Of a DNA stretch of 64,000 bases, positions 1 through 64,000 are shown piece by piece. Within the stretch, counting starts at the first letter, position 1. Each line of letters starts with the position of its first letter. The stretch lies in NCBI RefSeq assembly GCF_002286985.1, contig NZ_NSKC01000003.1, positions 186,001 to 250,000 of the forward strand. The letters are read 5' to 3'. This stretch comes from Halorubrum salipaludis (GTDB lineage: Archaea; Halobacteriota; Halobacteria; Halobacteriales; Haloferacaceae). A program made the position numbers and the translations under genes. The notes under the pieces were generated by a model, which saw nothing but the letters and a program-made list of their open reading frames with translations, ran no database searches and was not told the origin of the DNA.

Positions 1-996
1 CCCGACCGCCTCGATCAGCGGGACGCCGGCGACGACGGAGCCGATCAGGTAGCCGCCGATCGCGCCGCCGTTTAAGAGGGGGAGCCCGGCGTGCGGCCGC
101 CCCTTTATCACCCAGCTCATCAGCACCAACAGCCCCGCGAGGCTGCCGACCATCGCGAGCAGCGCGGGGGCGTTGATCCCGATCAGCGGCACGTCGAGGC
201 CGGCCGCCGGCGAGAACGTCGCCGCGCTCGCCACGAGCACCGCCGGGATCACGGCGTCGCCGAGCCCGATGAAGAACGCGTCGCGGTCCTCGATATCGGT
301 GGGTTCCGAGACGTCGGCGGCCCCGTCGTCGACGGTCCCGTCGGCGGCGCTCTCTCCGGCCGAGCCGTCGTCCTCGGTCGGCCCGCCGTCATCGCCGACA
401 TCATCGCTCTCCTCCGACTCCTCACCCAGAAGCGAGTACGAGAGCGACAGCGGGATCACGAGCACCACGGGGATGTTCAGGTCCATCACGCCCTCCGCGA
501 GCGACAGCATGTGTTCGGTGCCGTACACCGAGATCGCGTCGTAGATCGCCAGGAAGGCCAACAGCAGCAGCGCGGGCAGGAGTCCGAAGGAGATGCCGAA
601 CAGTCCCGCCGCGCCCGCGCCCATCAGCACCCCGGCGGCGTCGATCACGTACCACTCGGGGTACGCGAGCAGGGCGACGCCGACCGCGACCGCGGGCACG
701 GCGGCCGCGAGCGGCGAGATCACGGCGGAGAAGACGTACCACGAGAGCCACGCCGAGACGCCGACGATCAGGAGTCGGATCCCCTGGTCGAGGTCGTAGC
801 GGAACGCGGCGAGCATCACGCCCGTCATGGCGACGATCGCGGCGATGTAGACGAGGCTGTTCGTCGGGTTGTCGGGGTTTTCGACCGCCTGGTAGCCGCT
901 CGCTGCGAACTCCGGGACCAGCGCCAACGCGCCCAGCTGGACGACGAGGAACAGGCCCACGACGAAGGCGACGCCGCGGTACTCGCGGGGGAACAT
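1..996 (-). CDS. Presenilin-like A22 family intramembrane aspartyl protease (partial)
   Basis: The gene starts at 996 and runs off the left edge; 332 codons are visible with no stop. It is a multi-pass membrane protein resembling the archaeal presenilin/signal-peptide-peptidase homologues (PSH), which cut transmembrane helices inside the bilayer. Both catalytic motifs are visible: a YD pair (Y152, D153) in one hydrophobic segment and GLGD (D247) at the start of a later one. A PLLN sequence further on occupies the place of the presenilin PAL motif. About 50 acidic, low-complexity residues separate the two catalytic segments, as a cytoplasmic loop would. The substrate is unknown. The family call is strong; proteolytic activity is inferred from the motifs. 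Confidence 0.85.
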   Translation of the reverse strand, partial: MFPREYRGVAFVVGLFLVVQLGALALVPEFAASGYQAVENPDNPTNSLVYIAAIVAMTGVMLAAFRYDLDQGIRLLIVGVSAWLSWYVFSAVISPLAAAVPAVAVGVALLAYPEWYVIDAAGVLMGAGAAGLFGISFGLLPALLLLAFLAIYDAISVYGTEHMLSLAEGVMDLNIPVVLVIPLSLSYSLLGEESEESDDVGDDGGPTEDDGSAGESAADGTVDDGAADVSEPTDIEDRDAFFIGLGDAVIPAVLVASAATFSPAAGLDVPLIGINAPALLAMVGSLAGLLVLMSWVIKGRPHAGLPLLNGGAIGGYLIGSVVAGVPLIEAVG

Positions 997-1624
997 TCGA
1001 CCGACGATTCGGGATCCGAGGGTTTCGTCCTTGCGCTTCGGCTCGGCCCGGAAACGCGGCCGCCGCTACGTCTGCTGTCGGGCGTCGAGAAGCGTGACTG
1101 TCGGGTGCCGAGAAACGGGATCGGGTACGGTGTGGGAGCGGATGACCCGAGCCCGAAAGCCGACGGACGACGGACGGTGGAAGCGAGTCTCCGGCCGGCC
1201 CGCCCGAAAACGGGAGTGGGCCGGCCGGTTTCGTCCGCGGCGTTTAGCTTCTACCTTGTGCGGGATAAGTAGCTATCGCTCGAATTATCGAGGTTGATTC
1301 CGAGCGAGCGACCCCCTCGACGTCGATGGCCGTCGCACGGACGTGAGCACGGATCCGCGGCTCGCGAGATCACGGACGTGAACCCGTAACTGGGAGCCGG
1401 TTCCGAAAGGGAGAGACGAAGGCGGCGAAAGGCGAAGCGGAAGGTTGAACGACGGGAGGCGGACGGGCGGCGGCCGAACAGCGGACCCCCGGGCTGTCAT
1501 CGGCGTCGCCGCCCGAGTGGTCGGGACGGGCGCGTGGTTTTGTCGCCGAACTCCAACGAGAAAAGCGTCGGACTTCGGCAAGCGATCGTTGTCGCTTCTC
1601 CCGTATAAATGAGACGGTCCGTGC
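997..1624. other. Gene-free stretch of 628 bp
   Basis: This lies between the stop of the nitrilase gene and the start of the presenilin-like gene, both on the minus strand. Open frames here lack recognisable domains and haloarchaeal-type acidic composition. No tRNA or other RNA was recognised. AT-rich TATA-like spots occur near 1258-1275 and 1598-1607, and there is a weak 5-bp-arm palindrome at 1279-1292 (CTCGA-ATTA-TCGAG). Nothing else could be supported. Confidence 0.5.
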
Positions 1625-2431
1625 CTACCGGCGGTCCCGCAGCGCGGGGAACTCCTCGCGCACCGCGGCCACACGGTCCGGGTCGACCTCGGCGGTCACG
1701 GTCGTCGGCTCCTCGCCCGCCGACGCGAGCGTCGTCCCCCACGGATCGTAGACGGTCGTCCGGCCGCAGAGCGCGTCGTCGTCGAACGTCCCGCTCCCGT
1801 TGACTGCCGCGACGTACGCCAGGTTCTCGATCGCCCGCGCCCGGCCCAGCGTCCGCCAGTGCTCGACGCGGGGGTACGGCCACGCGCTCGGCACCAGCAC
1901 GCACTCGACGCCCGCATCGACCATCCGCCGGAACTGCTCCGGGAACCGGAGGTCGTAACAGGTCGTCACGCCGACGCGCACACCCTCGACCTCCGTCACC
2001 GGCTCCCGCTCGCCGGGAACCAGCCGGTCCGTCTCCTCGGAGCCGTAGCCGAAGAGGTGTCGCTTCCGATAGACGAGCCGCCGCTCGCCGTTTCGGTCGA
2101 ACAGCACCGCCGTGTTCGCGAGCCCCTCCTCGGCCGGCGCGTCGATCCCGTCGGCCGCGGACGCAGCCAGATCCTCCACGACGGTCCCCGCCAGCACGTT
2201 CACGTCGGCCTCGGCCGCGACTTCGGCGAACCGACCCAGCCGATCGCCGGCGAGGCTCTCGGCCGCGCGGGCGTACGAGTCGAACGCGAAGTACCCCACG
2301 TCGAACAGCTCCGGGAGGACGACCAGGTCGGCCCCGTCGGCCGCGGCCTCGCGGACCGCCTCGATCGCGCCCGCGACGTTGTCTTCCACGGCACCGCCCT
2401 CAACGCCGAGCTGGACGCAGGCGACCCTCAT
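1625..2431 (-). CDS. Carbon-nitrogen hydrolase (nitrilase superfamily)
   Basis: 268 residues. The family hydrolyses amides or nitriles through a Glu-Lys-Cys triad, and all three are visible: E41 in LPELFDVGY, K123 in YRKRHLF and C158 in TTCYDLRFPE. The length matches single-domain omega-amidase and N-carbamoyl hydrolase types. The substrate cannot be told from sequence. The ATG at 2431 is preferred because MRVACVQLG is the usual first beta strand of the family. It overlaps the upstream SRPBCC gene by 4 bases (ATGA), so the two are probably translationally coupled in a two-gene minus-strand operon. Confidence 0.9.
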   Translation of the reverse strand: MRVACVQLGVEGGAVEDNVAGAIEAVREAAADGADLVVLPELFDVGYFAFDSYARAAESLAGDRLGRFAEVAAEADVNVLAGTVVEDLAASAADGIDAPAEEGLANTAVLFDRNGERRLVYRKRHLFGYGSEETDRLVPGEREPVTEVEGVRVGVTTCYDLRFPEQFRRMVDAGVECVLVPSAWPYPRVEHWRTLGRARAIENLAYVAAVNGSGTFDDDALCGRTTVYDPWGTTLASAGEEPTTVTAEVDPDRVAAVREEFPALRDRR

Positions 2432-2856
2432 GCGGTCGTTCCGAGCGACGCGCGCAGGGCGTCCTCCAAGTTGTCCAGCTCGGCGTCGAAGTTGCGCTCG
2501 AAGAAGGACTCGACGCCCGGCAGCTTCCCCTCGACCACGAACTCGTTGGCCAGCCGGCAGCCGCCGTCGGTCTCGGTGATCGTGTGCTCGCCGGTGACGC
2601 GGAACGCCTTCGACTTCCCGACGAACTTCACTCGGGTCGGCGGGTCGCGCTCGACCTCCTCCGTGTCCACGGAGATGGTCGACCGGATCATCGGGATCGG
2701 GAGCGCGACGTGCCACGTCGCCCGCCCGTCGCCGTGTACTTCGTAGGTGTCGACGACGCTTATCGCCCCTGCGCGCTGCTCGGCGTCCGAGATGAACGCC
2801 CACACGTCCTCGGCGGGGGCGTCGAACTCGAACGTCCGGGAGACTCGGACGGTCAT
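2428..2856 (-). CDS. SRPBCC-fold protein (CoxG / polyketide cyclase-like)
   Basis: 142 residues. The N-terminus (VRVSRTFEFDAPAEDVWAFI) and the pattern of alternating strands ending in a long C-terminal helix are typical of the START/SRPBCC superfamily, which forms a hydrophobic ligand pocket. Haloarchaea have many uncharacterised members and the ligand is unknown. It is the first gene of a pair whose stop overlaps the start of the nitrilase-type hydrolase, suggesting that the two act together, perhaps as lipid or metabolite binder plus amidase. That link is inference. Confidence 0.8.
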   Translation of the reverse strand: MTVRVSRTFEFDAPAEDVWAFISDAEQRAGAISVVDTYEVHGDGRATWHVALPIPMIRSTISVDTEEVERDPPTRVKFVGKSKAFRVTGEHTITETDGGCRLANEFVVEGKLPGVESFFERNFDAELDNLEDALRASLGTTA

Positions 2857-2941
2857 ACGCCCCCGTTTGGGGCTACGGGAGTTAAAAGCACGCGAGTCGA
2901 GCGGCGGGGTGGGAATCGGTCGAGGTGGGGAGGGAATCGAC

Positions 2942-3169
2942 TCAGCCCTGTGGAGTCACGCGCCACGTCGTCGACCGCGCGCGACCCCACTTCTCGATGT
3001 CCACGTCGTCGGACTTCTCGGCGAGCCGGGGGAGCCGGGAGCCGACCTGCTTGGCGGTGAGGCCGATGGCGTCGGCGATCGTCTTCGAGCGGACGTAGCG
3101 CTCGCCACGGGTGACGCTGTCCGTGAGGTACGCGAGGATGCGCTGCTCCTCCTCGGTGTACTCGCTCAT
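2942..3169 (-). CDS. Small winged-helix DNA-binding-like protein, haloarchaeal
   Basis: 75 residues. The sequence predicts a helix-turn-helix: an N-terminal helix (EEEQRILAYLTDSV), a recognition region (SKTIADAIGLTAKQVGSRLPRL) and a C-terminal strand pair with RSTTWRV as the wing. This resembles a small conserved haloarchaeal family (DUF7123-like). It is probably a DNA-binding regulator; its targets are unknown. It is a single gene between a divergent AT-rich leader and the SRPBCC gene. Confidence 0.75.
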   Translation of the reverse strand: MSEYTEEEQRILAYLTDSVTRGERYVRSKTIADAIGLTAKQVGSRLPRLAEKSDDVDIEKWGRARSTTWRVTPQG

Positions 3170-3231
3170 GTCCCGAAGGTAGGCGTCAAACGTCCTTAAC
3201 GGTTACTCGTCCGGGTCGCGTTCGGGCCGCC

Positions 3232-3414
3232 TCAGTCGAATATCTGGACGGCGACGACCGAACAGAGGGCGAAGAGGAACGCCGCTCCGAACCCCCAGGC
3301 CTTCCCGAGCTGCGACGGGTGGCCGAACATCACGACGGCGCCGACGACCGCGATCGCGCCGAACGCGAGCGCCACGCCGACTTCCTTGTCAGACTCGATG
3401 GATGCCTCGCTCAT
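3232..3414 (-). CDS. Small two-helix membrane protein
   Basis: 60 residues. A short acidic N-terminus (MSEASIESDKE) is followed by two hydrophobic segments at about residues 12-30 and 40-58, joined by a short polar loop (HPSQLGKAWG). It is compatible with a haloarchaeal family of small inner-membrane proteins of unknown function. No catalytic residues are visible. It is placed upstream of the PhoU-type gene, 82 bases from that gene's stop, and no functional link can be drawn. Confidence 0.65.
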   Translation of the reverse strand: MSEASIESDKEVGVALAFGAIAVVGAVVMFGHPSQLGKAWGFGAAFLFALCSVVAVQIFD

Positions 3415-3496
3415 ACTCGTCGCTTTGCGGGCGGCTACTTAGTTCATGCGAAGGCGGGGGAGTCGGACTCGAAACGCCGGCGTCCCTCCGGGCGGA

Positions 3497-4528
3497 TCAG
3501 ATAATCTCGACGTGTTCCGACTCCTCGTTGAGCGCGAGATTCGCGGCGATCTCGGCGTTCCGCATCGCGTACTCCGCGGTGTGCTGGAGGCTGACGAGCA
3601 CCTCGCGGGTCATCAGCAGCGTGTCGTTGTCGAGGTCGCTCGGCAGCTCCCCGAGGATCTCCTGTTCGCGGTCCTCGAGCCGGGCGAACAGCTCGCGGCA
3701 CTCGACCGTGAGGTCGTAGTCGCGCTCGACGACCGCCCGCACGGCGAGCGCGGTCAGCTCGTCCACCTGATCGGTGAACTCCCGGATCTGCCGCATCGTC
3801 GCGCTGTCGACGTCGAGGGTGTGGCCCTCCGCCTCCATCACGATGTCGGCGATGTCCTCGGCGTTGTCGGCGGTGAGCTCGAGGTTCTTCGCGACCGACC
3901 GGTAGCCGATCAGGGGGAACCCCTCCTCGAGCCCGACCGCGCGGGCGAGGTTCGGGTTCTGGTACGCCGTGAAGATGAGCCGGAGCAGGAGCACGAAGAT
4001 CTTGTTCGCCTGCCGCTCGCGGTTGAGCGCGCGCTGGGCCAGGTCGGGGTTGCCGTGCGCCAGCGCCTTCACGGCCTCGCCGCGCATCGTCGACCCCGTG
4101 TTCTCCAGCCGCTCGAGCAGGTTGTCAAGGGTGAAGTCCTCGGGGTCGACGGAACACCGGATCGAGATGTCCGAGGGCGTCTCCTCGATGACGCCGAGCC
4201 CCATCAGCTGCGTCTCGGCCTTGTAGACCGCGTTGATGTGTTCGCTGTCGAGCGTCCCCTCGCTGCGGACGTGGATCACGCGCCGCCCGAGGACGTACTG
4301 CGCGACGATGGCGCGTTCGAGCGAGCGCGCGTCGAGCGCGTCCGCGTTGATCACGGCCTCCGACTCCTCCGAGCTCACCGACTCCGGAAGGACCGTGAGC
4401 GTTCCCTTGCCGCCCATCCGCAGCGAGACCTCGTCGCCCTTGTTGACGCCGTGCTCCTTCGCCCACTCCGCGGGGAGAGTCATCGCCAGCGTCGACGGAC
4501 CCAACCGCTGGACTTTCCGCGTTTCCAT
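3497..4528 (-). CDS. PhoU-type phosphate-uptake regulator with N-terminal AbrB/SpoVT domain
   Basis: 343 residues. Residues 1-50 (METRKVQRLGPSTLAMTLP...) form a swapped-hairpin AbrB/SpoVT DNA-binding domain. The rest is helical with two PhoU-like repeats. Archaeal proteins of this architecture are annotated as phosphate-uptake regulators and commonly accompany pst genes. Here there are no phosphate transport genes nearby, so the regulated system is elsewhere or different. The start at 4528 was chosen over an upstream in-frame codon because the AbrB domain begins exactly there. Confidence 0.85.
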   Translation of the reverse strand: METRKVQRLGPSTLAMTLPAEWAKEHGVNKGDEVSLRMGGKGTLTVLPESVSSEESEAVINADALDARSLERAIVAQYVLGRRVIHVRSEGTLDSEHINAVYKAETQLMGLGVIEETPSDISIRCSVDPEDFTLDNLLERLENTGSTMRGEAVKALAHGNPDLAQRALNRERQANKIFVLLLRLIFTAYQNPNLARAVGLEEGFPLIGYRSVAKNLELTADNAEDIADIVMEAEGHTLDVDSATMRQIREFTDQVDELTALAVRAVVERDYDLTVECRELFARLEDREQEILGELPSDLDNDTLLMTREVLVSLQHTAEYAMRNAEIAANLALNEESEHVEII

Positions 4529-4725
4529 AAGGGTTGATACCGCCGGATACACCTTAACCTTGTTCCTATGACCATTATACGCGCCGTCGAATATACAAGG
4601 TGTTCTTCCGCGTCGTCGACGGGGAAGGGGAGACGAGGGAAAGGGGGTGAGAGAAGAGAGGCCGAGGGCGCCCGGGTGCGCGGTCGATCCGCGCGCTTAT
4701 GCCGTTCTGCCGCCGACAGGTGGAC

Positions 4726-5085
4726 ATGACCGAGCGGGTACTCGTCGTCGACGACTCCTCGTTCCAGCGGACCGTCGTCCGGGACGCGCTGGACGGGCCG
4801 TTCGAGGTGGTCGACGAGGCGGAGAACGGGACGGAGGCGGTGGAGCTGTTCGAGGCGTACGAACCGGACGCGGTGTCGATGGACGTCGTCATGCCCGAGA
4901 TGACCGGCATCGAGGCGACCGCCGCGATCAAGGAGCGCTGGCCCGACGCGGTGATCGTGATGTGCACGAGCGTCGATCAGCAGGAGAAGATGATGGAGGC
5001 GGTGAAGGCCGGCGCCGACGGCTACGTCACGAAGCCGGTCGACGCCGACGAGCTGGTCTCCGAGATGCGGAGCCACTTCGGGTGA
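4726..5085 (+). CDS. Stand-alone CheY-like response regulator
   Basis: 119 residues, a single receiver domain. The acidic pair D9-D10, the phospho-acceptor D53 (SMDVVMPEMTG), T81 and K103 (YVTKPVD) are all in place. The high similarity in style to chemotaxis CheY suggests a phosphorelay output to the archaellum, but no che or arl genes are in the window, so it is an orphan here. AGGTGG at 4718-4723 lies just before the ATG. It is divergently transcribed from the PhoU-type regulator across about 197 AT-richer bases. Confidence 0.88.
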   Translation: MTERVLVVDDSSFQRTVVRDALDGPFEVVDEAENGTEAVELFEAYEPDAVSMDVVMPEMTGIEATAAIKERWPDAVIVMCTSVDQQEKMMEAVKAGADGYVTKPVDADELVSEMRSHFG

Positions 5086-5121
5086 GCGGGTCGCGGTAGC
5101 GGGGCGGACAACTGCGATACC

Positions 5122-5502
5122 CTACGCCGGATCGAACGACCGGAGGATCGACGCGAGCGCGCTCGCGAGCTCCTCGAAGCGGTCGATGTCCATCGAGTCG
5201 GTCGTCACCCAGACCCCGTGGCCGTTGTTGATGACCCGCGTGAGGTAGCCGTTCTCGAACACGCGGACCGTGAACCGGTAGTCTCCGAGCTGCGTGTCCG
5301 CGTACAGCGACTGCGCGTGGAACCCGTGTCGCTCGCTCTCCGCGAAGCCGACGAGGTCGGCCGTCCGGCTGAGGTCGCTGCGGAGGTAGAGCTGTTCGAC
5401 GTCGTCCTCGGTGAAGTACGTGAGACTCCGCAGCTCGTCTCCGGTGGCGGTCCGCGCGGCGCTGAGCAGCTCCTCGGCGCGCTCATCCGGTGGGTGTGCC
5501 AT
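5122..5502 (-). CDS. Uncharacterised haloarchaeal protein
   Basis: 126 residues from the ATG at 5502. An alternative in-frame ATG at 5529 would add nine residues, and the choice is uncertain. Helical N-terminus (ERAEELLSAARTATGDELRSLTYF), then an alpha/beta region with the motif GYLTRVINNGHGVWVTTD and a C-terminal helix. It resembles a conserved haloarchaeal DUF of about 120-130 residues. No enzymatic motif or membrane segment is visible. It is divergent from the aglJ-type gene with 101 bases between starts. Confidence 0.65.
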   Translation of the reverse strand: MAHPPDERAEELLSAARTATGDELRSLTYFTEDDVEQLYLRSDLSRTADLVGFAESERHGFHAQSLYADTQLGDYRFTVRVFENGYLTRVINNGHGVWVTTDSMDIDRFEELASALASILRSFDPA

Positions 5503-5603
5503 GCTACCACGATCGATCGTCTGGTACATGAGCGTATGGGTGTCCGAAGCGGTTCCGGCCCGGAGGGACAGAGTTTAGCGACTCCCCCGACATCGACCGC
5601 GTA

Positions 5604-6533
5604 ATGAGCGACTCCGACGACGTCTGCGTCCTGTTGCCGACGATGGACGAGGTCGAGACGGTCGCGCGCGTCGTCGAGGCGTTCCGCGACGCCGGGCTCG
5701 ACGAGATCCTCGTCATCGACGGCGGTTCGTCCGACGGCACGCAGGAGGCGGCTCGGGAGGCGGGTGCACGCGTCGTCGAGCAGTCGGGGCGCGGGAAGGG
5801 ACAGGCCGTCAGGGAGGCGGTCCGCGACCACATCGACGCGCCCTACGTCGTGATGGCCGACGCGGACGCGACGTACGACGCGGACGACGTCGACGCGATG
5901 CTCGAGCCCCTGCTATCCGGCGAGGCGGACCACGTCATCGGGAACCGGTTCGCGGACATGCGCCCCGGCGCGATGACGCGGCTGAACCAGATCGGGAACC
6001 GGATCATCAACCTCGCGTTCCGCCTCATCCACGGCGAGCGCTACCGGGACATCCTCTCCGGCTACCGGGCGTTCACCCGCGAGTCGTTCCTCCGGCTCCA
6101 CCTCACCGCCGACGGATTCGGGATCGAGACCGAGATGGCGGTCGAATGCGTGAAGAACCGGCAGTCGGTCGCGGTCGTCCCGGTCACCTACCGCGAGCGC
6201 CCCGGCGGCTCCGCGACCAACCTCCATCCCGTCCGCGACGGCGGCGTGATCTTCATCGAGCTGTACCGGAAGGCGAAGACGAACAACCCGCTGTTCTACT
6301 TCGGGAGCCTCGGCGCCCTCTCGACGAGCGCCGGGGCGGTGATGACCGGGTACGTGCTCTACCGCTGGTTCGTCTACGGAGCCACCCACGAGATAATCGC
6401 GATCGGTGCGGTCGGGGCCGCGCTGTTGGGGATACAGCTGCTCATCTTCGGCTTCCTCGCCGACATGATCCTCTCGCTCCACCGCGAGCAGGCGGCGCGC
6501 TACGAGCGGGCGATCGACGACGGCTCCGACTGA
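5604..6533 (+). CDS. aglJ: AglJ-type dolichyl-phosphate hexosyltransferase (S-layer N-glycosylation)
   Basis: 309 residues. The first ~210 residues form a GT2 (GT-A) glycosyltransferase domain with the nucleotide-binding VIDGGSSDGT and the metal-binding DADAT motif near residue 90. Two C-terminal transmembrane helices lie at about 225-247 and 255-282. In Haloferax, AglJ adds the first hexose of the N-linked glycan to dolichol phosphate on the cytoplasmic face of the membrane. Size, motif order and the paired C-terminal helices fit this protein well. Other dolichol-phosphate GT2 enzymes are the main alternative. No other agl gene is in the window. Confidence 0.82.
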   Translation: MSDSDDVCVLLPTMDEVETVARVVEAFRDAGLDEILVIDGGSSDGTQEAAREAGARVVEQSGRGKGQAVREAVRDHIDAPYVVMADADATYDADDVDAMLEPLLSGEADHVIGNRFADMRPGAMTRLNQIGNRIINLAFRLIHGERYRDILSGYRAFTRESFLRLHLTADGFGIETEMAVECVKNRQSVAVVPVTYRERPGGSATNLHPVRDGGVIFIELYRKAKTNNPLFYFGSLGALSTSAGAVMTGYVLYRWFVYGATHEIIAIGAVGAALLGIQLLIFGFLADMILSLHREQAARYERAIDDGSD

Positions 6534-6635
6534 TCGGCGGCTCCGACCCACGGGCGCCGCGTCAGCCTCCCGCTCGCGCTCGCCGGTCCCGGAGCGAGCC
6601 ACATGGTTTATGTCGAGCCGCGGAGAGGACCCGCC

Positions 6636-7742
6636 ATGGACGAAAAGCGGTTCGTCATCGCCCTCTTCGGACTCGTCGTCGCGCTGCTCGTCGGGTTCAT
6701 CGCCTACCGGTTCGTCGCCCCGCTCACGGTCGCCGTCTTCCTCTACTACTCGACCCGGCGCCTCTACCACCGGCTCGAACGCTTCCGGCTCCCCGCCCGG
6801 GTGCGGGCGGTGGCCTCGCTGTCGCTGATCGGTATCCCGCTTATCGGACTCCTGAGCTACACCGTGCTCCTCCTGTTGATCGAGGCGCGGCGGTTCATCG
6901 AGCAGTACCCGGTCGCCGAGACGGTCGGCGCCGAGAACTCGTGGGTCGGCGACCTCGCCGCGCTCTCGAACCCGACGTTCGACGGGGTCATGCAGGCGTA
7001 CCAGTCCGGGCAGCTCGACCCCCTCATCGACTTCGTCTCCGAGCAGGCGGGGCTGCTGGCGGGCGTGCTCTCGGGGCTCACGCTGAACCTCCTCATCACG
7101 ATCGTCGTCACCTACTACCTGCTGCTCGACGGCTCGAAGTTCCACGGGTGGCTACTCACCTTCGACGACGACGCCGTCGTCCGCGAGTACCTCGAGGCGG
7201 CGGACGCCGAGCTGGAGGCCGTGCTGTACGGGAACCTGCTCAACGTCATCGCCATCTCGATCATCGCCGTCGTGACCTACACCGGCTACAACGTGGTCGC
7301 CCCCGAGATCGTCGAGGTGCCGTACCCGGCGCTCGCCGGCGCGCTCACCGGAGTGGCGAGCCTGATCCCGGTGATCGGGATGAAGATCGTGTACGTTCCG
7401 CTCGCGGCAGTGACCGCGGTTCCGCCGGTCCTCGGCGACGACATCGCCGTGCTCGTGTACGTCGCCGGGTTCCTCGTCGTCGCCGCGGTCGTCGTCGACA
7501 CGATCCCAGACATCGTGCTCCGCCCGTACTTCAGCGGGAAGACCACCCACGTCGGGCTGCTCATGCTGGCGTACATCTTCGGCCCGGTCGTGTTCGGGTT
7601 CCACGGGCTGTTCCTCGCGCCGATCGTGCTCGTGTTGGCGCTCACGTTCGCGGACACGGCCCTGGTCAGGCTGCTCGGCGGCGACGCCGAGGAGGTCGGA
7701 CCGGAGATCCCGCGGGGACAGCGCCGGCTCGACGAGTTCTGA
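6636..7742 (+). CDS. AI-2E family membrane transporter
   Basis: 368 residues. Multi-pass membrane protein with the layout of the AI-2E/TqsA/PerM family: a short N-terminal helix pair, a soluble stretch near residues 90-130, and a cluster of hydrophobic helices in the second half with the PYFSGKTTHVGLLML region and a terminal amphipathic tail. Members export diverse small solutes or ions (some work as Na+/H+ exchangers); the name AI-2E does not prove a quorum-signal role. The ATG at 6636 was chosen because residues upstream have no hydrophobic pattern. Confidence 0.85.
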   Translation: MDEKRFVIALFGLVVALLVGFIAYRFVAPLTVAVFLYYSTRRLYHRLERFRLPARVRAVASLSLIGIPLIGLLSYTVLLLLIEARRFIEQYPVAETVGAENSWVGDLAALSNPTFDGVMQAYQSGQLDPLIDFVSEQAGLLAGVLSGLTLNLLITIVVTYYLLLDGSKFHGWLLTFDDDAVVREYLEAADAELEAVLYGNLLNVIAISIIAVVTYTGYNVVAPEIVEVPYPALAGALTGVASLIPVIGMKIVYVPLAAVTAVPPVLGDDIAVLVYVAGFLVVAAVVVDTIPDIVLRPYFSGKTTHVGLLMLAYIFGPVVFGFHGLFLAPIVLVLALTFADTALVRLLGGDAEEVGPEIPRGQRRLDEF

Positions 7743-7886
7743 TCGGCGGGTGCTGATCGGCAGGTTCTGACCGCCGAGCGCCGACCGCGGACCGACCGCC
7801 AATCGCGGACCGATCGGCGACCCCTGCTCCGACGCTCGACCCTCGGGCCGAAGAGATAAGCCCCCGCTCGACGACCGGGGTGACGT

Positions 7887-9035
7887 ATGCGTGTACACGT
7901 TATCGGTCTCGGGGGCGCCGGCGGCCGGATCGCCGACCGGCTCGCGGCCGACAGCGACGGGGACCGGTTCCTGCAGGGCGTCAACGCGTTCGACACCGAC
8001 GCGGCCGCGCTCGACGCCCTCCGGTCGATCGACGAGTCCCGCCGGCACCGCTTCGGCGACGCGGCCGGCGGCGGGGGGCTCGACGGCGACCTCCACGCGG
8101 CCCGGCGGCTCGGCGACGCGCACGCCAGCGAGCTCGGCCGGGCGATGGACGACCAGCAGCCGTCGCTCGCGGAGGCGTTCGTCCTCGTCGTCGGGCTCGG
8201 CGGCGGCGCGGGCGCGGGCGCCGCGCCGGCGCTGGCCGAGGAGCTGACGCGGCTCTACGACGTGCCCGTCTACGCCGTCGGGCTGCTCCCGACGCCCGCG
8301 GAGTCCGAGCCCCGCGAGCCCGACTCGCCCCGCGCGAGCGCGACCGACGACTCCGGGGAACGACCGCCGGAGCGCCCCCTCGCGGAGAAGAACGCGGCGC
8401 GGACACTCGACGCGCTCTCGGATCGGTGCGCGGCGGTCTTCCCGTTCGACAACGCCGAGTGGCTCCGCCCCGGTGAGGGGATCGCCGACGCCCGCGACCG
8501 ACTGAACGCCGTCGTCACCGAGCGCGTCGCGGCGCTGTTCGGCGCCGGCGAGGCCGACGACGCGGAGTCGACCCCCCAGCAGGTGCTCGACGCGAGCGAC
8601 GTGGCCCGGGCGGTCGGCGACGACGGGGAGATCGCCGCGGTCGGCCACGCGACGCAGGCGGTCGAGCCGCCCGAGTCGGGGTCGCGGTTCGGGCTCGGCC
8701 TGTTCGGCTCCGCGGAGCCGGCGGCGGTCGACACGAGCGAAGCGGTGTCGGCGATCGAGACGACGATCCGGAAGGCGACCCGCGGGAAGAACACCGTTGC
8801 GGTGCCGGAGGGGCGGGCGGACCGGACCCTGCTCGTTGTCGGCGGGCCGCCGGCGTGGCTCAACCGCGAGGCGATCGCGGACGGGCGGCGGTGGCTCGCC
8901 GACGAGACCGGCTCCGGCGCAATTTTGAGCGGCGACGCGCCGGTCCCCGGCGGCGAGGAGGTGTTCGCGTTGGTCGTCCGATCTGGGATCGACGAACCGC
9001 CGCGGATCCGCGAGATCCGGGAATCGATCGCGTGA
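7887..9035 (+). CDS. Atypical FtsZ/tubulin-superfamily protein
   Basis: 382 residues. The N-terminal Rossmann glycine loop (VIGLGGAGGRIADRL), a NAFDTDAAAL segment matching the FtsZ NTDxxAL region, and a G-box (G105-G111, GGGAGAG) in place of GGGTGTG are clear. A VLDASDV segment aligns with the T7 loop and keeps both acidic positions, but has Val where FtsZ has Asn. Unlike FtsZ1/2 it has a short, divergent second half and an inserted acidic loop at about 145-170. It could be a cytoskeletal protein or a nucleotide-binding regulator. Membership is clear; polymerisation is inference. Confidence 0.82.
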   Translation: MRVHVIGLGGAGGRIADRLAADSDGDRFLQGVNAFDTDAAALDALRSIDESRRHRFGDAAGGGGLDGDLHAARRLGDAHASELGRAMDDQQPSLAEAFVLVVGLGGGAGAGAAPALAEELTRLYDVPVYAVGLLPTPAESEPREPDSPRASATDDSGERPPERPLAEKNAARTLDALSDRCAAVFPFDNAEWLRPGEGIADARDRLNAVVTERVAALFGAGEADDAESTPQQVLDASDVARAVGDDGEIAAVGHATQAVEPPESGSRFGLGLFGSAEPAAVDTSEAVSAIETTIRKATRGKNTVAVPEGRADRTLLVVGGPPAWLNREAIADGRRWLADETGSGAILSGDAPVPGGEEVFALVVRSGIDEPPRIREIRESIA

Positions 9036-9110
9036 AGCCCCGTGTGCGGGCCGGTGTCCGCCCGCCCTCAGACCCGAACTCGTTAACCGCGTGAGGCGCC
9101 CAGTACGCCC

Positions 9111-9845
9111 GTGACCACCCACGCCGACCTCGGGCTCGACCTCGACGTGCGCGACGCGGACGCGGTCGCCGACCGGCGCGACGAGCTCGTCGCCGCCGTG
9201 CGGGACCACGCCGGAACGATCGCCTACCAGCTCGCCAAGCTGCAGGGCGGCGACTACGGCCGGCAGGAGCTGTCGACGCCGGGCGGGACGTGGACCGTGA
9301 AACACGAGGCCGGCGAGCTGGAGTTCCTGCTGTTCTCGCCGACCTCGGGCTCGGACGTGTACGTGATCTCGACGAAGCAGCCGCCGGCGCCCGCCAGCCT
9401 GTCGACCGCGCTCGACGACTACGCGAATTTCGTCGCGGCGTGGAACGAGTGGGTCGGGTCGCTGTCGGGCGTCCTTGACGGCGTGAGCGCCGAGTTCCCC
9501 GAGCCGGCCCCGACGGACGGGGTCGTCGCCGAGCGGGACCGGGTACTGGACCGGATCCGCGACGCCTGCTCGGTCATGGCCGGCGAGATCCATCGGTACG
9601 AGGGCGACGACTACGGCACCTTCACCGCCCGCGTCGACGGCGACCGGTGGGAGCTGAAGTGGGACGAGGGGACCGTCTCGTACCTCCGTGTCGGGGGATC
9701 GGGCGGGCTCTACATCCTCTCGCAGTACGAGGCGCCGTCGGCGGCCGACGTGCGCGAGTACGCCGACTCCTTCCGGGGGTTCGTCGACGCGTACAACGAG
9801 TTCGTCGGGGAGTTAGAGAGCGACCTCGCGGCGGTCGATATCTGA
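9111..9845 (+). CDS. Haloarchaeal protein built of two tandem copies of one domain
   Basis: 244 residues from a GTG at 9111. Two similar ~85-residue units are visible, about 38-120 and 148-238. Matching landmarks in order are GGDYG / GDDYG, GTWTVKHEAGELEFLLF / RWELKWDEGTVSYLRV, DVYVIS / GLYILS, and YANFVAAWNEWVGSL / FRGFVDAYNEFVGEL. Each unit reads as a helix, four or five strands and a helix. No signal peptide, membrane segment or catalytic signature is present. The function is unknown; duplication suggests a pseudo-symmetric binding protein. Confidence 0.8.
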   Translation: MTTHADLGLDLDVRDADAVADRRDELVAAVRDHAGTIAYQLAKLQGGDYGRQELSTPGGTWTVKHEAGELEFLLFSPTSGSDVYVISTKQPPAPASLSTALDDYANFVAAWNEWVGSLSGVLDGVSAEFPEPAPTDGVVAERDRVLDRIRDACSVMAGEIHRYEGDDYGTFTARVDGDRWELKWDEGTVSYLRVGGSGGLYILSQYEAPSAADVREYADSFRGFVDAYNEFVGELESDLAAVDI

Positions 9846-9910
9846 GGTCGTCGGCGAGGGGCCGCCCGGCGACCGCACCGGACCTCCTCCGCTCCCGCCC
9901 GGCGCCTCGA

Positions 9911-10150
9911 TCACTCGTCGTCCGACCCGCCGAACGCCCCGAACGCGTACTCCAGGCCGAACATAACGAGCGACATCGTGAGGGCGCGAACGAGGAGCGC
10001 GTCACCGCTCACCAGGAGGCCGAACGCAAGCACGCCGCCCCCTGACGACGCTCCCAACAGGACGGCGTACCGCCCACGAGAGAGTCCGCGCGCCCACTCG
10101 TCCGCCCGCTCGTAGAGCCCCGTCGTCCCGGTCACATCTTCGAGGAGCAA
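9911..10150 (-). CDS. Small two-helix membrane protein
   Basis: 79 residues. A polar N-terminal helix with positive charge (ERADEWARGLSRGRY) precedes two hydrophobic segments (about 28-46 and 52-70) and an acidic tail (GGSDDE). It resembles small haloarchaeal membrane proteins of unknown function. It is divergent from purK, whose promoter lies in the 113 bases between them. Confidence 0.65.
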   Translation of the reverse strand: MLLEDVTGTTGLYERADEWARGLSRGRYAVLLGASSGGGVLAFGLLVSGDALLVRALTMSLVMFGLEYAFGAFGGSDDE

Positions 10151-10228
10151 CCCCGGACGGAAAACGGTTCGTGGTCCGGTTTGCTCCGATCATACCCATG
10201 TCCGTGCGCATTTCTACACCTGATGTGG

Positions 10229-10240
10229 GAATATTTATGC
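10229..10240 (+). promoter_or_regulatory. TATA-like box of purK
   Basis: An isolated AT-rich run (GAATATTTATGC) in a GC-rich region is centred about 29 bases before the purK ATG. This is the position expected of an archaeal TATA box for a leaderless or near-leaderless transcript. No ribosome-binding site is present, which fits. Confidence 0.7.
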
Positions 10241-10263
10241 AGTAACGTCCGGTACCGGCGCGC

Positions 10264-11451
10264 ATGACGATCACGCTACCGGGACCGACGCTCGGCGTCG
10301 TCGGCGGCGGTCAACTGGGTCGGATGATGGGCGAGGCGGTCGCGCCGCTCGGCGTCGAGGTCGTCGTGTTGGACCCGACGCCCGACTGTCCGGCGAGCCC
10401 CGTTGTCAGCGACCAGATCGTCGGCGACTTCGACGACGCCGACGCGATCCGCGAGCTGGCGAGCCGGGTCGACGCGCTGACCTTCGAGATCGAGCTGGCC
10501 GACCCGGACCTCATGGCCGAGGCGGCCGCCGAACACGACGTGCCCGTCCACCCCGACCCGGACACGCTCCGCACCATCCAGGACAAGCTCGTGCAGAAGG
10601 AGGCGCTTGTCGACGCCGGGATCCCCGTCCCCGAGTTCGTCGCGGTCGCCACCGCCGAGGGGCTCGAACGCGTCGTCGAGGAGTACGGCGGCGTCATGCT
10701 GAAGGCCCGCGAGGGCGGCTACGACGGCCGCGGGAACGTCCCGGTCCGAGACCCCGCGGACGCGGCCGACGCGCTCGACGAGATCGGCGGCGCCGCGATG
10801 GCCGAGGAGCTCCTCGACTTCGAGCGCGAGATCGCCGTGATGGGGCTGAAAGGGGCCGACGGCGAGACCCGGACCTACCCCGTCACCGAGACGATCCACC
10901 GCGAGGAGATCCTCCGTGAGAGCGTCGCGCCGGCCCGGACCGACGGCGCGGTCGTCGCCGAGGCCGAGTCGGTCGCGCGCGACGTGCTCGACGTGCTCGA
11001 CGGTCGGGGCGTCTACGGGATCGAGCTGTTCGAGACCCGCGAGGGCGACGTGCTCGTCAACGAGATCGCGCCGCGGCCCCACAACTCCGGCCACTGGACC
11101 ATCGAGGGCGCGCGCACCTCGCAGTTCGAGAACCACGTCCGGGCCGTCCTCGGGTGGCCGCTCGGCCCGACCGACCTCGTCGCGCCCGCGGTCACGGCCA
11201 ACATCCTCGGCGACATCGAGGAGACGCAACCCGCGACGCTCCGGAACGTCGAGGCGGTGCTCGCGGCGCCAGAGGCCGCTCTCCACTGGTACGGGAAAGC
11301 CGACGTGCGCCCGCTCCGGAAGATGGGGCACCTGACGGCGACTCCCGCAGATGGCGGAAACGACGCCGACGCGGACGCCGATATCGACTGCGACGCCCTG
11401 CTCTCGCGGGCGCGGGCCCTCCGCGACGGACTGACGTTCGGAAACGCGTAG
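10264..11451 (+). CDS. purK: 5-(carboxyamino)imidazole ribonucleotide synthase (PurK)
   Basis: 395 residues. ATP-grasp enzyme that carboxylates AIR with ATP and bicarbonate to give N5-CAIR in purine synthesis. The N-terminal GVVGGGQLGRMM nucleotide-fold loop, the DALTFEIE motif, the ATP-grasp core (VMLKAREGGYDGRGN) and the ELFETREGDVLVNEIAPRPHNSGHWT metal/ATP segment are all family hallmarks. An acidic Asp/Ala-rich loop near the C-terminus is halophile-specific. Its partner purE lies 1.8 kb downstream on the same strand, separated by a NUDIX gene and an opposite-strand gene. Confidence 0.95.
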   Translation: MTITLPGPTLGVVGGGQLGRMMGEAVAPLGVEVVVLDPTPDCPASPVVSDQIVGDFDDADAIRELASRVDALTFEIELADPDLMAEAAAEHDVPVHPDPDTLRTIQDKLVQKEALVDAGIPVPEFVAVATAEGLERVVEEYGGVMLKAREGGYDGRGNVPVRDPADAADALDEIGGAAMAEELLDFEREIAVMGLKGADGETRTYPVTETIHREEILRESVAPARTDGAVVAEAESVARDVLDVLDGRGVYGIELFETREGDVLVNEIAPRPHNSGHWTIEGARTSQFENHVRAVLGWPLGPTDLVAPAVTANILGDIEETQPATLRNVEAVLAAPEAALHWYGKADVRPLRKMGHLTATPADGGNDADADADIDCDALLSRARALRDGLTFGNA

Positions 11452-11461
11452 TCGCGGACCG

Positions 11462-11968
11462 ATGCCGAACGACCTCGCGCCCGACGCGCCTCGCGAACGC
11501 CAGTCGATCCGGCTCCCGCCGGACCGGATCGAGATGCTCCGCGAGTGGGCAGAGAAGGGGACCGCCCTGACGGCCGCGGCCCGCGTCCGCGACCCGGCCG
11601 GCCGGCTCGCGTTCGTGAAGACCGCGTGGTCGGACGGCTGGGTGCTCCCCGGCGGGGCGGTCGAGCCCGGAGAGTCCCCGGCGGCCGCGGCGGCGCGGGA
11701 GGTCCGGGAAGAGACGGGGCTCGACCCGGCAGTCGGCGATCCGATCGTCGTCTTCGAGCAGTCGTACGTCGACGCCGAGCGCGGCGCGGTCGCGTTCGAG
11801 GCCGATTACGTCGTCTACGCGGCGCGCGCCGACGGGCCCGTTCCGGACGCCGCCGACCTCGGCGTCGATCCCGACGAGATCCGGGCTGCGCGGTGGTTCG
11901 AGGGGGTTCCGTCGGAACTGCACGACGGCGACCTCCTCCGGCCGTTCCTCTCAGGAGAGGACCGCTAA
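11462..11968 (+). CDS. NUDIX hydrolase
   Basis: 168 residues. The complete Nudix box G-x5-E-x7-REVxEExG is visible around residues 65-88 (GGAVEPGES then AAREVREETGL). The family cleaves nucleoside diphosphate-linked compounds with Mg2+. The start is 10 bases after the purK stop, so it is probably co-transcribed with it; a role in cleaning up nucleotides is plausible but inferred. The 3' end overlaps the convergent PQQ-propeller gene by 18 bases. Confidence 0.9.
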   Translation: MPNDLAPDAPRERQSIRLPPDRIEMLREWAEKGTALTAAARVRDPAGRLAFVKTAWSDGWVLPGGAVEPGESPAAAAAREVREETGLDPAVGDPIVVFEQSYVDAERGAVAFEADYVVYAARADGPVPDAADLGVDPDEIRAARWFEGVPSELHDGDLLRPFLSGEDR

Positions 11969-13174
11969 CCGCCCGCCGCTCATCCCCCCTGCCACCGTCG
12001 CGAACAGCGATCCGTCGGCGGCGGTGACGTAGCTCGCGCCGCCGTCGACCTCGTGTTCGAACCGCCTCTCGCCGACGCGGACCGACCGGACGCCGACGCC
12101 GCCGCCGACGGCGATCCCGTGGAGCCGTTCACCCCCGACGTACACCGTGTCGCCCACGAGCGCCGGCGGGGTCGGCCGGACGGCGTTCCCGATCTCGGTC
12201 CGCCACCCGAGGGCCCCGTTCTCCGCGTTCAGCGCCGACAGCCGTCCGCCCGATGACACGAACACGCCGTCGTGGCCGGCCGCTATTCCACCCTCGGCGA
12301 ATCCGAAGAGGTCGGTACGCCACCGGGGCCTCCCGTTCGGGTCGAAACAGCGGATCGACCCGTCACCGTCGCCGACGACCACGTCGCCAGACCCCGTTAT
12401 CGTCTCGCTATCGCGTCTGCGGGACGCGACGACGGTCGGCGCGGAGCGGATCCCGGCGTCGACGGTCCGGTTCCAGCGCACCCGGCCGTCGTCGTCGACC
12501 GCGTACAGGTCCCCGCCGGTGGTCGCGGCGTAGACGACGCCGTACACCGACGCGGACGCGCGGGCGACGGCGCGTCGGACGATCCCGTCGAGCCGCCGTT
12601 CCCACTGTCGCTCGCCCGTCGCGCCGTCGAACGCGCGGAGGTACTCGCCGGCGCCTATCACCACTCGGTAGTTGTCTCCGCGCTCGACGACGAGCGGCGT
12701 CGTTTCGCCGAAGACGTACTCGAACTCCCGGCTCCACAGCCGCTCGCCGGTGTCGAGGTCGCGCGCGACCAACGTGTCGCTCTCCGGGACGTACGCCACG
12801 CCGTCCGCGACGGCCGGCGCCCCGGTGTACCGATACGCGTCGTTGTCGTCAGAAGCGACGGTCCAGCGCCGGCTCAGGTCCTCGCGGTCGAGCGCGACCA
12901 CGTCCACGCCGGTGTTCAGGAGCACCGTGTCGGCGGTCACCACCGGGTCGCCGGCGGGGGTCCCGTCGAACTCGTAGGTCCGGTCGACGGTCGGGTCGTC
13001 GCGCGGCGCGACGCCGTTCGGAACCGACCGCGAGTTCCACTCGTCGCCGCCGCCGACCGGCCAGTCGTACGTCTCGTCGTCGCCGGGGTCGGCGTCGAAT
13101 CCGGTGAGGCAGCCGGCTGTGGCCGTCAGTCCGGCCGCTCCGAGGCCGGAGAGGAACGCGCGTCTGGAGGGCAT
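11951..13174 (-). CDS. Exported PQQ-like beta-propeller lipoprotein
   Basis: 407 residues. The N-terminus has a Tat-type signal (PSRRAFLSGLGAAG) ending in a lipobox TAGC, so the mature protein is probably a lipid-anchored extracellular protein. The rest contains repeated strands with PQQ/WD-like signatures such as VVALDREDLSRRWTV, LVARDLDTGERLWS, RAFDGATGERQW, YAVDDDGRVRWN and SALNAENGALGWRT. Such propellers scaffold other proteins (BamB-like) or bind PQQ. No dehydrogenase motif is seen, so a binding or scaffold role is likelier. The ATG at 13174 sits right at the twin-arginine signal. Confidence 0.88.
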   Translation of the reverse strand: MPSRRAFLSGLGAAGLTATAGCLTGFDADPGDDETYDWPVGGGDEWNSRSVPNGVAPRDDPTVDRTYEFDGTPAGDPVVTADTVLLNTGVDVVALDREDLSRRWTVASDDNDAYRYTGAPAVADGVAYVPESDTLVARDLDTGERLWSREFEYVFGETTPLVVERGDNYRVVIGAGEYLRAFDGATGERQWERRLDGIVRRAVARASASVYGVVYAATTGGDLYAVDDDGRVRWNRTVDAGIRSAPTVVASRRRDSETITGSGDVVVGDGDGSIRCFDPNGRPRWRTDLFGFAEGGIAAGHDGVFVSSGGRLSALNAENGALGWRTEIGNAVRPTPPALVGDTVYVGGERLHGIAVGGGVGVRSVRVGERRFEHEVDGGASYVTAADGSLFATVAGGMSGGRLAVLS

Positions 13175-13296
13175 CTCGTCTCCCGGTTCCGCGGCCCGAT
13201 CCTTCCGCCTTGTGGTTGCTGAGGCGTCGATCGGCGACGAGCCGGGCGATGCGGGGACCGGCACGATTTACAACCCGGCTCGCGTCACCCACGCCC

Positions 13297-13914
13297 ATGA
13301 CCACGGTCCAAGACCTGATCGACCGGCTCGAAGCGGAGGCGGCGGCCGACGCCGACCCCGAGACCACCCCGGACGTGGGGATCATCATGGGGTCGGACTC
13401 CGATCTCCCCGTCATGGAGGGCGCCTACGAGGCGCTCGACGAGCTCGGGTTCGCGGAGCAGACAGATTTCCACGACGCGCCCGACGCGCGGTTCACCTAC
13501 GAGAGCTACGTCGTCTCCGCGCACCGGACGCCGGCGCTCATGTACGCGTACGGGGAGACCGCGGCGGCCCGCGGACTCGACGTCGTGATCGCGGGCGCTG
13601 GCGGGAAGTCCGCCGACCTCCCGAACATGACCGCGTCGCTCGCGTACCCGGTCCCGGTGATCGGCGTCCCGGTTCAGGAGAAGTCGGTCGACTCCGTGAT
13701 CGGGATGCCCACGGGCGCCCCGATCGTCGCGGTCGACGCCGGCAAGTCGTTCAATGCGGGCCTGTCGGCCGCGCAGGTGCTCGCGCGCGAGCACGACGCG
13801 ATCGAGGATCGACTGCTGGAGTACCACGAGGGCCTCAAGGGCGGTGTCGCGGCCGTGTCGGCGGATCTCCACGACCTCGGCATCGACGGATTCCGCGAGC
13901 GCGACGAGTCGTAG
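13297..13914 (+). CDS. purE: N5-carboxyaminoimidazole ribonucleotide mutase (PurE)
   Basis: 205 residues. Class I PurE converts N5-CAIR, the product of PurK, to CAIR. The phosphate-binding GSDSDLPVM, the catalytic SAHRTP loop, and AGAGGKSADLPNM are conserved. There is an N-terminal acidic extension of about 25 residues, common in haloarchaea, and the C-terminus extends beyond the usual ~165 residues. The start at 13297 follows a TATA-like GATTTACAA about 30 bases upstream. With purK in the same window the bacterial-style two-step route is complete. Confidence 0.95.
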   Translation: MTTVQDLIDRLEAEAAADADPETTPDVGIIMGSDSDLPVMEGAYEALDELGFAEQTDFHDAPDARFTYESYVVSAHRTPALMYAYGETAAARGLDVVIAGAGGKSADLPNMTASLAYPVPVIGVPVQEKSVDSVIGMPTGAPIVAVDAGKSFNAGLSAAQVLAREHDAIEDRLLEYHEGLKGGVAAVSADLHDLGIDGFRERDES

Positions 13915-14008
13915 CGCCGGGCGGAACCGAGAGGACACCGGATCCGGATCGGGCCTCCGGCCCGCTCGACGGCGTTTTCGGCGGCGTGGGGGCGTTGCGG
14001 TGAAGACT

Positions 14009-14018
14009 CAACGCTTAT
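14009..14018 (+). promoter_or_regulatory. Probable promoter of the nuo operon
   Basis: An AACGCTTATG run about 45 bases before the nuoA ATG is the only TATA-like element in this leader. A GGAG at 14049-14052, six bases before the ATG, suggests a short leader with a Shine-Dalgarno site, unlike the leaderless genes around it. Confidence 0.5.
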
Positions 14019-14058
14019 GAGGGGGCGGTCCAAATCCTCGCACGTTACGGAGACCTAT

Positions 14059-14475
14059 ATGAGCGATTGGATAGCGATCGGCGCCTTGGCGGCCGTCGGC
14101 GTGCTCATCCCGATCGGGATGATGTCCGTGTCGGCGTTGCTCCGTCCGAGCGTGCCTGAGACCGGTAAAAGTACCACCTACGAGTCCGGCGAGACCCCGA
14201 CGGGCGGGACGCGGATCCGGTTCAACATCCAGTACTACATGGTCGCGCTGTTGTTCGTCGTGTTCGACATCGAGACCGTGTTACTGTTCCCGTGGGCCGT
14301 CATCTACCGCCCGGCGATCAGCGCTGGCGTGCCGATGATCGACCTGCTGTGGCCGATGTTGGTGTTCGTCGGAATCCTCGCGATCGGGCTCGTCTGGGCG
14401 TGGCGCTCCGGCGCGATCAGCTGGGCCCGGAGCCCCCGCGCGACGAGTCGAAAGACGGAGCGTGACCTCAACTAA
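14059..14475 (+). CDS. nuoA: Complex I subunit A (NuoA)
   Basis: 138 residues with three transmembrane helices. The conserved loop between helices 1 and 2 (YESGETPTGGTRIRFNIQYY) and the FVVFDIETVLLFPWA segment identify NuoA, which contributes to the quinone-channel region. The ATG at 14059 is chosen because it begins the first hydrophobic helix region and has GGAG upstream. The stop overlaps the nuoB start by one base (TAATG). It is the first gene of an 11-gene operon. Confidence 0.96.
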   Translation: MSDWIAIGALAAVGVLIPIGMMSVSALLRPSVPETGKSTTYESGETPTGGTRIRFNIQYYMVALLFVVFDIETVLLFPWAVIYRPAISAGVPMIDLLWPMLVFVGILAIGLVWAWRSGAISWARSPRATSRKTERDLN

Positions 14476-15173
14476 TGAGCAGCGATCAACCATTCATCAC
14501 CGACGAATCGCAAGTCGTAACCGAGACCCGCGACGCCCGGATGACCGGGCAGGGGGACCGGTTCAACTCCCGCCTCCGTGAGGCGTTCGGCTCCTCGCCG
14601 TTCATCCTCACCAAGTTCGACAAGTTCCTGAACTGGTGTCGCGGCTCCTCGATGTTCATGCTGCAGTTCGGCATCGCCTGCTGCAGCATCGAAATGATGC
14701 ACACCTACGCGGTGAAACACGACCTCGACCGCTTCGGGTCGGGCGTCCCGCGCGCCTCGCCGCGGCAGGCCGACGTGATGATCGTCCCCGGGACGATCGT
14801 CTCGAAGTTCGCGCCGCGGATGAAGCGCGTGTACGACCAGATGCCCGAGCCGAAGTTCGTGGTCGGCATGGGCTCGTGTACCATCTCCGGCGGCCCGTTC
14901 CAGGAGGGGTACAACGTGATCAAGGGCGCCGAGGAGGTCATCCCGATCGACATCCACGTCCCCGGCTGCCCGCCCCGTCCGGAGGCGCTCGTCTACGGCG
15001 TCGTGAAGCTGCAGGAGCGCGTCGCCAACGGCGAGGCCGCGCCCGTCACCGTCAAGCCGTATGAGCTGGAGGAGTTCTCCGACCTCGAACGCGACGAGCT
15101 CGTCGACAAGCTCGCGGACCAGATCGACGACGACGAACTCGTCATGCGGTACAACTTCGCTGATTCCCCATGA
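14475..15173 (+). CDS. nuoB: Complex I subunit B (NuoB), N2 cluster subunit
   Basis: 232 residues. It carries the terminal [4Fe-4S] cluster N2 that reduces the quinone; the ligands C69-C70 (IACCSIEMM), C135 (GMGSC) and C165 (VPGCPPRPE) are all present. The C-terminal acidic extension of about 50 residues is halophile-like. It overlaps nuoCD by 4 bases. Confidence 0.97.
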
Positions 15174-16834
15174 GCCTCGAACGACCAGACACCGTCGACG
15201 ACGGCGCCGTAGAGCGCACCCCGGACGAGCTGGAGGCGCTCTTGGGCGACCTCGTCGTCGACCGCGACGACCACCTGAACGCGCCCGGGTTCGTCATCCG
15301 GCCCGACACGGTCCAGGAGACGCTCTCGGTCCTGAAAGAGCAGGCGGGGTACGACCACCTCTCCGTGGTCTCCGCACAGGAGTACGAGAACCGCTACGAG
15401 TCGATCTACCACCTGAAGAAGTACGACGACCCGACCCAGGAGGTCAGTGTCGTCGTCCCCGCCGACAAGGACGACCCCGTCTCCGAATCGGCCGAACCCG
15501 TCTTCCGCACGGCCGACTGGCACGAGCGCGAGGCGTACGACCTGATCGGCATCGAGTACGACGACCACCCCGACCTACGTCGGATCCTGCTGCCCGAGAC
15601 GTGGCAGGGCCACCCCCTGTCGATGGACTACGACAAGGACCGGCCGCAGATCGCCACGCTGCCGGAGCACGCCAACCCGCTGCAGGACCATCACAAGGAC
15701 GAGGAGTCCGACACGATGTTCCTCAACATCGGACCGCATCACCCGGCGACGCACGGGGTGCTCCACCTGAAGACGGTCCTCGACGGCGAGCAGGTCGTCG
15801 ACGTCGAGCCCGACATCGGCTACCTCCACCGCAGCGAGGAGCAGATGGCGCAGAACGGGACGTACCGCCACCAGATCATGCCGTACCCGGACCGCTGGGA
15901 CTACATCTCGGCGGGCCTGCTCAACGAGTGGGCGTACGCCCGCGCGGCCGAGGACCTCGCCGACATCGAGGTGCCCGAGTACGCGCAGGTCATCCGCACG
16001 ATGGGCGCGGAGATGTGCCGGATCGCCGCGCACATGCTCGCGCTCGCCACGTTCGCGCTCGACATCAACGGCGACTTCACGGCGACGTTCATGTACGCCA
16101 TCAACGACCGCGAGCGCGTCCAGAACCTCTTGGAGGATCTGACGGGCCAGCGGCTGATGTTCAACTACTTTCGGCTCGGCGGCGTCGTCTGGGACCTCCC
16201 GGAGCCGCGCGACGAGTTCTTCTCGAAGACCCGGGACTTCCTCGACCAGCTCCCGGAGTCGATCGAGGAGTACCACAACCTCATCACCTCCAACGAGATC
16301 TTCCAGATGCGGACGATCGACACCGGGGTCCTCCCGCCGGAGGTCGCGAAGAACTACGGCGCGACCGGTCCCGTCGCCCGCGGCTCGGGCGTCGACTACG
16401 ACCTGCGCCGCGACGACCCGTACGGGTACTACGACGAGCTCGACTGGGACGTGATCACCGAGGACGGCTGCGACAACTTCAGCCGCCTGCTCGTCCGGAT
16501 GCGCGAGGTCGAGGAGTCCGCGAAGATCATCGAGCAGTGCGTCGACCTGCTCGAAGATTGGCCGGAAGACGAGCGGAACATCCAGGCGAACGTGCCGCGC
16601 ACGCTGCGCCCGGACGACGACACCGAGATCTACCGGGCCGTCGAGGCCGCGAAGGGCGAGCTCGGGATCTACATCCGCGCGGACGGCACCGACAAGCCGG
16701 CCCGCTTCAAGATCCGGTCGCCGTGCTTCTCGAACCTGCAGACGCTTCCGGAGATGGCGAACGGGGAGTACATCCCCGACGTCGTCGCCGCGCTCGGTAG
16801 TCTGGACATCGTTCTCGGGGAGGTGGACCGCTGA
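15170..16834 (+). CDS. nuoCD: Fused complex I subunit C/D (NuoCD)
   Basis: 554 residues. Residues ~1-165 match NuoC (30-kDa subunit), including AEPVFRTADWHEREAYDLIGIEYDDHP, and residues ~185-554 match NuoD (49-kDa) starting at TMFLNIGPHHPATHG, with the quinone-site region GYLHRSEEQ. The fusion of C and D places both peripheral-arm subunits in one chain, as also in E. coli. Overlaps nuoB by 4 and nuoH by 1 base. Confidence 0.96.
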   Translation: MSLERPDTVDDGAVERTPDELEALLGDLVVDRDDHLNAPGFVIRPDTVQETLSVLKEQAGYDHLSVVSAQEYENRYESIYHLKKYDDPTQEVSVVVPADKDDPVSESAEPVFRTADWHEREAYDLIGIEYDDHPDLRRILLPETWQGHPLSMDYDKDRPQIATLPEHANPLQDHHKDEESDTMFLNIGPHHPATHGVLHLKTVLDGEQVVDVEPDIGYLHRSEEQMAQNGTYRHQIMPYPDRWDYISAGLLNEWAYARAAEDLADIEVPEYAQVIRTMGAEMCRIAAHMLALATFALDINGDFTATFMYAINDRERVQNLLEDLTGQRLMFNYFRLGGVVWDLPEPRDEFFSKTRDFLDQLPESIEEYHNLITSNEIFQMRTIDTGVLPPEVAKNYGATGPVARGSGVDYDLRRDDPYGYYDELDWDVITEDGCDNFSRLLVRMREVEESAKIIEQCVDLLEDWPEDERNIQANVPRTLRPDDDTEIYRAVEAAKGELGIYIRADGTDKPARFKIRSPCFSNLQTLPEMANGEYIPDVVAALGSLDIVLGEVDR

Positions 16835-17907
16835 TGGGGACGGCGCCCGCACAGCTGTTCCCCGAGTACCTCGTCGACACCTTCGGGATCGACAGCGTCC
16901 TCGGCGATGTCGTCGCCTCCCTGATCGGGGCGGCGCTCGTCGCCAACATCATCCTCGCGTTCTCCGGCGTCGCCGGACCGTGGGCGAAACGGAAGATCAC
17001 GGCCGCGTTCACCGACCGGATCGCGGTCGACCGGATCGGCCCGTTCGGCCTGCTCATCATCCCGGCGGCGGCGGTCCAGCTGCTCGCGAAGGAGCTCATC
17101 GTCCCCGAGGGGGTCGACCGCCCGACGTGGGACATCGCGCCGATCCTCCTGCCGGCGTCGGCGATGCTCGGGTTCTCCGTGATCCCGATGGGCCAGATCG
17201 GCCCGCTGAACATCCACCTCGCCGACCCCGAAGTCGGGCTGGCGCTGGTGTTCGCGTTCGCCTCCATCGCCTCCGTCTCGCTGGTGATGGCCGGCTACGC
17301 GTCGAACAACAAGTACTCGTTCCTCGGCGGCCTCCGCGCGGTCGCGCAGAACCTCGCGTACGAGATCCCGCTCATCGTCACCGCGATGTCGGTCGTGATC
17401 TTCGCGGGGACGCTCCAGATAAGCGGCGTCGTCGGGGCGCAGACCGAGACGCTCGCGACGGTCGCCGGGTTCGATATCCCGGCGTGGTTCGCGTTCGTCA
17501 ACCCGTTCGCGTTCGTGCTATTCCTCACGGCGAACATGGCGGAGATCGGGCGGAACCCGTTCGACATCCCCGAGGCGCCGACTGAGATCGTCGGCGGGTA
17601 CCAGACGGAGTACTCCTCGGCGTACTTCGTCCTGTTTTACCTCGGCGAGTTCGTCCACATCTTCCTCGGCGGTGCGATCCTCTCCGTGGTGTTCCTCGGC
17701 GGCGCGTCCGGTCCGGGCCCGGAGAGCATCAGCTTCATCTGGTTCGTGGTGAAGGTCTGGGGCTTCTTCCTGTTCACGCAGTGGGCCCGCGCGGCGATCC
17801 CGCGCGTCCGGATCGATCAGCTGATCGAGATTGGCTGGAAGGGAATGCTGGTGCTGTCGTTCGCGAACCTGGTGCTCACGGCCGTAATCGTGGGGGTGAT
17901 CGCGTAA
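16834..17907 (+). CDS. nuoH: Complex I subunit H (NuoH)
   Basis: 357 residues, about eight transmembrane helices. It joins the peripheral arm to the membrane arm and forms the quinone channel. Family segments include RKITAAFTDRIAVDRIGPFGLL, NLAYEIPLIV, and EIGRNPFDIPEAPTEIVGGYQTEYS, with the acidic residues characteristic of the quinone-to-proton coupling path. Confidence 0.96.
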   Translation: MGTAPAQLFPEYLVDTFGIDSVLGDVVASLIGAALVANIILAFSGVAGPWAKRKITAAFTDRIAVDRIGPFGLLIIPAAAVQLLAKELIVPEGVDRPTWDIAPILLPASAMLGFSVIPMGQIGPLNIHLADPEVGLALVFAFASIASVSLVMAGYASNNKYSFLGGLRAVAQNLAYEIPLIVTAMSVVIFAGTLQISGVVGAQTETLATVAGFDIPAWFAFVNPFAFVLFLTANMAEIGRNPFDIPEAPTEIVGGYQTEYSSAYFVLFYLGEFVHIFLGGAILSVVFLGGASGPGPESISFIWFVVKVWGFFLFTQWARAAIPRVRIDQLIEIGWKGMLVLSFANLVLTAVIVGVIA

Positions 17908-17908
17908 C

Positions 17909-18370
17909 ATGATCGGACTCATGAAATCCATGGCGACGACGATGAAGCACGCGCTCGACGGGACGACCTTCACGGTGGAATACCCGGAGGACGCGCCCGA
18001 GGTGAGCCCGCGCTTCCGCGGCGTCCACAAGTTCAGTCAGGAGCGGTGTATCTGGTGTCGGCAGTGCGAGAACGTCTGCCCGAACGACACGATCCAGATC
18101 GTGCAGGACGACCAGCGCAACGGCGAGCAGTATAACCTCCACATCGGCCAGTGTATCTACTGCCGGCTGTGTGAGGAGGTCTGCCCCGTCGACGCCATCC
18201 TGTTGACGCAGAACTTCGAGTTCACCGCGGACACGAAGGACGACTTCGTGTTCAACAAAGAACAGCTCAAGAACGTCCCGTGGTACAAGGGAATCGACCC
18301 GCTGGAGTCCCGGAACCCCGATCGCGGCGCGTGGATCGGGGAGGGAGACGGCGAGGTCGACTACCAGTAA
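17909..18370 (+). CDS. nuoI: Complex I subunit I (NuoI), 2x[4Fe-4S] ferredoxin
   Basis: 153 residues. Two complete CxxCxxCxxxCP motifs (CIWCRQCENVCP and CIYCRLCEEVCP) bind clusters N6a and N6b, which pass electrons to N2 in NuoB. An amphipathic N-terminus (MIGLMKSMATTMKHALDG) would lie on the membrane. The start follows one base after the nuoH stop. Confidence 0.97.
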   Translation: MIGLMKSMATTMKHALDGTTFTVEYPEDAPEVSPRFRGVHKFSQERCIWCRQCENVCPNDTIQIVQDDQRNGEQYNLHIGQCIYCRLCEEVCPVDAILLTQNFEFTADTKDDFVFNKEQLKNVPWYKGIDPLESRNPDRGAWIGEGDGEVDYQ

Positions 18371-18405
18371 CGGGCGCGTCTCGAAATCTTCAAAGGGACT
18401 CTCAT

Positions 18406-18410
18406 AGGAG
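18406..18410 (+). promoter_or_regulatory. Shine-Dalgarno site of nuoJ1
   Basis: AGGAG lies nine bases before the nuoJ1 ATG, in a 49-base gap after nuoI that is the only sizeable gap in the operon. It supports re-initiation of translation here, since this gene is not coupled by overlap to the one before it. Confidence 0.6.
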
Positions 18411-18419
18411 ACACACACA

Positions 18420-18686
18420 ATGGTTTATGCCACCATCGCGTTCGGGCTGTTCGCCGCGGTCACGCTGGCGTTCGGCCTCGGGGTCGTCCTGGCGCGCGAC
18501 GTGTTCCACGCCGCGCTGCTCCTGGGCGGTGCCCTGACGAGCGTTGCGGTGCACTACGTGATGCTGCAGGCGGAGTTCATCGCCGCCATGCAGATCCTCG
18601 TCTACGTGGGCGGGGTCTTGATTCTCGTCACGTTCGCCGTGATGCTCACGCGATCGGACACGGAAACGGAGGTGAATAGCGCATGA
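18420..18686 (+). CDS. nuoJ1: Complex I subunit J, N-terminal part (NuoJ1)
   Basis: 88 residues with three hydrophobic helices. It matches the first half of NuoJ, including the conserved helix-3 region QAEFIAAMQILVYVGGVLILVTFAVML, whose pi-bulge is part of the coupling machinery. It ends in a polar tail and overlaps nuoJ2 by 4 bases (ATGA). Splitting of NuoJ into two polypeptides is a known haloarchaeal feature, not a frameshift. Confidence 0.92.
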   Translation: MVYATIAFGLFAAVTLAFGLGVVLARDVFHAALLLGGALTSVAVHYVMLQAEFIAAMQILVYVGGVLILVTFAVMLTRSDTETEVNSA

Positions 18687-19039
18687 GTGACGATGGCTCC
18701 CGGAGCCGCGGGCGTCTCGTTCCCACAGTCGCGGTCGGACTCCTGTTCGCCGTACTGGCCCTGACGGTTCTGTCGGCCGACTTCGGCGAGGTCGCGGCGT
18801 TCCCGGCGGACGCGTCGATCGTCCACAACATCGGGTACGCCCTCTTCAACCTCGGCGAGTACGACCTCGGCGCGGTGCCGGCCGAGGGCTTCCTCGCCGC
18901 ATTCCTGATCGCGGCGGTCGCGCTCGACGTGGCCGTCGACGGCGCGGTCTACCTGGCGAAACGCGAGGAGGACGGCTCCATCGTCGCCGCGGTGGGCGAG
19001 GCGCTCACCGACGGCGGGCGCGAGGGGGGTGAGCGGTAA
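18683..19039 (+). CDS. nuoJ2: Complex I subunit J, C-terminal part (NuoJ2)
   Basis: 118 residues with two hydrophobic helices, at about 12-32 and 68-90. The segment HNIGYALFNLGEYDLG resembles the GxxLFxxY region of the second half of NuoJ. Position between nuoJ1 and nuoK and the 4-base and 1-base overlaps with them leave little doubt that it completes the split subunit. Sequence similarity alone would be weak. Confidence 0.85.
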   Translation: MSDDGSRSRGRLVPTVAVGLLFAVLALTVLSADFGEVAAFPADASIVHNIGYALFNLGEYDLGAVPAEGFLAAFLIAAVALDVAVDGAVYLAKREEDGSIVAAVGEALTDGGREGGER

Positions 19040-19359
19040 TGACCGCCGTCGCCTCCTCGATCCCGCCCGAGTGGTACCTGCTGCTCGCCGCCGCCGTGTT
19101 CTGTATCGGCCTGTTCGGCGTGCTCACTCGGAACGACGCGCTGTACTTCCTGATGAGCGTCGAGCTCATGATGAACGCCGCGAACATCAACTTCGTCGCG
19201 TTCGCGCTGTACTACGGCGACCTCACGGGACAGGTGTTCGCGCTGTTCGTCATCGCGCTCGCGGCCGCGGAGGTCGCGATCGGGATCGGCATCATCCTCG
19301 TGTTGTACCGCAACTTCGGGGTCACCGACGTGACCGTTCCAACGGAGATGAGGTGGTAA
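19039..19359 (+). CDS. nuoK: Complex I subunit K (NuoK)
   Basis: 106 residues, three transmembrane helices. The conserved glutamates of the proton path are visible in SVELMMNAANINFVAF and AAAEVAIGIGIILVLYRN. The gene overlaps nuoJ2 by one base and ends one base before nuoL. Confidence 0.95.
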   Translation: MTAVASSIPPEWYLLLAAAVFCIGLFGVLTRNDALYFLMSVELMMNAANINFVAFALYYGDLTGQVFALFVIALAAAEVAIGIGIILVLYRNFGVTDVTVPTEMRW

Positions 19360-19360
19360 C

Positions 19361-21409
19361 ATGATAGACGTGTTCTCGTACGTTCCGGCGATCGTTCTCC
19401 TCCCGTTCTTCTCGTTCCTGATCGCCCTCGGTGTCGGGAAGTACCTCCCGAAGGGCGGCGCCTTCGGCGGCATCGCGGCGACGGCGGGGTCGTTCCTGCT
19501 CTCGCTGTGGGTGCTCGCGACGGTGGCGGGCGGGGAGGCGGCGAACCGCACGCTGTACTACTGGGCGAGCGAGGGCGGTGCGGGCATCGGCCCCACCGAT
19601 ATCGAGCTCTCCTTCGGAATCCTGATCGACCCGCTGTCGGCGCTCATGCTCGTCATCGTGACGCTCGTGGCGTTGCTCGTCCACGTGTTCTCGCTCGGCT
19701 ACATGAACGACGAGGGCGAGACGGGGCTCCCCCGGTACTACGCCGGACTCGGCCTGTTCACGGCCTCGATGCTCGGCTTCGTCGTCGCCGACAACCTGCT
19801 GATGGCGTTCATGTTCTTCGAGCTGGTCGGGCTCTGCTCGTACCTGCTCATCGGCTTCCACTTCCGGGAGCCCGGCCCGCCGTCGGCGGCGAAGAAGGCG
19901 TTCCTCGTCACGCGGTTCGGGGACTACTTCTTCCTGATCGGCGTCGTCGCGGTGATCGCGACGTTCGGCACCGCGCAGTTCGCGGGCACCGAGTCGTTCC
20001 CGCACCTCGCCGAGGCGGCGCTCGCCGGTGAGGGCTCGGTCGCGTGGACGCCCGCAGGCGTCGAACTCCAGACGTGGCTGACGGTCGTCGGCCTGCTCGT
20101 GCTGGGCGGCGTCGTCGGGAAGTCCGCGCAGTTCCCGCTGCACACGTGGCTGCCCGACGCGATGGAGGGTCCGACGCCCGTCTCCGCGCTGATTCACGCC
20201 GCGACGATGGTGGCGGCCGGCGTCTACCTCGTCGCGCGCATGTACGGGTTCTACGCGCTGACGCCGACGACGCTCGCGGTGATCGCCTTCATCGGCGGCT
20301 TCACCGCGCTGTTCGCGGCGACGATGGGCGTCGTGAAAGACGAGCTGAAGCAGGTGCTCGCGTACTCCACCATCTCCCAGTACGGGTACATGATGCTCGC
20401 GCTCGGCGCGGGCGGGTACGTGGCCGCTGTTTTCCACCTGACCACCCACGCCTTCTTCAAGGCCCTGCTGTTCCTCGGTGCCGGCGCGGTGATCATCGCG
20501 ATGCACCACAATGAGGACATGTGGGACATGGGCGGGCTGAAAGCGAAGATGCCCGTCACGTACTACACCTTCCTGGCCGGCTCGCTGGCGCTCGCGGGAA
20601 TCTTCCCGTTCGCCGGCTTCTGGTCGAAAGACGAGATCCTCTACGAGGCGCTCGTCCACGGGCTCAACGACCCGCTCCTGCTCGGCGGCTACCTGATGGG
20701 GCTGCTCGCGGTGCCGGTCACGGCCTTCTACACCTTCCGGATGGTGTTCCTGACGTTCCACGGCGAGGCCCGGAGCGACACCGCACGCGACCCCGAACCC
20801 GTTCGCTGGAACGTGAAGGGGCCGCTGACGGTGCTCGGCACGCTCGCCGTCGTTACCGGATTTATCAACATGGTGCCGGTCCAGAAGGTCCTCGGACTGG
20901 AGGGGATCGACTTGCTTCACCTCTGGCTCGACAACCACTGGGGCGGCATCGAGGGGCTCTCCTCGCACCACTACGCCGACATCGGCCCGTACAGTAGCGG
21001 GTACCTCGTCGGCGGCGAGGTCGGCACGGTCCTCGTGGGCGCGGCCGTCTCGCTCGGCCTGGCGCTCGGCGGGCTCCTCGTGGCCTGGCGGCTCTACAAC
21101 GTTCCGTCGCCGACGGAGCACACGGCGAAGCTCGGCGGGATCAAAGACGTGCTGTACAACAACTACTACTTGGACGAACTGCAGGTATGGCTCGCGTATC
21201 GCACCGAGGACGTCGCCGGCGGCGCTAACACCTTCGACCAGGGGATCATCGACGGCGTCGTCAACGGCGTCTCGTCGGTGAGCCTCTTCGGCGGGAGCCG
21301 GATCCGCCGGATCCAGAGCGGCGTGGTCTCGCAGTACGCCGCGCTGCTCACGCTGGGGCTCGTCGCGCTGCTTCTCGCGCTCGGTCTGAGCGGGGGGTGG
21401 TTCCTGTGA
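19361..21409 (+). CDS. nuoL: Complex I subunit L (NuoL), antiporter-like
   Basis: 682 residues, largest proton-pumping subunit at the tip of the membrane arm. Antiporter-family signatures are present: GLCSYLLIGFHF, KKAFLVTRFGDYFFLIG, SAQFPLHTWLPDAMEGPTPVSALIHAATMV with the key lysine and histidine region, FFKALLFLGAGAVI and the late AGFWSKDEIL. The long C-terminal part fits the lateral helix and terminal helix. The stop overlaps the nuoM ATG by one base. Confidence 0.96.
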   Translation: MIDVFSYVPAIVLLPFFSFLIALGVGKYLPKGGAFGGIAATAGSFLLSLWVLATVAGGEAANRTLYYWASEGGAGIGPTDIELSFGILIDPLSALMLVIVTLVALLVHVFSLGYMNDEGETGLPRYYAGLGLFTASMLGFVVADNLLMAFMFFELVGLCSYLLIGFHFREPGPPSAAKKAFLVTRFGDYFFLIGVVAVIATFGTAQFAGTESFPHLAEAALAGEGSVAWTPAGVELQTWLTVVGLLVLGGVVGKSAQFPLHTWLPDAMEGPTPVSALIHAATMVAAGVYLVARMYGFYALTPTTLAVIAFIGGFTALFAATMGVVKDELKQVLAYSTISQYGYMMLALGAGGYVAAVFHLTTHAFFKALLFLGAGAVIIAMHHNEDMWDMGGLKAKMPVTYYTFLAGSLALAGIFPFAGFWSKDEILYEALVHGLNDPLLLGGYLMGLLAVPVTAFYTFRMVFLTFHGEARSDTARDPEPVRWNVKGPLTVLGTLAVVTGFINMVPVQKVLGLEGIDLLHLWLDNHWGGIEGLSSHHYADIGPYSSGYLVGGEVGTVLVGAAVSLGLALGGLLVAWRLYNVPSPTEHTAKLGGIKDVLYNNYYLDELQVWLAYRTEDVAGGANTFDQGIIDGVVNGVSSVSLFGGSRIRRIQSGVVSQYAALLTLGLVALLLALGLSGGWFL

Positions 21410-22938
21410 TGATCGAAGCCCTCATCGGGTTCACGTTCGCGGCGGCGCTCCTCGTGCTGCTCGCGCCCGACGAGTGGGCGGGTCGGCTGGCGTTCGCGTT
21501 CAGCCTGCTCCCGTTCGCCGGCTCGCTGTACCTCTGGTCCGGCTTCGAGAGCGCCGGCAACGCCCTCACGGGCGGCGACATCGGGTACATGACCCAGATC
21601 GAGTGGCTGGAGGTCGGCGGGCGGACCGTGTCGTGGTTCGTCGGCGTCGACGGGATCAGCCTCCCGCTCGTCGTGCTCACGACGTTCCTCGTCCCGCTCG
21701 CGATCGTGAGCGCGTGGACGCCGATCGACTCCAGACAGAGCCAGTTCTACGGGCTCATGCTGTTCATGGAGGCGAACCTGCTCGGCGTGTTCACCGCGCT
21801 CGACTTCTTCCTCTGGTTCGTCTTCTGGGAGGCCGTGCTGGTGCCGATGTACTTCCTCATCGGCGTCTGGGGCGGCCCGCGCCGGAAGTATGCCGCGATC
21901 AAGTTCTTCGTGTACACGAACGCGGCGTCGCTGCTGATGTTCATCGGCTTCATGTCGCTGACGTTCGCGCTCGGCGGCTCCGTGAGCTCGTTCGCGCTCC
22001 CGGAGATCACGGGGGCGATCGCCGACGGCGGGCTCGGGACGTGGTTCGGCATCTCGCCGGACCGGATCGCGATGGTCGCGTTCCTCGCGATGTTCGCCGG
22101 GTTCGCGGTGAAGGTCCCGATCGTTCCGGTCCACACGTGGCTCCCGGACGCCCACGTCGAGGCGCCGACCCCGGTGTCGGTGCTGCTGGCGGGCGTCCTC
22201 CTGAAGATGGGGACGTACGCGCTGCTCCGGTTCAACTTCACGATGCTTCCCGATCAGGCGTCCGCGCTCGCGGTCCCGATCGCGGCAATCGCCGTCATCA
22301 GCGTCATCTACGGCGCGATGTTGGCGCTGGCCCAGAAGGACCTCAAGCGCATCGTCGCGTACTCCTCCGTCTCGTCGATGGGGTACGTCATCCTCGGGCT
22401 GGTCGTGTTCACCGAGTACGGCGTCGGCGGCGCGACCTTCCAGATGGTCGCGCACGGCCTCATCTCGGGGCTGATGTTTATGGCCGTCGGGGTCATCTAC
22501 AACGCGACGCACACGCGGATGGTCGGCGACATGTCCGGCATGGCGGACCGGATGCCCGTCGCGGTTGGCATCCTCGTCGCCGGCGCGTTCGGGTACATGG
22601 GGCTCCCGCTGATGGCCGGCTTCGCCGGCGAGTTCTTCATCTTCGTGGGCTCCTTTGCCGCCCCGTCGCTGCCGTACGCGCCGATCTTCACGGCGCTCGC
22701 GATGTTCGGTATCGTCATCGTCGCCGGCTACCTGCTGTCGGCGATGCAGAGCACGCTGTTCGGGCCCTTCGAGCTCGAGACCGACTACGACGTGGGGCCC
22801 GCGCCGTTCCACGACGTCGCCCCGCTCGCGGTGCTTCTGGTGGCGATCATCGTGCTCGGCGTGGCGCCCGACATCTTCTTCGAGATGATCCGTGACGCTG
22901 CCGTTCCCGTGGTCGAGGGGGTGACCATCAATGGTTAA
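21409..22938 (+). CDS. nuoM: Complex I subunit M (NuoM), antiporter-like
   Basis: 509 residues. Antiporter-like subunit with FWEAVLVPMYFLIGVWGG (essential glutamate), AVKVPIVPVHTWLPDAHVEAPTPVSVLLAG, LKRIVAYSSVSSMGYVILG and GLPLMAGFAGEFFIF. The ATG at 21409 overlaps the nuoL stop (TGATG); GTG codons just upstream are possible but less likely. Confidence 0.95.
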   Translation: MIEALIGFTFAAALLVLLAPDEWAGRLAFAFSLLPFAGSLYLWSGFESAGNALTGGDIGYMTQIEWLEVGGRTVSWFVGVDGISLPLVVLTTFLVPLAIVSAWTPIDSRQSQFYGLMLFMEANLLGVFTALDFFLWFVFWEAVLVPMYFLIGVWGGPRRKYAAIKFFVYTNAASLLMFIGFMSLTFALGGSVSSFALPEITGAIADGGLGTWFGISPDRIAMVAFLAMFAGFAVKVPIVPVHTWLPDAHVEAPTPVSVLLAGVLLKMGTYALLRFNFTMLPDQASALAVPIAAIAVISVIYGAMLALAQKDLKRIVAYSSVSSMGYVILGLVVFTEYGVGGATFQMVAHGLISGLMFMAVGVIYNATHTRMVGDMSGMADRMPVAVGILVAGAFGYMGLPLMAGFAGEFFIFVGSFAAPSLPYAPIFTALAMFGIVIVAGYLLSAMQSTLFGPFELETDYDVGPAPFHDVAPLAVLLVAIIVLGVAPDIFFEMIRDAAVPVVEGVTING

Positions 22939-24442
22939 CACGCTTCCGCAGGTGGCCGCGCTGTTGCCCGTCTTCCTGCTGGCGTTCACCGGGCTCGCGC
23001 TGCTGCTCGTCGACACGATCAGCCCCGATACGCGTTCGAACACCTCGATGGCGGTCGTCGGCGCGGTCGGCTCGCTCGCCGCGAGCGCGGCGAGCGTCTG
23101 GCTGGTCGTCTCCGGGACGGGTAGCCCGGACACCGGCGGCGCGATAACCCTGTTCGCCGAGGCGATCAAGGTGGACACGATGGCGCTGTTCTTCAGCGCC
23201 ATCTTCGCGTCCGTGACGGCGCTCGTCGTCGTCGCGGCCCACGACTACTTCCACGATCACGCGAGCCCGGCGGCGTTCTACTCGCTGACCCTGTTCGCGG
23301 CAACCGGGATGGCGCTGCTCGCGGCCGCGAACTCGCTCGCGGTCGTCTTCGTCGCCCTGGAGATGGTGTCGCTGCCGTCGTACGTCCTGGTGGCGTACCT
23401 CAAGCGGAACCGCGGGAGCGTCGAGGCGGGGCTGAAGTACTTCCTCGTCGGCGCGCTCTCCTCCGCGATCTTCCTGTTCGGGATCTCGCTCGTGTACGCG
23501 GCGACCGGGTCGCTGCTGTTCGGCGGCGTCGCCGAGGGGATCGGCTCGCTCGACGGCCTCGCCGGAATCGCCGGCCTCGGGATCGTGATGATCGTCGGCG
23601 GCGTCGCGTACAAGACCGCCTCCGTCCCGTTCCACTTCTGGGCGCCGGAGGCCTACGAGGGCGCGCCCGCACCGGTGAGCGCGTTCCTCTCGTCCGCCTC
23701 GAAGGCGGCCGGCTTCGTGGTCGCGTTCCGCCTGTTCACCGAGGCGTTCCCGGTGGGGGCGTCGCTTGCCGCCGGCATCGACTGGGTGCTCGCGTTCGGC
23801 GTCCTCGCGGCCGTGACGATGACGCTCGGTAACTTCGCGGCGGCCGTCCAGGAGGAGGTCAAGCGCATGCTCGCGTACTCCTCCATCGGGCACGCGGGCT
23901 ACGTGCTCATCGGCGTCGCGGCCCTGTCGGCCGGCGGTTCGGCCAACGGGAGCGTGATGGGCGCGGCGATGGCGCACCTGCTCGTCTACGGGTTCATGAA
24001 CACCGGCGCGTTCCTCTTCGTCGCGATGGCGGAGCGGTGGGGCGTCGGTCGGACCTTCGAGGACTACGCCGGGCTCGCGAAGCGCGCGCCCGTCGCCTCG
24101 ACGGCGATGGCCGTGTTCATGTTCTCGCTCGCCGGGCTCCCGCCCTTCGCCGGGTTCTTCTCGAAGTACTTCCTGTTCATGGGGGCCATCGACAACGGCT
24201 TCCTGTGGCTGGCGGCGTTCGGCGCCGTCAACAGCGTCGTCTCGCTGTACTACTACAGCCGGGTCGTGAAGGCGCTGTTCATCGACGACCCCGCGTCGTC
24301 GAGCTCGCTGGACGCGATCGACGTGCGGCCGACCGGGCTGTACGCCGCGGTCGTCTTCGCCGCGGTGGCGACGGTGCTGCTCCTGCCCGGCTTCGGGCCG
24401 GTCATCGAGACCGCCGAGGCCGCGGCGTCGGCGCTGTTCTAG
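22931..24442 (+). CDS. nuoN: Complex I subunit N (NuoN), antiporter-like
   Basis: 503 residues. Third antiporter-like subunit. Segments FVALEMVSLPSYVLVAYL, AYKTASVPFHFWAPEAYEGAP, VKRMLAYSSIGHAGYVLIG and GLPPFAGFFSKYFLF are characteristic. The start overlaps the nuoM end by 8 bases. It closes the operon; no nuoE, F or G follows, so the complex lacks the NADH-oxidising module. Confidence 0.95.
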   Translation: MVNTLPQVAALLPVFLLAFTGLALLLVDTISPDTRSNTSMAVVGAVGSLAASAASVWLVVSGTGSPDTGGAITLFAEAIKVDTMALFFSAIFASVTALVVVAAHDYFHDHASPAAFYSLTLFAATGMALLAAANSLAVVFVALEMVSLPSYVLVAYLKRNRGSVEAGLKYFLVGALSSAIFLFGISLVYAATGSLLFGGVAEGIGSLDGLAGIAGLGIVMIVGGVAYKTASVPFHFWAPEAYEGAPAPVSAFLSSASKAAGFVVAFRLFTEAFPVGASLAAGIDWVLAFGVLAAVTMTLGNFAAAVQEEVKRMLAYSSIGHAGYVLIGVAALSAGGSANGSVMGAAMAHLLVYGFMNTGAFLFVAMAERWGVGRTFEDYAGLAKRAPVASTAMAVFMFSLAGLPPFAGFFSKYFLFMGAIDNGFLWLAAFGAVNSVVSLYYYSRVVKALFIDDPASSSSLDAIDVRPTGLYAAVVFAAVATVLLLPGFGPVIETAEAAASALF

Positions 24443-24529
24443 CGGTCCGACGCGCCCTCGGGCGCGTTCGATCGTTTCGTTCTCCACCGGTACCCGCAGG
24501 TATTAGCGCGTCCGTCGCCTCCTGAGACC

Positions 24530-24991
24530 GTGAGCAGAACCCGGACCTACCGCTGTCTGAACTGCCTCGAACACACGGTGAGCCGCGAGTTCGACACCTC
24601 TCATCTGTCGGTGACGTGTCCGAACTGCGAGTCGTTCGAGCGGTTCGTCAACGAGGCCGTGTACCGGCAGTTCCGGGCGTTCGAGGAGTCGCCGCCGCCG
24701 GAACTCGACTGGGAGCGGCTCGATCGGACGGAGAAGCTCGTCGTCGCGGAGCGGATCGCTCGCTCGACGAAGACGATCGAGGACTTCGCTATTGTGGAGC
24801 GTGACGGAGAGGACGACGAGGCGGCAGACGAAGAGACGGGGGAGGTCGAAGCGGAGGACGACGAGGCGGCAGACGAAGAGACGGGGGAGGTCGAAGCGGA
24901 GGACGACGAGGCGGCAGACGAAGAGACGGAGGAGGGCGAAGCGGAGGACGGACGTTCGGCCGACGACGCCGAGTCACCGACTCCCGAGTGA
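24530..24991 (+). CDS. Zinc-ribbon protein with repetitive acidic tail
   Basis: 153 residues from a GTG. Two CxxC pairs (C9/C12 and C30/C33) form an N-terminal zinc ribbon, followed by a helical region to about residue 90. The last ~60 residues are almost only Glu, Asp, Ala and Thr and consist of three 15-residue repeats (EDDEAADEETGEVEA). The core resembles a conserved haloarchaeal family of unknown function; the tail is not conserved in kind with a fold and is probably disordered. A nucleic-acid-binding or regulatory role is plausible only. Confidence 0.75.
   Translation: MSRTRTYRCLNCLEHTVSREFDTSHLSVTCPNCESFERFVNEAVYRQFRAFEESPPPELDWERLDRTEKLVVAERIARSTKTIEDFAIVERDGEDDEAADEETGEVEAEDDEAADEETGEVEAEDDEAADEETEEGEAEDGRSADDAESPTPE
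24809..24943 (+). repeat. Three in-frame 45-bp tandem repeats in the acidic tail
   Basis: Units at 24809-24853, 24854-24898 and 24899-24943. The first two units are identical at base level and the third differs at a few bases. The unit length is a multiple of three, so gain or loss of copies would change tail length without breaking the frame. Confidence 0.95.
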
Positions 24992-25024
24992 AGCTGTACG
25001 GAAGCGTGTGAGCCGGACGGACGG

Positions 25025-25252
25025 TCAGCGCGCGTACAGCTTTCCGCCGACCAGCGCCGCGAGGTCGTCGTCGCTCGGCGTCACCGCCACGTAGGGTCGG
25101 TCGACGGGACCGAACACGTCGACGACGCGGCCGACGGTCGCGAGCGACTCGTCGACCACTGACGAGCCGATCCGCGGCGGCTCCGCGCCCGCCTCGGCCC
25201 GGGCGATGGCGAGCCCGCCGGCGGTGCGGACGACGGTGCCGACGCGACGCAT
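25025..25252 (-). CDS. gar1: H/ACA RNP subunit Gar1
   Basis: 75 residues. Gar1 is a small beta-barrel subunit of the H/ACA ribonucleoprotein that pseudouridylates rRNA. The RRVGTVVRTAGGLAIARAE start, the IGSSVVDESLATVGRVVDVFGPVDRPYVAV core and GKLYAR end match archaeal Gar1. It begins two bases after the srp19 stop, an arrangement common in archaea, so both are likely on one transcript. Confidence 0.9.
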   Translation of the reverse strand: MRRVGTVVRTAGGLAIARAEAGAEPPRIGSSVVDESLATVGRVVDVFGPVDRPYVAVTPSDDDLAALVGGKLYAR

Positions 25253-25254
25253 CG

Positions 25255-25533
25255 TCACTCTCGGATGACCCCGAGGTAGGCGGCGATCGCCTGCACGAGG
25301 TCGTTTTTCGCGGTGTCTTCGGTGCCTCGGACGACCACTGCGCCTCGCGGTTCGAACTCCCGGGAGTAGGTTTTCTCGCGTTCGATCACCGCGTCGTAGC
25401 CGACCTGTTGGACCGCCTTCGCGATCTCGTCGACGGTGGGCTCCTCGATCGCGAGATCCATCGGGACGCGGCGCCCCTCCGACCGCGATCGGTCGGCGTC
25501 GAAGTACGCGGGATAAACGACGTTCTCGACCAT
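25255..25533 (-). CDS. srp19: Signal recognition particle 19 kDa protein
   Basis: 92 residues. SRP19 binds the tips of helices 6 and 8 of 7S RNA and promotes SRP54 binding. The start [20 protein letters not shown] and the [23 protein letters not shown] region match archaeal SRP19, with the basic residues of the RNA interface. Operon with gar1. The histidine kinase stop lies 57 bases upstream. Confidence 0.93.
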
Positions 25534-25590
25534 ATACCGGAGAGGCGAGCGCGCGGCGTAAGGTCGTTTCGGACCCGTTCGACCCGGACG

Positions 25591-27588
25591 CTACGTGGTC
25601 TTGAACTCGAACCGGGCGCCGCCGGCGTCGCCGGCGAGCGCGCGCACCTCCCAGCCGTGCGCGTCGGCGATCCGCTTCGTGATCGCGAGCCCGAGGCCGG
25701 TCCCGTTCTCCTCGGTCGTGAAGCCGCTGTCGAACACCCGGTCGTGTTCGCTCTCGGGGAGTCCGCAGCCGTCGTCCTCGACGAAGAAGCCGTGTCTCGA
25801 TTCCCCGTCGTCGCCGCGGAACGCCGCTGCCCCGACGCGGACGGTGAGGGGGCCATCGCACTCCTCGCCGGGTCTCTGGCCGTGCTCGACGCTGTCGTCG
25901 GGCTCCGCCCGACTGCCAGTGGAACCATGTTCCACGCTGTCGCCGGACTCTGTCCGGCTGCCAGTCGAGCCGTGCTCGACGCTGTCGTCGGGCTCCGCCC
26001 GACTGCCCGTGGAACCGTGTTCCACGCTGTTCCGGAACACGTTCTCCAGCAGCTCCCGCGTGCGGGTCGCGTTCGCGTCGATCGTCACGTCGGTCTCGAG
26101 GACGAGCTCGGCGTCTCCCGTGTCGACGCTCTCCCACGCGTCCCTCGCGAGCGCCTCAAGCGAGACCGGCTCCGTCTCCCCGACCGACTCCCCCTGTCGC
26201 GCCAGCGAGAGCAGGTCGCCGACGAGCTCGTCCATGCGGCCCAGCGCCTCCGCGGTCTTCTCTAAGTGGGCCGTCTCGTCCGTCTCCGTCGCGAGGTCCA
26301 CGTACCCCTGCGCGACGCCGAGCGGGTTCCGGAGGTCGTGCGAGACGATGCTGGCGAACTCGTCGAGCCGCTCGTTCTGCCGTTCCAGCGCCGCCTCGTG
26401 CTCGCGCCGCTCCGTCACGTCGGTGTAGATGGCGTAGCCGGCGACGTTCTCGGCGTCGAGCCGGATGGGAACGACGTGGAGGATGAAGTGTTTGAGGCCC
26501 TCCGCGGTCTCGCGAGTCACCTCTCGCCTGACGTTCTCACCGCGTTGGAGCCGCTCGTTGAGCTCCGCCGCCTCGGACTCGGCCTCCTCCGTCGGCGGGA
26601 CGATGTAGTCGTCGACGGACTCGCCGACCACTCGGTCGGCGTCGTAGCCGAACGTCTCCTCGAACGCGTCGTTGACCCGGTGAACGATCGGCTCGCCGTC
26701 GACGTAGTCGTAGGCGATCGCCGGGTCGGGGACGTTCGAGAACAGCGCCAGCAGGTGATCGCGTTCGGTCCGCAGCGCCTCGTCGGCGCGGATGCGGTCG
26801 AGCGTCTCCTCGACGTGGGACGCGAACAGCCCCGCGAGCCGCCGGTCGTCCGCGTCGAACCCGTCCTCGTCCGTCGCGAGCTGGAGGACCGTGTCGCCGC
26901 CCACCGGGAGCGCCAGCAGCGTCCGGTAGGGGACCGCCTCTGCGGTTCGGGGCTCGACCGCCGGCTCGCCGGTGTCGACGGCGGTCCCGACGGAGCCCCG
27001 TCCGACCCGGACGCGGTCGCAGTCCCCGATCGAGACGTCGGCCGAGGCCGCGATCGGTTCGACCCACTCTCCCTCGCGGACGCCCACGACGCAGGGGTAC
27101 CGCGGGAACACCTCGTCGGCGACGGCGATCGCGGTCCGGTAAGCCTCCTCGACGGTCCTGACAGACGCGAGCCGTGTCACCTCGGCGTTGAGCTGCTCGA
27201 TCCGCGACGGCGTGCGCGCCGGCTCGTCGCGGCCGAGTCCCGACTCCGATCTTGCCTCGAGCCAGCGGAGCGTCGCGTCGAGGTCCGCCGCCCCGGTCGC
27301 GATCGCGTCGACGACGGGAGCGGTCGCCGGCTCCGCGGCGGGGTCGTCGACGAGCGCGACCACGCGGAACGACCCCTCGCGACCGGAGAGCGCGGCGACC
27401 GCCTCGCGATCGAGGACGACGACCGCGTCCGCCGCCGCGAGGTCGTCGCCGAGCGCCTGCGGGGCGGCGTCGCCGACCGGCGTCGAGGAGGCGTCGACGC
27501 CGCTCAACGCGTCGGCCACGCCGGCCGCCTCGTCCGCGTCTCCGGCGAGGACGAGAACGGACTGCCGTTCCTTCGGCTCGATATCCAC
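25591..27588 (-). CDS. GAF/PAS sensor histidine kinase with repeat insertion in the ATPase domain
   Basis: 665 residues from a GTG at 27588. Order: an N-terminal region resembling a degenerate receiver (1-120), a GAF-like domain (~135-285), a PAS domain (~290-400), HisKA with [10 protein letters not shown] near residue 415, and HATPase_c with the N box ([13 protein letters not shown]), G1 (VEDDGCGLP) and G2 (NGTGLGL). No membrane helix is evident, so it is probably a soluble kinase. Residues 521-570 are an in-frame repeat inserted straight after the N box. GTG at 27603 is an alternative start, but the TATA-like box at 27615-27625 fits 27588 better. The partner regulator is unknown. Confidence 0.85.
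25879..26028 (-). repeat. 3.3 copies of a 45-bp in-frame repeat within the kinase ATPase domain
   Basis: Units at 26028-25984, 25983-25939 and 25938-25894, plus the first 15 bases of a fourth unit. Each full unit encodes [10 protein letters not shown] followed by five polar/acidic residues (AEPDD or TESGD). The first five residues repeat the end of the kinase N box, so the array looks like an amplification of the N-box end plus the following loop. Confidence 0.95.
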
Positions 27589-27614
27589 GCTGGCAATCAA
27601 CACTACTGGAGCGC

Positions 27615-27625
27615 GGATAAATTTT
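27615..27625 (-). promoter_or_regulatory. TATA-like box of the histidine kinase
   Basis: AAAATTTATCC on the minus strand is centred about 32 bases before GTG 27588 and only 17 before GTG 27603. It is the only AT-rich element in this divergent region, and its spacing supports the 27588 start. Confidence 0.5.
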
Positions 27626-27762
27626 CCTCTCGTCGTCGGTTTTTTCTGCGGATCGAGACCGATCGGTCGGACTACCGGCGGTGCGGTCCCGCCGAACGCG
27701 CCCGAAGCGGCGCGGGAGACACCCCGGAACCCTTTTGGATGAACACGGGCCACGTTTCGGTA

Positions 27763-30543
27763 ATGAGCGATCTCGAAGCGGAGTACCGCCTCGACTACTT
27801 CGAGGAGGAGGGGTTCGAGCGGAAGGAGTGCCCTTCCTGCGGCGCGCACTTCTGGACCCGCGATCACGACCGCGAACTGTGCGGCGAGCCGCCCTGCGAG
27901 GACTACAGCTTCATCGACGACCCGGGCTTCCCCGAGGCCCGCTCCCTCTCGGAGATGCGGGAGGCGTTCCTCTCGTTCTTCGAGGAGCACGGCCACGAGC
28001 GGATCGACCCGTACCCGGTCGCGGCGAACCGCTGGCGCGACGACGTACTCTTAACCCAGGCGTCGATCTACGACTTCCAGCCGCTCGTCACCTCGGGTCA
28101 GACTCCCCCGCCGGCGAACCCGCTGACCATCTCGCAGCCCTGCATCCGGATGCAGGACATCGACAACGTCGGCAAGACGGGCCGGCACACGATGGCCTTC
28201 GAGATGATGGCCCACCACGCGTTCAACACGCGCGAGGAGGTCGACGAAGACGAGTACGCCTACCACGGCGAGGTGTACTGGAAAGACGAGACCGTCCAGT
28301 ACTGCGACGAGCTGTTCGAGAGCCTCGGCGCCGACTTAGAAGAGATCACCTACATCGAGGACCCGTGGGTCGGCGGCGGCAACGCCGGTCCCGCCATCGA
28401 AGTTATTTATAAAGGAGCCGAGCTGGCGACGCTCGTCTTCATGTGCATGGAGCGGGACCCCGACGGCGACTACGAGATGAAGGACGGGCACACGTACTCG
28501 TTCATGGACACGTACATCGTCGACACCGGCTACGGGCTCGAGCGGTGGACGTGGATGAGCCAGGGGACGGCGACGGTGTACGAGGCCGTCTACCCCGACG
28601 CGATCGACTTCCTCAAGGAGAACGCCGGGATCGAACGCACGGAGGAGGAGCGGGAGCTCGTCCACCGCGCCGCGAAGCTCTCCGGGCGGCTCGACATCGA
28701 CGACGTCGACGACGTGGAGGCCGCGCGCGGCGAGATCGCCGACCGGCTCGACGTCGACGTCGACCGCCTGCGCGAGCTGGTCGAGCCGCTCGAATCGATC
28801 TACGCGATCGCCGACCACTCCCGGACGCTCGCGTACATGTTCGGCGACGGGATCGTCCCCTCGAACGTCGGGACGGGCTACCTCGCGCGGATGGTCCTGC
28901 GGCGCACGAAGCGGCTCGTCGACGAGGTCGGGGTCGACGCCCCGCTCGACGAGCTGGTCGACATGCAGGCCGAGCGGCTCGGCTACGAGAACCGCGACAC
29001 GATCCGCGAGATCGTCCGCACCGAGGAGCGGAAGTACCGCAAGACGCTCGAACGCGGCTCCCGCAAGGTGGAGTCGCTCGCGGACGAGTACGCCGGCACG
29101 GGCGAGCCGATCCCGACGGAGGCGCTCTTGGAGCTGTACGACTCCCACGGGATCCAGCCCGACATGGTCGCCGACATCGCCGAGGAGCGCGGCGCGACCG
29201 TCGACGTGCCGGACGACTTCTACGCGCTCGTCGCCGACCGCCACGAGGAGGAGGACGGCGACGAGGCCGGCGAGGACCGCGACGACCGGTTCGGCGACCT
29301 CCCCGAGACGGAGAAGCTGTTCTACGACGACCAGGGCCGCACCGAGTTCGAGGCGGTCGTCCTCGACGTGTTCGAACGCGAGGAGGGATACGACGTCGTC
29401 TTGGACCAGACGATGTTCTACCCCGAGGGCGGCGGCCAGCCGGCCGACAGGGGCCAGCTCACGGCCGGCGAGACGACCGTCGACGTGGTCGACGTCCAGG
29501 AGCGCGACGGCGTCGTGCTCCACCGCACCGATGCCGACCCCGGGAAGGGGGAGTTCGTCACGGGCCAGGTCGACGGCGACCGCCGCGACCGGCTCCGCGC
29601 GCACCACACCGCGACCCACCTGATCGGCCACGCGGCCCGTGAGGTGCTCGGCGACCACGTCCGACAGGCGGGCGCCCAGAAGGGGATCGACTCCTCCCGG
29701 CTCGACGTCCGTCACTTCGAGCGAATCACCCGCGAACAGGTCAAAGCGATCGAGCGCGTCGCCAACGAGCTCGTCCGCGACGACGTGGCGGTCCGCCAGG
29801 AGTGGCCCGACCGCAACGAGGCGGAGGCCGAACACGGGTTCGACCTCTATCAGGGCGGGGTCCCGCCGGGAACGAACATCCGGCTGATCCACGTCGGCGA
29901 CGAGGACGTGCAAGCCTGCGCGGGCACCCACGTCGAGCGGACCGGCGAGATCGGCGCGGTGAAGGTGCTGAAGACGGAGCCCGTCCAAGACGGCGTCGAG
30001 CGGATCGTGTTCGCCGCGGGCGGCGCGGCGGTCGAGGCGACCCAGCGCACGGAGGACGCGCTGTACGACGCCGCCGACGCGCTCGACGTCGACCCGCTCG
30101 ACGTGCCCGAGACGGCCGAGCGGTTCTTCGACGAGTGGAAGGCGCGGGGCAAGGAGATCGAGTCGCTCAAAGAGGAGCTCGCGGCGGCGCGCGCCTCCGG
30201 CGGCGCCGACGCCGAGGAGGTCGATATCGGCGGCGTCACCGCGGTGATCCAGCGGCTCGACGGCGACGCCGACGAGCTGCGCGCGACGGCGAACGCCCAC
30301 GTCGACGACGGGAAGGTCGCGGTCGTCGGCAGCGGGGCGGGCGGCTCCGCGAGCTTCGTCGTCGGCGTTCCCGACGACGTCGACGTGAACGCTGGACAGG
30401 TGGTCTCGGAGCTCGCCGGGCGCGTCGGCGGCGGCGGCGGCGGCCCGCCGGACTTCGCGCAGGGCGGCGGTCCGGACGCCGACGCGCTCGACGACGCCCT
30501 GGAGGCGGCGCCGGACGTGCTTCGCACCCTCCAGGAGGCCTGA
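27763..30543 (+). CDS. alaS: Alanyl-tRNA synthetase, archaeal type
   Basis: 926 residues. Charges tRNA-Ala. The N-terminal zinc-binding extension with CPSCGAHFW and CGEPPC is specific to archaeal AlaRS. Class II motifs follow, including [33 protein letters not shown] and [14 protein letters not shown]. The editing domain carries the [11 protein letters not shown] zinc motif near residue 612 and the [10 protein letters not shown] cysteine near 722, and a glycine-rich C-terminal domain ([18 protein letters not shown]) matches the DHHA1 region. The ATG at 27763 gives the usual archaeal N-terminus; an in-frame ATG at 27739 is possible. Confidence 0.97.
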
Positions 30544-30558
30544 CGACTCCCCCGCCCC

Positions 30559-31365
30559 ATGCCCCGCGCCAACAACGCCGGCGTCGAGATCCGGTACGAG
30601 GTGGACGCTCCGGACGCCGGCGACCCCGACGAGGCGGTCGTGTTCTGCGGCGACGTGGGGCTGGGCGCGTGGCAGTTCGGCTGGCAGCACGCCGCGCTCG
30701 CCGGCCCGCACACGGTGATAACGCCCGAGACGCGGGGCGTGGGGCGGTCCGACGCGCCGCCCGGCCCGTACGCCGTCGCGGAGCTCGCGAGCGACGTGGA
30801 CGCTGTGTGCGCCGCGGCGGGGGTCCGGAACGCCCACCTCGTCGGCTACGGGCTCGGCGGGATGGTCGCGCTCGCGTACGCCCTCGCCTCGTCGCGCCCG
30901 GCGAGCCTCGCGGTCGTCGGGACGCCGCCCGCGGGAGACGCCTACAACCCCGACGGCGTGTGGGCCGATCCCGCCGATCCGGCCGCGGTGAGGGGATCGC
31001 TGAACGGATTGCTCTCCGAGTCGTTCCGGGAGGCGCATCCCGACGTGCTATCGCGGATCGTCGAGTGGCGGCTCGGCGAGGACGCCGGTCGCGAGACGTT
31101 CGAGGCCCACCGCGCCGCGGTCGAGGGGTTCGACCTCTCGGACCGGCTGTACGAGCTCACGACGCCCACCCTCGTCGTCCACGGCGCGGCGGACGCCGCG
31201 TGTCCGAAGGCGGCGGCGGAGGGGCTCGCCGAGGGGCTCCCCCGCGGAGAGCTCCACTCGGTCGCGGGCGCGCGCCACCTCGTCGGCGTGGAGGCGTCCG
31301 CCGCGGTCAACGACGCGCTCGTCGGCTGGCTCGCGGAACACGCCGCGGACCCGCTCTCGGAGTGA
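30559..31365 (+). CDS. Alpha/beta-hydrolase fold protein lacking the serine nucleophile
   Basis: 268 residues. The fold is clear: PETRGVGRSD after strand 4, the nucleophile elbow, TLVVHGAADAACP with the acid, and VAGARHLV with the histidine near the end. At the elbow the sequence is G96-Y-G98-L-G, so the position that should be Ser (GxSxG) is Gly. The acid and histidine remain. It may be a cofactor-free oxygenase-like or binding protein, or catalytically dead. It starts 15 bases after alaS and is probably co-transcribed. Confidence 0.85.
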   Translation: MPRANNAGVEIRYEVDAPDAGDPDEAVVFCGDVGLGAWQFGWQHAALAGPHTVITPETRGVGRSDAPPGPYAVAELASDVDAVCAAAGVRNAHLVGYGLGGMVALAYALASSRPASLAVVGTPPAGDAYNPDGVWADPADPAAVRGSLNGLLSESFREAHPDVLSRIVEWRLGEDAGRETFEAHRAAVEGFDLSDRLYELTTPTLVVHGAADAACPKAAAEGLAEGLPRGELHSVAGARHLVGVEASAAVNDALVGWLAEHAADPLSE

Positions 31366-31427
31366 GGCGGTCGACGGTCGTCCGAGCACCGCCTCGTCGA
31401 CGCCGGTAGGGCTTCCCGCCGCCGCAA

Positions 31428-31437
31428 CCGTTTTTGC
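31428..31437 (+). promoter_or_regulatory. TATA-like box of the glutamine amidotransferase gene
   Basis: A CCGTTTTTGC run about 28 bases before the ATG at 31461, with no ribosome-binding site between them; consistent with a nearly leaderless transcript. Confidence 0.4.
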
Positions 31438-31460
31438 CCCGTCGCGCCTCAAAGCGTCCA

Positions 31461-32177
31461 ATGACACGCCTCCGGTTCGCCCTGTTGAACGCCGCCCACG
31501 ACGGCGCGAACACCCGGCGGAACTTCCGGCGGGAGCTCGACGCCGACCTCGTCGAGTTCTCGGCCAGCGACGGTCACCTCCCCGACCACACCGAGTTCGA
31601 CGGCGTCGTGGTCACCGGATCGCGCTCGTCCGTCTACTGGGACGAGGAGTGGATCCCGCCGCTCGTCGACTACGTCGCGGAGGCCGCGGCGGCCGGGCTC
31701 CCGGTGCTCGGCGTCTGTTACGGCCACCAGGTTGTCGCCGAGGCGCTCGGCGGGCGCGTCGCCGGAATGGACGAGTTCGAGATCGGGTACAACGAGGTGC
31801 GTCGCCGCGGCGACGACGACCTGTTCGCGGGGATCGACGAGGAGTTCACCGTCTTCACGACCCACGGCGACGCGGTCGTGGAACTCCCGCCGAACGCGAC
31901 CCTCCTCGCCGAGAACGAGCACGGGGTCCACGCGTTCCGCGACGGCCACTGCTGGGGCGTCCAGTTCCATCCCGAGTACGACCTCGAGACCGCGCGGGAG
32001 GTCACGGAGGGGAAACGCGACCGCCTCGGCGACGCCCGCGTCGACGCGGTGCTGTCCGAGATCACGCCCGAGGCCTACGACGCCGCCTGCGAGGCGAAAC
32101 CCCTCTTCGACAACTTCGTCGCGTACGCCCGAGGGCTGCGAGCGGACCGGGAGGTCGCGGCCGCAGCCGACGACTGA
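31461..32177 (+). CDS. Class I glutamine amidotransferase
   Basis: 238 residues. Glutaminase-type domain with the nucleophile elbow GVCYGHQ (Cys near residue 89) and the downstream His-Glu pair in QFHPEYD. The oxyanion region VVTGSRSSVYWDEEWI is unusual relative to GuaA but like the stand-alone GMP-synthase-like amidotransferases. The acceptor enzyme is unknown; members sometimes act on glutamyl conjugates rather than as part of a synthase. The C-terminal helix bundle with an acidic tail is halophile-like. Confidence 0.87.
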   Translation: MTRLRFALLNAAHDGANTRRNFRRELDADLVEFSASDGHLPDHTEFDGVVVTGSRSSVYWDEEWIPPLVDYVAEAAAAGLPVLGVCYGHQVVAEALGGRVAGMDEFEIGYNEVRRRGDDDLFAGIDEEFTVFTTHGDAVVELPPNATLLAENEHGVHAFRDGHCWGVQFHPEYDLETAREVTEGKRDRLGDARVDAVLSEITPEAYDAACEAKPLFDNFVAYARGLRADREVAAAADD

Positions 32178-32256
32178 TCCGACGCCGGTCCGTGTGTCGA
32201 CGGGAGCACCTCGCGTCGACGACAGCTACTTGCTTCGGGAGCGCGTGCGAACCGAC

Positions 32257-32766
32257 ATGATACTCCGCCGGGTCGGCACGCTGTTCGACCGCGTCCGCGC
32301 GGAGCTCCACCGCTCGTTCACCGAGGAGTACTCGTCCCGCGAGACCGCCGGGAGCTTCTCGCTCGGGGTGTTCATCACGATGCTGCCGACGCTCGGGACG
32401 GGGCTGCTCGCGTTCGTCGTGCTCGCGTGGGCGTTCGAGCGGATCAACCGGATCGCGATGTTCGCGTCCGTGATCGTGTTCAACCCGGTCGTGAAGTGGG
32501 GGGTGTACGGGACCAGCTTCACGCTCGGAACATTTATTTTGGGTCCCGTGCCGGGTGTGAGCCCCTCGTCGGTGTCGCTCGCCGCGGGCCCGGCGATCGT
32601 GACGCGGCTCGTCATCGGTAACCTGATCCTCGCGTGCGTCGCCGCCGGGGTCAGCTACGTCGCCGCACACCGGGCCGTCGCGGCGTACGAACGCCGGGAG
32701 CTCGGCGTCGTCAGCGCGGTGACGGGGGCGGTCGGCGACGACGGCCCGGCCGACGATTCCGAGTAA
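32257..32766 (+). CDS. DUF2062 membrane protein
   Basis: 169 residues, three to four hydrophobic segments. The pattern AGSFSLGVFITMLPTLGTG, the WAFERINRIAMFASVIVFNPVVKWGVYG stretch with the NP motif, and GPVPG fit the DUF2062 family, whose members are often near glycosyltransferase or lipid genes. Function unknown. The ATG at 32257 is preferred as the region upstream does not continue the family. Confidence 0.8.
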   Translation: MILRRVGTLFDRVRAELHRSFTEEYSSRETAGSFSLGVFITMLPTLGTGLLAFVVLAWAFERINRIAMFASVIVFNPVVKWGVYGTSFTLGTFILGPVPGVSPSSVSLAAGPAIVTRLVIGNLILACVAAGVSYVAAHRAVAAYERRELGVVSAVTGAVGDDGPADDSE

Positions 32767-32876
32767 TCCGGCGGCTCGCCCGGGGAAACGCCCCCAATCG
32801 GCGACGACACGGACGCGGTGGGAACCCCGTCGTCCGTGTCGAACACGCTTATACGGTTCCCGCCCGGACTCACGGT

Positions 32877-34778
32877 ATGAACGTAGTACCGGACACCAGT
32901 GCGGTCGTGGACGGCCGCGTGTCCGAACGCGTCGAGGACGGGACCTACGCGGCGGCGACGGTGCTCGTCCCGGAGGCGGTCGTCGGCGAGCTGGAGTCGC
33001 AGGCCAACGACGGGCTCGAATCGGGCTGGGACGGGCTGAGCGAGCTCAAACGGCTCGCGGACCTCGCCGACGAGGGGACGATCGAGCTGGAGTACGTCGG
33101 CGAGCGCGCCGACGGCGACGCCCGCTCGCACGCCCACGAGGGCGACGTGGACGCGCTGATCCGCGACATCGCCGCCGACCGGGACGCCACGCTCCTCTCC
33201 AGCGACATCGTGCAGGCGGAGGTCGCCCGCGCGAAGGGGATCGACGTCGAGTACGTCGAGCCGGTCGCCCGCGGCGTCGTCGACGAGCTGCCGATCCAGC
33301 ACCTGTTCACCGACGAGACGATGTCGGTCCACCTCAAGACGGGGACGAAGCCGAAGGCGAAGCGCGGGGCACTCGGCGAGATGCGGTACGAGGTCATCGA
33401 CGACGAGGAGACGAGCGAGGAGCAGATGGACGAGTGGGCCACCGCGATCGTCGACCTGGCGCGCCAGTCCAACGAGGGGTTCATCGAGCTCTCCGACGAC
33501 GGGATGGAGATCGTCCAGTTCCGCAACTACCGGATCGCGGTCGCGCGACCCCCGTTCGCGGACGGGATCGAGATCACGGCCGTCCGACCGATCGCCAAGA
33601 CGACGCTCGACGACTACGAGTTCGCCGACGAGCTGCGCGAGCGCTTCCTCGAGCGGAAACGCGGCGTGCTCATCTCCGGCTCGCCCGGCGCCGGGAAGTC
33701 GACGTTCGCGCAGGCGGTCGCGGAGTTCCTCAACGACAGCGACTACGCGGTCAAGACGATGGAGAAGCCCCGCGACCTGCAGGTCGGCCCGGAGATCACG
33801 CAGTACGGCGCGCTCGGCGGCGAGATGGAGAACACGGCCGACTCCCTCCTCTTAGTCCGCCCCGACTACACCATCTACGACGAGGTCCGGAAGACGAACG
33901 ACTTCGAGGTGTTCTCGGACATGCGCATGGCCGGCGTCGGGATGGTCGGCGTCGTCCACGCCTCCCGCGCCATCGACGCGCTCCAGCGCCTCGTCGGCCG
34001 GGTCGAGCTCGGGATGATCCCCCAGATCGTCGACACCGTCGTTTACATCGAGGCCGGCGAGGTCCACACCGTCTACGACGTGACCACGGAGGTGAAGGTT
34101 CCCGCGGGGCTCACCGCCGAGGACCTCGCGCGCCCGGTGATCCAGGTGTCGAACTTCGAGACGGGCCGGCCGGAGTACGAGATCTACACGTTCAACCGGC
34201 AGGTCGTCACGGTCCCGCTCAACGAGGACGGCGGCGAGGCCGAGTCGGAGACGGGCGTCGGTCGGATCGCCAAACAGGAGATCGAACGCGAGATCAAGTC
34301 GGTCGCGCACGGCCACGTCGACGTCGAGCTCAAGGGGAACGACCAGGCGGTGGTGTACGTCTCGGAGGGCGACATCGGCACCGTCATCGGCAAGGGCGGC
34401 GGCCGCATCAGCGACATCGAGAACCGGCTCGGGATCGAGATCGACGTCCGCACCCACGACGAGAAGCCCGGCGGCCGCGGGGGCGGCTCGGGCGGCGACG
34501 GGCCCGGCGCGAACGGGCAGGAGGGAGGTCGGGGCGGGCAGGTCGGCGAGGAGCGCGGCACCGTCGTGACCCCCGAGATCACCTCCCGACACGTCGTCAT
34601 CGACGTCGACGCCGGCGTCGGCGAGACGGTCGAGGTGCGCGCGGACGGCGAGTACCTCTTCACCGCCACCGTCGGCCGCGGCGGCGAGGTGCAGGTGTCC
34701 CGCGGCTCCGCGATCGCCGAGGAGCTGGAGGACGCGATCGACCGGAAGCGCACCGTGACGGTCGTGCCGGCGCGCTGA
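32877..34778 (+). CDS. PIN-domain / PilT-like ATPase with KH domain (COG1855 type)
   Basis: 633 residues. Residues 1-140 are a PIN domain beginning VVPDTSAVVDGRV with its acidic positions. Residues ~240-450 are a secretion-type ATPase with Walker A SGSPGAGKST near residue 266 and LLVRPDYTIYDEVRKTNDF as Walker B region. A KH domain with VIGKGGGRISDIE sits near 500. A glycine-rich linker and a small beta-domain end the protein. The architecture is conserved throughout archaea; by domain content it is an RNA- or DNA-processing ATPase, but its biological role is not established. Confidence 0.88.
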   Translation: MNVVPDTSAVVDGRVSERVEDGTYAAATVLVPEAVVGELESQANDGLESGWDGLSELKRLADLADEGTIELEYVGERADGDARSHAHEGDVDALIRDIAADRDATLLSSDIVQAEVARAKGIDVEYVEPVARGVVDELPIQHLFTDETMSVHLKTGTKPKAKRGALGEMRYEVIDDEETSEEQMDEWATAIVDLARQSNEGFIELSDDGMEIVQFRNYRIAVARPPFADGIEITAVRPIAKTTLDDYEFADELRERFLERKRGVLISGSPGAGKSTFAQAVAEFLNDSDYAVKTMEKPRDLQVGPEITQYGALGGEMENTADSLLLVRPDYTIYDEVRKTNDFEVFSDMRMAGVGMVGVVHASRAIDALQRLVGRVELGMIPQIVDTVVYIEAGEVHTVYDVTTEVKVPAGLTAEDLARPVIQVSNFETGRPEYEIYTFNRQVVTVPLNEDGGEAESETGVGRIAKQEIEREIKSVAHGHVDVELKGNDQAVVYVSEGDIGTVIGKGGGRISDIENRLGIEIDVRTHDEKPGGRGGGSGGDGPGANGQEGGRGGQVGEERGTVVTPEITSRHVVIDVDAGVGETVEVRADGEYLFTATVGRGGEVQVSRGSAIAEELEDAIDRKRTVTVVPAR

Positions 34779-34965
34779 CGGCGGATCGTCTCGCTGATCG
34801 GCGGCTCGCCGACCGCGGTACCGTCTCGCTGATCGTCGGGTTTCCTCGCCCTTCTCGTGGGCGATCGGCGCGGTCCGCCGCCCGACACGCGGTCAACCGC
34901 CCGACTGCGACGCCGTCGTCCGACGCGGACCGCTTCGACGATCGTCGTGCGGATTCCTCCTGAAA

Positions 34966-34980
34966 GATAACGCTTTTTTG
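34966..34980 (+). promoter_or_regulatory. Promoter of citrate synthase
   Basis: AGATAACGCTTTTTT combines a purine-rich BRE-like part and a T-run ending about 23-30 bases before the ATG at 35003. It is the clearest AT-rich element in the 224-base gap preceding the gene. Confidence 0.5.
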
Positions 34981-35002
34981 GTGGTGGTCGGAATTGCACT
35001 GC

Positions 35003-36151
35003 ATGTCAGACGAGTTAAAGCGCGGGCTCGAAGGCGTCCTCGTCGCGGAGTCGGATCTGAGCTACGTCGACGGCGAGGTCGGCAAGCTCGTGTACCGTGG
35101 GTACGACATCGAGGACCTCGCGCAGGGCGCGAGCTACGAGGAGGTGCTGTACCTCCTGTGGCACGGCTCGCTGCCGACGCGGGAGGAGCTCGACGCCTTC
35201 GCCGCGGACCTGGCCGCCGAGCGCGCCGTCGACGACGACGTGCTCGACACCGTTCGGACGCTCGCCGACGCGGGCGAACGCCCGATGGCCGCCCTGCGGA
35301 CCGCGGTCTCCATGCTGTCGGCGTACGAGCCCGAGTCGGACGCGGATCCCGCGGACCTCGACGCGACGCTCCGGAAGGGCCGCCGGATCACGGCGAAGAT
35401 CCCCACGATTCTCGCGGCCTTCGAGCGCGCCCGGCAGGGCGAGGACCCGGTCGCACCCGACCCGGACCTGTCGCACGCCGCGAACTTCCTCTACATGCTC
35501 ACCGGGACCGAGCCGGACGACGTGAGCGCCGAGACGTTCGACATGGCGCTGACGCTCCACGCCGACCACGGGCTCAACGCCTCGACGTTCACGGCGATGG
35601 TGATCGGCTCGACGATGGCCGACGTGTACTCCGGCGTCACCGGCGGGATCGGCGCGCTCTCCGGGCCGCTCCACGGCGGCGCGAACCAGGACGTGATGGA
35701 GGTGTTACAGGAGGTCGACGCTTCCGACAAGGACCCCGTCCAGTGGGTGAAAGACGCCCGCGAGGAGGGACGCCGGATCCCCGGCTTCGGCCACCGCGTC
35801 TACAAGGTGAAGGACCCGCGCGCGAAGATCCTCGAAGGGAAGCTGCGCGACCTCGCGGAGTCGTCGGGCGACACGAAGTGGCTCGACTACACCACCGCGA
35901 TCGAGGAGTACCTCACCGAACAGGGGCTGCTGGACAAGGGAATCGCGCCGAACGTCGACTTCTACTCCGGCTCCGTCTACGACTCGCTGGGCATCCCGGT
36001 CGACATGTACACGCCCATCTTCGCGATGAGCCGCGCCGGCGGCTGGATCGCCCACGTCGTCGAGTACCAGGAAGACAACCGCCTCATCCGCCCGCGCGGG
36101 CGGTACACCGGCCCCGAGGACTCGGCGTTCGTTCCGGTCGACGAGCGGTGA
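35003..36151 (+). CDS. citZ: Citrate synthase
   Basis: 382 residues, size of the dimeric type II/archaeal form. Condenses acetyl-CoA with oxaloacetate for the TCA cycle. Catalytic regions: LHGGANQDVM (His), GFGHRVYK (His), and the late Asp within NVDFYSGSVYDSLGIP. 2-Methylcitrate synthase is the main alternative but the family split cannot be made by eye. The ATG at 35003 (MSDELKRGLEG) fits haloarchaeal relatives; a TTG nine bases upstream is less likely. Confidence 0.93.
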   Translation: MSDELKRGLEGVLVAESDLSYVDGEVGKLVYRGYDIEDLAQGASYEEVLYLLWHGSLPTREELDAFAADLAAERAVDDDVLDTVRTLADAGERPMAALRTAVSMLSAYEPESDADPADLDATLRKGRRITAKIPTILAAFERARQGEDPVAPDPDLSHAANFLYMLTGTEPDDVSAETFDMALTLHADHGLNASTFTAMVIGSTMADVYSGVTGGIGALSGPLHGGANQDVMEVLQEVDASDKDPVQWVKDAREEGRRIPGFGHRVYKVKDPRAKILEGKLRDLAESSGDTKWLDYTTAIEEYLTEQGLLDKGIAPNVDFYSGSVYDSLGIPVDMYTPIFAMSRAGGWIAHVVEYQEDNRLIRPRGRYTGPEDSAFVPVDER

Positions 36152-36157
36152 GGCGAC

Positions 36158-36997
36158 TCAGTCGGCCGCCTGTCCCCCGTCGACGGGGATCGTGTGGCCG
36201 GTGACGTAGGAGGCGTCCGACGAGCAGAGGAACGCGACGACCCCCGCCATCTCCTCCGGGTCGGCGATGCGGTCCATCGGCACGTCGCGCATCGCCGACG
36301 TGTCGAAGTCCGCCCGGAGCGTCCGGATCGCGGTTCGGACCAGCGCGACGGCGGCCCTGATCCGATCGCGGAGCGACGCCGGTCCGGCGCTTCCGGACCC
36401 CCCGAGGAGCCCCGACTGGATGTTCGTCCTCGTCGGCCCTGGCGCGATCGCGTTCACGCGGATCCCGCGGCTCGCGTTCTCCAGCGCGACCGACTTCGTG
36501 AGCCCGACGACGCCGTGTTTGCTGGCCGAGTAGCTGGAGAGCCCGCCCATCCCGACGAGGCCGGCCATCGAGGCGGTGTTGACGATCGCGCCGTGTCCCT
36601 GCCGTTTCATCACCGGGAGTTCCGCCTTCAGGCAGGTCCAGATCCCCTTGAGGTTCACGTCCATCAGCCGGTCCCACTGCTCCTCGGTGACTTCGGTCGT
36701 CTCGACGAAGTCGGTGAGGATGCCGGCGTTGTTGTGCGCGACGTCGAGGCTCCCGTAGGTTTCGACGGCTACGTCGACCATCCGCTCGACGGACGACGCG
36801 TCGGCCACGTCGACCTCGACGAACGCGGCGTCCCCGCCCGCGTCGGCGATCAGATCGGCGGTCTCGCGGCCGGCCTCCGCGGCGATGTCGGCGACGACGA
36901 CGTTCGCTCCCTCGTCGGCGAGGCGGAGCGCCGTCGCGCGACCGATCCCGGAGCCGGCGCCCGTCACGACCGCGGTCTTCCCGGCGAACCGGTTCAT
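36158..36997 (-). CDS. Short-chain dehydrogenase/reductase
   Basis: 279 residues. Classical [12 protein letters not shown] for cofactor, D at the end of strand 2 (VVADI) favouring NAD+, HNNAG, catalytic Ser-Tyr-Lys in [18 protein letters not shown] ~40-residue insertion between TRTNIQSG and the C-terminal [13 protein letters not shown] replaces the usual short substrate loop and may set specificity. Substrate unknown. The ATG overlaps the M42 peptidase stop by 4 bases, so they form an operon. Confidence 0.9.
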
Positions 36998-38046
36998 AGG
37001 GTGTAGTCGTGCTCGCCGGTCTCCGACTCGAGGAAGGCGGTGAGCAGGTCGATCGTCGCGGCTACGTCGTCGCCGTCGGCGGTCTCGGTGACCGTGTGGA
37101 GGTACCGCGTCGGGATCGAGATCGCGCCGACGGGCTTCGCGCCCGCGGTGTTCTGGAACCCGGCGGTGTCGGTGCCGCCCGCGGGCAACACCTCGTGCTG
37201 GTGGTCGATCCCCGCCTCCTCGGCGACCGCAGTGAGCCGCTCGTGGACCTTCGGGCTGGTGATCACCGAGGAGTCCTTCAGCTTGACCGCGGTCCCCTCG
37301 CCGAGCTCCGTCACGGCGTCCGCCGCGTCGCCGATCTGGGGCACGTCGTTCGCGACGGTCACGTCCAAGGCGATCGCGAGGTCGGGGTCGATGTCGACGC
37401 CGAGCGCCGTCGCCCCACGGAGGCCGACCTCCTCCTGGACGGTCGCCGCGAAGTGGACCGTCACGTCCGGGTCCTCTATCCGCGCTGCGGCCTCGAGCGT
37501 CGCGAACAGACAGATCCGGTCGTCGAGCGCCTTCCCCGTGATCCGGTCGCCCATGCGGGTCGTCGTCTGGTCGAGCGTCACGAGGTCGCCGACGCCGACG
37601 AGCTCCTCGACCGCCTCGGCGTCGCGCCCCACGTCGATGTACACGTCGGCGACCTCGTCGTCCTTCTCCTTCTGCTCCTCGGTGAGCGTGTGTGGCGGGA
37701 CGGAGCCGATGACGCCGGTGAGATCCTCCTCGCCGTGGACGGTGACGCGCTGCGCGCGCAGCACGCGGGCGTCGAACCCGCCGAGCGGGTCCACCTGCAC
37801 GAACCCCTCGTCGGTGACGTGGCGGACCATGAAGCCGATCTCGTCCATGTGCGCCGCGACGGCGACGGAGTATTCCGAATCGCCCTCGATCGTGGCGACG
37901 ACGTTGCCCATCGCGTCGGTGCGGACGCGGTCGGCGCGGTCGGCGAACTCGCGGCGGACGATCTCGCGGACCTCGTCCTCGTACCCCGGGACGCCTCGGG
38001 CCTCGGTCAACTCGCACAGCAGGTCGTAATCGAACTCGAACGACAT
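36994..38046 (-). CDS. M42 family metallopeptidase (TET aminopeptidase / endoglucanase-like)
   Basis: 350 residues. Metal ligands in order: AAHMDEIGF (His), KALDDRICL (Asp), [10 protein letters not shown] (Glu pair, catalytic and ligand), LDVT (Asp) and YLHT (late His). M42 enzymes form dodecameric tetrahedral aminopeptidases that trim peptides in haloarchaea. The ATG at 38046 ([10 protein letters not shown]) is favoured over one nine codons upstream. Co-transcribed with the SDR gene downstream. Confidence 0.92.
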
Positions 38047-38134
38047 GGCCGCAGATCGCGACGCCACCGACAAAGTTCCGCAGGATCCGGAACGCGCCCC
38101 CGGTTCCCGGTCGGTTCAGCCCTCCATCGTTAGG

Positions 38135-38176
38135 AACCCTCAACGAGTTTAGGGTTGTTCCGCAACCCTTTTGCGG
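38135..38176. promoter_or_regulatory. Nested inverted repeats in a divergent promoter region
   Basis: Alternating copies of AACCCT and AGGGTT give two overlapping palindromes: AACCCT-N10-AGGGTT (38135-38156) and AGGGTTG-TTCCG-CAACCCT (38151-38169). A further CCGCAA-CCCTT-TTGCGG hairpin lies at 38160-38176. The array lies between the divergent M42 peptidase and MTH865-like genes and covers the TATA-like CCTTTTG about 28 bases before the latter's ATG, a position suited to a repressor or activator site. Confidence 0.55.
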
Positions 38177-38197
38177 TCGCTCCCGGGACGTGAGTGT

Positions 38198-38455
38198 ATG
38201 ACCGACGTGAAAGCGGAACTCCGCGAACAGTTCTTAGAGGCCTTCGGCGGCGCCGACTTCCCCGTCGAGAACCAGATGGATCTGGTCCCCGCGCTCCCGA
38301 ACGGCCCGGGCACGAAGTTCGAGGCCGGCGACGTGAGCTTCACCGCGATGGAGATGGCCGCGAAGCTCGGCAGCGAGCAGGAGTTCCCCTACGACACCGC
38401 CGAGGAGCTCGTCGACGACATCATCGACGGGCTCGAAGCGAAGGGGATGATCTGA
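38198..38455 (+). CDS. MTH865-like small protein
   Basis: 85 residues. The sequence matches the MTH865-like family: GGADFPVENQMDLVPALPNGP, a helix pair and AEELVDDIIDGLEAKGMI at the end. The family has a small EF-hand-like helical fold with unknown function and is found in many archaea. The ATG at 38198 is preferred over one nine codons upstream. Confidence 0.82.
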   Translation: MTDVKAELREQFLEAFGGADFPVENQMDLVPALPNGPGTKFEAGDVSFTAMEMAAKLGSEQEFPYDTAEELVDDIIDGLEAKGMI

Positions 38456-38537
38456 CGCTCCGTCGCGACACCGCCTCTCCTCGAACCGTTCGTCGGACCG
38501 CCGAGGGGTTGATACGCTCGGAGCCGTAACCCCGGCC

Positions 38538-39329
38538 GTGGTCGCCGATTTCATCCGCCTCCTGCCGCCCTGGGTCGCGTTGGGGCTCGCGCTCGGCGCG
38601 GTCGCCTCCGCGCTCGTCGCGCTCGCCTTCTACCTCGGGGATCGGTACGCGGCCCCTGCTCCGAGCGACGGCGCCGGGCGGTCCGGCTCGGGACGCGTCG
38701 GCGGTGGACCCGGCGGACCCGGCGGCGCCGCTTCGGGGTCGGCCGGCGACGAGCGGCGACGGCGGGAGATCCGCGAGTACCTGCGAGCGATCGACGAGCG
38801 GTTCCGCGAGGACCACGCGTTCGACGGCGTTGCGGTCCCCTTCTACCTCCCCGAGCGCGGGGTCGCCATCACCTTCGACGCGCACGACTACTTCAGACTG
38901 GAGGGCGAGGGGGTCTACACCGTCCTCTGTGAACACGAGATGCCCGGCCGGGGACTCGGTCGCCGGCTCCCGTTCGACGTGACCGAGCCCGAGTGGGCGA
39001 CGGGCGGGCGGTCCGAGAGAGCCGGACGGTCCGGGAGGAACCGTCGGCGCGTCGGCGGCGCCGACCGCGCCGCCGACCGGATCGGCCGGGCCGCCGGCGC
39101 GGGCGGACGCGACCCCGTGGCGGCCGCCTTCGCCGAGCTCGACGTGGCGACCGACGCCGACGCCGCCGAGGTGAAACGCGCCTATCGCGAGCGCGTCAAG
39201 GAGACCCACCCGGATCAGGGCGGCGACGAGGAGGCGTTCCGACGGGTCCGCGAGGCGTACGCGACCGCACGCAACCACGTCGGCGAGGGGGACCGCCACC
39301 GAGGACCGTCGTCCGGCTTCAGGCGGTGA
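38538..39329 (+). CDS. Membrane-anchored J-domain protein
   Basis: 263 residues from a GTG. One transmembrane helix near residues 10-32 is followed by a Gly/Ser/Arg-rich linker, a beta-rich central region (VPFYLPERGVAITFDAHDYFRL), another basic low-complexity linker and a C-terminal J domain with the HPD motif (KETHPDQGG) near residue 222. The J domain would stimulate the ATPase of a DnaK-type Hsp70; the membrane anchor would place it at the inner face of the membrane. The central region is not a DnaJ module and is of unknown function. Confidence 0.82.
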   Translation: MVADFIRLLPPWVALGLALGAVASALVALAFYLGDRYAAPAPSDGAGRSGSGRVGGGPGGPGGAASGSAGDERRRREIREYLRAIDERFREDHAFDGVAVPFYLPERGVAITFDAHDYFRLEGEGVYTVLCEHEMPGRGLGRRLPFDVTEPEWATGGRSERAGRSGRNRRRVGGADRAADRIGRAAGAGGRDPVAAAFAELDVATDADAAEVKRAYRERVKETHPDQGGDEEAFRRVREAYATARNHVGEGDRHRGPSSGFRR

Positions 39330-39455
39330 CCGCGCGGGAGGCGTTCGGGCCGTGAGCGGAACCGCGCTCCCGCCGTCGGCCTCCGCCGGGAGCGCCCGCC
39401 GCGGTCCGACCCGTCGCGAACGCTTTTGTTCCTCGAACGGTGTGATACGATATCG

Positions 39456-39653
39456 ATGAACACGGAGACGGCGTGTCTGGGCTGCGGCGATCCGTTCGAC
39501 TGGGACGAGGTCGTCTGCCCCGAGTGCGGCTGGGACCGGGACGAGTGGGCGGCGGGCGGCCGACACGGACTGGAGAAGGACGGCCACGGCGAGCCCGAGG
39601 AGGACGGTCGCGCTGGCGGCGGCGGGCTCGGCGGACTGGGGCCGATCCGCTGA
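39456..39653 (+). CDS. Small double-CxxC zinc-ribbon protein
   Basis: 65 residues. Two CxxC-type pairs (CLGCGDPFDWDEVVCPECGW) form one zinc ribbon in the first 30 residues, followed by an acidic and glycine-rich disordered tail. Many such small proteins occur in haloarchaea; some act in regulation. Function unknown. It stands alone between the J-domain gene and the convergent DUF59 gene. Confidence 0.7.
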   Translation: MNTETACLGCGDPFDWDEVVCPECGWDRDEWAAGGRHGLEKDGHGEPEEDGRAGGGGLGGLGPIR

Positions 39654-39698
39654 GGCCGAGCGGGTCCGAGGGCGGGGGACGAGCCCACCGACCGCGAC

Positions 39699-40622
39699 TC
39701 AGTCGTCGGTGCCGACCGTCCACGTCGAGGTGAACTCGTCGACGTCGCCGTCGTACGTCGCCCCGTCGGCCGCCGACTCGTCGAACGACGGCGACCCGGA
39801 TCCGTCCGGGCCGTCGGGCCCGTGGCGCGCGCGATGGAGGGCGTCGCACACGGCGCCTTGCCCGCCCATGTTCACGGTCGCGAGCCGGGACCGCTTCTGT
39901 ACCACGTCCAGTTGCTCCGGCGGGATCGGGCCCCCCTCCGGCGTCAGGAACAGCGTGTCGCCGGGCGCCGTCACGTGGCCGCTCGTCGTGACCCGGTCGA
40001 GGTAGTCGGCGATCGGCGCGGCGTCGACGACGACCGACAGCCCGCCGAGGTCGACGTGCGCCTCCTCCTCGACGACCGTCAGATCGGAGCGGACGAGCGA
40101 GACGATCTGTTCGGCGTCGACTCCGGCATCGAGCAGCAGCTGGACCGCCTCGCGCTGTCTGGAGACGCGGGCCTTGTCGGCGATGGCGGCTCGGACCGCC
40201 GCCACGTCACCGTCGGCGTCCGGGAACGTCTCGCCGAAGCCGTCGCGGGCGTTGACGCCCGTCGTGATCTCCTCGCCGTGCATGTGGTCGCACAGCTCGA
40301 TCCGCGCCTCGTCGACCCAGTCGAGCGCCTCGACCTCGTCGCGGGCGTCGGTCGCCATCATCCACGCGAAGGCGGGCGAACACCACGCCGTCGGGAGGGT
40401 GAACCGGACCTCGACGCGATCGCCATCGATCTCGATCGCGTCGACGTAGTCGAGCTCGACGATGGAGCGGGCGAGTTCGGGATCCTCGACGCGGTCCAGT
40501 CGCTCCCTGACCGCCGGCGTCCCGCGGAGACCGTCCGCAGCGTCGCCCGTCGGCTCGTCCGCGGATTCCCTCGTCGGGTCGCCCGCGCGATCGCCCGCCG
40601 GGTCTGTGCCGCTCCCCGACAT
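39699..40622 (-). CDS. DUF59/MIP18-type iron-sulfur assembly family protein
   Basis: 307 residues. After an acidic N-terminal tail, residues ~35-130 match the DUF59/PaaD fold (VEDPELARSIVELDYVDAIEI... VRFTLPTAWCSPAFAWMMATD), with a Cys in the place of the conserved family cysteine. About 180 further residues are not found in PaaD or SufT and carry no known motif. The ATG overlaps the stop of the amidohydrolase gene (TGATG), so the two are translationally coupled. A role in maturing a metalloenzyme, perhaps the amidohydrolase or the nearby dehydrogenase, is inferred from context. Confidence 0.82.
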   Translation of the reverse strand: MSGSGTDPAGDRAGDPTRESADEPTGDAADGLRGTPAVRERLDRVEDPELARSIVELDYVDAIEIDGDRVEVRFTLPTAWCSPAFAWMMATDARDEVEALDWVDEARIELCDHMHGEEITTGVNARDGFGETFPDADGDVAAVRAAIADKARVSRQREAVQLLLDAGVDAEQIVSLVRSDLTVVEEEAHVDLGGLSVVVDAAPIADYLDRVTTSGHVTAPGDTLFLTPEGGPIPPEQLDVVQKRSRLATVNMGGQGAVCDALHRARHGPDGPDGSGSPSFDESAADGATYDGDVDEFTSTWTVGTDD

Positions 40623-41683
40623 CAGTCCGCCGCGGCCCCCGCGTCGCCGCCGTAGTGATCCGCGAGGTCGAACCGCTCGGTGATGTCGTCGTCGCGGAAC
40701 TGTCGTTTCTTCTCCTCGATGTCGATGTCGTACAGCTCCGCGGCGTTTTCTCCCATTATCTTTTTCATCGTCTCGACGTCGAGCTCGACGCCGTACTCGT
40801 CTTTCTGCTCGTCGGTGAGCTCCGCGTTGATGACCTGCTCGACGAGCCAGTCGGGGTTCCACAGCGCGTAGTCGGAGCCGAACAGGACCCGGTCTTCGCC
40901 GAGCCAGAAGAGGAGCTCGCCCATGATATCGCCGAACTTCCGCTCGCGGTGGGTCGACATCGCGGAGGCGACCGCGAGCCCGCCGTAGACGTTGGGCTCT
41001 TGGGCGGCGATCCAACAGAAGTCGTCGAGCCGCGGCAGTCCGACGTGGTTGACGATGAAGTTGAGCTCCGGGAACGACGAGGCGGCGTCGTCGACGTCCT
41101 TCACGTCGAACGCGTCGCGGTTGAGCGGGCGGATCGTCGGCCCCTTGTGGGCGTTGATGTTCTCGATGCCGAGCTCCGAGCACTTCTCGAGGAACTCGAA
41201 GGCGTCGTCGCTGTCGAGCCGCCACCCCTTCGACTCGTCGCGCCACTCGGCGGTGTACAGTTTCACGCCGGGGATGTCGTACTCCTCCTTGAGGTGTTCG
41301 AGGTATCGGAGCCCTTCCTCGCCGTCACGGGGGTCGAAGCTCCCGTTCAAGACGAACCGCTCGGGGTACTCCTCCGCGAGCTCGGCGTTCTGCTCGGTCG
41401 TGTTGAACCCCTCGTCGTAGAACTCGTCGAGATACGTCGGCTGGAAGATCGCCATGTCGGCCGCTGCGTTCCCGAACAGGTCCTCGGTCATCCGGTCGGC
41501 GCCGTAATGTCGGTACTCGTCGATGTCCCACTGCTCCTCCTCCGGCGTGAACCCGGTGTGGTAGTCGTAGAAACACTGGAGGAACTGCTCGCCCCCCTCG
41601 TGGACGATGTTCTCCTGCCGTGCGTCCCACAGGTGGACGTGGCCGTCGATGACGAAGATCTCCTCGCCGTCCTTCTCGTACAT
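40622..41683 (-). CDS. Amidohydrolase 2 family TIM-barrel protein
   Basis: 353 residues. TIM-barrel hydrolase/decarboxylase superfamily: IDGHVHLWD as first metal site, GVKLYTAEWRD, INAHKGP (His), FIVNHVGLPRLDDF (His), and VLFGSDYALWNPD (Asp) near the end. These are the metal-ligand positions of ACMSD-type enzymes. Substrate unknown. First gene of a two-gene operon with the DUF59 protein, with a palindromic promoter element upstream and a divergent alcohol dehydrogenase 184 bases away. In actinobacterial propane-monooxygenase operons the same families stand together. Confidence 0.88.
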   Translation of the reverse strand: MYEKDGEEIFVIDGHVHLWDARQENIVHEGGEQFLQCFYDYHTGFTPEEEQWDIDEYRHYGADRMTEDLFGNAAADMAIFQPTYLDEFYDEGFNTTEQNAELAEEYPERFVLNGSFDPRDGEEGLRYLEHLKEEYDIPGVKLYTAEWRDESKGWRLDSDDAFEFLEKCSELGIENINAHKGPTIRPLNRDAFDVKDVDDAASSFPELNFIVNHVGLPRLDDFCWIAAQEPNVYGGLAVASAMSTHRERKFGDIMGELLFWLGEDRVLFGSDYALWNPDWLVEQVINAELTDEQKDEYGVELDVETMKKIMGENAAELYDIDIEEKKRQFRDDDITERFDLADHYGGDAGAAAD

Positions 41684-41690
41684 GCGAGTA

Positions 41691-41713
41691 TATGTGTGGA
41701 TTGCCCACACATA
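41691..41713. promoter_or_regulatory. Perfect 9+9 bp palindrome on the amidohydrolase promoter
   Basis: TATGTGTGG-N5-CCACACATA ends seven bases before the amidohydrolase start codon, between its TATA-like box and the expected transcription start. It is the longest perfect palindrome noticed in a promoter in this window. The position is that of an operator bound by a dimeric repressor. No copy was seen by the divergent dehydrogenase. Confidence 0.7.
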
Positions 41714-41722
41714 ACTATAAGG
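41713..41722 (-). promoter_or_regulatory. TATA-like box of the amidohydrolase operon
   Basis: CCTTATAGTT on the minus strand, centred about 34 bases before the ATG at 41683, puts the transcription start near 41691, at the edge of the palindrome. A leader of only a few bases follows. Confidence 0.55.
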
Positions 41723-41832
41723 ATCGTTCAGGATGGTTTTGTCCGGGTTCCGCGGACGCTCGCCATCGGTTCTCGCCCCTCGACGCGCCGGTTCGCGGTA
41801 GTCGCGACGGGTCCAGCGTTCTACCATAACGA

Positions 41833-41841
41833 ACGTTTATG
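41833..41841 (+). promoter_or_regulatory. TATA-like box of the alcohol dehydrogenase
   Basis: CGTTTATGA about 30 bases before the ATG at 41868; consistent with a leaderless or near-leaderless transcript divergent from the amidohydrolase operon. Confidence 0.5.
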
Positions 41842-41867
41842 ATGAAGGGTGCGAGAGAGTATAACAC

Positions 41868-42908
41868 ATGCAAGCCGCCAGGCTCCACGAGTACACGGAC
41901 GACATGAGCGAGGGACTCACCATCGACGAGGTCGAGCGCCCGGAGGCGACGGGCGCGGACGACGTGATCGTCGAGGTCGAGGGCGCGGGGTGGTGCCAGA
42001 CGGACAACCACATCATCGAGGGGATGTGGGCGGAGTACGTCCCGCAGGAGCTCCCGATGACGCTCGGCCACGAGAACGCCGGGACGGTCGTCGAGACGGG
42101 CGAGGACGTGGAGTTGGTCTCGCCGGGGGACCCGGTGATCTGTCACCCGGTCCAGACCTGCGGCACCTGTCGGCCCTGTCGGCTCGGCGAGACGATGTAC
42201 TGCGAGAACGACGCGTTCAACGGGCTCACCACCGACGGCGGCTTCGCCGAGTACCTCCACACCAGCGAGCGCTCGGTGATCCCCCTCCCGTCCGGCGTCG
42301 AGCCGATCGACATCGCGCCGCACGCCGACGCCGGCATCACGGCGTACCACGCCGCGAAGAAGGCGGTCGCCGACCTGAACCCCGGCGACCACGCGGTCGT
42401 CATCGGCGTCGGCGGGCTCGGCCACATCGGGCTCCAGTGCCTCGACGCGATGAGCGCGGCCCGCATCACCGCCGTCGACCTGAAGGAGTCGGCGCTGGAT
42501 CTGGCCGCGGGGTACGGCGCCGACCACCTCGTCAACCCGGGCGAGTCGGACGTTCCCGACGAGATCGAGGCGATCACCGACGGGACGGGCGCCGCACAGG
42601 TGCTCGACTTCGTCGGCGAGGACGTGACGACCGCCTACGCCCCCGACATCACCGCCGCGGGCGGCGACCACCACATCATCGGCTACGGCGGGCACGTCCA
42701 CGAGCCGGCGCAGGCGCTCGTGAACGGGGAGTTCTCGTTCGTCGGCAACATCGTCGGGCGGTACGCGGAGCTCCAGGAGCTCGTCGCGCTCGTCGAGCAG
42801 GGCGACGTCGACCTCCACACGAGCCGGTACGACCTCGGCGAGGTCAACGAGGTCGCCGAGAAGCTCGAACACCGCGAGATCGACGGGCGCGCCGTCATCA
42901 TGCCCTGA
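41868..42908 (+). CDS. Zinc-dependent alcohol dehydrogenase (MDR family)
   Basis: 346 residues. The catalytic zinc ligands C43 (GWCQTD) and H68-E69 (GHEN) and the structural zinc cysteines C98, C101, C104 and C112 are complete; the dinucleotide loop is GVGGLGHIG near residue 182, followed by an acidic residue at the strand end (VDLKES) favouring NAD(H). The substrate is unknown; secondary alcohol or aldehyde are possible. Divergent from the amidohydrolase-DUF59 pair. An alcohol dehydrogenase of this kind accompanies the same two families in propane-oxidation clusters. Confidence 0.92.
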   Translation: MQAARLHEYTDDMSEGLTIDEVERPEATGADDVIVEVEGAGWCQTDNHIIEGMWAEYVPQELPMTLGHENAGTVVETGEDVELVSPGDPVICHPVQTCGTCRPCRLGETMYCENDAFNGLTTDGGFAEYLHTSERSVIPLPSGVEPIDIAPHADAGITAYHAAKKAVADLNPGDHAVVIGVGGLGHIGLQCLDAMSAARITAVDLKESALDLAAGYGADHLVNPGESDVPDEIEAITDGTGAAQVLDFVGEDVTTAYAPDITAAGGDHHIIGYGGHVHEPAQALVNGEFSFVGNIVGRYAELQELVALVEQGDVDLHTSRYDLGEVNEVAEKLEHREIDGRAVIMP

Positions 42909-42927
42909 GCACGACACACTCGGGGCC

Positions 42928-43350
42928 ATGGACCTCCGCCGCTGGACGCCGTTCACGTTCGTCGCGCCCGCCCGGTACGTGGACCGCGACGACCGGTGGC
43001 GCGCCTTCGACATCGAGGAGTGGTCGGAGTCGGCGTACGACTGGACGCAGGACCCGTGGAACGGCGTCGGGGACTTCGCTAAGGAGCCGCGCGAGTGCGT
43101 CGACGCCGGCCGGGGGGACTGCGAGGACTATGCCTTGGTCGCGCTCTCGTGGGCCGTCGCTCACGACCGCGACGGGGTCGGACTCGGGTTCTGTTGGGAC
43201 CTCCCCTACCCGTGGCCGCGACACGTGATCGCCTTCGACGACGAGCGCGTGTACTCGTCGGGCGAGATCACCGAGGAGAGCGTCGACGAGTGGAAGGCCG
43301 ACTCGAAGTACGCGTTCGTGCTCAAGCGCCGCTTGGGAGACCCGTCGTGA
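42928..43350 (+). CDS. Transglutaminase-like cysteine peptidase-fold protein
   Basis: 140 residues. The catalytic layout of the transglutaminase-like fold is present: C65 in GRGDCEDYA, H99 in PWPRHVIAF and D104. The size resembles the minimal bacterial transglutaminase-like cysteine proteinases (BTLCP). No signal or membrane segment, so it acts in the cytoplasm. It starts 19 bases after the alcohol dehydrogenase stop and is probably co-transcribed. The substrate is unknown; amidase, protease and peptide-linking activities are all possible. Confidence 0.78.
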   Translation: MDLRRWTPFTFVAPARYVDRDDRWRAFDIEEWSESAYDWTQDPWNGVGDFAKEPRECVDAGRGDCEDYALVALSWAVAHDRDGVGLGFCWDLPYPWPRHVIAFDDERVYSSGEITEESVDEWKADSKYAFVLKRRLGDPS

Positions 43351-43579
43351 CCCGCTCGACGCGATCGTCCCGCAGTGACCGACCCAGTACGGTCGAACGG
43401 CGGAACGACCCTCCGTAGTTAAATATCTCGACGATGAGCCGTGACGTATGCGGGTGAAAATAACTACCATGGAAGTCGCTGTCGACCACGGCCGCCGGCG
43501 ACGCACGCGATCGCACGCCACCGCCCGTCCCGGCGCGTCTCGGGCGCGACCGGACGAGTCCGCTCCGCCGTGACCGACC

Positions 43580-44065
43580 ATGCCGTCGATCAACCTCTGG
43601 GAGGCCGTCCACGTCCCGTTCGACGTCATCCGTGACGGCTATCGGAGGCTTCGGAAGGCGCTGTTCACGAAACCGCGGCCGTCCGGTGAGTACTACGTGG
43701 TTGACGGGTCCGTCGCGGAGATCGAGGCGGCCCTCGGCGAGTACAGCTTCGCCCCGAACTGGGAATTCTCCTACCACAAACGCGGCGAGGTGATGAACCT
43801 CGCTCGCGTGGTACACGAACGCAACGCGGTCGACGGAACGACGTACCGCTGGTGGCAGACGCACCTCCGCGGCTGGCGCAACGACGACGGGCGGCTCGAG
43901 CTCCACGCGCACTGGGAGCTCGAACCGACAGAGAACGGGAACCCCCACATCGACGGCGTCGGCTTCGATTTCGACCGGGGAATGGCCACGTTGCGGTCGT
44001 TCCTCGACGAGGCCGACATCGAGTACGAGACGACGACGATCGAAGCCGAGCGCTCCGACGGCTGA
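43580..44065 (+). CDS. Uncharacterised haloarchaeal protein
   Basis: 161 residues; an in-frame stop nine bases upstream fixes the ATG at 43580. N-terminal amphipathic helix (VPFDVIRDGYRRLRKALF), then a strand-rich region with many aromatic residues (NWEFSYHKRGEVMNLARVVHE, YRWWQTHLRGW, HAHWELEPTENGNPH) and two C-terminal alpha/beta elements. Charged His/Trp positions could make a ligand site, but no family was recognised. A TATA-like TTAAATAT stands at 43420-43427, 150 bases upstream, which would give a long leader. Confidence 0.65.
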   Translation: MPSINLWEAVHVPFDVIRDGYRRLRKALFTKPRPSGEYYVVDGSVAEIEAALGEYSFAPNWEFSYHKRGEVMNLARVVHERNAVDGTTYRWWQTHLRGWRNDDGRLELHAHWELEPTENGNPHIDGVGFDFDRGMATLRSFLDEADIEYETTTIEAERSDG

Positions 44066-44168
44066 GGTCGGTCGGACGGTCGGCCGCCGTTCTCCGCCGC
44101 CGCGCCGGCGGCTACCGTCGGAGTCGGTCTGAGAGCGCGTAGTCCGCGGTCGCAGGCGCCCACGGAAG

Positions 44169-44177
44169 ATTTTTATC
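44169..44177 (+). promoter_or_regulatory. TATA-like box of the lipoprotein gene
   Basis: A TTTTTATCC run about 27 bases before the ATG at 44201, with no ribosome-binding site; typical haloarchaeal leaderless arrangement. Confidence 0.55.
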
Positions 44178-44200
44178 CCTCGTGTCGAATCTACGGGATT

Positions 44201-45613
44201 ATGGACCGCAGAGCCCTCCTCTCCGCGGTCGGCGGGTCCCTCGTCGCCCTCTCCGGATGCGTCGCGAACGACGCCGGCGCGCCCTCCTCCGCGAACGGGA
44301 CCGACGCCGACGGGAATCAATCCGACGACGCCGACGGGGACACATCTGACGACGCCGACGGCCAGGCTTCGTCGCTCGCCGTCGAGCTCCGGACCGTGCC
44401 GCACGTCGTCACCGCCTACGAGCCGTCGCCGAGCCGCGGGATCGATCCGGAGCACGTCGTTCCCGAGGCCGAGATCCCGGCCGCGCTGCGCGGGCCGCTC
44501 GACGAAGCGATCGACGGTCGGTTCGAGACGGGCGATCCCGACGACGCCCTGCTGGCCGCGGTCGACGAGTTCCGCGTCTACGACCGCGGCAGGCTGAAGC
44601 CGTACGTCGAGCTGGACGGAACGCGCTACGCGTTCGATCCGACCCTCCCGACGTTCACCGCGGAACTCGCCGACGAGGCGGCCGAAGGGTACGACGAGGA
44701 GCGGGTGCTGCGCGATGCGGGGCGAACGGACGACCTCGGCTCGGCGGCGGTCGAGACGTTCGTCGACGCGCTGACAGCGTACGGACCGAACGTGGCCCGC
44801 GGAGAGTACCGTCGCTGTGACCGCCCCGAGGCCCTGGACGGGTTCCTCGAGGAGTACGACTACCTGGAGGACGGGCGCGGCGTCTCCCGGATCGAGACGA
44901 GCGTCGAGAACGAGGCCCCGCCGTACGCGATCGCGGCGCGCGAGCTGACCGAGGCGGACATGTGGGACCGACCCGTCGTCGACGCGTCGGCCCTCGACGA
45001 CGCGGTGCTGACGTTCTTCGAGCGCGCGGTGGCCTCGGACCATCGAGCCCCCGCGCTGCCGGGCGACGACCGCACCCAACGCTTCACCGACGACGTGCCG
45101 GACGCCTACGGCGATCTGGCCGCCGAGTACGACGACCCGCCTTACTACCGGATCGACGGCGTCGTGTACGACATCCGCGTCGGCGAGTCGCGGTACGACC
45201 GGCTCCCGGTGACGGTTTCGGTCGCCGCGAGCGAGGGCGCGTCCCGGGAGTTCGCGCTCTCGGTCGCGCCGGCGCCCGAGAGCGCCGACGGCGACGCCGA
45301 GGGTCCGTACACGTTCACGAGCCGGGGCGCGCTGCCGAGCGCCCTCTGGGCGTTCCACGAGGGCGAGCGGGAGCGCCTGGAGATCGTCGAGACCGAGGGG
45401 ATCGAGGGACCGCGGCCGAGGCGACCCGACGGACAGGCGCTGGAGTCGCTGACCGGGCACGAGGAGATGACCGCGACGTACGCGGTCCCGGAGTCGCTCC
45501 CCGCGGGGACGTACGTGAGCCGCGGGCTCTTCGGCGTCTCGTGGGGAGTTCCCGGTCAGACGCCCGACGAACACGGGTCCTATCCGTTCGAGCTGGAGAT
45601 CGAGATCGCGTGA
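44201..45613 (+). CDS. Large Tat-type lipoprotein of unknown function
   Basis: 470 residues. Twin-arginine at the N-terminus (MDRRALLSAVGG) and lipobox LSGC give a lipid-anchored extracellular protein, followed by a Asp/Ala/Ser-rich spacer (residues ~22-55). The mature part has two halves with similar sub-patterns (KPYVELDGTRYAFDP and PYYRIDGVVYDIRVGESRYDR), suggesting related beta-domains, and a beta-sandwich-like C-terminus ending in FELEIEIA. No catalytic site recognised. Probably a cell-surface binding protein. Confidence 0.75.
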   Translation: MDRRALLSAVGGSLVALSGCVANDAGAPSSANGTDADGNQSDDADGDTSDDADGQASSLAVELRTVPHVVTAYEPSPSRGIDPEHVVPEAEIPAALRGPLDEAIDGRFETGDPDDALLAAVDEFRVYDRGRLKPYVELDGTRYAFDPTLPTFTAELADEAAEGYDEERVLRDAGRTDDLGSAAVETFVDALTAYGPNVARGEYRRCDRPEALDGFLEEYDYLEDGRGVSRIETSVENEAPPYAIAARELTEADMWDRPVVDASALDDAVLTFFERAVASDHRAPALPGDDRTQRFTDDVPDAYGDLAAEYDDPPYYRIDGVVYDIRVGESRYDRLPVTVSVAASEGASREFALSVAPAPESADGDAEGPYTFTSRGALPSALWAFHEGERERLEIVETEGIEGPRPRRPDGQALESLTGHEEMTATYAVPESLPAGTYVSRGLFGVSWGVPGQTPDEHGSYPFELEIEIA

Positions 45614-45699
45614 CTGCGCTCCGGGGACGGCAGAGCGAACCGGCGGCCACGAGACCGCGACCGCTAACTCCTTGTGACCGCGGCCCACAGCGATCGTCC

Positions 45700-46905
45700 A
45701 TGGACGAGAACGGTGCCGACGCCGCCGGCCCCGCGGGCGCCGCCGATTCCCCGACTGATCCGCTCGCAGACGAGGACGTCTTCCGCGTGCTCGGGCCGGA
45801 CGGGAGTCCCCTGCCGGGGGCGACGGTCCCGGACCTCTCGGACGACGAGTTCCGGGCGATCTATCGCGACCTGGTCGTCACGCGCCGCTTCGACGAGCGC
45901 GCCGTCAGCCTCCAGCGACAGGGACGGATCGGGACGTACGCCCCGTGTGCGGGCCAAGAAGGCTCCGCGGTCGGGTCGACCCACGCGCTCGCGGACCGCG
46001 ACCTAATCTCCTACCAGTACCGCGAGCACGGGGCGGTCGTGGTCCGGGACCTCCTCGCCGAGTACCTCCCCTACTGGATGGGCCACGAGTCGGGGACCGA
46101 GGCGATCGCCGACGGCAACGTCTTCCCCCTCAACATCGGGATCGCGGCGCACCTCCCGCACGCGGTCGGCGCCGCGTGGGCGTTCGACTACCGGGACGAG
46201 GACCGGGTCGTCGCCTGTCACTTCGGCGACGGCGCGACCAGCGAGGGCGACTTCCACGAGGCGATGAACTTCGCGGGCGTGTTCGACGCGCCGACGCTCT
46301 TCTGCTGTCACAACAACGGCTGGGCGATCTCGGTCCCCGAAACGCGCCAGACCGCGAGCGAGACGTTCGCGCAGAAGGCGGAGGCGTACGGGTTCGAGGG
46401 CGTCCGCGTCGACGGGATGGACCCCCTCGCGAGCTACGCGGTCACGCGTGCGGCGGCCGAGCGGGCGCGAGCTGACCGAAACACCGATGACGGAAGCGGC
46501 GGGGACGGCGGGGACGGCGACGGGGGACAGGGGGACGCGTCGCGGCCGACCCTCATCGAGTTCGTCGAGTACCGGTTCGGCGCGCACACGACCGCGGACG
46601 ACCCCTCCGCCTACCGCGACCCCGACGACGTGGACCCGTGGCGCGCGCTCGACCCCCTCGACCGCATGGAGGCGTTCCTCCGCGAGACCGGCCGGATCGA
46701 CGACGAGGGCGTCGCCGCGATCCGCGAGGAGGCGGACGGGGTCGTCGCCGACGCGATCGACTTCGCGGAGTCGGTCGACCCCGACCCGAGCGACATGTTC
46801 GACTATGCGTACGCCGAGCTCCCGCCCGAGGTGCGGCGTCAGCGCGACGAGCTGCTCGCGGCCGTCGAGGAGCACGGCGAGGAGGCGTTCCGGCGCGAGG
46901 AGTAG
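45700..46905 (+). CDS. 2-oxoacid dehydrogenase E1 alpha subunit, without E1 beta
   Basis: 401 residues. Thiamine-diphosphate enzyme subunit: the ThDP motif GDGATSEGDFHEAMNFAGVFDAPTLFCCHNN is complete, and RFDERAVSLQRQGRIGTYAPCAGQE and YRFGAHTTADDPSAYR are typical of the alpha chain of PDH/BCKDH-type enzymes. A glycine/aspartate-rich insert (about residues 265-285) is unusual. The beta chain and E2/E3 are not adjacent, so the enzyme cannot be completed from this locus; the substrate (pyruvate, branched-chain or other 2-oxoacid) is open. Confidence 0.87.
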   Translation: MDENGADAAGPAGAADSPTDPLADEDVFRVLGPDGSPLPGATVPDLSDDEFRAIYRDLVVTRRFDERAVSLQRQGRIGTYAPCAGQEGSAVGSTHALADRDLISYQYREHGAVVVRDLLAEYLPYWMGHESGTEAIADGNVFPLNIGIAAHLPHAVGAAWAFDYRDEDRVVACHFGDGATSEGDFHEAMNFAGVFDAPTLFCCHNNGWAISVPETRQTASETFAQKAEAYGFEGVRVDGMDPLASYAVTRAAAERARADRNTDDGSGGDGGDGDGGQGDASRPTLIEFVEYRFGAHTTADDPSAYRDPDDVDPWRALDPLDRMEAFLRETGRIDDEGVAAIREEADGVVADAIDFAESVDPDPSDMFDYAYAELPPEVRRQRDELLAAVEEHGEEAFRREE

Positions 46906-46920
46906 GCCGTCCGCCTGCGC

Positions 46921-48243
46921 TTATAAATACTTGCCAGCCGCGCTCGCCGCCGTCCGGCCGCTCTCCAAGGCGCCCTGAATCGACGACCACTCCGTGTAGT
47001 CGCCGGCGAGGACGACCGGGCCCTCCGGGTCGTCGGGATCGGGGAGGTCGGCGTGGACCCCCGGCGGCTGCGCGAACTGCGCGAACCGGACCCGGTGGGT
47101 GTCGACGGTCTCCAGCCCGTCGAAGTCGCGGCCGGGGAACCACGCCTCCAGGGCGTCGCGGACGTCGTCGCGGAGGCCGGCGGCGGGCCGATCAAGTGGC
47201 GCCTCGCCGAGGAAGGTCGCGGCGAGCAGCGCGCGGTCGTCGGGGACGTACTCGGGCGCCACCTCGGACATCGGGACCACGGCGTTGGGCGAGCCGTCCG
47301 CAGCGTTGAGCAGGATCCGCTTACCCGTCTCGAACGACTCGCCGGCGGGGAGCGCGTACCACCCCGTCACGTTCGGCACGCCCTCTGTGGGGATCGACTC
47401 GACGCCCGTGAGCCGCCGGGCTTCGGGCGGCGTGGTCGCGACGACGACCGCGTCCGTCTCGCGGGTCGAGCCGTCCGCGAGCTCGACGGTGGCGCCCTCG
47501 GCGTCGCCGCGGCCGGTCCGGAACGGGATCCGGCCCTGCCCCGCAGTCCGGACCGACGCCACGTCCTCGCCCGTCTCGATCGCCACGCCGGCCTCGCGGG
47601 CGCGGGCCGCGAGCGCCTCGGGGACCGCGGCCATCCCCTCCGCGGGAACGCCGATCGCGCCGCGGCTCATCGCGCGGAACGTGTACTCGAAGACGTGCTT
47701 CGAGGTCGAGAGGCTCCGGTCGAGGGTGATCCCGCCGTAAAAGGGCTCGACGAAGTTCTCGACGTAGTCGTCGGCGAACCCCCAGTCGCGGAGGTACTCG
47801 CGGATCGAGGCGTCGGGGCCCGCGAAGAAGTCGTCCTCGTCGCGCTCCGCGAGGTCGTGTCGGAGCGCGAGCGTCCGGAGCTTGTCCGAGAACGAGACCT
47901 CGTCGTTCAAAAGGGAGGCGAGTGCGGCCCGCGGGTCGCGCAGGGGGTCCGAGAGGACCGAGCGCGATCCCGGTCGGCAGATCGTCGCGCCCGGTGCGAA
48001 GGTGCGGAGGTTCAGGGCGTCGGCGGCGTCGGGGCCGAGCTCGCGCTCGACCGCCGGGTAGCTCGAGAAGAGCACCTGAAAGCCGCGGTCGAGCGTGAAC
48101 CCGTCGACGGTCTCGGTCCGCACGCGCCCGCCGACCGCGGGCCGTCGCTCGTACAGCGTCACGTCCGCTCCCGCCTCGGCGAGTCTGGCCGCCGCGACGA
48201 GCCCCGCGAGCCCGCCGCCGACGACGGTGGCGTCTCCGTTCAT
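46921..48243 (-). CDS. FAD-dependent amine-oxidase/phytoene-desaturase-like oxidoreductase
   Basis: 440 residues. N-terminal FAD motif VVGGGLAGLVAAARLAEAG with ERRPAVGGRVRTE, and a C-terminal FAD-site segment near VVLAGDYTEWSSIQGALESGRTAA. This fold is used in carotenoid desaturases, protoporphyrinogen oxidases and amine oxidases, and the sequence does not match CrtI or HemG closely. Substrate unknown. Convergent with the E1 alpha gene (15 bases apart). Confidence 0.87.
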   Translation of the reverse strand: MNGDATVVGGGLAGLVAAARLAEAGADVTLYERRPAVGGRVRTETVDGFTLDRGFQVLFSSYPAVERELGPDAADALNLRTFAPGATICRPGSRSVLSDPLRDPRAALASLLNDEVSFSDKLRTLALRHDLAERDEDDFFAGPDASIREYLRDWGFADDYVENFVEPFYGGITLDRSLSTSKHVFEYTFRAMSRGAIGVPAEGMAAVPEALAARAREAGVAIETGEDVASVRTAGQGRIPFRTGRGDAEGATVELADGSTRETDAVVVATTPPEARRLTGVESIPTEGVPNVTGWYALPAGESFETGKRILLNAADGSPNAVVPMSEVAPEYVPDDRALLAATFLGEAPLDRPAAGLRDDVRDALEAWFPGRDFDGLETVDTHRVRFAQFAQPPGVHADLPDPDDPEGPVVLAGDYTEWSSIQGALESGRTAASAAGKYL

Positions 48244-48264
48244 ACGGGGGAATTCGGGGTGCGT

Positions 48265-48274
48265 GCTTATAAGC
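48265..48274 (-). promoter_or_regulatory. TATA-like box of the FAD oxidoreductase gene
   Basis: A palindromic GCTTATAAGC centred 26 bases before the ATG at 48243. Its symmetry means it could serve either strand; the spacing fits a leaderless minus-strand transcript. Confidence 0.55.
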
Positions 48275-48340
48275 GGCGGCGGGTCGGAACGATCTGTTTC
48301 GGTGAGAACACCTTTGTTCGGACCTACCGCATGTCACTGT

Positions 48341-48907
48341 GTGGATCGAGTCGCTCTCGGCCAGTGGCTGTCTCTCGCTCTCGTCCCGCTCGGCGTCGGG
48401 CTGTTCGTCGGCGATTCGGGCGTGGGAACCGCCCTCCCCGTGTCGGTCGCGCTGCTCGGACTGGCGGGGTTTCGGCTGTCGGAGCGATTGTTCGCCGCCG
48501 GTCCCGACGCGTCCGGGAGTGTCGTGGACACGCGGACCGCCGACCTCGGTCAACTCGGCGCAGCACTTCTCCTGTTCGCGCTCCTCACCGCTGTTCTCGG
48601 TCGGTTCGAAGCAGTCTCGGAGATCGGCATTCTCCTTCGGTCTCCAGGCGCGAGACCCCTCGCGGTCGTCGCCGTCGCGGTCGGGGCGTCCCTCGGCGGC
48701 GGGATGGCGGTTCTCACGTTCCGGAGGGACCGGCTTCGGGACGTGAGTCGGACGATCTGGTTCCGAGCGATCGGCGGGTCAGTCACCTTCGGGACGTACC
48801 TCGCGCTTCTCGTCGCTCGGCCGCCGGCAGCCCTCCTGTACGGCGTGGCATACGGCGTGAGTCGGCTGGTCGCGCTCGTCCTGTTGCCCGCCTCCTCGCG
48901 GTGGTGA
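48341..48907 (+). CDS. Polytopic membrane protein of unknown function
   Basis: 188 residues from a GTG at 48341. Five or six hydrophobic stretches (about 7-25, 27-43, 64-83, 96-115, 140-160, 165-185) joined by short polar loops. The gene has good GC-rich haloarchaeal codon use. No family recognised. The start is uncertain; the frame is open further upstream but that part overlaps the FAD oxidoreductase and has no hydrophobic pattern. Confidence 0.6.
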   Translation: MDRVALGQWLSLALVPLGVGLFVGDSGVGTALPVSVALLGLAGFRLSERLFAAGPDASGSVVDTRTADLGQLGAALLLFALLTAVLGRFEAVSEIGILLRSPGARPLAVVAVAVGASLGGGMAVLTFRRDRLRDVSRTIWFRAIGGSVTFGTYLALLVARPPAALLYGVAYGVSRLVALVLLPASSRW

Positions 48908-49024
48908 GGGTTCGTCGCTACCGGTTACTCAGTCGCGACTGTGGGTCCGCATCGATCGCAAAGCCGATCGATGTTGAAAACGCGGTCGAAGCCCTATCCG
49001 CCCGGTAGCATGGCGTTGCTGTCG

Positions 49025-49032
49025 TTTATAAG
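49025..49032 (+). promoter_or_regulatory. TATA-like box in the gene-free stretch
   Basis: TTTATAAG in a stretch with no gene. It is nearly symmetric, so either strand could be read. In the plus direction it would start a transcript near 49055 through the hairpin region. Confidence 0.45.
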
Positions 49033-49270
49033 TGGAAATCGGACAGAGACACCGCAAAAGACTCGGCCGCTTGAGAGGATGCGATCAACAATCTCGCGGT
49101 GAAGGCCTCCAAAGCCCCAGCCGCGACGACTCGCGCACCTCGTTGCGCGCTTCAGTCGCTCGCTTCGCTCGCTCCTTCCAGTGCTTACGTCGGTGTGCTT
49201 CGTCCTCGCAGCTGCCCCTTTGAGTCCTACCCGACCGCAACCGCCCCGCACCTCACACCTCCCCAGCCTC

Positions 49271-49303
49271 GTCAGTCGCCTCCGCTTCGCTCCGGCGACT
49301 GAC
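49271..49303. repeat. Inverted repeat with 10-bp perfect stem
   Basis: GTCAGTCGCC (49271-49280) and GGCGACTGAC (49294-49303) pair perfectly around a 13-base loop. It is one of the strongest stem-loops noticed outside genes in this window. Confidence 0.8.
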
Positions 49304-49323
49304 TCCCTCGCGCGGCGCTGTTC

Positions 49324-49340
49324 GCGCCTTAAAAAGGCGC
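49324..49340. repeat. Inverted repeat with 7-bp stem and AAA loop
   Basis: GCGCCTT-AAA-AAGGCGC. The short loop, A/T run and position suggest a terminator-like hairpin or part of a repeat element. It is not followed by a T run on the plus strand, so classical termination is unproven. Confidence 0.7.
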
Positions 49341-49432
49341 TCACAGGCGCGCGCCACCGCACCACCTCCATCACTAGGTCATCGTGAGCCCTGAGAGGGA
49401 AGCGATTAGTCGCCGCCGCCGAAACGTCGGGT

Positions 49433-50659
49433 ATGGAGTCGACGGAGACGACGACGGCGTTCCGCGGGCTGGAGAGTCGCGCGTCCGGTCGCGTCCACGA
49501 GACGGCCGACCCGACGACGGTGTCGGCCGACGAGCAGGCGCGGGGGCTCGACCCCGCCTACGACTACGGCGCGGTCGACCCCGAGACGCTGCTCGGGTCG
49601 CCGCGGGACGGACCGGCGGGGACGGGCCGCGGGCACTGGCGCTTCGACGCCCTGCTCCCGTTCCCGGCCGACGCCGCGATCTCGGCGGGCGAGGGCGCCA
49701 CGCCGCTCGTCCCGACCGAGCGGCTGGCGGACGAGCTCGACGTCGACGCGGTGTACGTCAAAGACGAGGGGCGCAACCCCACTGGCACCGTCCTCGACCG
49801 CGGGCTCTCGGTCGCGCTCACCGCGGTCGCAGCGCGGGCGGAGGCGGGCGAGGACGTGGAGCCGCTCGCGTGCGCGAGCCCCGGCAACGCCGGGCAGTCG
49901 ATGGCGGCGTACGCGGGTCGGGCCGACCTGCGCTCGTACGCGTTCGTCCCCTCTCGGTGCGCGTTCTCGAACAAGGCGATGACGAACGTCCACGGCGGCG
50001 ACATGCGCGTGGTCGGCGGGCGGTTCCCGGACGCGGCCGACGCGGTCGACGAGCAGCTGGAGACGGAGTACACCGACCTCGCCGAGTTCGCGACGCCGTA
50101 CCGCCACGACGGCGTGAAGACGCTCGCGTTCGAGCTGGTCGCGGACCTCGGCGACGCGCCCGACGTGGTCGTCGTCCCGACCGGCTCCGGCGAGGTCGTC
50201 GCCGGGGTGTACAAGGGGTTCGCGGAGCTGGAGCGGGTCGGCGCGATCGACGCGGTTCCGAAGGTCGTCGCGGCGCAGGCCGCGGGCTGCGCGCCGATCG
50301 CGGCCGCGGTCGAGCGCGGCCTCGACGAGCCGGAGCCGTGGGAGACGCCGGACACGATCTGCGGCGAGCTGGAGATCGCCGACCCCGCGGGCGGCGCCGC
50401 CGCGGTCGAGGCGGTGCGGGAGAGCGGCGGGACCGCGGTGGGCGTCGAGGACGAGGACATCCTCGCGAGCGCGGTCGCGGTCGCCCAGAACGAGGTGATG
50501 GAGATGGGCGCCACCGGGGGTGCCGCCCCCGCCGGCGCCTGGGCGCTCAAGGAGGACGGCTTCTTCGACGGCGACGAGACGGTGGTCCTGATCAACAGCG
50601 ACGCCGGGCTCAAGACGCCGGACGTGCTACGCAGCCACCTGATGGGACAGGGTATTTGA
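49433..50659 (+). CDS. Threonine synthase-like PLP-fold protein lacking the PLP lysine
   Basis: 408 residues of the threonine synthase/serine dehydratase-type fold II family: AGEGATPLVPTERLA at the start and YVKDEGRNPTG. The motif that should read PTGSFKDRG reads PTGTVLDRG, so the Schiff-base lysine is replaced by L121. The GN segment is PGNAGQSMAAYAGR and the phosphate loop PTGSGEVVAG, both drifted. It may be a pseudoenzyme or a binding protein, since PLP chemistry without lysine is unlikely. The rest of the frame is intact and well conserved in length. Confidence 0.85.
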   Translation: MESTETTTAFRGLESRASGRVHETADPTTVSADEQARGLDPAYDYGAVDPETLLGSPRDGPAGTGRGHWRFDALLPFPADAAISAGEGATPLVPTERLADELDVDAVYVKDEGRNPTGTVLDRGLSVALTAVAARAEAGEDVEPLACASPGNAGQSMAAYAGRADLRSYAFVPSRCAFSNKAMTNVHGGDMRVVGGRFPDAADAVDEQLETEYTDLAEFATPYRHDGVKTLAFELVADLGDAPDVVVVPTGSGEVVAGVYKGFAELERVGAIDAVPKVVAAQAAGCAPIAAAVERGLDEPEPWETPDTICGELEIADPAGGAAAVEAVRESGGTAVGVEDEDILASAVAVAQNEVMEMGATGGAAPAGAWALKEDGFFDGDETVVLINSDAGLKTPDVLRSHLMGQGI

Positions 50660-50705
50660 ATAGCGCGTGACGCCCCCGCGGTGACCTCGACGCCGCGCGG
50701 GGAAC

Positions 50706-50713
50706 CGTTTTTA
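50706..50713 (+). promoter_or_regulatory. TATA-like box of the GNAT gene
   Basis: CGTTTTTA about 28 bases before the ATG at 50737; a leaderless-type arrangement. Confidence 0.45.
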
Positions 50714-50736
50714 CGTCGCCCCGCGTACGTGCATCC

Positions 50737-51327
50737 ATGTACGTCCGCGACGCCAAGAACCGTGACGAGGCGTGGTTACTGGACGCGATCGAGCAGCTGG
50801 GGCTCGACGACGTCGCCTTCCGGTCACGGGACTACGTGATCGCGGTCGACGAGGAGTCGGGCGACCGGGCCGGGTTCGGCCGGCTCCGCCTGCATCGGGG
50901 CGACGACGAGGACACCGAAAACCGGATCGAACTCACCGGGATCGGCGTCCTCCCGGAGTGGCGGGGACGCGGCGTCGGGGCGCACGTGGTCGAGCGCCTC
51001 GTCGACACCGCGGCCGCGGACCGGTTCGAGACGGTGTACGTGCTCACCGATCAGCCCGAGTACCTGACCCAGTTCGGCTTCGAGGAGGTCGACACCGACG
51101 ACCTCCCGGACGCGCTCTCGGACCGGCTCGTGGAGAAGCGCGAGTTCCTCGGCGGGGGCGTGGTCGGCCTGCAGCTGGCCACCGACGACTTCGAGATGCC
51201 CGACCGGTTCCGCGAGGCGTTCAAGGCCGCCGAGCCGGCGGACGCGGCGGACGATACGACCGAGTCGCCCGAGGACTTCGGGATCGACCCCGAGTCGGCG
51301 ACGTACAAGTACGACACGGGGCGCTGA
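50737..51327 (+). CDS. GNAT family N-acetyltransferase
   Basis: 196 residues. The acetyl-CoA-binding motif A is visible as GIGVLPEWRGRGVGAHVVERLV (RGRGVG), followed by YVLTDQPEYLTQFGFEEV, the typical end of the GNAT core. The last ~60 residues form an extra acidic C-terminal tail. The acceptor substrate is unknown. No functional partner is obvious. Confidence 0.88.
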   Translation: MYVRDAKNRDEAWLLDAIEQLGLDDVAFRSRDYVIAVDEESGDRAGFGRLRLHRGDDEDTENRIELTGIGVLPEWRGRGVGAHVVERLVDTAAADRFETVYVLTDQPEYLTQFGFEEVDTDDLPDALSDRLVEKREFLGGGVVGLQLATDDFEMPDRFREAFKAAEPADAADDTTESPEDFGIDPESATYKYDTGR

Positions 51328-51417
51328 GAGGGGCTCGCGAGGGACTGACGGGCGGCGGCCGTCCCCGAGACTGACCGCGATCCGACCGCTTATCGGCCCG
51401 CCGGTCGACGCCCCCGT

Positions 51418-51846
51418 ATGGACCTGATCGAGGTCGCGCGCGACGCGCTCGACGACGCGCACGTCCCGTACTCCGAGTACCGCGTCGGCGCCGCGCTCCG
51501 GACCGCCGACGGCACCGTCTACACCGGCTGTAACATCGAGAACGCCAACTACTCCAACAGCCTCCACGCCGAGGAGGTCGCGCTCGCGGAGGCGGTGAAG
51601 AACGGCCACCGCGAGTTCGACCGGATCGCCGTCACGTCGGGCGTCCGCGACGGCGTCACTCCCTGCGGGATGTGCCGGCAGTCGCTCGCGGAGTTCGCGG
51701 CCGACGACCTCGTCGTCGTCTGCGACGAGGGCGACGGCGAGACCAGCGAGTACACGCTCGGCGAACTGCTCCCGAACACGATCTCGGAGGGGACCCTCGA
51801 CGACGCGAGAGCGACGGGCGACGCGCGGGACGCCGGCGGGGACTGA
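51418..51846 (+). CDS. cdd: Cytidine deaminase
   Basis: 142 residues. Zn-dependent deamination of cytidine to uridine. The HAEEVAL motif carries the zinc ligand and the catalytic Glu; PCGMCRQ carries the two Cys ligands; NIENANYSNSLHAEE is the substrate-binding segment. The size fits the tetrameric homologues. Uridine phosphorylase lies 7 kb downstream, so the two steps of pyrimidine nucleoside breakdown are both encoded in the window. Confidence 0.95.
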   Translation: MDLIEVARDALDDAHVPYSEYRVGAALRTADGTVYTGCNIENANYSNSLHAEEVALAEAVKNGHREFDRIAVTSGVRDGVTPCGMCRQSLAEFAADDLVVVCDEGDGETSEYTLGELLPNTISEGTLDDARATGDARDAGGD

Positions 51847-51885
51847 ACCGCTGAGCCGGTCGGCGCCCGGTGCTCCGTCCCCCGC

Positions 51886-53097
51886 TCACTCGGCCGGGGA
51901 GGCGGTCGCGTCGGGGGCGTCGGCGCCGGGCTCCTCGCCGTCGGCGCCGGGCTCCTCGCCGTCGGCGCCGGGCTCCTCGCCGTCGGCGCCGGTCCGATCC
52001 TCGTCGGCGCCGGCGGCCGACTCCGGCTCGTCGCCGTCCGTCCAGTCTCCGACGCGCTCGGCGACCCGCCGGCGGTTCACCTCGCCGACGCGGTCCGCCA
52101 CGTCGTCCACCATCTCGAAGAGGTCCTCACGGACCGGGCTCTCCGGGTCCCGTACCGACGGCCCGTCGGAGCCCTCGGAGTCGAAGTCAGGGTGAACGGG
52201 GAGCCGCGAGAGGACCGGCACGCCGTAGTCGTCGCGGATCTCGTCGCCGCCCCCCTCGCCGAAGACGGCGTGGGTGTCGCCGCACTCGGGGCACCGGAAC
52301 GCGCTCATGTTCTCGACGACGCCGAGGACGGGCGCGTCGTGCTCGTCGAACAGCCGGAGCCCCTTGCGCGCGTCGGCGACGGCCATCTCCTGCGGCGTCG
52401 TGACGATGACGACGCCCGCGATCGGCAGCGACTGGAGCAGGTTCAGCGAGGCGTCCCCGGTGCCCGGCGGCAGGTCGACGACGAGGTAGTCGAGCCGGCC
52501 CCACTCGACCTCGTTGACGAACTTCATCATCACGTTGTTCACCATCGGCCCGCGCATCACCGCCGGCTGGTCGCCGTCGGGCATCAGGTGGTCGGTGCTC
52601 ATCACGCGCACGCCGTCGGAGGCCGGCGGGACGATCTCCTCGTTCGGCGTGACGCCCGGCTCGTTCTCCGTCGGGAGCAGCCGCGGGACGTTCGGTCCGT
52701 GCACGTCGGCGTCGAGGATGCCGACGCGCGCGCCGCGGTCCTTCAGCCCCGCGGCGAGGTTCGCGGCGACGGTCGTCTTCCCGACGCCGCCCTTGCCGGA
52801 GGCGACGGCGATCACGTTGCGGACGCCGGGGAGCGCGTCCGTCTCGAAGCCGTGTTCCTCCCGGAACTCGGCGCGGAGCTCCGGCTCGAGCCCCGCGTCT
52901 TCGACGGCCTCGCGGACCGCGTCGCCGATCTCCATCTCGGCGGGCGCGTGCGGGGCGTTGAACGCGAGCGTCACCTCGGCGGTGCCGTCGTCGATCGTCA
53001 CGTCGTCGACGAGCCCCATCGAGACGATGTCGTCGTCGTTGAGCGGGTCTTCGACTGCGGCGAGTCGATCGGTCAGTTCGCTTTCGGTGAGGGTCAT
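51886..53097 (-). CDS. Mrp/NBP35-type iron-sulfur carrier P-loop ATPase
   Basis: 403 residues. Residues 1-85 are a DUF59-type domain, residues ~95-340 the P-loop ATPase: SGKGGVGKTTVAANLA (deviant Walker A) and DADVHGPN, followed by the CPEC motif (FRCPECGDTHAVFG) that binds a bridging [4Fe-4S] cluster. It is a scaffold or carrier for Fe-S clusters. The C-terminal acidic tail consists of GADGEEP repeats and is probably disordered. Confidence 0.93.
   Translation of the reverse strand: MTLTESELTDRLAAVEDPLNDDDIVSMGLVDDVTIDDGTAEVTLAFNAPHAPAEMEIGDAVREAVEDAGLEPELRAEFREEHGFETDALPGVRNVIAVASGKGGVGKTTVAANLAAGLKDRGARVGILDADVHGPNVPRLLPTENEPGVTPNEEIVPPASDGVRVMSTDHLMPDGDQPAVMRGPMVNNVMMKFVNEVEWGRLDYLVVDLPPGTGDASLNLLQSLPIAGVVIVTTPQEMAVADARKGLRLFDEHDAPVLGVVENMSAFRCPECGDTHAVFGEGGGDEIRDDYGVPVLSRLPVHPDFDSEGSDGPSVRDPESPVREDLFEMVDDVADRVGEVNRRRVAERVGDWTDGDEPESAAGADEDRTGADGEEPGADGEEPGADGEEPGADAPDATASPAE
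51928..51990 (-). repeat. Three in-frame 21-bp tandem repeats in the Mrp tail
   Basis: Three units of 21 bases encode GADGEEP, and they are flanked by partial copies at both sides. As with the other repeats in the window, the unit length keeps the frame. Confidence 0.92.
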
Positions 53098-53219
53098 GGT
53101 GAGAGCGGTCAGGTGGCGTCCGGCGGTCGATTCGGGCGCTCGGCGTCAGATTCGAGCGGGAAAAGGTTAGTTCGAACGCGGATTCTCAGCCCGTGCCACT
53201 GCGGGGAGCGGGGATCGCG

Positions 53220-53507
53220 TCAGAAGAACACGACCCCGATGATGATCGTCGCCACGAACAGGCTCCCCCACAGCACGGTGGTGAGGCCGGCGAGGTAGCC
53301 GAGTCCGAGCAGGTTCGCGAACCGGTCGCTCGGGTCCCCGATGAACCACGCCGCGACCATCGCGTACACCGGCAGGAGGACGATCCCGAAGATGAGGTAC
53401 GTCCCCGGCCCGACGAACGGGAGCGTGTACTCGGGCGACGAGGCGAGCGGCACCGCGGCGGGCCCCGACGCGAGCGCGGCGACGGCGGACGCGGCGAGCG
53501 GCGTCAT
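53220..53507 (-). CDS. Small membrane subunit of an FeS/NrfD redox complex
   Basis: 95 residues with two to three hydrophobic helices (about 33-55, 65-90). The N-terminus looks like a weak signal or helix. No known family was recognised; position is the main evidence, since its start overlaps the NrfD stop by 4 bases and it ends the operon. Probably a structural membrane subunit. Confidence 0.7.
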   Translation of the reverse strand: MTPLAASAVAALASGPAAVPLASSPEYTLPFVGPGTYLIFGIVLLPVYAMVAAWFIGDPSDRFANLLGLGYLAGLTTVLWGSLFVATIIIGVVFF

Positions 53508-54826
53508 GCGTCCACCTCCTCGTGGTCTTCGATCGCGTGCAGTTCAACGACCGGGATCACCTTCGAGACGACGAGGAAGAACAGCACGACGATACCCACC
53601 GTCCCGAGCACGGCCGAGATCTCGACGGGCGAGGGGATGTACGCGCCGGGCACCCCGGCGTACAGGTCGAAGTGGGCGTGCTGGAGCCCCTCGACGACGA
53701 ACAGCACCTTCTCGGCGAGCGTGCCGAACAGGACGGCCACGGACATGCCGACGAGGACGCGAATGTCGTACAGCTCGGGCCGCAGCGAGGTCGCGAACGC
53801 GTACAGCATCGCGAGCGCGACGAGGCCGATCGCGACCCAGTACAGCGGGGTCGCGATCTTCACCTCGGTCGCGTGCTGGAGCGTCGTCGGCGCGGCGAAG
53901 ATCCCCGTGATCACCTGCTGGAGCTGGAGCCACAGGAAGATCAGGCTGAAGAAGCCGAGCCACTTCGCGAGCCCCTGGAAGACGGTGTCCGGAATGAGCT
54001 CGTCCCAGCCGTACGCGTACCGGAACGCCGCCGAGATGATGATGATCCCGCTGACCGCGGAGGTCAGGGCGATCGAGAGGAACGACGGCCCCTGGACGCC
54101 GCCGTGCCAGCCGGCCATCGACGGCAGCAGCGAGAACAGCCACGGGATCACCCCGCCGTGGAGCAACAGCGGCGCCATGATGATGATCGCGAAGGCGATC
54201 CACCAGACCATCCGCTCGACGACCTGGTCTTCCTTCTCGGTGTAGCCGACCGTGATGACGCGGTACACCGGTTCGAGGACGTTCGGAAGGCGGTCGCGGA
54301 GCCGGTGGACGTCGTACCGGATCGTGAGCGCGAGGTACGTCGCGGTCAACACGAAGTAGGCGGTGATGACGGTCACGTCCCACATCAGCGGCGACCACTG
54401 GACCCGCGTCGGCCACGCGGGGAGGACGCTCGTCACCAGTCGGTCGGGCCGGCCGACGTGGATGAGGATGAAGACGCCGGCGCAGGTCAGCGCCGCGATC
54501 GTCAGCAGCTCCGCGAGGCGCGCGACGGGCTGGTAGGTGTCCATCCCGAGCAGCCGCACCGCGGCCGAGAGGATGATCCCGCCGTGCGCGATCCCGACCC
54601 ACCAGATGAACGCGCCGATGTACAGCCCCCACGGCACGCCGCCGCCGGAGCCCCAGTCGGCGAGGTTCGTGACGATCAGGCCGTGCTGGAGCTGCTGGAC
54701 GTAGAAGAACAGCCAGACGCCGATCAGTCCGAAGGCGACCGCCAACGCGGCCAGGTAGCGCTTCGTGAACGTCTGGATCGGCCGGACGAGCGTCTCCCGG
54801 TCGACCCCCGTCACGTCGACGCTCAC
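53504..54826 (-). CDS. nrfD: NrfD/PsrC-type membrane quinone-binding subunit
   Basis: 440 residues, about ten transmembrane helices. NrfD/PsrC family proteins exchange electrons between the quinone pool and an iron-sulfur subunit, without cofactor. Family features include WWVGIAHGGIILSAAVRLL and the quinone-site region of helices near residue 85-130. Start overlaps the ferredoxin stop by 4 bases. Translational coupling with the flanking genes indicates one complex. Confidence 0.9.
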   Translation of the reverse strand: MSVDVTGVDRETLVRPIQTFTKRYLAALAVAFGLIGVWLFFYVQQLQHGLIVTNLADWGSGGGVPWGLYIGAFIWWVGIAHGGIILSAAVRLLGMDTYQPVARLAELLTIAALTCAGVFILIHVGRPDRLVTSVLPAWPTRVQWSPLMWDVTVITAYFVLTATYLALTIRYDVHRLRDRLPNVLEPVYRVITVGYTEKEDQVVERMVWWIAFAIIIMAPLLLHGGVIPWLFSLLPSMAGWHGGVQGPSFLSIALTSAVSGIIIISAAFRYAYGWDELIPDTVFQGLAKWLGFFSLIFLWLQLQQVITGIFAAPTTLQHATEVKIATPLYWVAIGLVALAMLYAFATSLRPELYDIRVLVGMSVAVLFGTLAEKVLFVVEGLQHAHFDLYAGVPGAYIPSPVEISAVLGTVGIVVLFFLVVSKVIPVVELHAIEDHEEVDA

Positions 54827-56088
54827 GCCTCTTCACCCCCGTCGGCGCCTCGATCGAGGACCTCCTTGCGGTTGTCGGTGATCCCCATGTCCTCGTAGGC
54901 GACGGGACCCTCAACCTGCTCGGCGTGCGGCGAGGGCTCGTTGCCGATGAACTGGACGTTCGGCTCGGTGCCGCGTTCCTCCATCAGCTTGAACGTGGAC
55001 ACGGTGTGTTCCTTCCGGTTCGGGAACTCCTCGAGGTCGTTCTCCTGTCCGGAGCGGTACTCTTCGAGGTGCTGGTTCGGCGGGCTCTCCGGGTCGTTGA
55101 GGTCGCCGAAGTGGATGGCGTCCATGGTGCACGCCTCCTCGCAGGCGGTGGTGCCGACCTTCTCTTCGCCCATCTGGCCGTCCTGCCGGTCGACGCAGAA
55201 GGTGCACTTGCCCATCACGCCCTCCGGCGGCCGAGAGCCGACCCAGCGCCCGCGGTCGTCGATCTGGTGGTCGTCGTCGATCTCGGACTCGGGCACGTCC
55301 GGCTCGCCCCACTGGAAGTAGTTGACGCCGTACGGACAGGACACCTCGCAGTACCGGCAGCCGATACAGATGTCGTAGTCCGTCAGGACGAGCCCGTCCT
55401 CCTCGCGGGTGTGGCGGGCCCCGACCGGACACACCTTCGTGCACGGCGAATCCGTGCAGTGCTGGCAGGTCCGCGGCAGGAAGTTCTCCTGCTCGCCCTG
55501 GCCTTCGTCTTCGAACGCGAAGACGTACATCCAGTTGGCGCCCTCGGAGAGGTTGTGCTCCTGGTCGCACGCGACCATGCAGGCGAGACACCCGTCGCAG
55601 TTGTTGAGGTTGATCGTCATCCCCCAACGAGTGCCCTCGCCGTCGTCGCCGCCGCCGGCGCCCGCGGCGCCGTCGTCGCCGCCGGTGGTCGCGCCGGCGC
55701 TCCCGAGCCCGCCGAGCCCGAGCGCGGCGGCCGCGGCGCCCTTCTTCATCACCGATCGCCGCGACTCGCTCTCGTCGCCGTCAACGCCCCGCAGGGTCTC
55801 CCCGATGCCCTCGAACGCCCCTTCGATGCGGTCGATGGCGTTCACGTCTCCCGAGTCGACCTCGTCGGGATCTGGCAAGTCGACCTCGCGGTCGTCGACG
55901 TCGAACTCCTCGAGGATCCGGTCGTGATAGCGACGGTAGAACTCGACCTCCGAGAGATCGCCCGCGGACACCTTCTGGGCGTCCCGAGCCATCTCCATGC
56001 CGAGATCCGCGTCGTACCCGGTCTCCTCGAGGAGCCGCCTGTGCTCCTCGTCCGGTGTCGCGTACATCGATTCGTCGTCGGTGCTCAT
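54823..56088 (-). CDS. Four-cluster [4Fe-4S] ferredoxin subunit with long N-terminal extension and Tat motif
   Basis: 421 residues. Cysteine motifs for four clusters are visible in order: CDGCLACMVAC, CQHCTDSPCTKVCP, CIGCRYCEVSCP and CTFC...ACEEAC. A Tat-type RR (R110-R111) with an alanine/glycine helix follows an acidic N-terminal domain of about 105 residues that resembles the haloarchaeal ferredoxin N-terminal domain. The cluster domain is thus predicted outside the membrane with NrfD as anchor. The ATG at 56088 is chosen because translation from further upstream gives Gly/Pro-rich residues of no family character. Confidence 0.85.
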   Translation of the reverse strand: MSTDDESMYATPDEEHRRLLEETGYDADLGMEMARDAQKVSAGDLSEVEFYRRYHDRILEEFDVDDREVDLPDPDEVDSGDVNAIDRIEGAFEGIGETLRGVDGDESESRRSVMKKGAAAAALGLGGLGSAGATTGGDDGAAGAGGGDDGEGTRWGMTINLNNCDGCLACMVACDQEHNLSEGANWMYVFAFEDEGQGEQENFLPRTCQHCTDSPCTKVCPVGARHTREEDGLVLTDYDICIGCRYCEVSCPYGVNYFQWGEPDVPESEIDDDHQIDDRGRWVGSRPPEGVMGKCTFCVDRQDGQMGEEKVGTTACEEACTMDAIHFGDLNDPESPPNQHLEEYRSGQENDLEEFPNRKEHTVSTFKLMEERGTEPNVQFIGNEPSPHAEQVEGPVAYEDMGITDNRKEVLDRGADGGEEA

Positions 56089-56322
56089 GGTCGGAATGGA
56101 GTGTTCTCCCGCCCCGTGCGGACGGGTCACGGGAGCGTCGCCGGGTCCGGGGGTACCGCCGACGCCGGCGGCGGTCGCGGGCCCCGGACTGACGTTCCCG
56201 GTTCCGACGTACGGGATTCGGCGGGTCAATCGTTGGTCGGATTCTTAGCCGATAGAAACGACCGCGAATATGTTCGAACGGATCGAAATAAAGCGCCGCT
56301 CGCGATCACCGGAGGGACCGAC

Positions 56323-57810
56323 TCACTCCGCGAGGCCGCTCTCGGAGAGGACCCGCTCCGCGGACGCCTCGAACGCGTCGCGCTCCTCCGCGAGCGCGTC
56401 GTTCGTGAGCGCGCCGTCGCGTTTCGCGACCTCGCCGTCGACGATCACCGTGTCGACGTTGCCGACGCCCGCTTGGAACGCCACCGTCTCGACCGGGTTG
56501 TTCACCGGCAGCGTGTTGACGTCGCCGCCGTCGATCACGACGAGGTCGGCGCGCTTCCCCGGCGTGATCGAGCCGACGCGGTCCTCGAGACCGAGCGCCC
56601 GGGCGCCCTCGATGGTCGCGATCTCCAGCGCCCGGTGGGGGTCGATGGAGACCTCGGTCGTCTGCTCGCCGCGGTCGACGACCGGCTGATTGTCGATCCC
56701 GCGCTGGACGCCGACGGCCATGCGGGTCTGCGTGAACATGTCGCCGCTGACGTTCGACACGATGTCGACGCCGACGGAGGGGGTCGCACCGGCCTCGGCC
56801 GCCTTCCCGAGGACGGGCGTCCCCATTCCCATCTGCAGCTCGACCTCCGGCGTGGTCGAGATCGACCCGCCGGAGTCGCCGACGAGCGCGAACTCCTCGT
56901 CCTCGAAGCGGTTGGCGTGGACGTAGTTGAGGTCGTCGCCGAGCAGCCCCAGTTCCTCCAAGGCGTAGACGCCGCCCCCGCCGAGGGACCCGATGTGCAT
57001 CGAGGCGGGGATGCCCATCTCGCGGGCGCGGGTGATGTCCTCCTCGACCACCTCGTCGGTGGCGTAGTCGGGACCGCGGATCCCCATCGCGAGCGTGATC
57101 CGGTCGTCGGCGACGGGGAACCGCTCCTCGTGGAGCCGCTCGATGTCGTCCGGGTGTGGCTCCGTGCTCGCCTCCCACCACTTCGCGCCGTCGTCGCCCG
57201 GCGGGCCGTGCGTGAACACCGCCCGGATCCCCGCGTCCTCCAGGCCGTCGATCGCGCGGTCGGAGTGGTCCGGGGAGTTGGCGATGTGGAACCAGTCGAG
57301 GACCGTCGTCGTCCCGGCGTTGAGCTGTTCGGCCGCCCCGAACAGGTTCCCGAGGTAGGCGTCCTCGGGCCGGTAGTGGCTACTCACCTCGCCGAGCATG
57401 ATCTCGAGGTAGTCGGTGAAGGTCCAGTCGCCGGCGATCCCGCGCACGCCGGCCTGCCACGTGTGGAGGTGGGTGTTGACGAACCCGGGCGCGACGACCG
57501 CGCCGGACGCGTCGATGACCGCCGCGTCGTCGGGGTCGATCCCCTCGGCGACCTCGACGATCTCGCCGTTCTCCACGTAGACGTCCGCGCGCTCCAAGAC
57601 GCCGATATCGGGATCGACCGAGACCACGGTCCCGTTCCGGACGACCAGCCGGTCGGGGGCGTCACCAGTAGACCCGTCGTCGCCGTCATCGGTGCCATTC
57701 CCGCCGATCGACCCCAGACAGCCCGAGAGCGGAAGCGAGACCGCGGCCGCGCTGCCGGCCAGATAGCTCCGTCGCGATACGCCGCCGTCGTCGTCGGTTC
57801 GTCGTCGCAT
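56323..57810 (-). CDS. Exported Tat lipoprotein amidohydrolase (cytosine-deaminase-like)
   Basis: 495 residues. The N-terminus has the twin-arginine signal SRRSYLAG and a lipobox (LSGC), so the enzyme is placed outside the cell membrane. The TIM-barrel part carries NTHLHTWQAG, MHIG, YVHANRF and GVDIVSN, the metal-binding positions of the deaminase branch (AtzB, TrzN, SAH deaminase types). Cytoplasmic localisation is the rule for that branch, so export is unusual. The substrate is unknown. Genes on both sides are on the same strand but separated by more than 80 bases. Confidence 0.85.
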   Translation of the reverse strand: MRRRTDDDGGVSRRSYLAGSAAAVSLPLSGCLGSIGGNGTDDGDDGSTGDAPDRLVVRNGTVVSVDPDIGVLERADVYVENGEIVEVAEGIDPDDAAVIDASGAVVAPGFVNTHLHTWQAGVRGIAGDWTFTDYLEIMLGEVSSHYRPEDAYLGNLFGAAEQLNAGTTTVLDWFHIANSPDHSDRAIDGLEDAGIRAVFTHGPPGDDGAKWWEASTEPHPDDIERLHEERFPVADDRITLAMGIRGPDYATDEVVEEDITRAREMGIPASMHIGSLGGGGVYALEELGLLGDDLNYVHANRFEDEEFALVGDSGGSISTTPEVELQMGMGTPVLGKAAEAGATPSVGVDIVSNVSGDMFTQTRMAVGVQRGIDNQPVVDRGEQTTEVSIDPHRALEIATIEGARALGLEDRVGSITPGKRADLVVIDGGDVNTLPVNNPVETVAFQAGVGNVDTVIVDGEVAKRDGALTNDALAEERDAFEASAERVLSESGLAE

Positions 57811-57896
57811 TGTCGGCACCCGTGCTCGGGGCCGCCGAACCGTGGGAGTTCGTTCGGTATGTTCCAACCGGGGTCGCGGCGCGACGGGCGACCCCG

Positions 57897-58658
57897 TCAG
57901 GGGGCGCTCTCCTCGACCTCGACGGGGTCGGACGCGAGCGCCTCGCGGCCGGAGAGGTAGTTCTTCGCGAGCCAGGCCTCGGCGCGCGAGACGCGGTACT
58001 GGAGCGTGGAGACGGGGATCCGCTCCGCCTCCGCGACCTCTTGGAGGGACATCCGGCGCGGGGTGTCGTAGTACCCCCGCTCGATCGCGGCCCGGAGTGC
58101 CTCGCGCTGTTCCGGCGGAAGGTCGTCCGCGTCCGGCCGCTCGACCGCCCAGTCGGGGGAGCCGTCCACCCGCCCGAAGGTCAGTTCGAGTCCCGGGCGG
58201 AGGTTCGCTTCCAGCTCCTCGTACACCGTGCTCAGGGCGCTGTCGTCGTCGGCGAGCACGTTCCACTCGTAGGTGTTCCCGTACTGCTGTGCCCGGCAGA
58301 GCGCCCCGTCTCCCAGCCGCTGGGTCACGAGGTACGGCACCGATCGGCACCCCTCGCCCTCCGACTGTCTCGAGTAGATGAGCCGGCTCGTCGGCCGCTC
58401 GGCGAGCACCTCGTGTTCCCAGTCGAGCTCGCAGCCGCCCATGCCTCGGAGGTTCGAACAGCGGGGAAGCCCGTCGAGCCGGCGGTCGTACGCCTCCAGC
58501 GCCTCCGGCGGTCCCGTGACCTCGTCGACGCGCCACATCGTCTCGGCGGTCGCGTGACAGGAGACTGTCCGGGAGTAGAGCCCCGGGTTCTCGATGAACA
58601 CGTCCATCAGGTCGTCCGCGCCCTCCTCGTAGGTGACCGTGAAATCGAACTCCTGCAT
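57897..58658 (-). CDS. Bat-type helix-turn-helix transcriptional regulator
   Basis: 253 residues from ATG 58658. The C-terminal HTH_10 motif (bacterio-opsin activator type) is clear: PPEQREALRAAIERGYYDTPRRMSLQEVAEAERIPVSTLQYRVSRAEAWL. The N-terminal part is a typical haloarchaeal BAT-associated sensory domain. Ligand and targets are unknown. It is adjacent to the exported amidohydrolase, on the same strand, and to the uridine phosphorylase gene, which is divergent; regulation of one or both is possible. An upstream ATG at 58781 would add 41 residues of low family character and was not chosen. Confidence 0.82.
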   Translation of the reverse strand: MQEFDFTVTYEEGADDLMDVFIENPGLYSRTVSCHATAETMWRVDEVTGPPEALEAYDRRLDGLPRCSNLRGMGGCELDWEHEVLAERPTSRLIYSRQSEGEGCRSVPYLVTQRLGDGALCRAQQYGNTYEWNVLADDDSALSTVYEELEANLRPGLELTFGRVDGSPDWAVERPDADDLPPEQREALRAAIERGYYDTPRRMSLQEVAEAERIPVSTLQYRVSRAEAWLAKNYLSGREALASDPVEVEESAP

Positions 58659-58804
58659 GCCGATCGGTACGCCGGATCCGTACAAGAACGCACGGTTGGC
58701 ATATGCCGACTCGGCCGCCGGCGATGGCGGGCGGACCCCGGGCCGAACCGGCGTCGCGTCGGCTCGTTTCCGCGGTGCCATCTCGTCGGACGGTCCGAGA
58801 AGTA

Positions 58805-58812
58805 TTTTAAAA
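58805..58812 (+). promoter_or_regulatory. TATA-like box upstream of uridine phosphorylase
   Basis: The symmetric TTTTAAAA is centred about 24 bases before the ATG at 58832. A GGGGGA sits immediately before that ATG but probably too close to act as a ribosome-binding site. Confidence 0.6.
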
Positions 58813-58831
58813 GAGACCGTCTACGGGGGAC

Positions 58832-59650
58832 ATGACCGGAGACAGCGAGGACCCCAACGACGAGGCCGGCTACCACGTCGAGGTCGCGCCCGACGACGTC
58901 GCGGACGCGGTGTTGCTCCCCGGCAACCCCGAGCGCGTGGACAAGATCACGGCGCTGTGGGACGACCACGAGGAGGTCGCGCGCCACCGGGAGTACCGCA
59001 CCGCGACCGGCAGCTACGAGGGCGCGCCGATCTCGGTGACCTCCACCGGGATCGGGTCGCCGTCGGCCGCCATCGCGGTCGAGGAGCTTGCCAGGGTGGG
59101 CGTCGACACGTACATCCGGGTCGGCTCCTGCGGCGCGATCCAGCCGGAGATGGACGTGGGCGACCTGGTCATCACGACCGGCGCGGTCCGGCAGGAGGGG
59201 ACGAGCGACGAGTACGTCCGCGAGGACTACCCCGCGAGCGCCGACGGCGAGGTCGTCTCGGCGCTCGTCGCCGCCGCCGAGCGGCTGGGCCACGACTACC
59301 ACACCGGCGTCACGATGAGCGCGGACTCCTTCTACGCCGGGCAGGGCCGCCCCGGCTTCGAGGGGTTCGAGGCGGCCGGTTCCGACGAGCTGGTCGCGGA
59401 GCTTCAGGACGCGAACGTGAAGAACATCGAGATGGAGGCGTCGGCGATCCTCACGATCGCGAACGTGTACGGGCTCCGCGCCGGCGCGGTCTGCTCCGTC
59501 TACGCGAACCGCGTCACCGGCGAGTTCCGGACCGAGGGCGAGTCGCGGGCGGCGGAGACTGCGAGCCTCGCCGTGAAGCTCCTCGCGCGGATGGACGAGG
59601 TCAAGGCGGAGGCGGGCGCCGACCGCTGGCACGCCGGCCTCTCGCTGTAG
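58832..59650 (+). CDS. udp: Uridine phosphorylase (nucleoside phosphorylase I family)
   Basis: 272 residues. Cleaves uridine with phosphate to uracil and ribose-1-phosphate. LLPGNPERVDKI (phosphate), GSCGAIQPEMDVGDLVI, and the late EMEASAI with the ribose-binding Met/Glu pair match the hexameric family. It could also be a purine nucleoside phosphorylase-like paralogue, but the overall match is best for uridine. Pairs with cdd in the window and with the ribose-1-phosphate routes known in archaea. Confidence 0.9.
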   Translation: MTGDSEDPNDEAGYHVEVAPDDVADAVLLPGNPERVDKITALWDDHEEVARHREYRTATGSYEGAPISVTSTGIGSPSAAIAVEELARVGVDTYIRVGSCGAIQPEMDVGDLVITTGAVRQEGTSDEYVREDYPASADGEVVSALVAAAERLGHDYHTGVTMSADSFYAGQGRPGFEGFEAAGSDELVAELQDANVKNIEMEASAILTIANVYGLRAGAVCSVYANRVTGEFRTEGESRAAETASLAVKLLARMDEVKAEAGADRWHAGLSL

Positions 59651-59828
59651 GGTCGAGACGGCCCGACGGGGGCTCCGCGATCGCTGCGCGTCCGTCGGCG
59701 TGCGCTGGTTGCCGCGCGTCGGTCGCCGCCCGTCCGCGGCGTGCGCTGGTCGCCGCGTGTCGATCTGCCGATGACCCCGTCAGCGACGTTCCAAAGCGAC
59801 TTTACCCGCGGACCGCGGAGCGACACGC

Positions 59829-61010
59829 ATGGCTACACAGGTCGTCGTCGTCGGTTCCGGGTATGCCGGCGCAGGGGCGGTGAAGGCGTTCGAAGACGAG
59901 GTCGGCGATGGCGAGGCCGAGCTCACGTGGATCTCGGAGCACGACTACCACCTCGTCCTCCACGAGGTCCACCGCGCGATCCGCAATCCCGCGGTCGCCG
60001 AGAAGATCACCATTCCCGTCGACGAGATCAAATCGCCCGAGTCCGACTTCGTGCAGGGTCGCGTCGTCGACGTCGACACTGACGAGCGGGTCGTCGAGAC
60101 GGACGACGGGACGACCGTCGACTACGACTACCTCCTGCTCGGCGTCGGCTCCACGACCGCCTTCTTCGGTATCGAGGGGCTCAAGGAGAACGCCCACCAG
60201 CTCAAGAGCCTCGACGACGCCAAGGCGATCCACGAGGACGTGCGGTCGGCCGCCGCCGAGGCGACGCGGTCCGACCCCGTCGAGGTCATCGTCGGCGGCG
60301 CCGGCCTCTCCGGGATCCAGACCGCGGGCGAGATCGCGGAGTACCGCGACAAGCACCGCGCCCCGATCAACATCAAGCTCGTCGAGGGCCTCGACGAGGT
60401 CTTCCCCGGGAACGACCCGCAGGTCCAGGGCGCGCTCCGCCAGCGGCTCGAGGACGCCGACATCGAGATCCTCACCGGCGACTTCATCTCGAAGGCCGAC
60501 GAGGACGCGGTGTACCTCGGCGGCGGCGAGGACGAGGAGCCCGAGGAGCTCGGGTACGACGTGCTGATCTGGACCGGCGGCATCACGGGCCAGCCGGAGT
60601 TAGAGAACGTCGAGGTCGAGAAGGACGAGCGCTCGAACCGCGTCCACGCCGCCTCCGACTTCACCACCAGCGACGACCGCGTGTTCGCCATCGGCGACAC
60701 CGCCCTCGTCGAGCAGGGCGACGACGACGTGGCGCCGCCGACCGCGCAGGCCGCCTGGCAGGCCGCGGAGGTCGCCGGCGAGAACCTCGCGCGCGCCGCC
60801 CGCGGCGCGCCCCTCCAGTCGTGGGAGCACACGGACAAGGGGACCGTCATCTCGGTCGGCGAGGACGCGGTCGCCCACGACGTGATGGGGATGCCGATCA
60901 AGACGTTCGGCGGGACCCCCGCGAAGCTGCTCAAGAAGTCCATCGCGGTGCGGTGGATCGCGAAGGTCTCCTCGACCGGGCGCGGCGTGAGCGCGTTCGG
61001 CGACATGTAG
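59829..61010 (+). CDS. ndh: Type II NADH dehydrogenase-like FAD protein
   Basis: 393 residues. Two Rossmann loops: VVVVGSGYAGAGA for FAD and VIVGGAGLSGIQTAGE for NADH, with the second FAD motif FAIGDTALV near residue 290 and a C-terminal membrane-facing part (GGTPAKLLKKSIAVRWI). Non-proton-pumping NADH:quinone reductases have this layout; sulfide:quinone reductase is an alternative but the redox cysteines of that family were not seen. It could supply the NADH-oxidising step missing from the complex I operon. Confidence 0.85.
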   Translation: MATQVVVVGSGYAGAGAVKAFEDEVGDGEAELTWISEHDYHLVLHEVHRAIRNPAVAEKITIPVDEIKSPESDFVQGRVVDVDTDERVVETDDGTTVDYDYLLLGVGSTTAFFGIEGLKENAHQLKSLDDAKAIHEDVRSAAAEATRSDPVEVIVGGAGLSGIQTAGEIAEYRDKHRAPINIKLVEGLDEVFPGNDPQVQGALRQRLEDADIEILTGDFISKADEDAVYLGGGEDEEPEELGYDVLIWTGGITGQPELENVEVEKDERSNRVHAASDFTTSDDRVFAIGDTALVEQGDDDVAPPTAQAAWQAAEVAGENLARAARGAPLQSWEHTDKGTVISVGEDAVAHDVMGMPIKTFGGTPAKLLKKSIAVRWIAKVSSTGRGVSAFGDM

Positions 61011-61123
61011 GGTCGGCGAGCGCGCGGCTCGACCACCGGTCTCGGTTCGGAAACGCTCGGAACTTCTCAGCGCAGAACGCTGCAGCTTCAGCGGCGCGGC
61101 GAACTCGGAATCCGACCGTGAGC

Positions 61124-61183
61124 GGCTGCGCTCGGATCGCTAAGGCTGCGCTCGGATCGCTGAGGCCCCGCTCGGACCGTTAA
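61124..61183. repeat. Three tandem 20-bp repeats in an intergenic region
   Basis: Units at 61124-61143, 61144-61163 and 61164-61183. The first two differ at one base and the third at four. They lie between the NADH dehydrogenase stop and the HTH regulator stop, in a 249-base gap with no other feature. Possibly a transcription terminator array or a satellite. Confidence 0.8.
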
Positions 61184-61259
61184 CGCGGCCGCGGAGAGAG
61201 GGACGCAGAAGACGTCGTCGCTGGAGCGTTCAGTCTCGGGGATCCGGTCGCCGGAGCGT

Positions 61260-61793
61260 TCAGTGCTCGGCGGGCTCGTCCGGCGCGCGCATGTCGTCGA
61301 TCCGGAGGATGAGGATGTTCGCGGTGTCGTCTTTCCCGTCGACGGTCCCGTCGATGACGAGCTTCGAGAGGGGCGTCGGGCCGACGGTGACGGAGTCGCC
61401 CTCGTGGAAGTTCCGGACGGAGCCCTGGACGTGGATCTCGGCGCGGCAGAGCTCGGGGTGGTGGACGCTGGAGAGGTCGATCCCGTCGACGTTGACGCCG
61501 GTGACCTCCTCGCCCTCGTGGTAGATCGGCACGTCCGCGGGCTCGTCCATCCGCTGGATGTCGAGCGCCTCGTACGCGTTCGAGGTGGGCTTGTACCCGC
61601 CCTTCGGCCCGGGTACCCCCTCGACCAGCTGGAGGGCCTTCAGGCTCTGCATCTGGTTCCGGATCGTCCCCGGGTTACGGTCGACTTCCTCTGCGATCGC
61701 TTCGCCTTTGACGGCGTCCTCCTGTTCCCCGTACAGGTTGATGAGGGCCGAGAGGATGCTTTTCTGGCTCGACGTGAGCTCGATCGATGACAT
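61260..61793 (-). CDS. Winged-helix transcriptional regulator with C-terminal sensory domain
   Basis: 177 residues. N-terminal HTH (SSQKSILSALINLYGEQEDAVKGEAIAEEVDRNPGTIRNQMQSLKALQLVEGVPGPKGGY) resembles haloarchaeal regulators annotated as Rrf2-like or TrpY-like. The C-terminal ~90 residues form a beta-rich domain with HHPELCRAEIHVQGSVRNFHEGDSVTVGPTPLSKLVIDG. Only one Cys is present, so no Fe-S cluster of the IscR kind. Targets unknown. A TATA-like ATTTAAGC at 61817-61824 stands about 27 bases before the ATG. Confidence 0.83.
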   Translation of the reverse strand: MSSIELTSSQKSILSALINLYGEQEDAVKGEAIAEEVDRNPGTIRNQMQSLKALQLVEGVPGPKGGYKPTSNAYEALDIQRMDEPADVPIYHEGEEVTGVNVDGIDLSSVHHPELCRAEIHVQGSVRNFHEGDSVTVGPTPLSKLVIDGTVDGKDDTANILILRIDDMRAPDEPAEH

Positions 61794-61816
61794 GGTCGCG
61801 AATAGATGGCCACCCT

Positions 61817-61824
61817 GCTTAAAT
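61817..61824 (-). promoter_or_regulatory. TATA-like box of the HTH regulator gene
   Basis: ATTTAAGC on the minus strand, about 27 bases before the ATG at 61793; leaderless arrangement expected. Confidence 0.55.
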
Positions 61825-61860
61825 GCGATGGAAGCCCGTTATAAACGATCGTGCGGTTTT

Positions 61861-62076
61861 TCAGGATCCGCCGAGGCGACGGAGCCGAACGTACGCGATC
61901 GGACTGGAGAGCGCGACCACGACGCCGACCCCGATCAGCGCGAGGCCGAGGTCGCCGACGAAGAACGCGACTCCGGCGCCGACGAGCCCGATCACGGCGC
62001 CGGTGAACGCGACGGCGATCATGGCGCCGATCGGTTCGAGGTCGGCCGGCGTGAAGTCGCGGTCGGAGCCGCTCAT
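61861..62076 (-). CDS. Small two-helix membrane protein
   Basis: 71 residues from ATG 62076. A polar N-terminus with SDRDFTPADLEPIG precedes two hydrophobic segments (about 18-38 and 42-60) and a short basic tail (RLRRLGGS). No family recognised. A longer reading from 62196 has a non-haloarchaeal composition and was dropped. It is divergent from arginase, with 100 bases between starts. Confidence 0.65.
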   Translation of the reverse strand: MSGSDRDFTPADLEPIGAMIAVAFTGAVIGLVGAGVAFFVGDLGLALIGVGVVVALSSPIAYVRLRRLGGS

Positions 62077-62176
62077 ACCCGACGTTGGAGCGCGGGCGTG
62101 AAAACCATGTGCGATCGCGTCGCGGCCGCGGCGAGGACCCCCACCATTCAAGCGTCGCCGGAGCGCTTGCTCGGAC

Positions 62177-63082
62177 ATGACCACCGTCAGGATCATCGGC
62201 GCGCCGACCGACTACGGGGCGAACCGACGCGGCGTGGACATGGGACCGTCGGCGATCCGCTACGCGGGGCTGGCCGACCAGCTCGCGGGCGCGGGCGTCG
62301 AGACGGTCGACGCGGGGGACCTCGCGGTTCCCCGGGCGGAGGAGCGCGACCCGGACGCGGAGGCGCCGCGCGACGGGAAGGCGAAGTTCCTCCGCGAGAC
62401 GGCCGACGTCTGCCGCCGGCTCGCGGACAAGGTCGGCGGGACGCTCGCGGAGGGTGACGTGCCGCTCGCGCTCGGCGGCGACCACTCGATCGCCATCGGC
62501 TCGCTCGTCGGGTCCGCGCGCGACGCGGAGATCGGCGCGGTGTGGTTCGACGCCCACGCCGACCTCAACACCCCCGCGACGACGCCCTCTGGGAACGTCC
62601 ACGGGATGCCCCTCGCGGCCGCGCTCGGCCTCGGCGAGTTCGCCGGCTCGGACTGGGCGAACGCCCCCGGGCTCGACCCGGAAAACGTCGCGCTCGTCGG
62701 GCTGCGATCCGTCGACGACGCGGAGGTCGATGTGATCCGCGACCACGGGTTCGCCGCCTACACGATGTCCGACATCGACGAGCGCGGGATCACGGACGTG
62801 GCGGAGGAGGCGATGGCCGAGGCGGCGGCGGGCGTCGACGGCGTCCACGTCAGTCTCGACCTGGACTGGCTCGATCCCAAGGAGGCGCCCGGCGTCGGGA
62901 CGCCGGTCAGGGGCGGCGCCACCTACCGGGAGGCCCACAGCGCGATGGAGGTCGTCGCCGAGAGCGACTCGGTCCGGTCGATGGAGCTCGTCGAGGTGAA
63001 CCCGACCCTCGACCAGCACAACGAGACCGCGGAGCTCGCGACGGAGCTGGCCGCGAGCGCGTTCGGCAAACGGGTGCTCTGA
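62177..63082 (+). CDS. rocF: Arginase
   Basis: 301 residues. Ureohydrolase with binuclear manganese: GGDHSIAIGS, WFDAHADLNTPATTPSGNVHGMPLA and the SLDLDWLDP segment carry the His and Asp ligands. SGNVHGMPL is typical of arginase over agmatinase. It converts arginine to ornithine and urea. The ornithine or urea partner genes are not in the window. Confidence 0.92.
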   Translation: MTTVRIIGAPTDYGANRRGVDMGPSAIRYAGLADQLAGAGVETVDAGDLAVPRAEERDPDAEAPRDGKAKFLRETADVCRRLADKVGGTLAEGDVPLALGGDHSIAIGSLVGSARDAEIGAVWFDAHADLNTPATTPSGNVHGMPLAAALGLGEFAGSDWANAPGLDPENVALVGLRSVDDAEVDVIRDHGFAAYTMSDIDERGITDVAEEAMAEAAAGVDGVHVSLDLDWLDPKEAPGVGTPVRGGATYREAHSAMEVVAESDSVRSMELVEVNPTLDQHNETAELATELAASAFGKRVL

Positions 63083-63096
63083 ACCCCGGCAGTGAC

Positions 63097-63393
63097 TCAG
63101 GGACTCCGGTCCAGCTGATCGACGACCGTCTGGAGGTCCGCCTCGCGTTCGATCTCCCGTTTGATCTCCTCGCGGCGGCGGACCGCCGCGGAGTCGGCGT
63201 CGTACGCGCGCACGAACTCGGCGCGGGTGTGCTCGTCGAACGCGTGCCGGATCGCGAAGTAGCCGTCCGGAACGATCGTGCCGCACACCTTGCACTCGTG
63301 GCGCTGGTGGCCGTTCGTCTGATGGACGATGGCCGACTCCACGTCGTCGAAGGCGGCGTCGCAGCCGTCGATTCCGCACGTCCAACGGGGCAT
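63097..63393 (-). CDS. C2H2-type zinc finger protein, haloarchaeal
   Basis: 98 residues from ATG 63393. Two zinc-finger-like units: CGIDGCDAAFDDVESAIVHQTNGH and CKVCGTIVPDGYFAIRHAFDEH, each Cys2His2 in pattern. A helical, charged C-terminal part follows (RRREEIKREIEREADLQTVV). Similar proteins are widespread in haloarchaea and are unstudied; a nucleic-acid or protein-binding role is likely. Convergent with arginase. Confidence 0.75.
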   Translation of the reverse strand: MPRWTCGIDGCDAAFDDVESAIVHQTNGHQRHECKVCGTIVPDGYFAIRHAFDEHTRAEFVRAYDADSAAVRRREEIKREIEREADLQTVVDQLDRSP

Positions 63394-63578
63394 GTCATCC
63401 AGTCCCCGCCGCGGGGGATTAACGGTTTCCCCCGGCGACCGCCGCTCGGGTCCCGTCGTTCTCCCCCGATTTCCGTCGCAACCGCCTCCGGGTCCCCGCA
63501 CCCGCGTGTAGGTGACGGTACCGGACCGTCTCGCCGTCGAACGATACGCCTTTGCTCGGCGACGAAGAACGCCCACCC

Positions 63579-64000
63579 GTGACTGGATCGAGAACGCGCG
63601 TCGACGCCCACGTGAAGGTGCTCGACGACGACGTCGTGGCCCTCGCGAAGGAACGGGGGATCGACGCGCTCGTGTACGCCCCGCACTTCACCCGCCTGCC
63701 GACGATCCGACAGCGCGCGGCCCGGTACTCCGACGACGACCTGACCGTGATCCCCGCGCGAGAGGTGTTCACGGGCGACTGGGGGAACCGGCGGCACATC
63801 CTCGTTCTCGGCCTGGACGAGCCGGTCCCCGACTACATCACGTTCGAGGCGGCGATGGCCGAGGCCGACCGGCAGGATGCGGCCGTGCTCGCGCCCCACC
63901 CGAGCTTCGCGACTATCTCGCTCACCCGGCCGGAGATCGACGCCCACGGCGCGCGGATCGACGCGATCGAGATCTACAACACGAAGCTCCTCCCCCACCA
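63579..64000 (+). CDS. PHP-domain phosphoesterase-like protein (partial)
   Basis: 140 codons visible from a GTG at 63579 to the right edge. The N-terminal strand-helix pattern (TRVDAHVKVLDDDVVALAKERGIDALVYAPHF) followed by VIPAREVFTGDW and AVLAPHPSF is that of the PHP (histidinol-phosphatase-like) TIM-barrel. The first motif reads DAHVK rather than the usual HxH, and the late metal ligands lie beyond the window. Function unknown; the GTG was chosen as the codon that begins the first beta strand. Confidence 0.7.
   Translation, partial: MTGSRTRVDAHVKVLDDDVVALAKERGIDALVYAPHFTRLPTIRQRAARYSDDDLTVIPAREVFTGDWGNRRHILVLGLDEPVPDYITFEAAMAEADRQDAAVLAPHPSFATISLTRPEIDAHGARIDAIEIYNTKLLPH

Follow-up and report, generated by a model that had tools for sequence, protein, structure and literature searches.

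The closest described relatives of the protein reported here are the threonine synthases (ThrC; structures 1uim, 2zsj and 6nmx). In the Thermus thermophilus enzyme (1uim), we take Lys61 to be the residue that forms the Schiff base, as is established for the family. LCB1 and the antizyme inhibitor, two PLP-enzyme homologues without such chemistry, belong to PLP fold types other than II. Both LCB1/SPTLC1 of serine palmitoyltransferase and the ornithine decarboxylase antizyme inhibitor are eukaryotic, have known partners and work without PLP catalysis of their own (PMC2748086). In contrast, the family described below is archaeal, has fold type II and has lost its lysine recurrently; searches of the open-access literature turned up neither a lysine-less threonine-synthase family nor a fold-type-II pseudoenzyme.

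The protein shares with ThrC the whole predicted fold (Z 47, 2.0 Å), 31-34% identity, the PTGxxxDRG frame, the Asn loop and the equivalents of R160 (R224) and K116 (K181). It differs in having no Schiff-base lysine, a changed PLP-phosphate loop, Glu-Phe in place of N154-S155, an acidic pocket and a new C-terminus with the sequence RSHLM. Closer relatives are the lysine-keeping haloarchaeal members (L067, L071 and L088, for instance), which are 50-54% identical in sequence, have the same C-terminus and conserved neighbours, and fall with the window protein into a single family in the tree; unlike it, they carry PTGTFKDRG and PTGGGVG, evolve more slowly and have no acidic pocket residues. Almost all haloarchaeal genomes searched contain the family, whose sequences closely resemble those of genes annotated as threonine synthase, an annotation that would be wrong for most members.

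A threonine-synthase-like gene with an altered lysine motif

The window, a stretch of 64,000 nucleotides from Halorubrum salipaludis, contains the gene and motifs listed here.

49433..50659, + strand, stop included: threonine-synthase-like ORF, lysine-less, 408 aa (open frame; Pfam PALP 8e-62; fold match Z 47)
49778..49804, + strand: lysine motif without lysine, PTGTVLDRG, residues 116-124 (translation; 1uim alignment)
49793..49795, + strand: codon 121, CTC = Leu, at the Schiff-base lysine position, K61 of 1uim (1uim alignment; orthologue column)
49877..49897, + strand: SPGNAGQ, residues 149-155, equivalent of the substrate-carboxylate/Asn loop, STGNTAA of 1uim (G151 invariant; Q155 in 161/165 orthologues)
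50177..50197, + strand: PTGSGEV, residues 249-255, former PLP-phosphate glycine loop (PTGGGVG in lysine-keeping proteins)
50630..50647, + strand: C-terminal RSHLMG motif (RSHLM in 49/49 lysine-keeping proteins and 67/67 copies of the window's family)

PALP is the sole Pfam family in the ORF and its whole 295-position model is covered, so that Pfam and the predicted structure both place the protein in the PALP fold. It nevertheless scores below the equivalog thresholds of TIGR00260 (133.4 bits against a cut-off of 167.1) and PRK08197 (257 against 303). The Schiff-base lysine of PTGSFKDRG is absent, and so is the glycine/asparagine PLP-phosphate loop of the GNAGN type, which reads TGSGEV with an acidic residue inside. 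The first-pass annotation, made from this sequence alone, had reported an intact frame in which leucine replaces the lysine, with altered phosphate and substrate loops. All of this was confirmed: Leu121 falls on Lys61 of 1uim in a HMMER alignment with no gaps nearby, the 408 codons are open, TGSGE replaces the glycine-rich loop and E218/F219 stand against N154/S155 of 1uim.

Distribution of the lysine among haloarchaeal orthologues

A class-wide search of 194 haloarchaeal genomes gave matches throughout, with a full-length frame in almost all, and 165 orthologues were read. Column 121 holds Lys in 49/165 and another residue in 116/165, with 14 residue types altogether: among the lysine-less proteins, Leu occurs in 55, Thr and Ala in 16 each, Arg in 9, Val in 8, Phe and Tyr in 3 each, and Ile, His, Glu, Gly, Gln and Asp once each. 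The first-pass annotation had proposed such an alignment as a check on whether the Leu is conserved in a clade; it is the absence of the lysine that proves clade-wide. In the window's family (Haloferacaceae) none of the 67 intact copies read has the lysine, and the lysine-less state was seen in named loci of Haloferax, Halorubrum, Haloquadratum, Halobellus, Haloplanus and Natronorubrum, as well as in most of the Natrinema loci read. Since all 67 family copies and 116 of the 165 orthologues across the class are without the lysine, a sequencing or alignment accident can be excluded.

The surrounding residues behave otherwise. T117, D122, R123, G151 and R224 are present in all 165 orthologues and K110 and K181 in 164 each. 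In a 94-row alignment the entropy of column 121 lies at the 89th percentile, and K110, D111, T117, D122, R123 and G124 do not vary.

History of lysine loss and its coupling to the PLP-phosphate loop

In a densely sampled tree, the lysine-keeping proteins make up a basal grade, and the bulk of the lysine-less ones nest in one derived clade; L081 and L263, each in a lysine-keeping genus, are further, independent losses of recent date. A single clade for all lysine-less proteins, and with it a one-time loss, is rejected by the AU test (p-AU 1.1e-4); once L081 and L263 are freed, the constraint is no longer rejected (p-AU 0.785). Taken together, the tree and these two tests require at least three losses from an ancestral lysine, one old loss in most lineages and two recent ones. 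A Dollo count of at least 13 losses was dropped, as better sampling gave one large lysine-less clade whose few lysines sit on degraded loops. These are found in L078 and L267 (f3/g61) and in L128, L136 and L219 (Natrinema or f4 g23), where the loops beside the lysine at 121 read PLEGTEG or PTGAGTG; the lysine there is either retained or regained.

The GGG loop is intact in 46/49 lysine-keeping proteins but in only 1/116 lysine-less ones. The pairing is clearest within two genera: in g37, L081 has T121 with GSG, whereas L084 and L252 have K121 with GGG, and in g22, L263 has R121 with GDG against seven species with K and GGG. When lysine and loop were counted on the tree as independent pairs, three of five pairs agreed and none disagreed, an underpowered sample that is not significant by the sign test, so the coupling of lysine loss to loop change is suggestive on this count.

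A rebuilt acidic pocket in the Haloferacaceae family

Comparison of the 67 intact family copies with the 49 lysine-keeping proteins gave ten columns that either are fixed in the family on another residue than in the lysine-keeping proteins or have become acidic. The acidic gains number four: E254, within the former glycine loop, and the three listed here.

50084..50086, + strand: E218, on N154 of 1uim (62/67 in the family; T in lysine-keeping proteins)
50366..50368, + strand: E312, on A240 of 1uim (67/67 in the family; G in 48/49 lysine-keeping proteins)
50600..50602, + strand: D390, on the residue after T317 of 1uim (D/E in 67/67; G in 43/49 lysine-keeping proteins)

E254 is present in 67/67 family copies, is V in lysine-keeping proteins and falls on G190 of 1uim; all four were placed on 1uim by alignment and hand count. 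We take the positions of N154, G190, A240 and the residue after T317 to line the PLP/substrate pocket in threonine synthase structures, with position 390 adjoining the residue that pairs with PLP N1. Asn152, which corresponds to the PLP-contacting Asn87, is kept in 65/67 family members, and Thr or Ser stands at 389 in 55/67. As lysine-less proteins outside the family are without most of the four gains, the rebuilt pocket is specific to Haloferacaceae. Carboxylates at these pocket positions disfavour binding of the PLP phosphate or of a phospho-amino acid. An earlier suggestion that the protein binds an amino-acid phosphate is thus not supported for the window's clade, in which the phosphate-holding positions are now acidic (E254, E218 and D390).

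Selection and predicted fold

Within the genus, median dN/dS over nine genomes comes to 0.262 for the lysine-less gene, against 0.143 for their canonical ThrC. The gene is clearly under purifying selection, somewhat relaxed, and the comparison of orthologues that the first-pass annotation had called for agrees with its view that the gene is not decaying. Near-invariant columns number 41 across all groups and 95 within the window's family. An AF2 model built from the 94-row alignment has a pLDDT of 96.0 and a pTM of 0.94, and the predicted fold matches B. subtilis ThrC (6nmx) with a VIA Z of 47.1 and 2.0 Å over 328 residues. A single-sequence AF2 model of L263 (pLDDT 36) was discarded.

In one Halorubrum genome (G038, locus L055, at about 3744) a one-base indel near codon 244 breaks the frame of the lysine-less gene, and may be either a real lesion or an assembly error. 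The gene is not strictly essential, given this frameshift in a member of the genus, and G038 also has a second family copy elsewhere in the genome. Searches of G162 and G002 gave no family match at E 1e-90.

Gene neighbourhood and canonical threonine synthase

One neighbour is conserved beside lysine-keeping and lysine-less copies alike, in about 107/167 loci from many genera.

46921..48243, - strand: divergent FAD amine-oxidoreductase gene, upstream neighbour (Pfam Amino_oxidase 4e-54; synteny)

Downstream, most other genera have a DtxR-type metal regulator, a GDT1 divalent cation/proton antiporter and a LysE-type exporter, again flanking both kinds of copy. These common neighbours support the orthology of lysine-keeping and lysine-less genes. 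In the window, a GNAT acetyltransferase and a cytidine deaminase stand in their place, and the contig has its DtxR and LysE genes some 80 kb further upstream. A Mrp-type ATPase-like ORF, named by its sequence, occupies 51886-53097 (- strand) and ends in tandem GADGEEP repeats. An Rfam scan of 40000-56000 gave no match.

Canonical ThrC, with PTGSFKDRG and GNAGN, was found in 59/59 genomes searched, so threonine synthesis should not need the lysine-less protein. In Haloferax volcanii, a transposon mutant of thrC3 (HVO_2969) is restored by glycine, serine and threonine together (PMC4300041). Identity of thrC3 with the lysine-less gene was not established. The Haloferax lysine-less gene adjoins the DtxR/GDT1/LysE cluster; HVO_0541, considered as a neighbour in H. 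volcanii, is citB1.

Function of the lysine-less protein

The window protein is a PLP-enzyme homologue without the PLP lysine and is maintained by selection rather than being a pseudogene (dN/dS 0.26, invariant columns). We consider it probable, on these comparisons of sequences, that it is a natural fold-type-II PLP pseudoenzyme, without PLP catalysis and kept for a putative binding, regulatory or scaffold role. The same idea in the first-pass annotation gains support from the clade-wide loss, the loss of the loop glycine, purifying selection, the lack of a compensating lysine and the separate ThrC in every genome searched. The gene descends from a lysine-bearing haloarchaeal threonine-synthase paralogue. 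On at least three occasions the lysine has disappeared, and the PLP-phosphate glycine loop with it, and the PLP internal aldimine can no longer form. Selection has kept the fold, K110, D111, D122, R123, G151, K181, R224, C286 and the RSHLM C-terminus, while four acidic residues have rebuilt the former active site in the family of the window protein. The ligand of such a pocket would most likely be neither PLP nor a phosphorylated amino acid, but perhaps a cation, an amine or an amino acid in free form. The protein may act as a binding, regulatory or scaffold partner; a regulator role is possible. More specifically, and rather speculatively, acidic side chains might line the Haloferacaceae pocket as a binding site for a cation, whether metal ion, polyamine or amino acid. 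The protein would then be a sensor, or a regulatory partner, linked to the genes that adjoin it in other genera, namely the metal regulator, the divalent-cation exporter and the LysE-type exporter. If so, nature would have turned a fold-type-II PLP enzyme into a protein that binds something other than PLP.

A special case of the pseudoenzyme reading, to which we give a modest chance by analogy with LCB1 in serine palmitoyltransferase (PMC2748086), is a dead subunit that pairs with canonical ThrC or a lysine-keeping copy and tunes or stabilises it. The presence of ThrC in 59/59 genomes and a fold kept at high predicted confidence would suit such a partner, but the lysine-less gene shows no linkage with thrC, and ThrC shares only 32-39% identity with the window protein. 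Loss of the lysine alone does not exclude PLP ligands, since lysine-replaced relatives have been crystallised with PLP-ligand aldimines: the structure matches include, by their titles, the lysine mutants TrpB K87T (2tys) and OASS K41A (1d6s). With N152 mostly kept and K110 and K181 each in 164/165 orthologues, the protein might still bind PLP non-covalently, K110, K181 or a substrate amine doing the aldimine chemistry. We regard this as improbable. The two lysines are just as conserved in lysine-keeping proteins, where they align to K50 and K116 of 1uim, and are thus not the substitutes that the first-pass annotation had named as grounds against a pseudoenzyme; the 94-row alignment shows no new conserved lysine in lysine-less proteins; and the loop glycine goes with the lysine, acidic side chains now occupying the phosphate positions.

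Slow decay of a redundant paralogue, briefly kept by chance, would account for the recurrence of the loss, for a dN/dS above that of ThrC, for the frameshifted copy of G038 beside its second family copy and for the two genomes without a match. We hold it to be very unlikely, given a full-length frame in almost all 194 genomes, the low dN/dS, the near-invariant columns in all groups and in the family, and acidic residues kept in 67/67. Loss of the catalytic lysine recurs in this family, can be dated and can be set against living orthologues that keep the lysine, in some cases within one genus, which opens to direct test the question of which features stay conserved once a PLP enzyme loses its cofactor.

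Paralogues and atypical copies

An initial assumption of one copy per genome was wrong, as a second family match turned up in 23/70 family genomes. Five of these second copies were read, all from Halorubrum (L272-L276, at about 5000-6230 of each locus): all five keep the lysine and are without the RSHLM C-terminus. They are 70-73% identical to L067, branch at the base of the entire family, and adjoin a 6-phosphogluconate-dehydrogenase-like gene and, in L275, also glycine-cleavage genes, all named by sequence reading. Genome G000 has two further lysine-bearing threonine-synthase-like genes and no second family copy at the threshold used for the 70 genomes. Outside Halobacteria, the closest relative of the lysine-keeping type found is L277 (G285), a ThrC paralogue with PTGTFKARG and PTGGGTG. 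The copy of Halobellus captivus ZY8 (L147) is Halorubrum-like, with 80% identity to the window protein, unlike that of Halobellus captivus ZY21 (L108), and its sequence suggests that the ZY8 genome is likely mislabelled or mixed. One canonical ThrC match (G003:C1:25345-26568) carries a single in-frame TGA.
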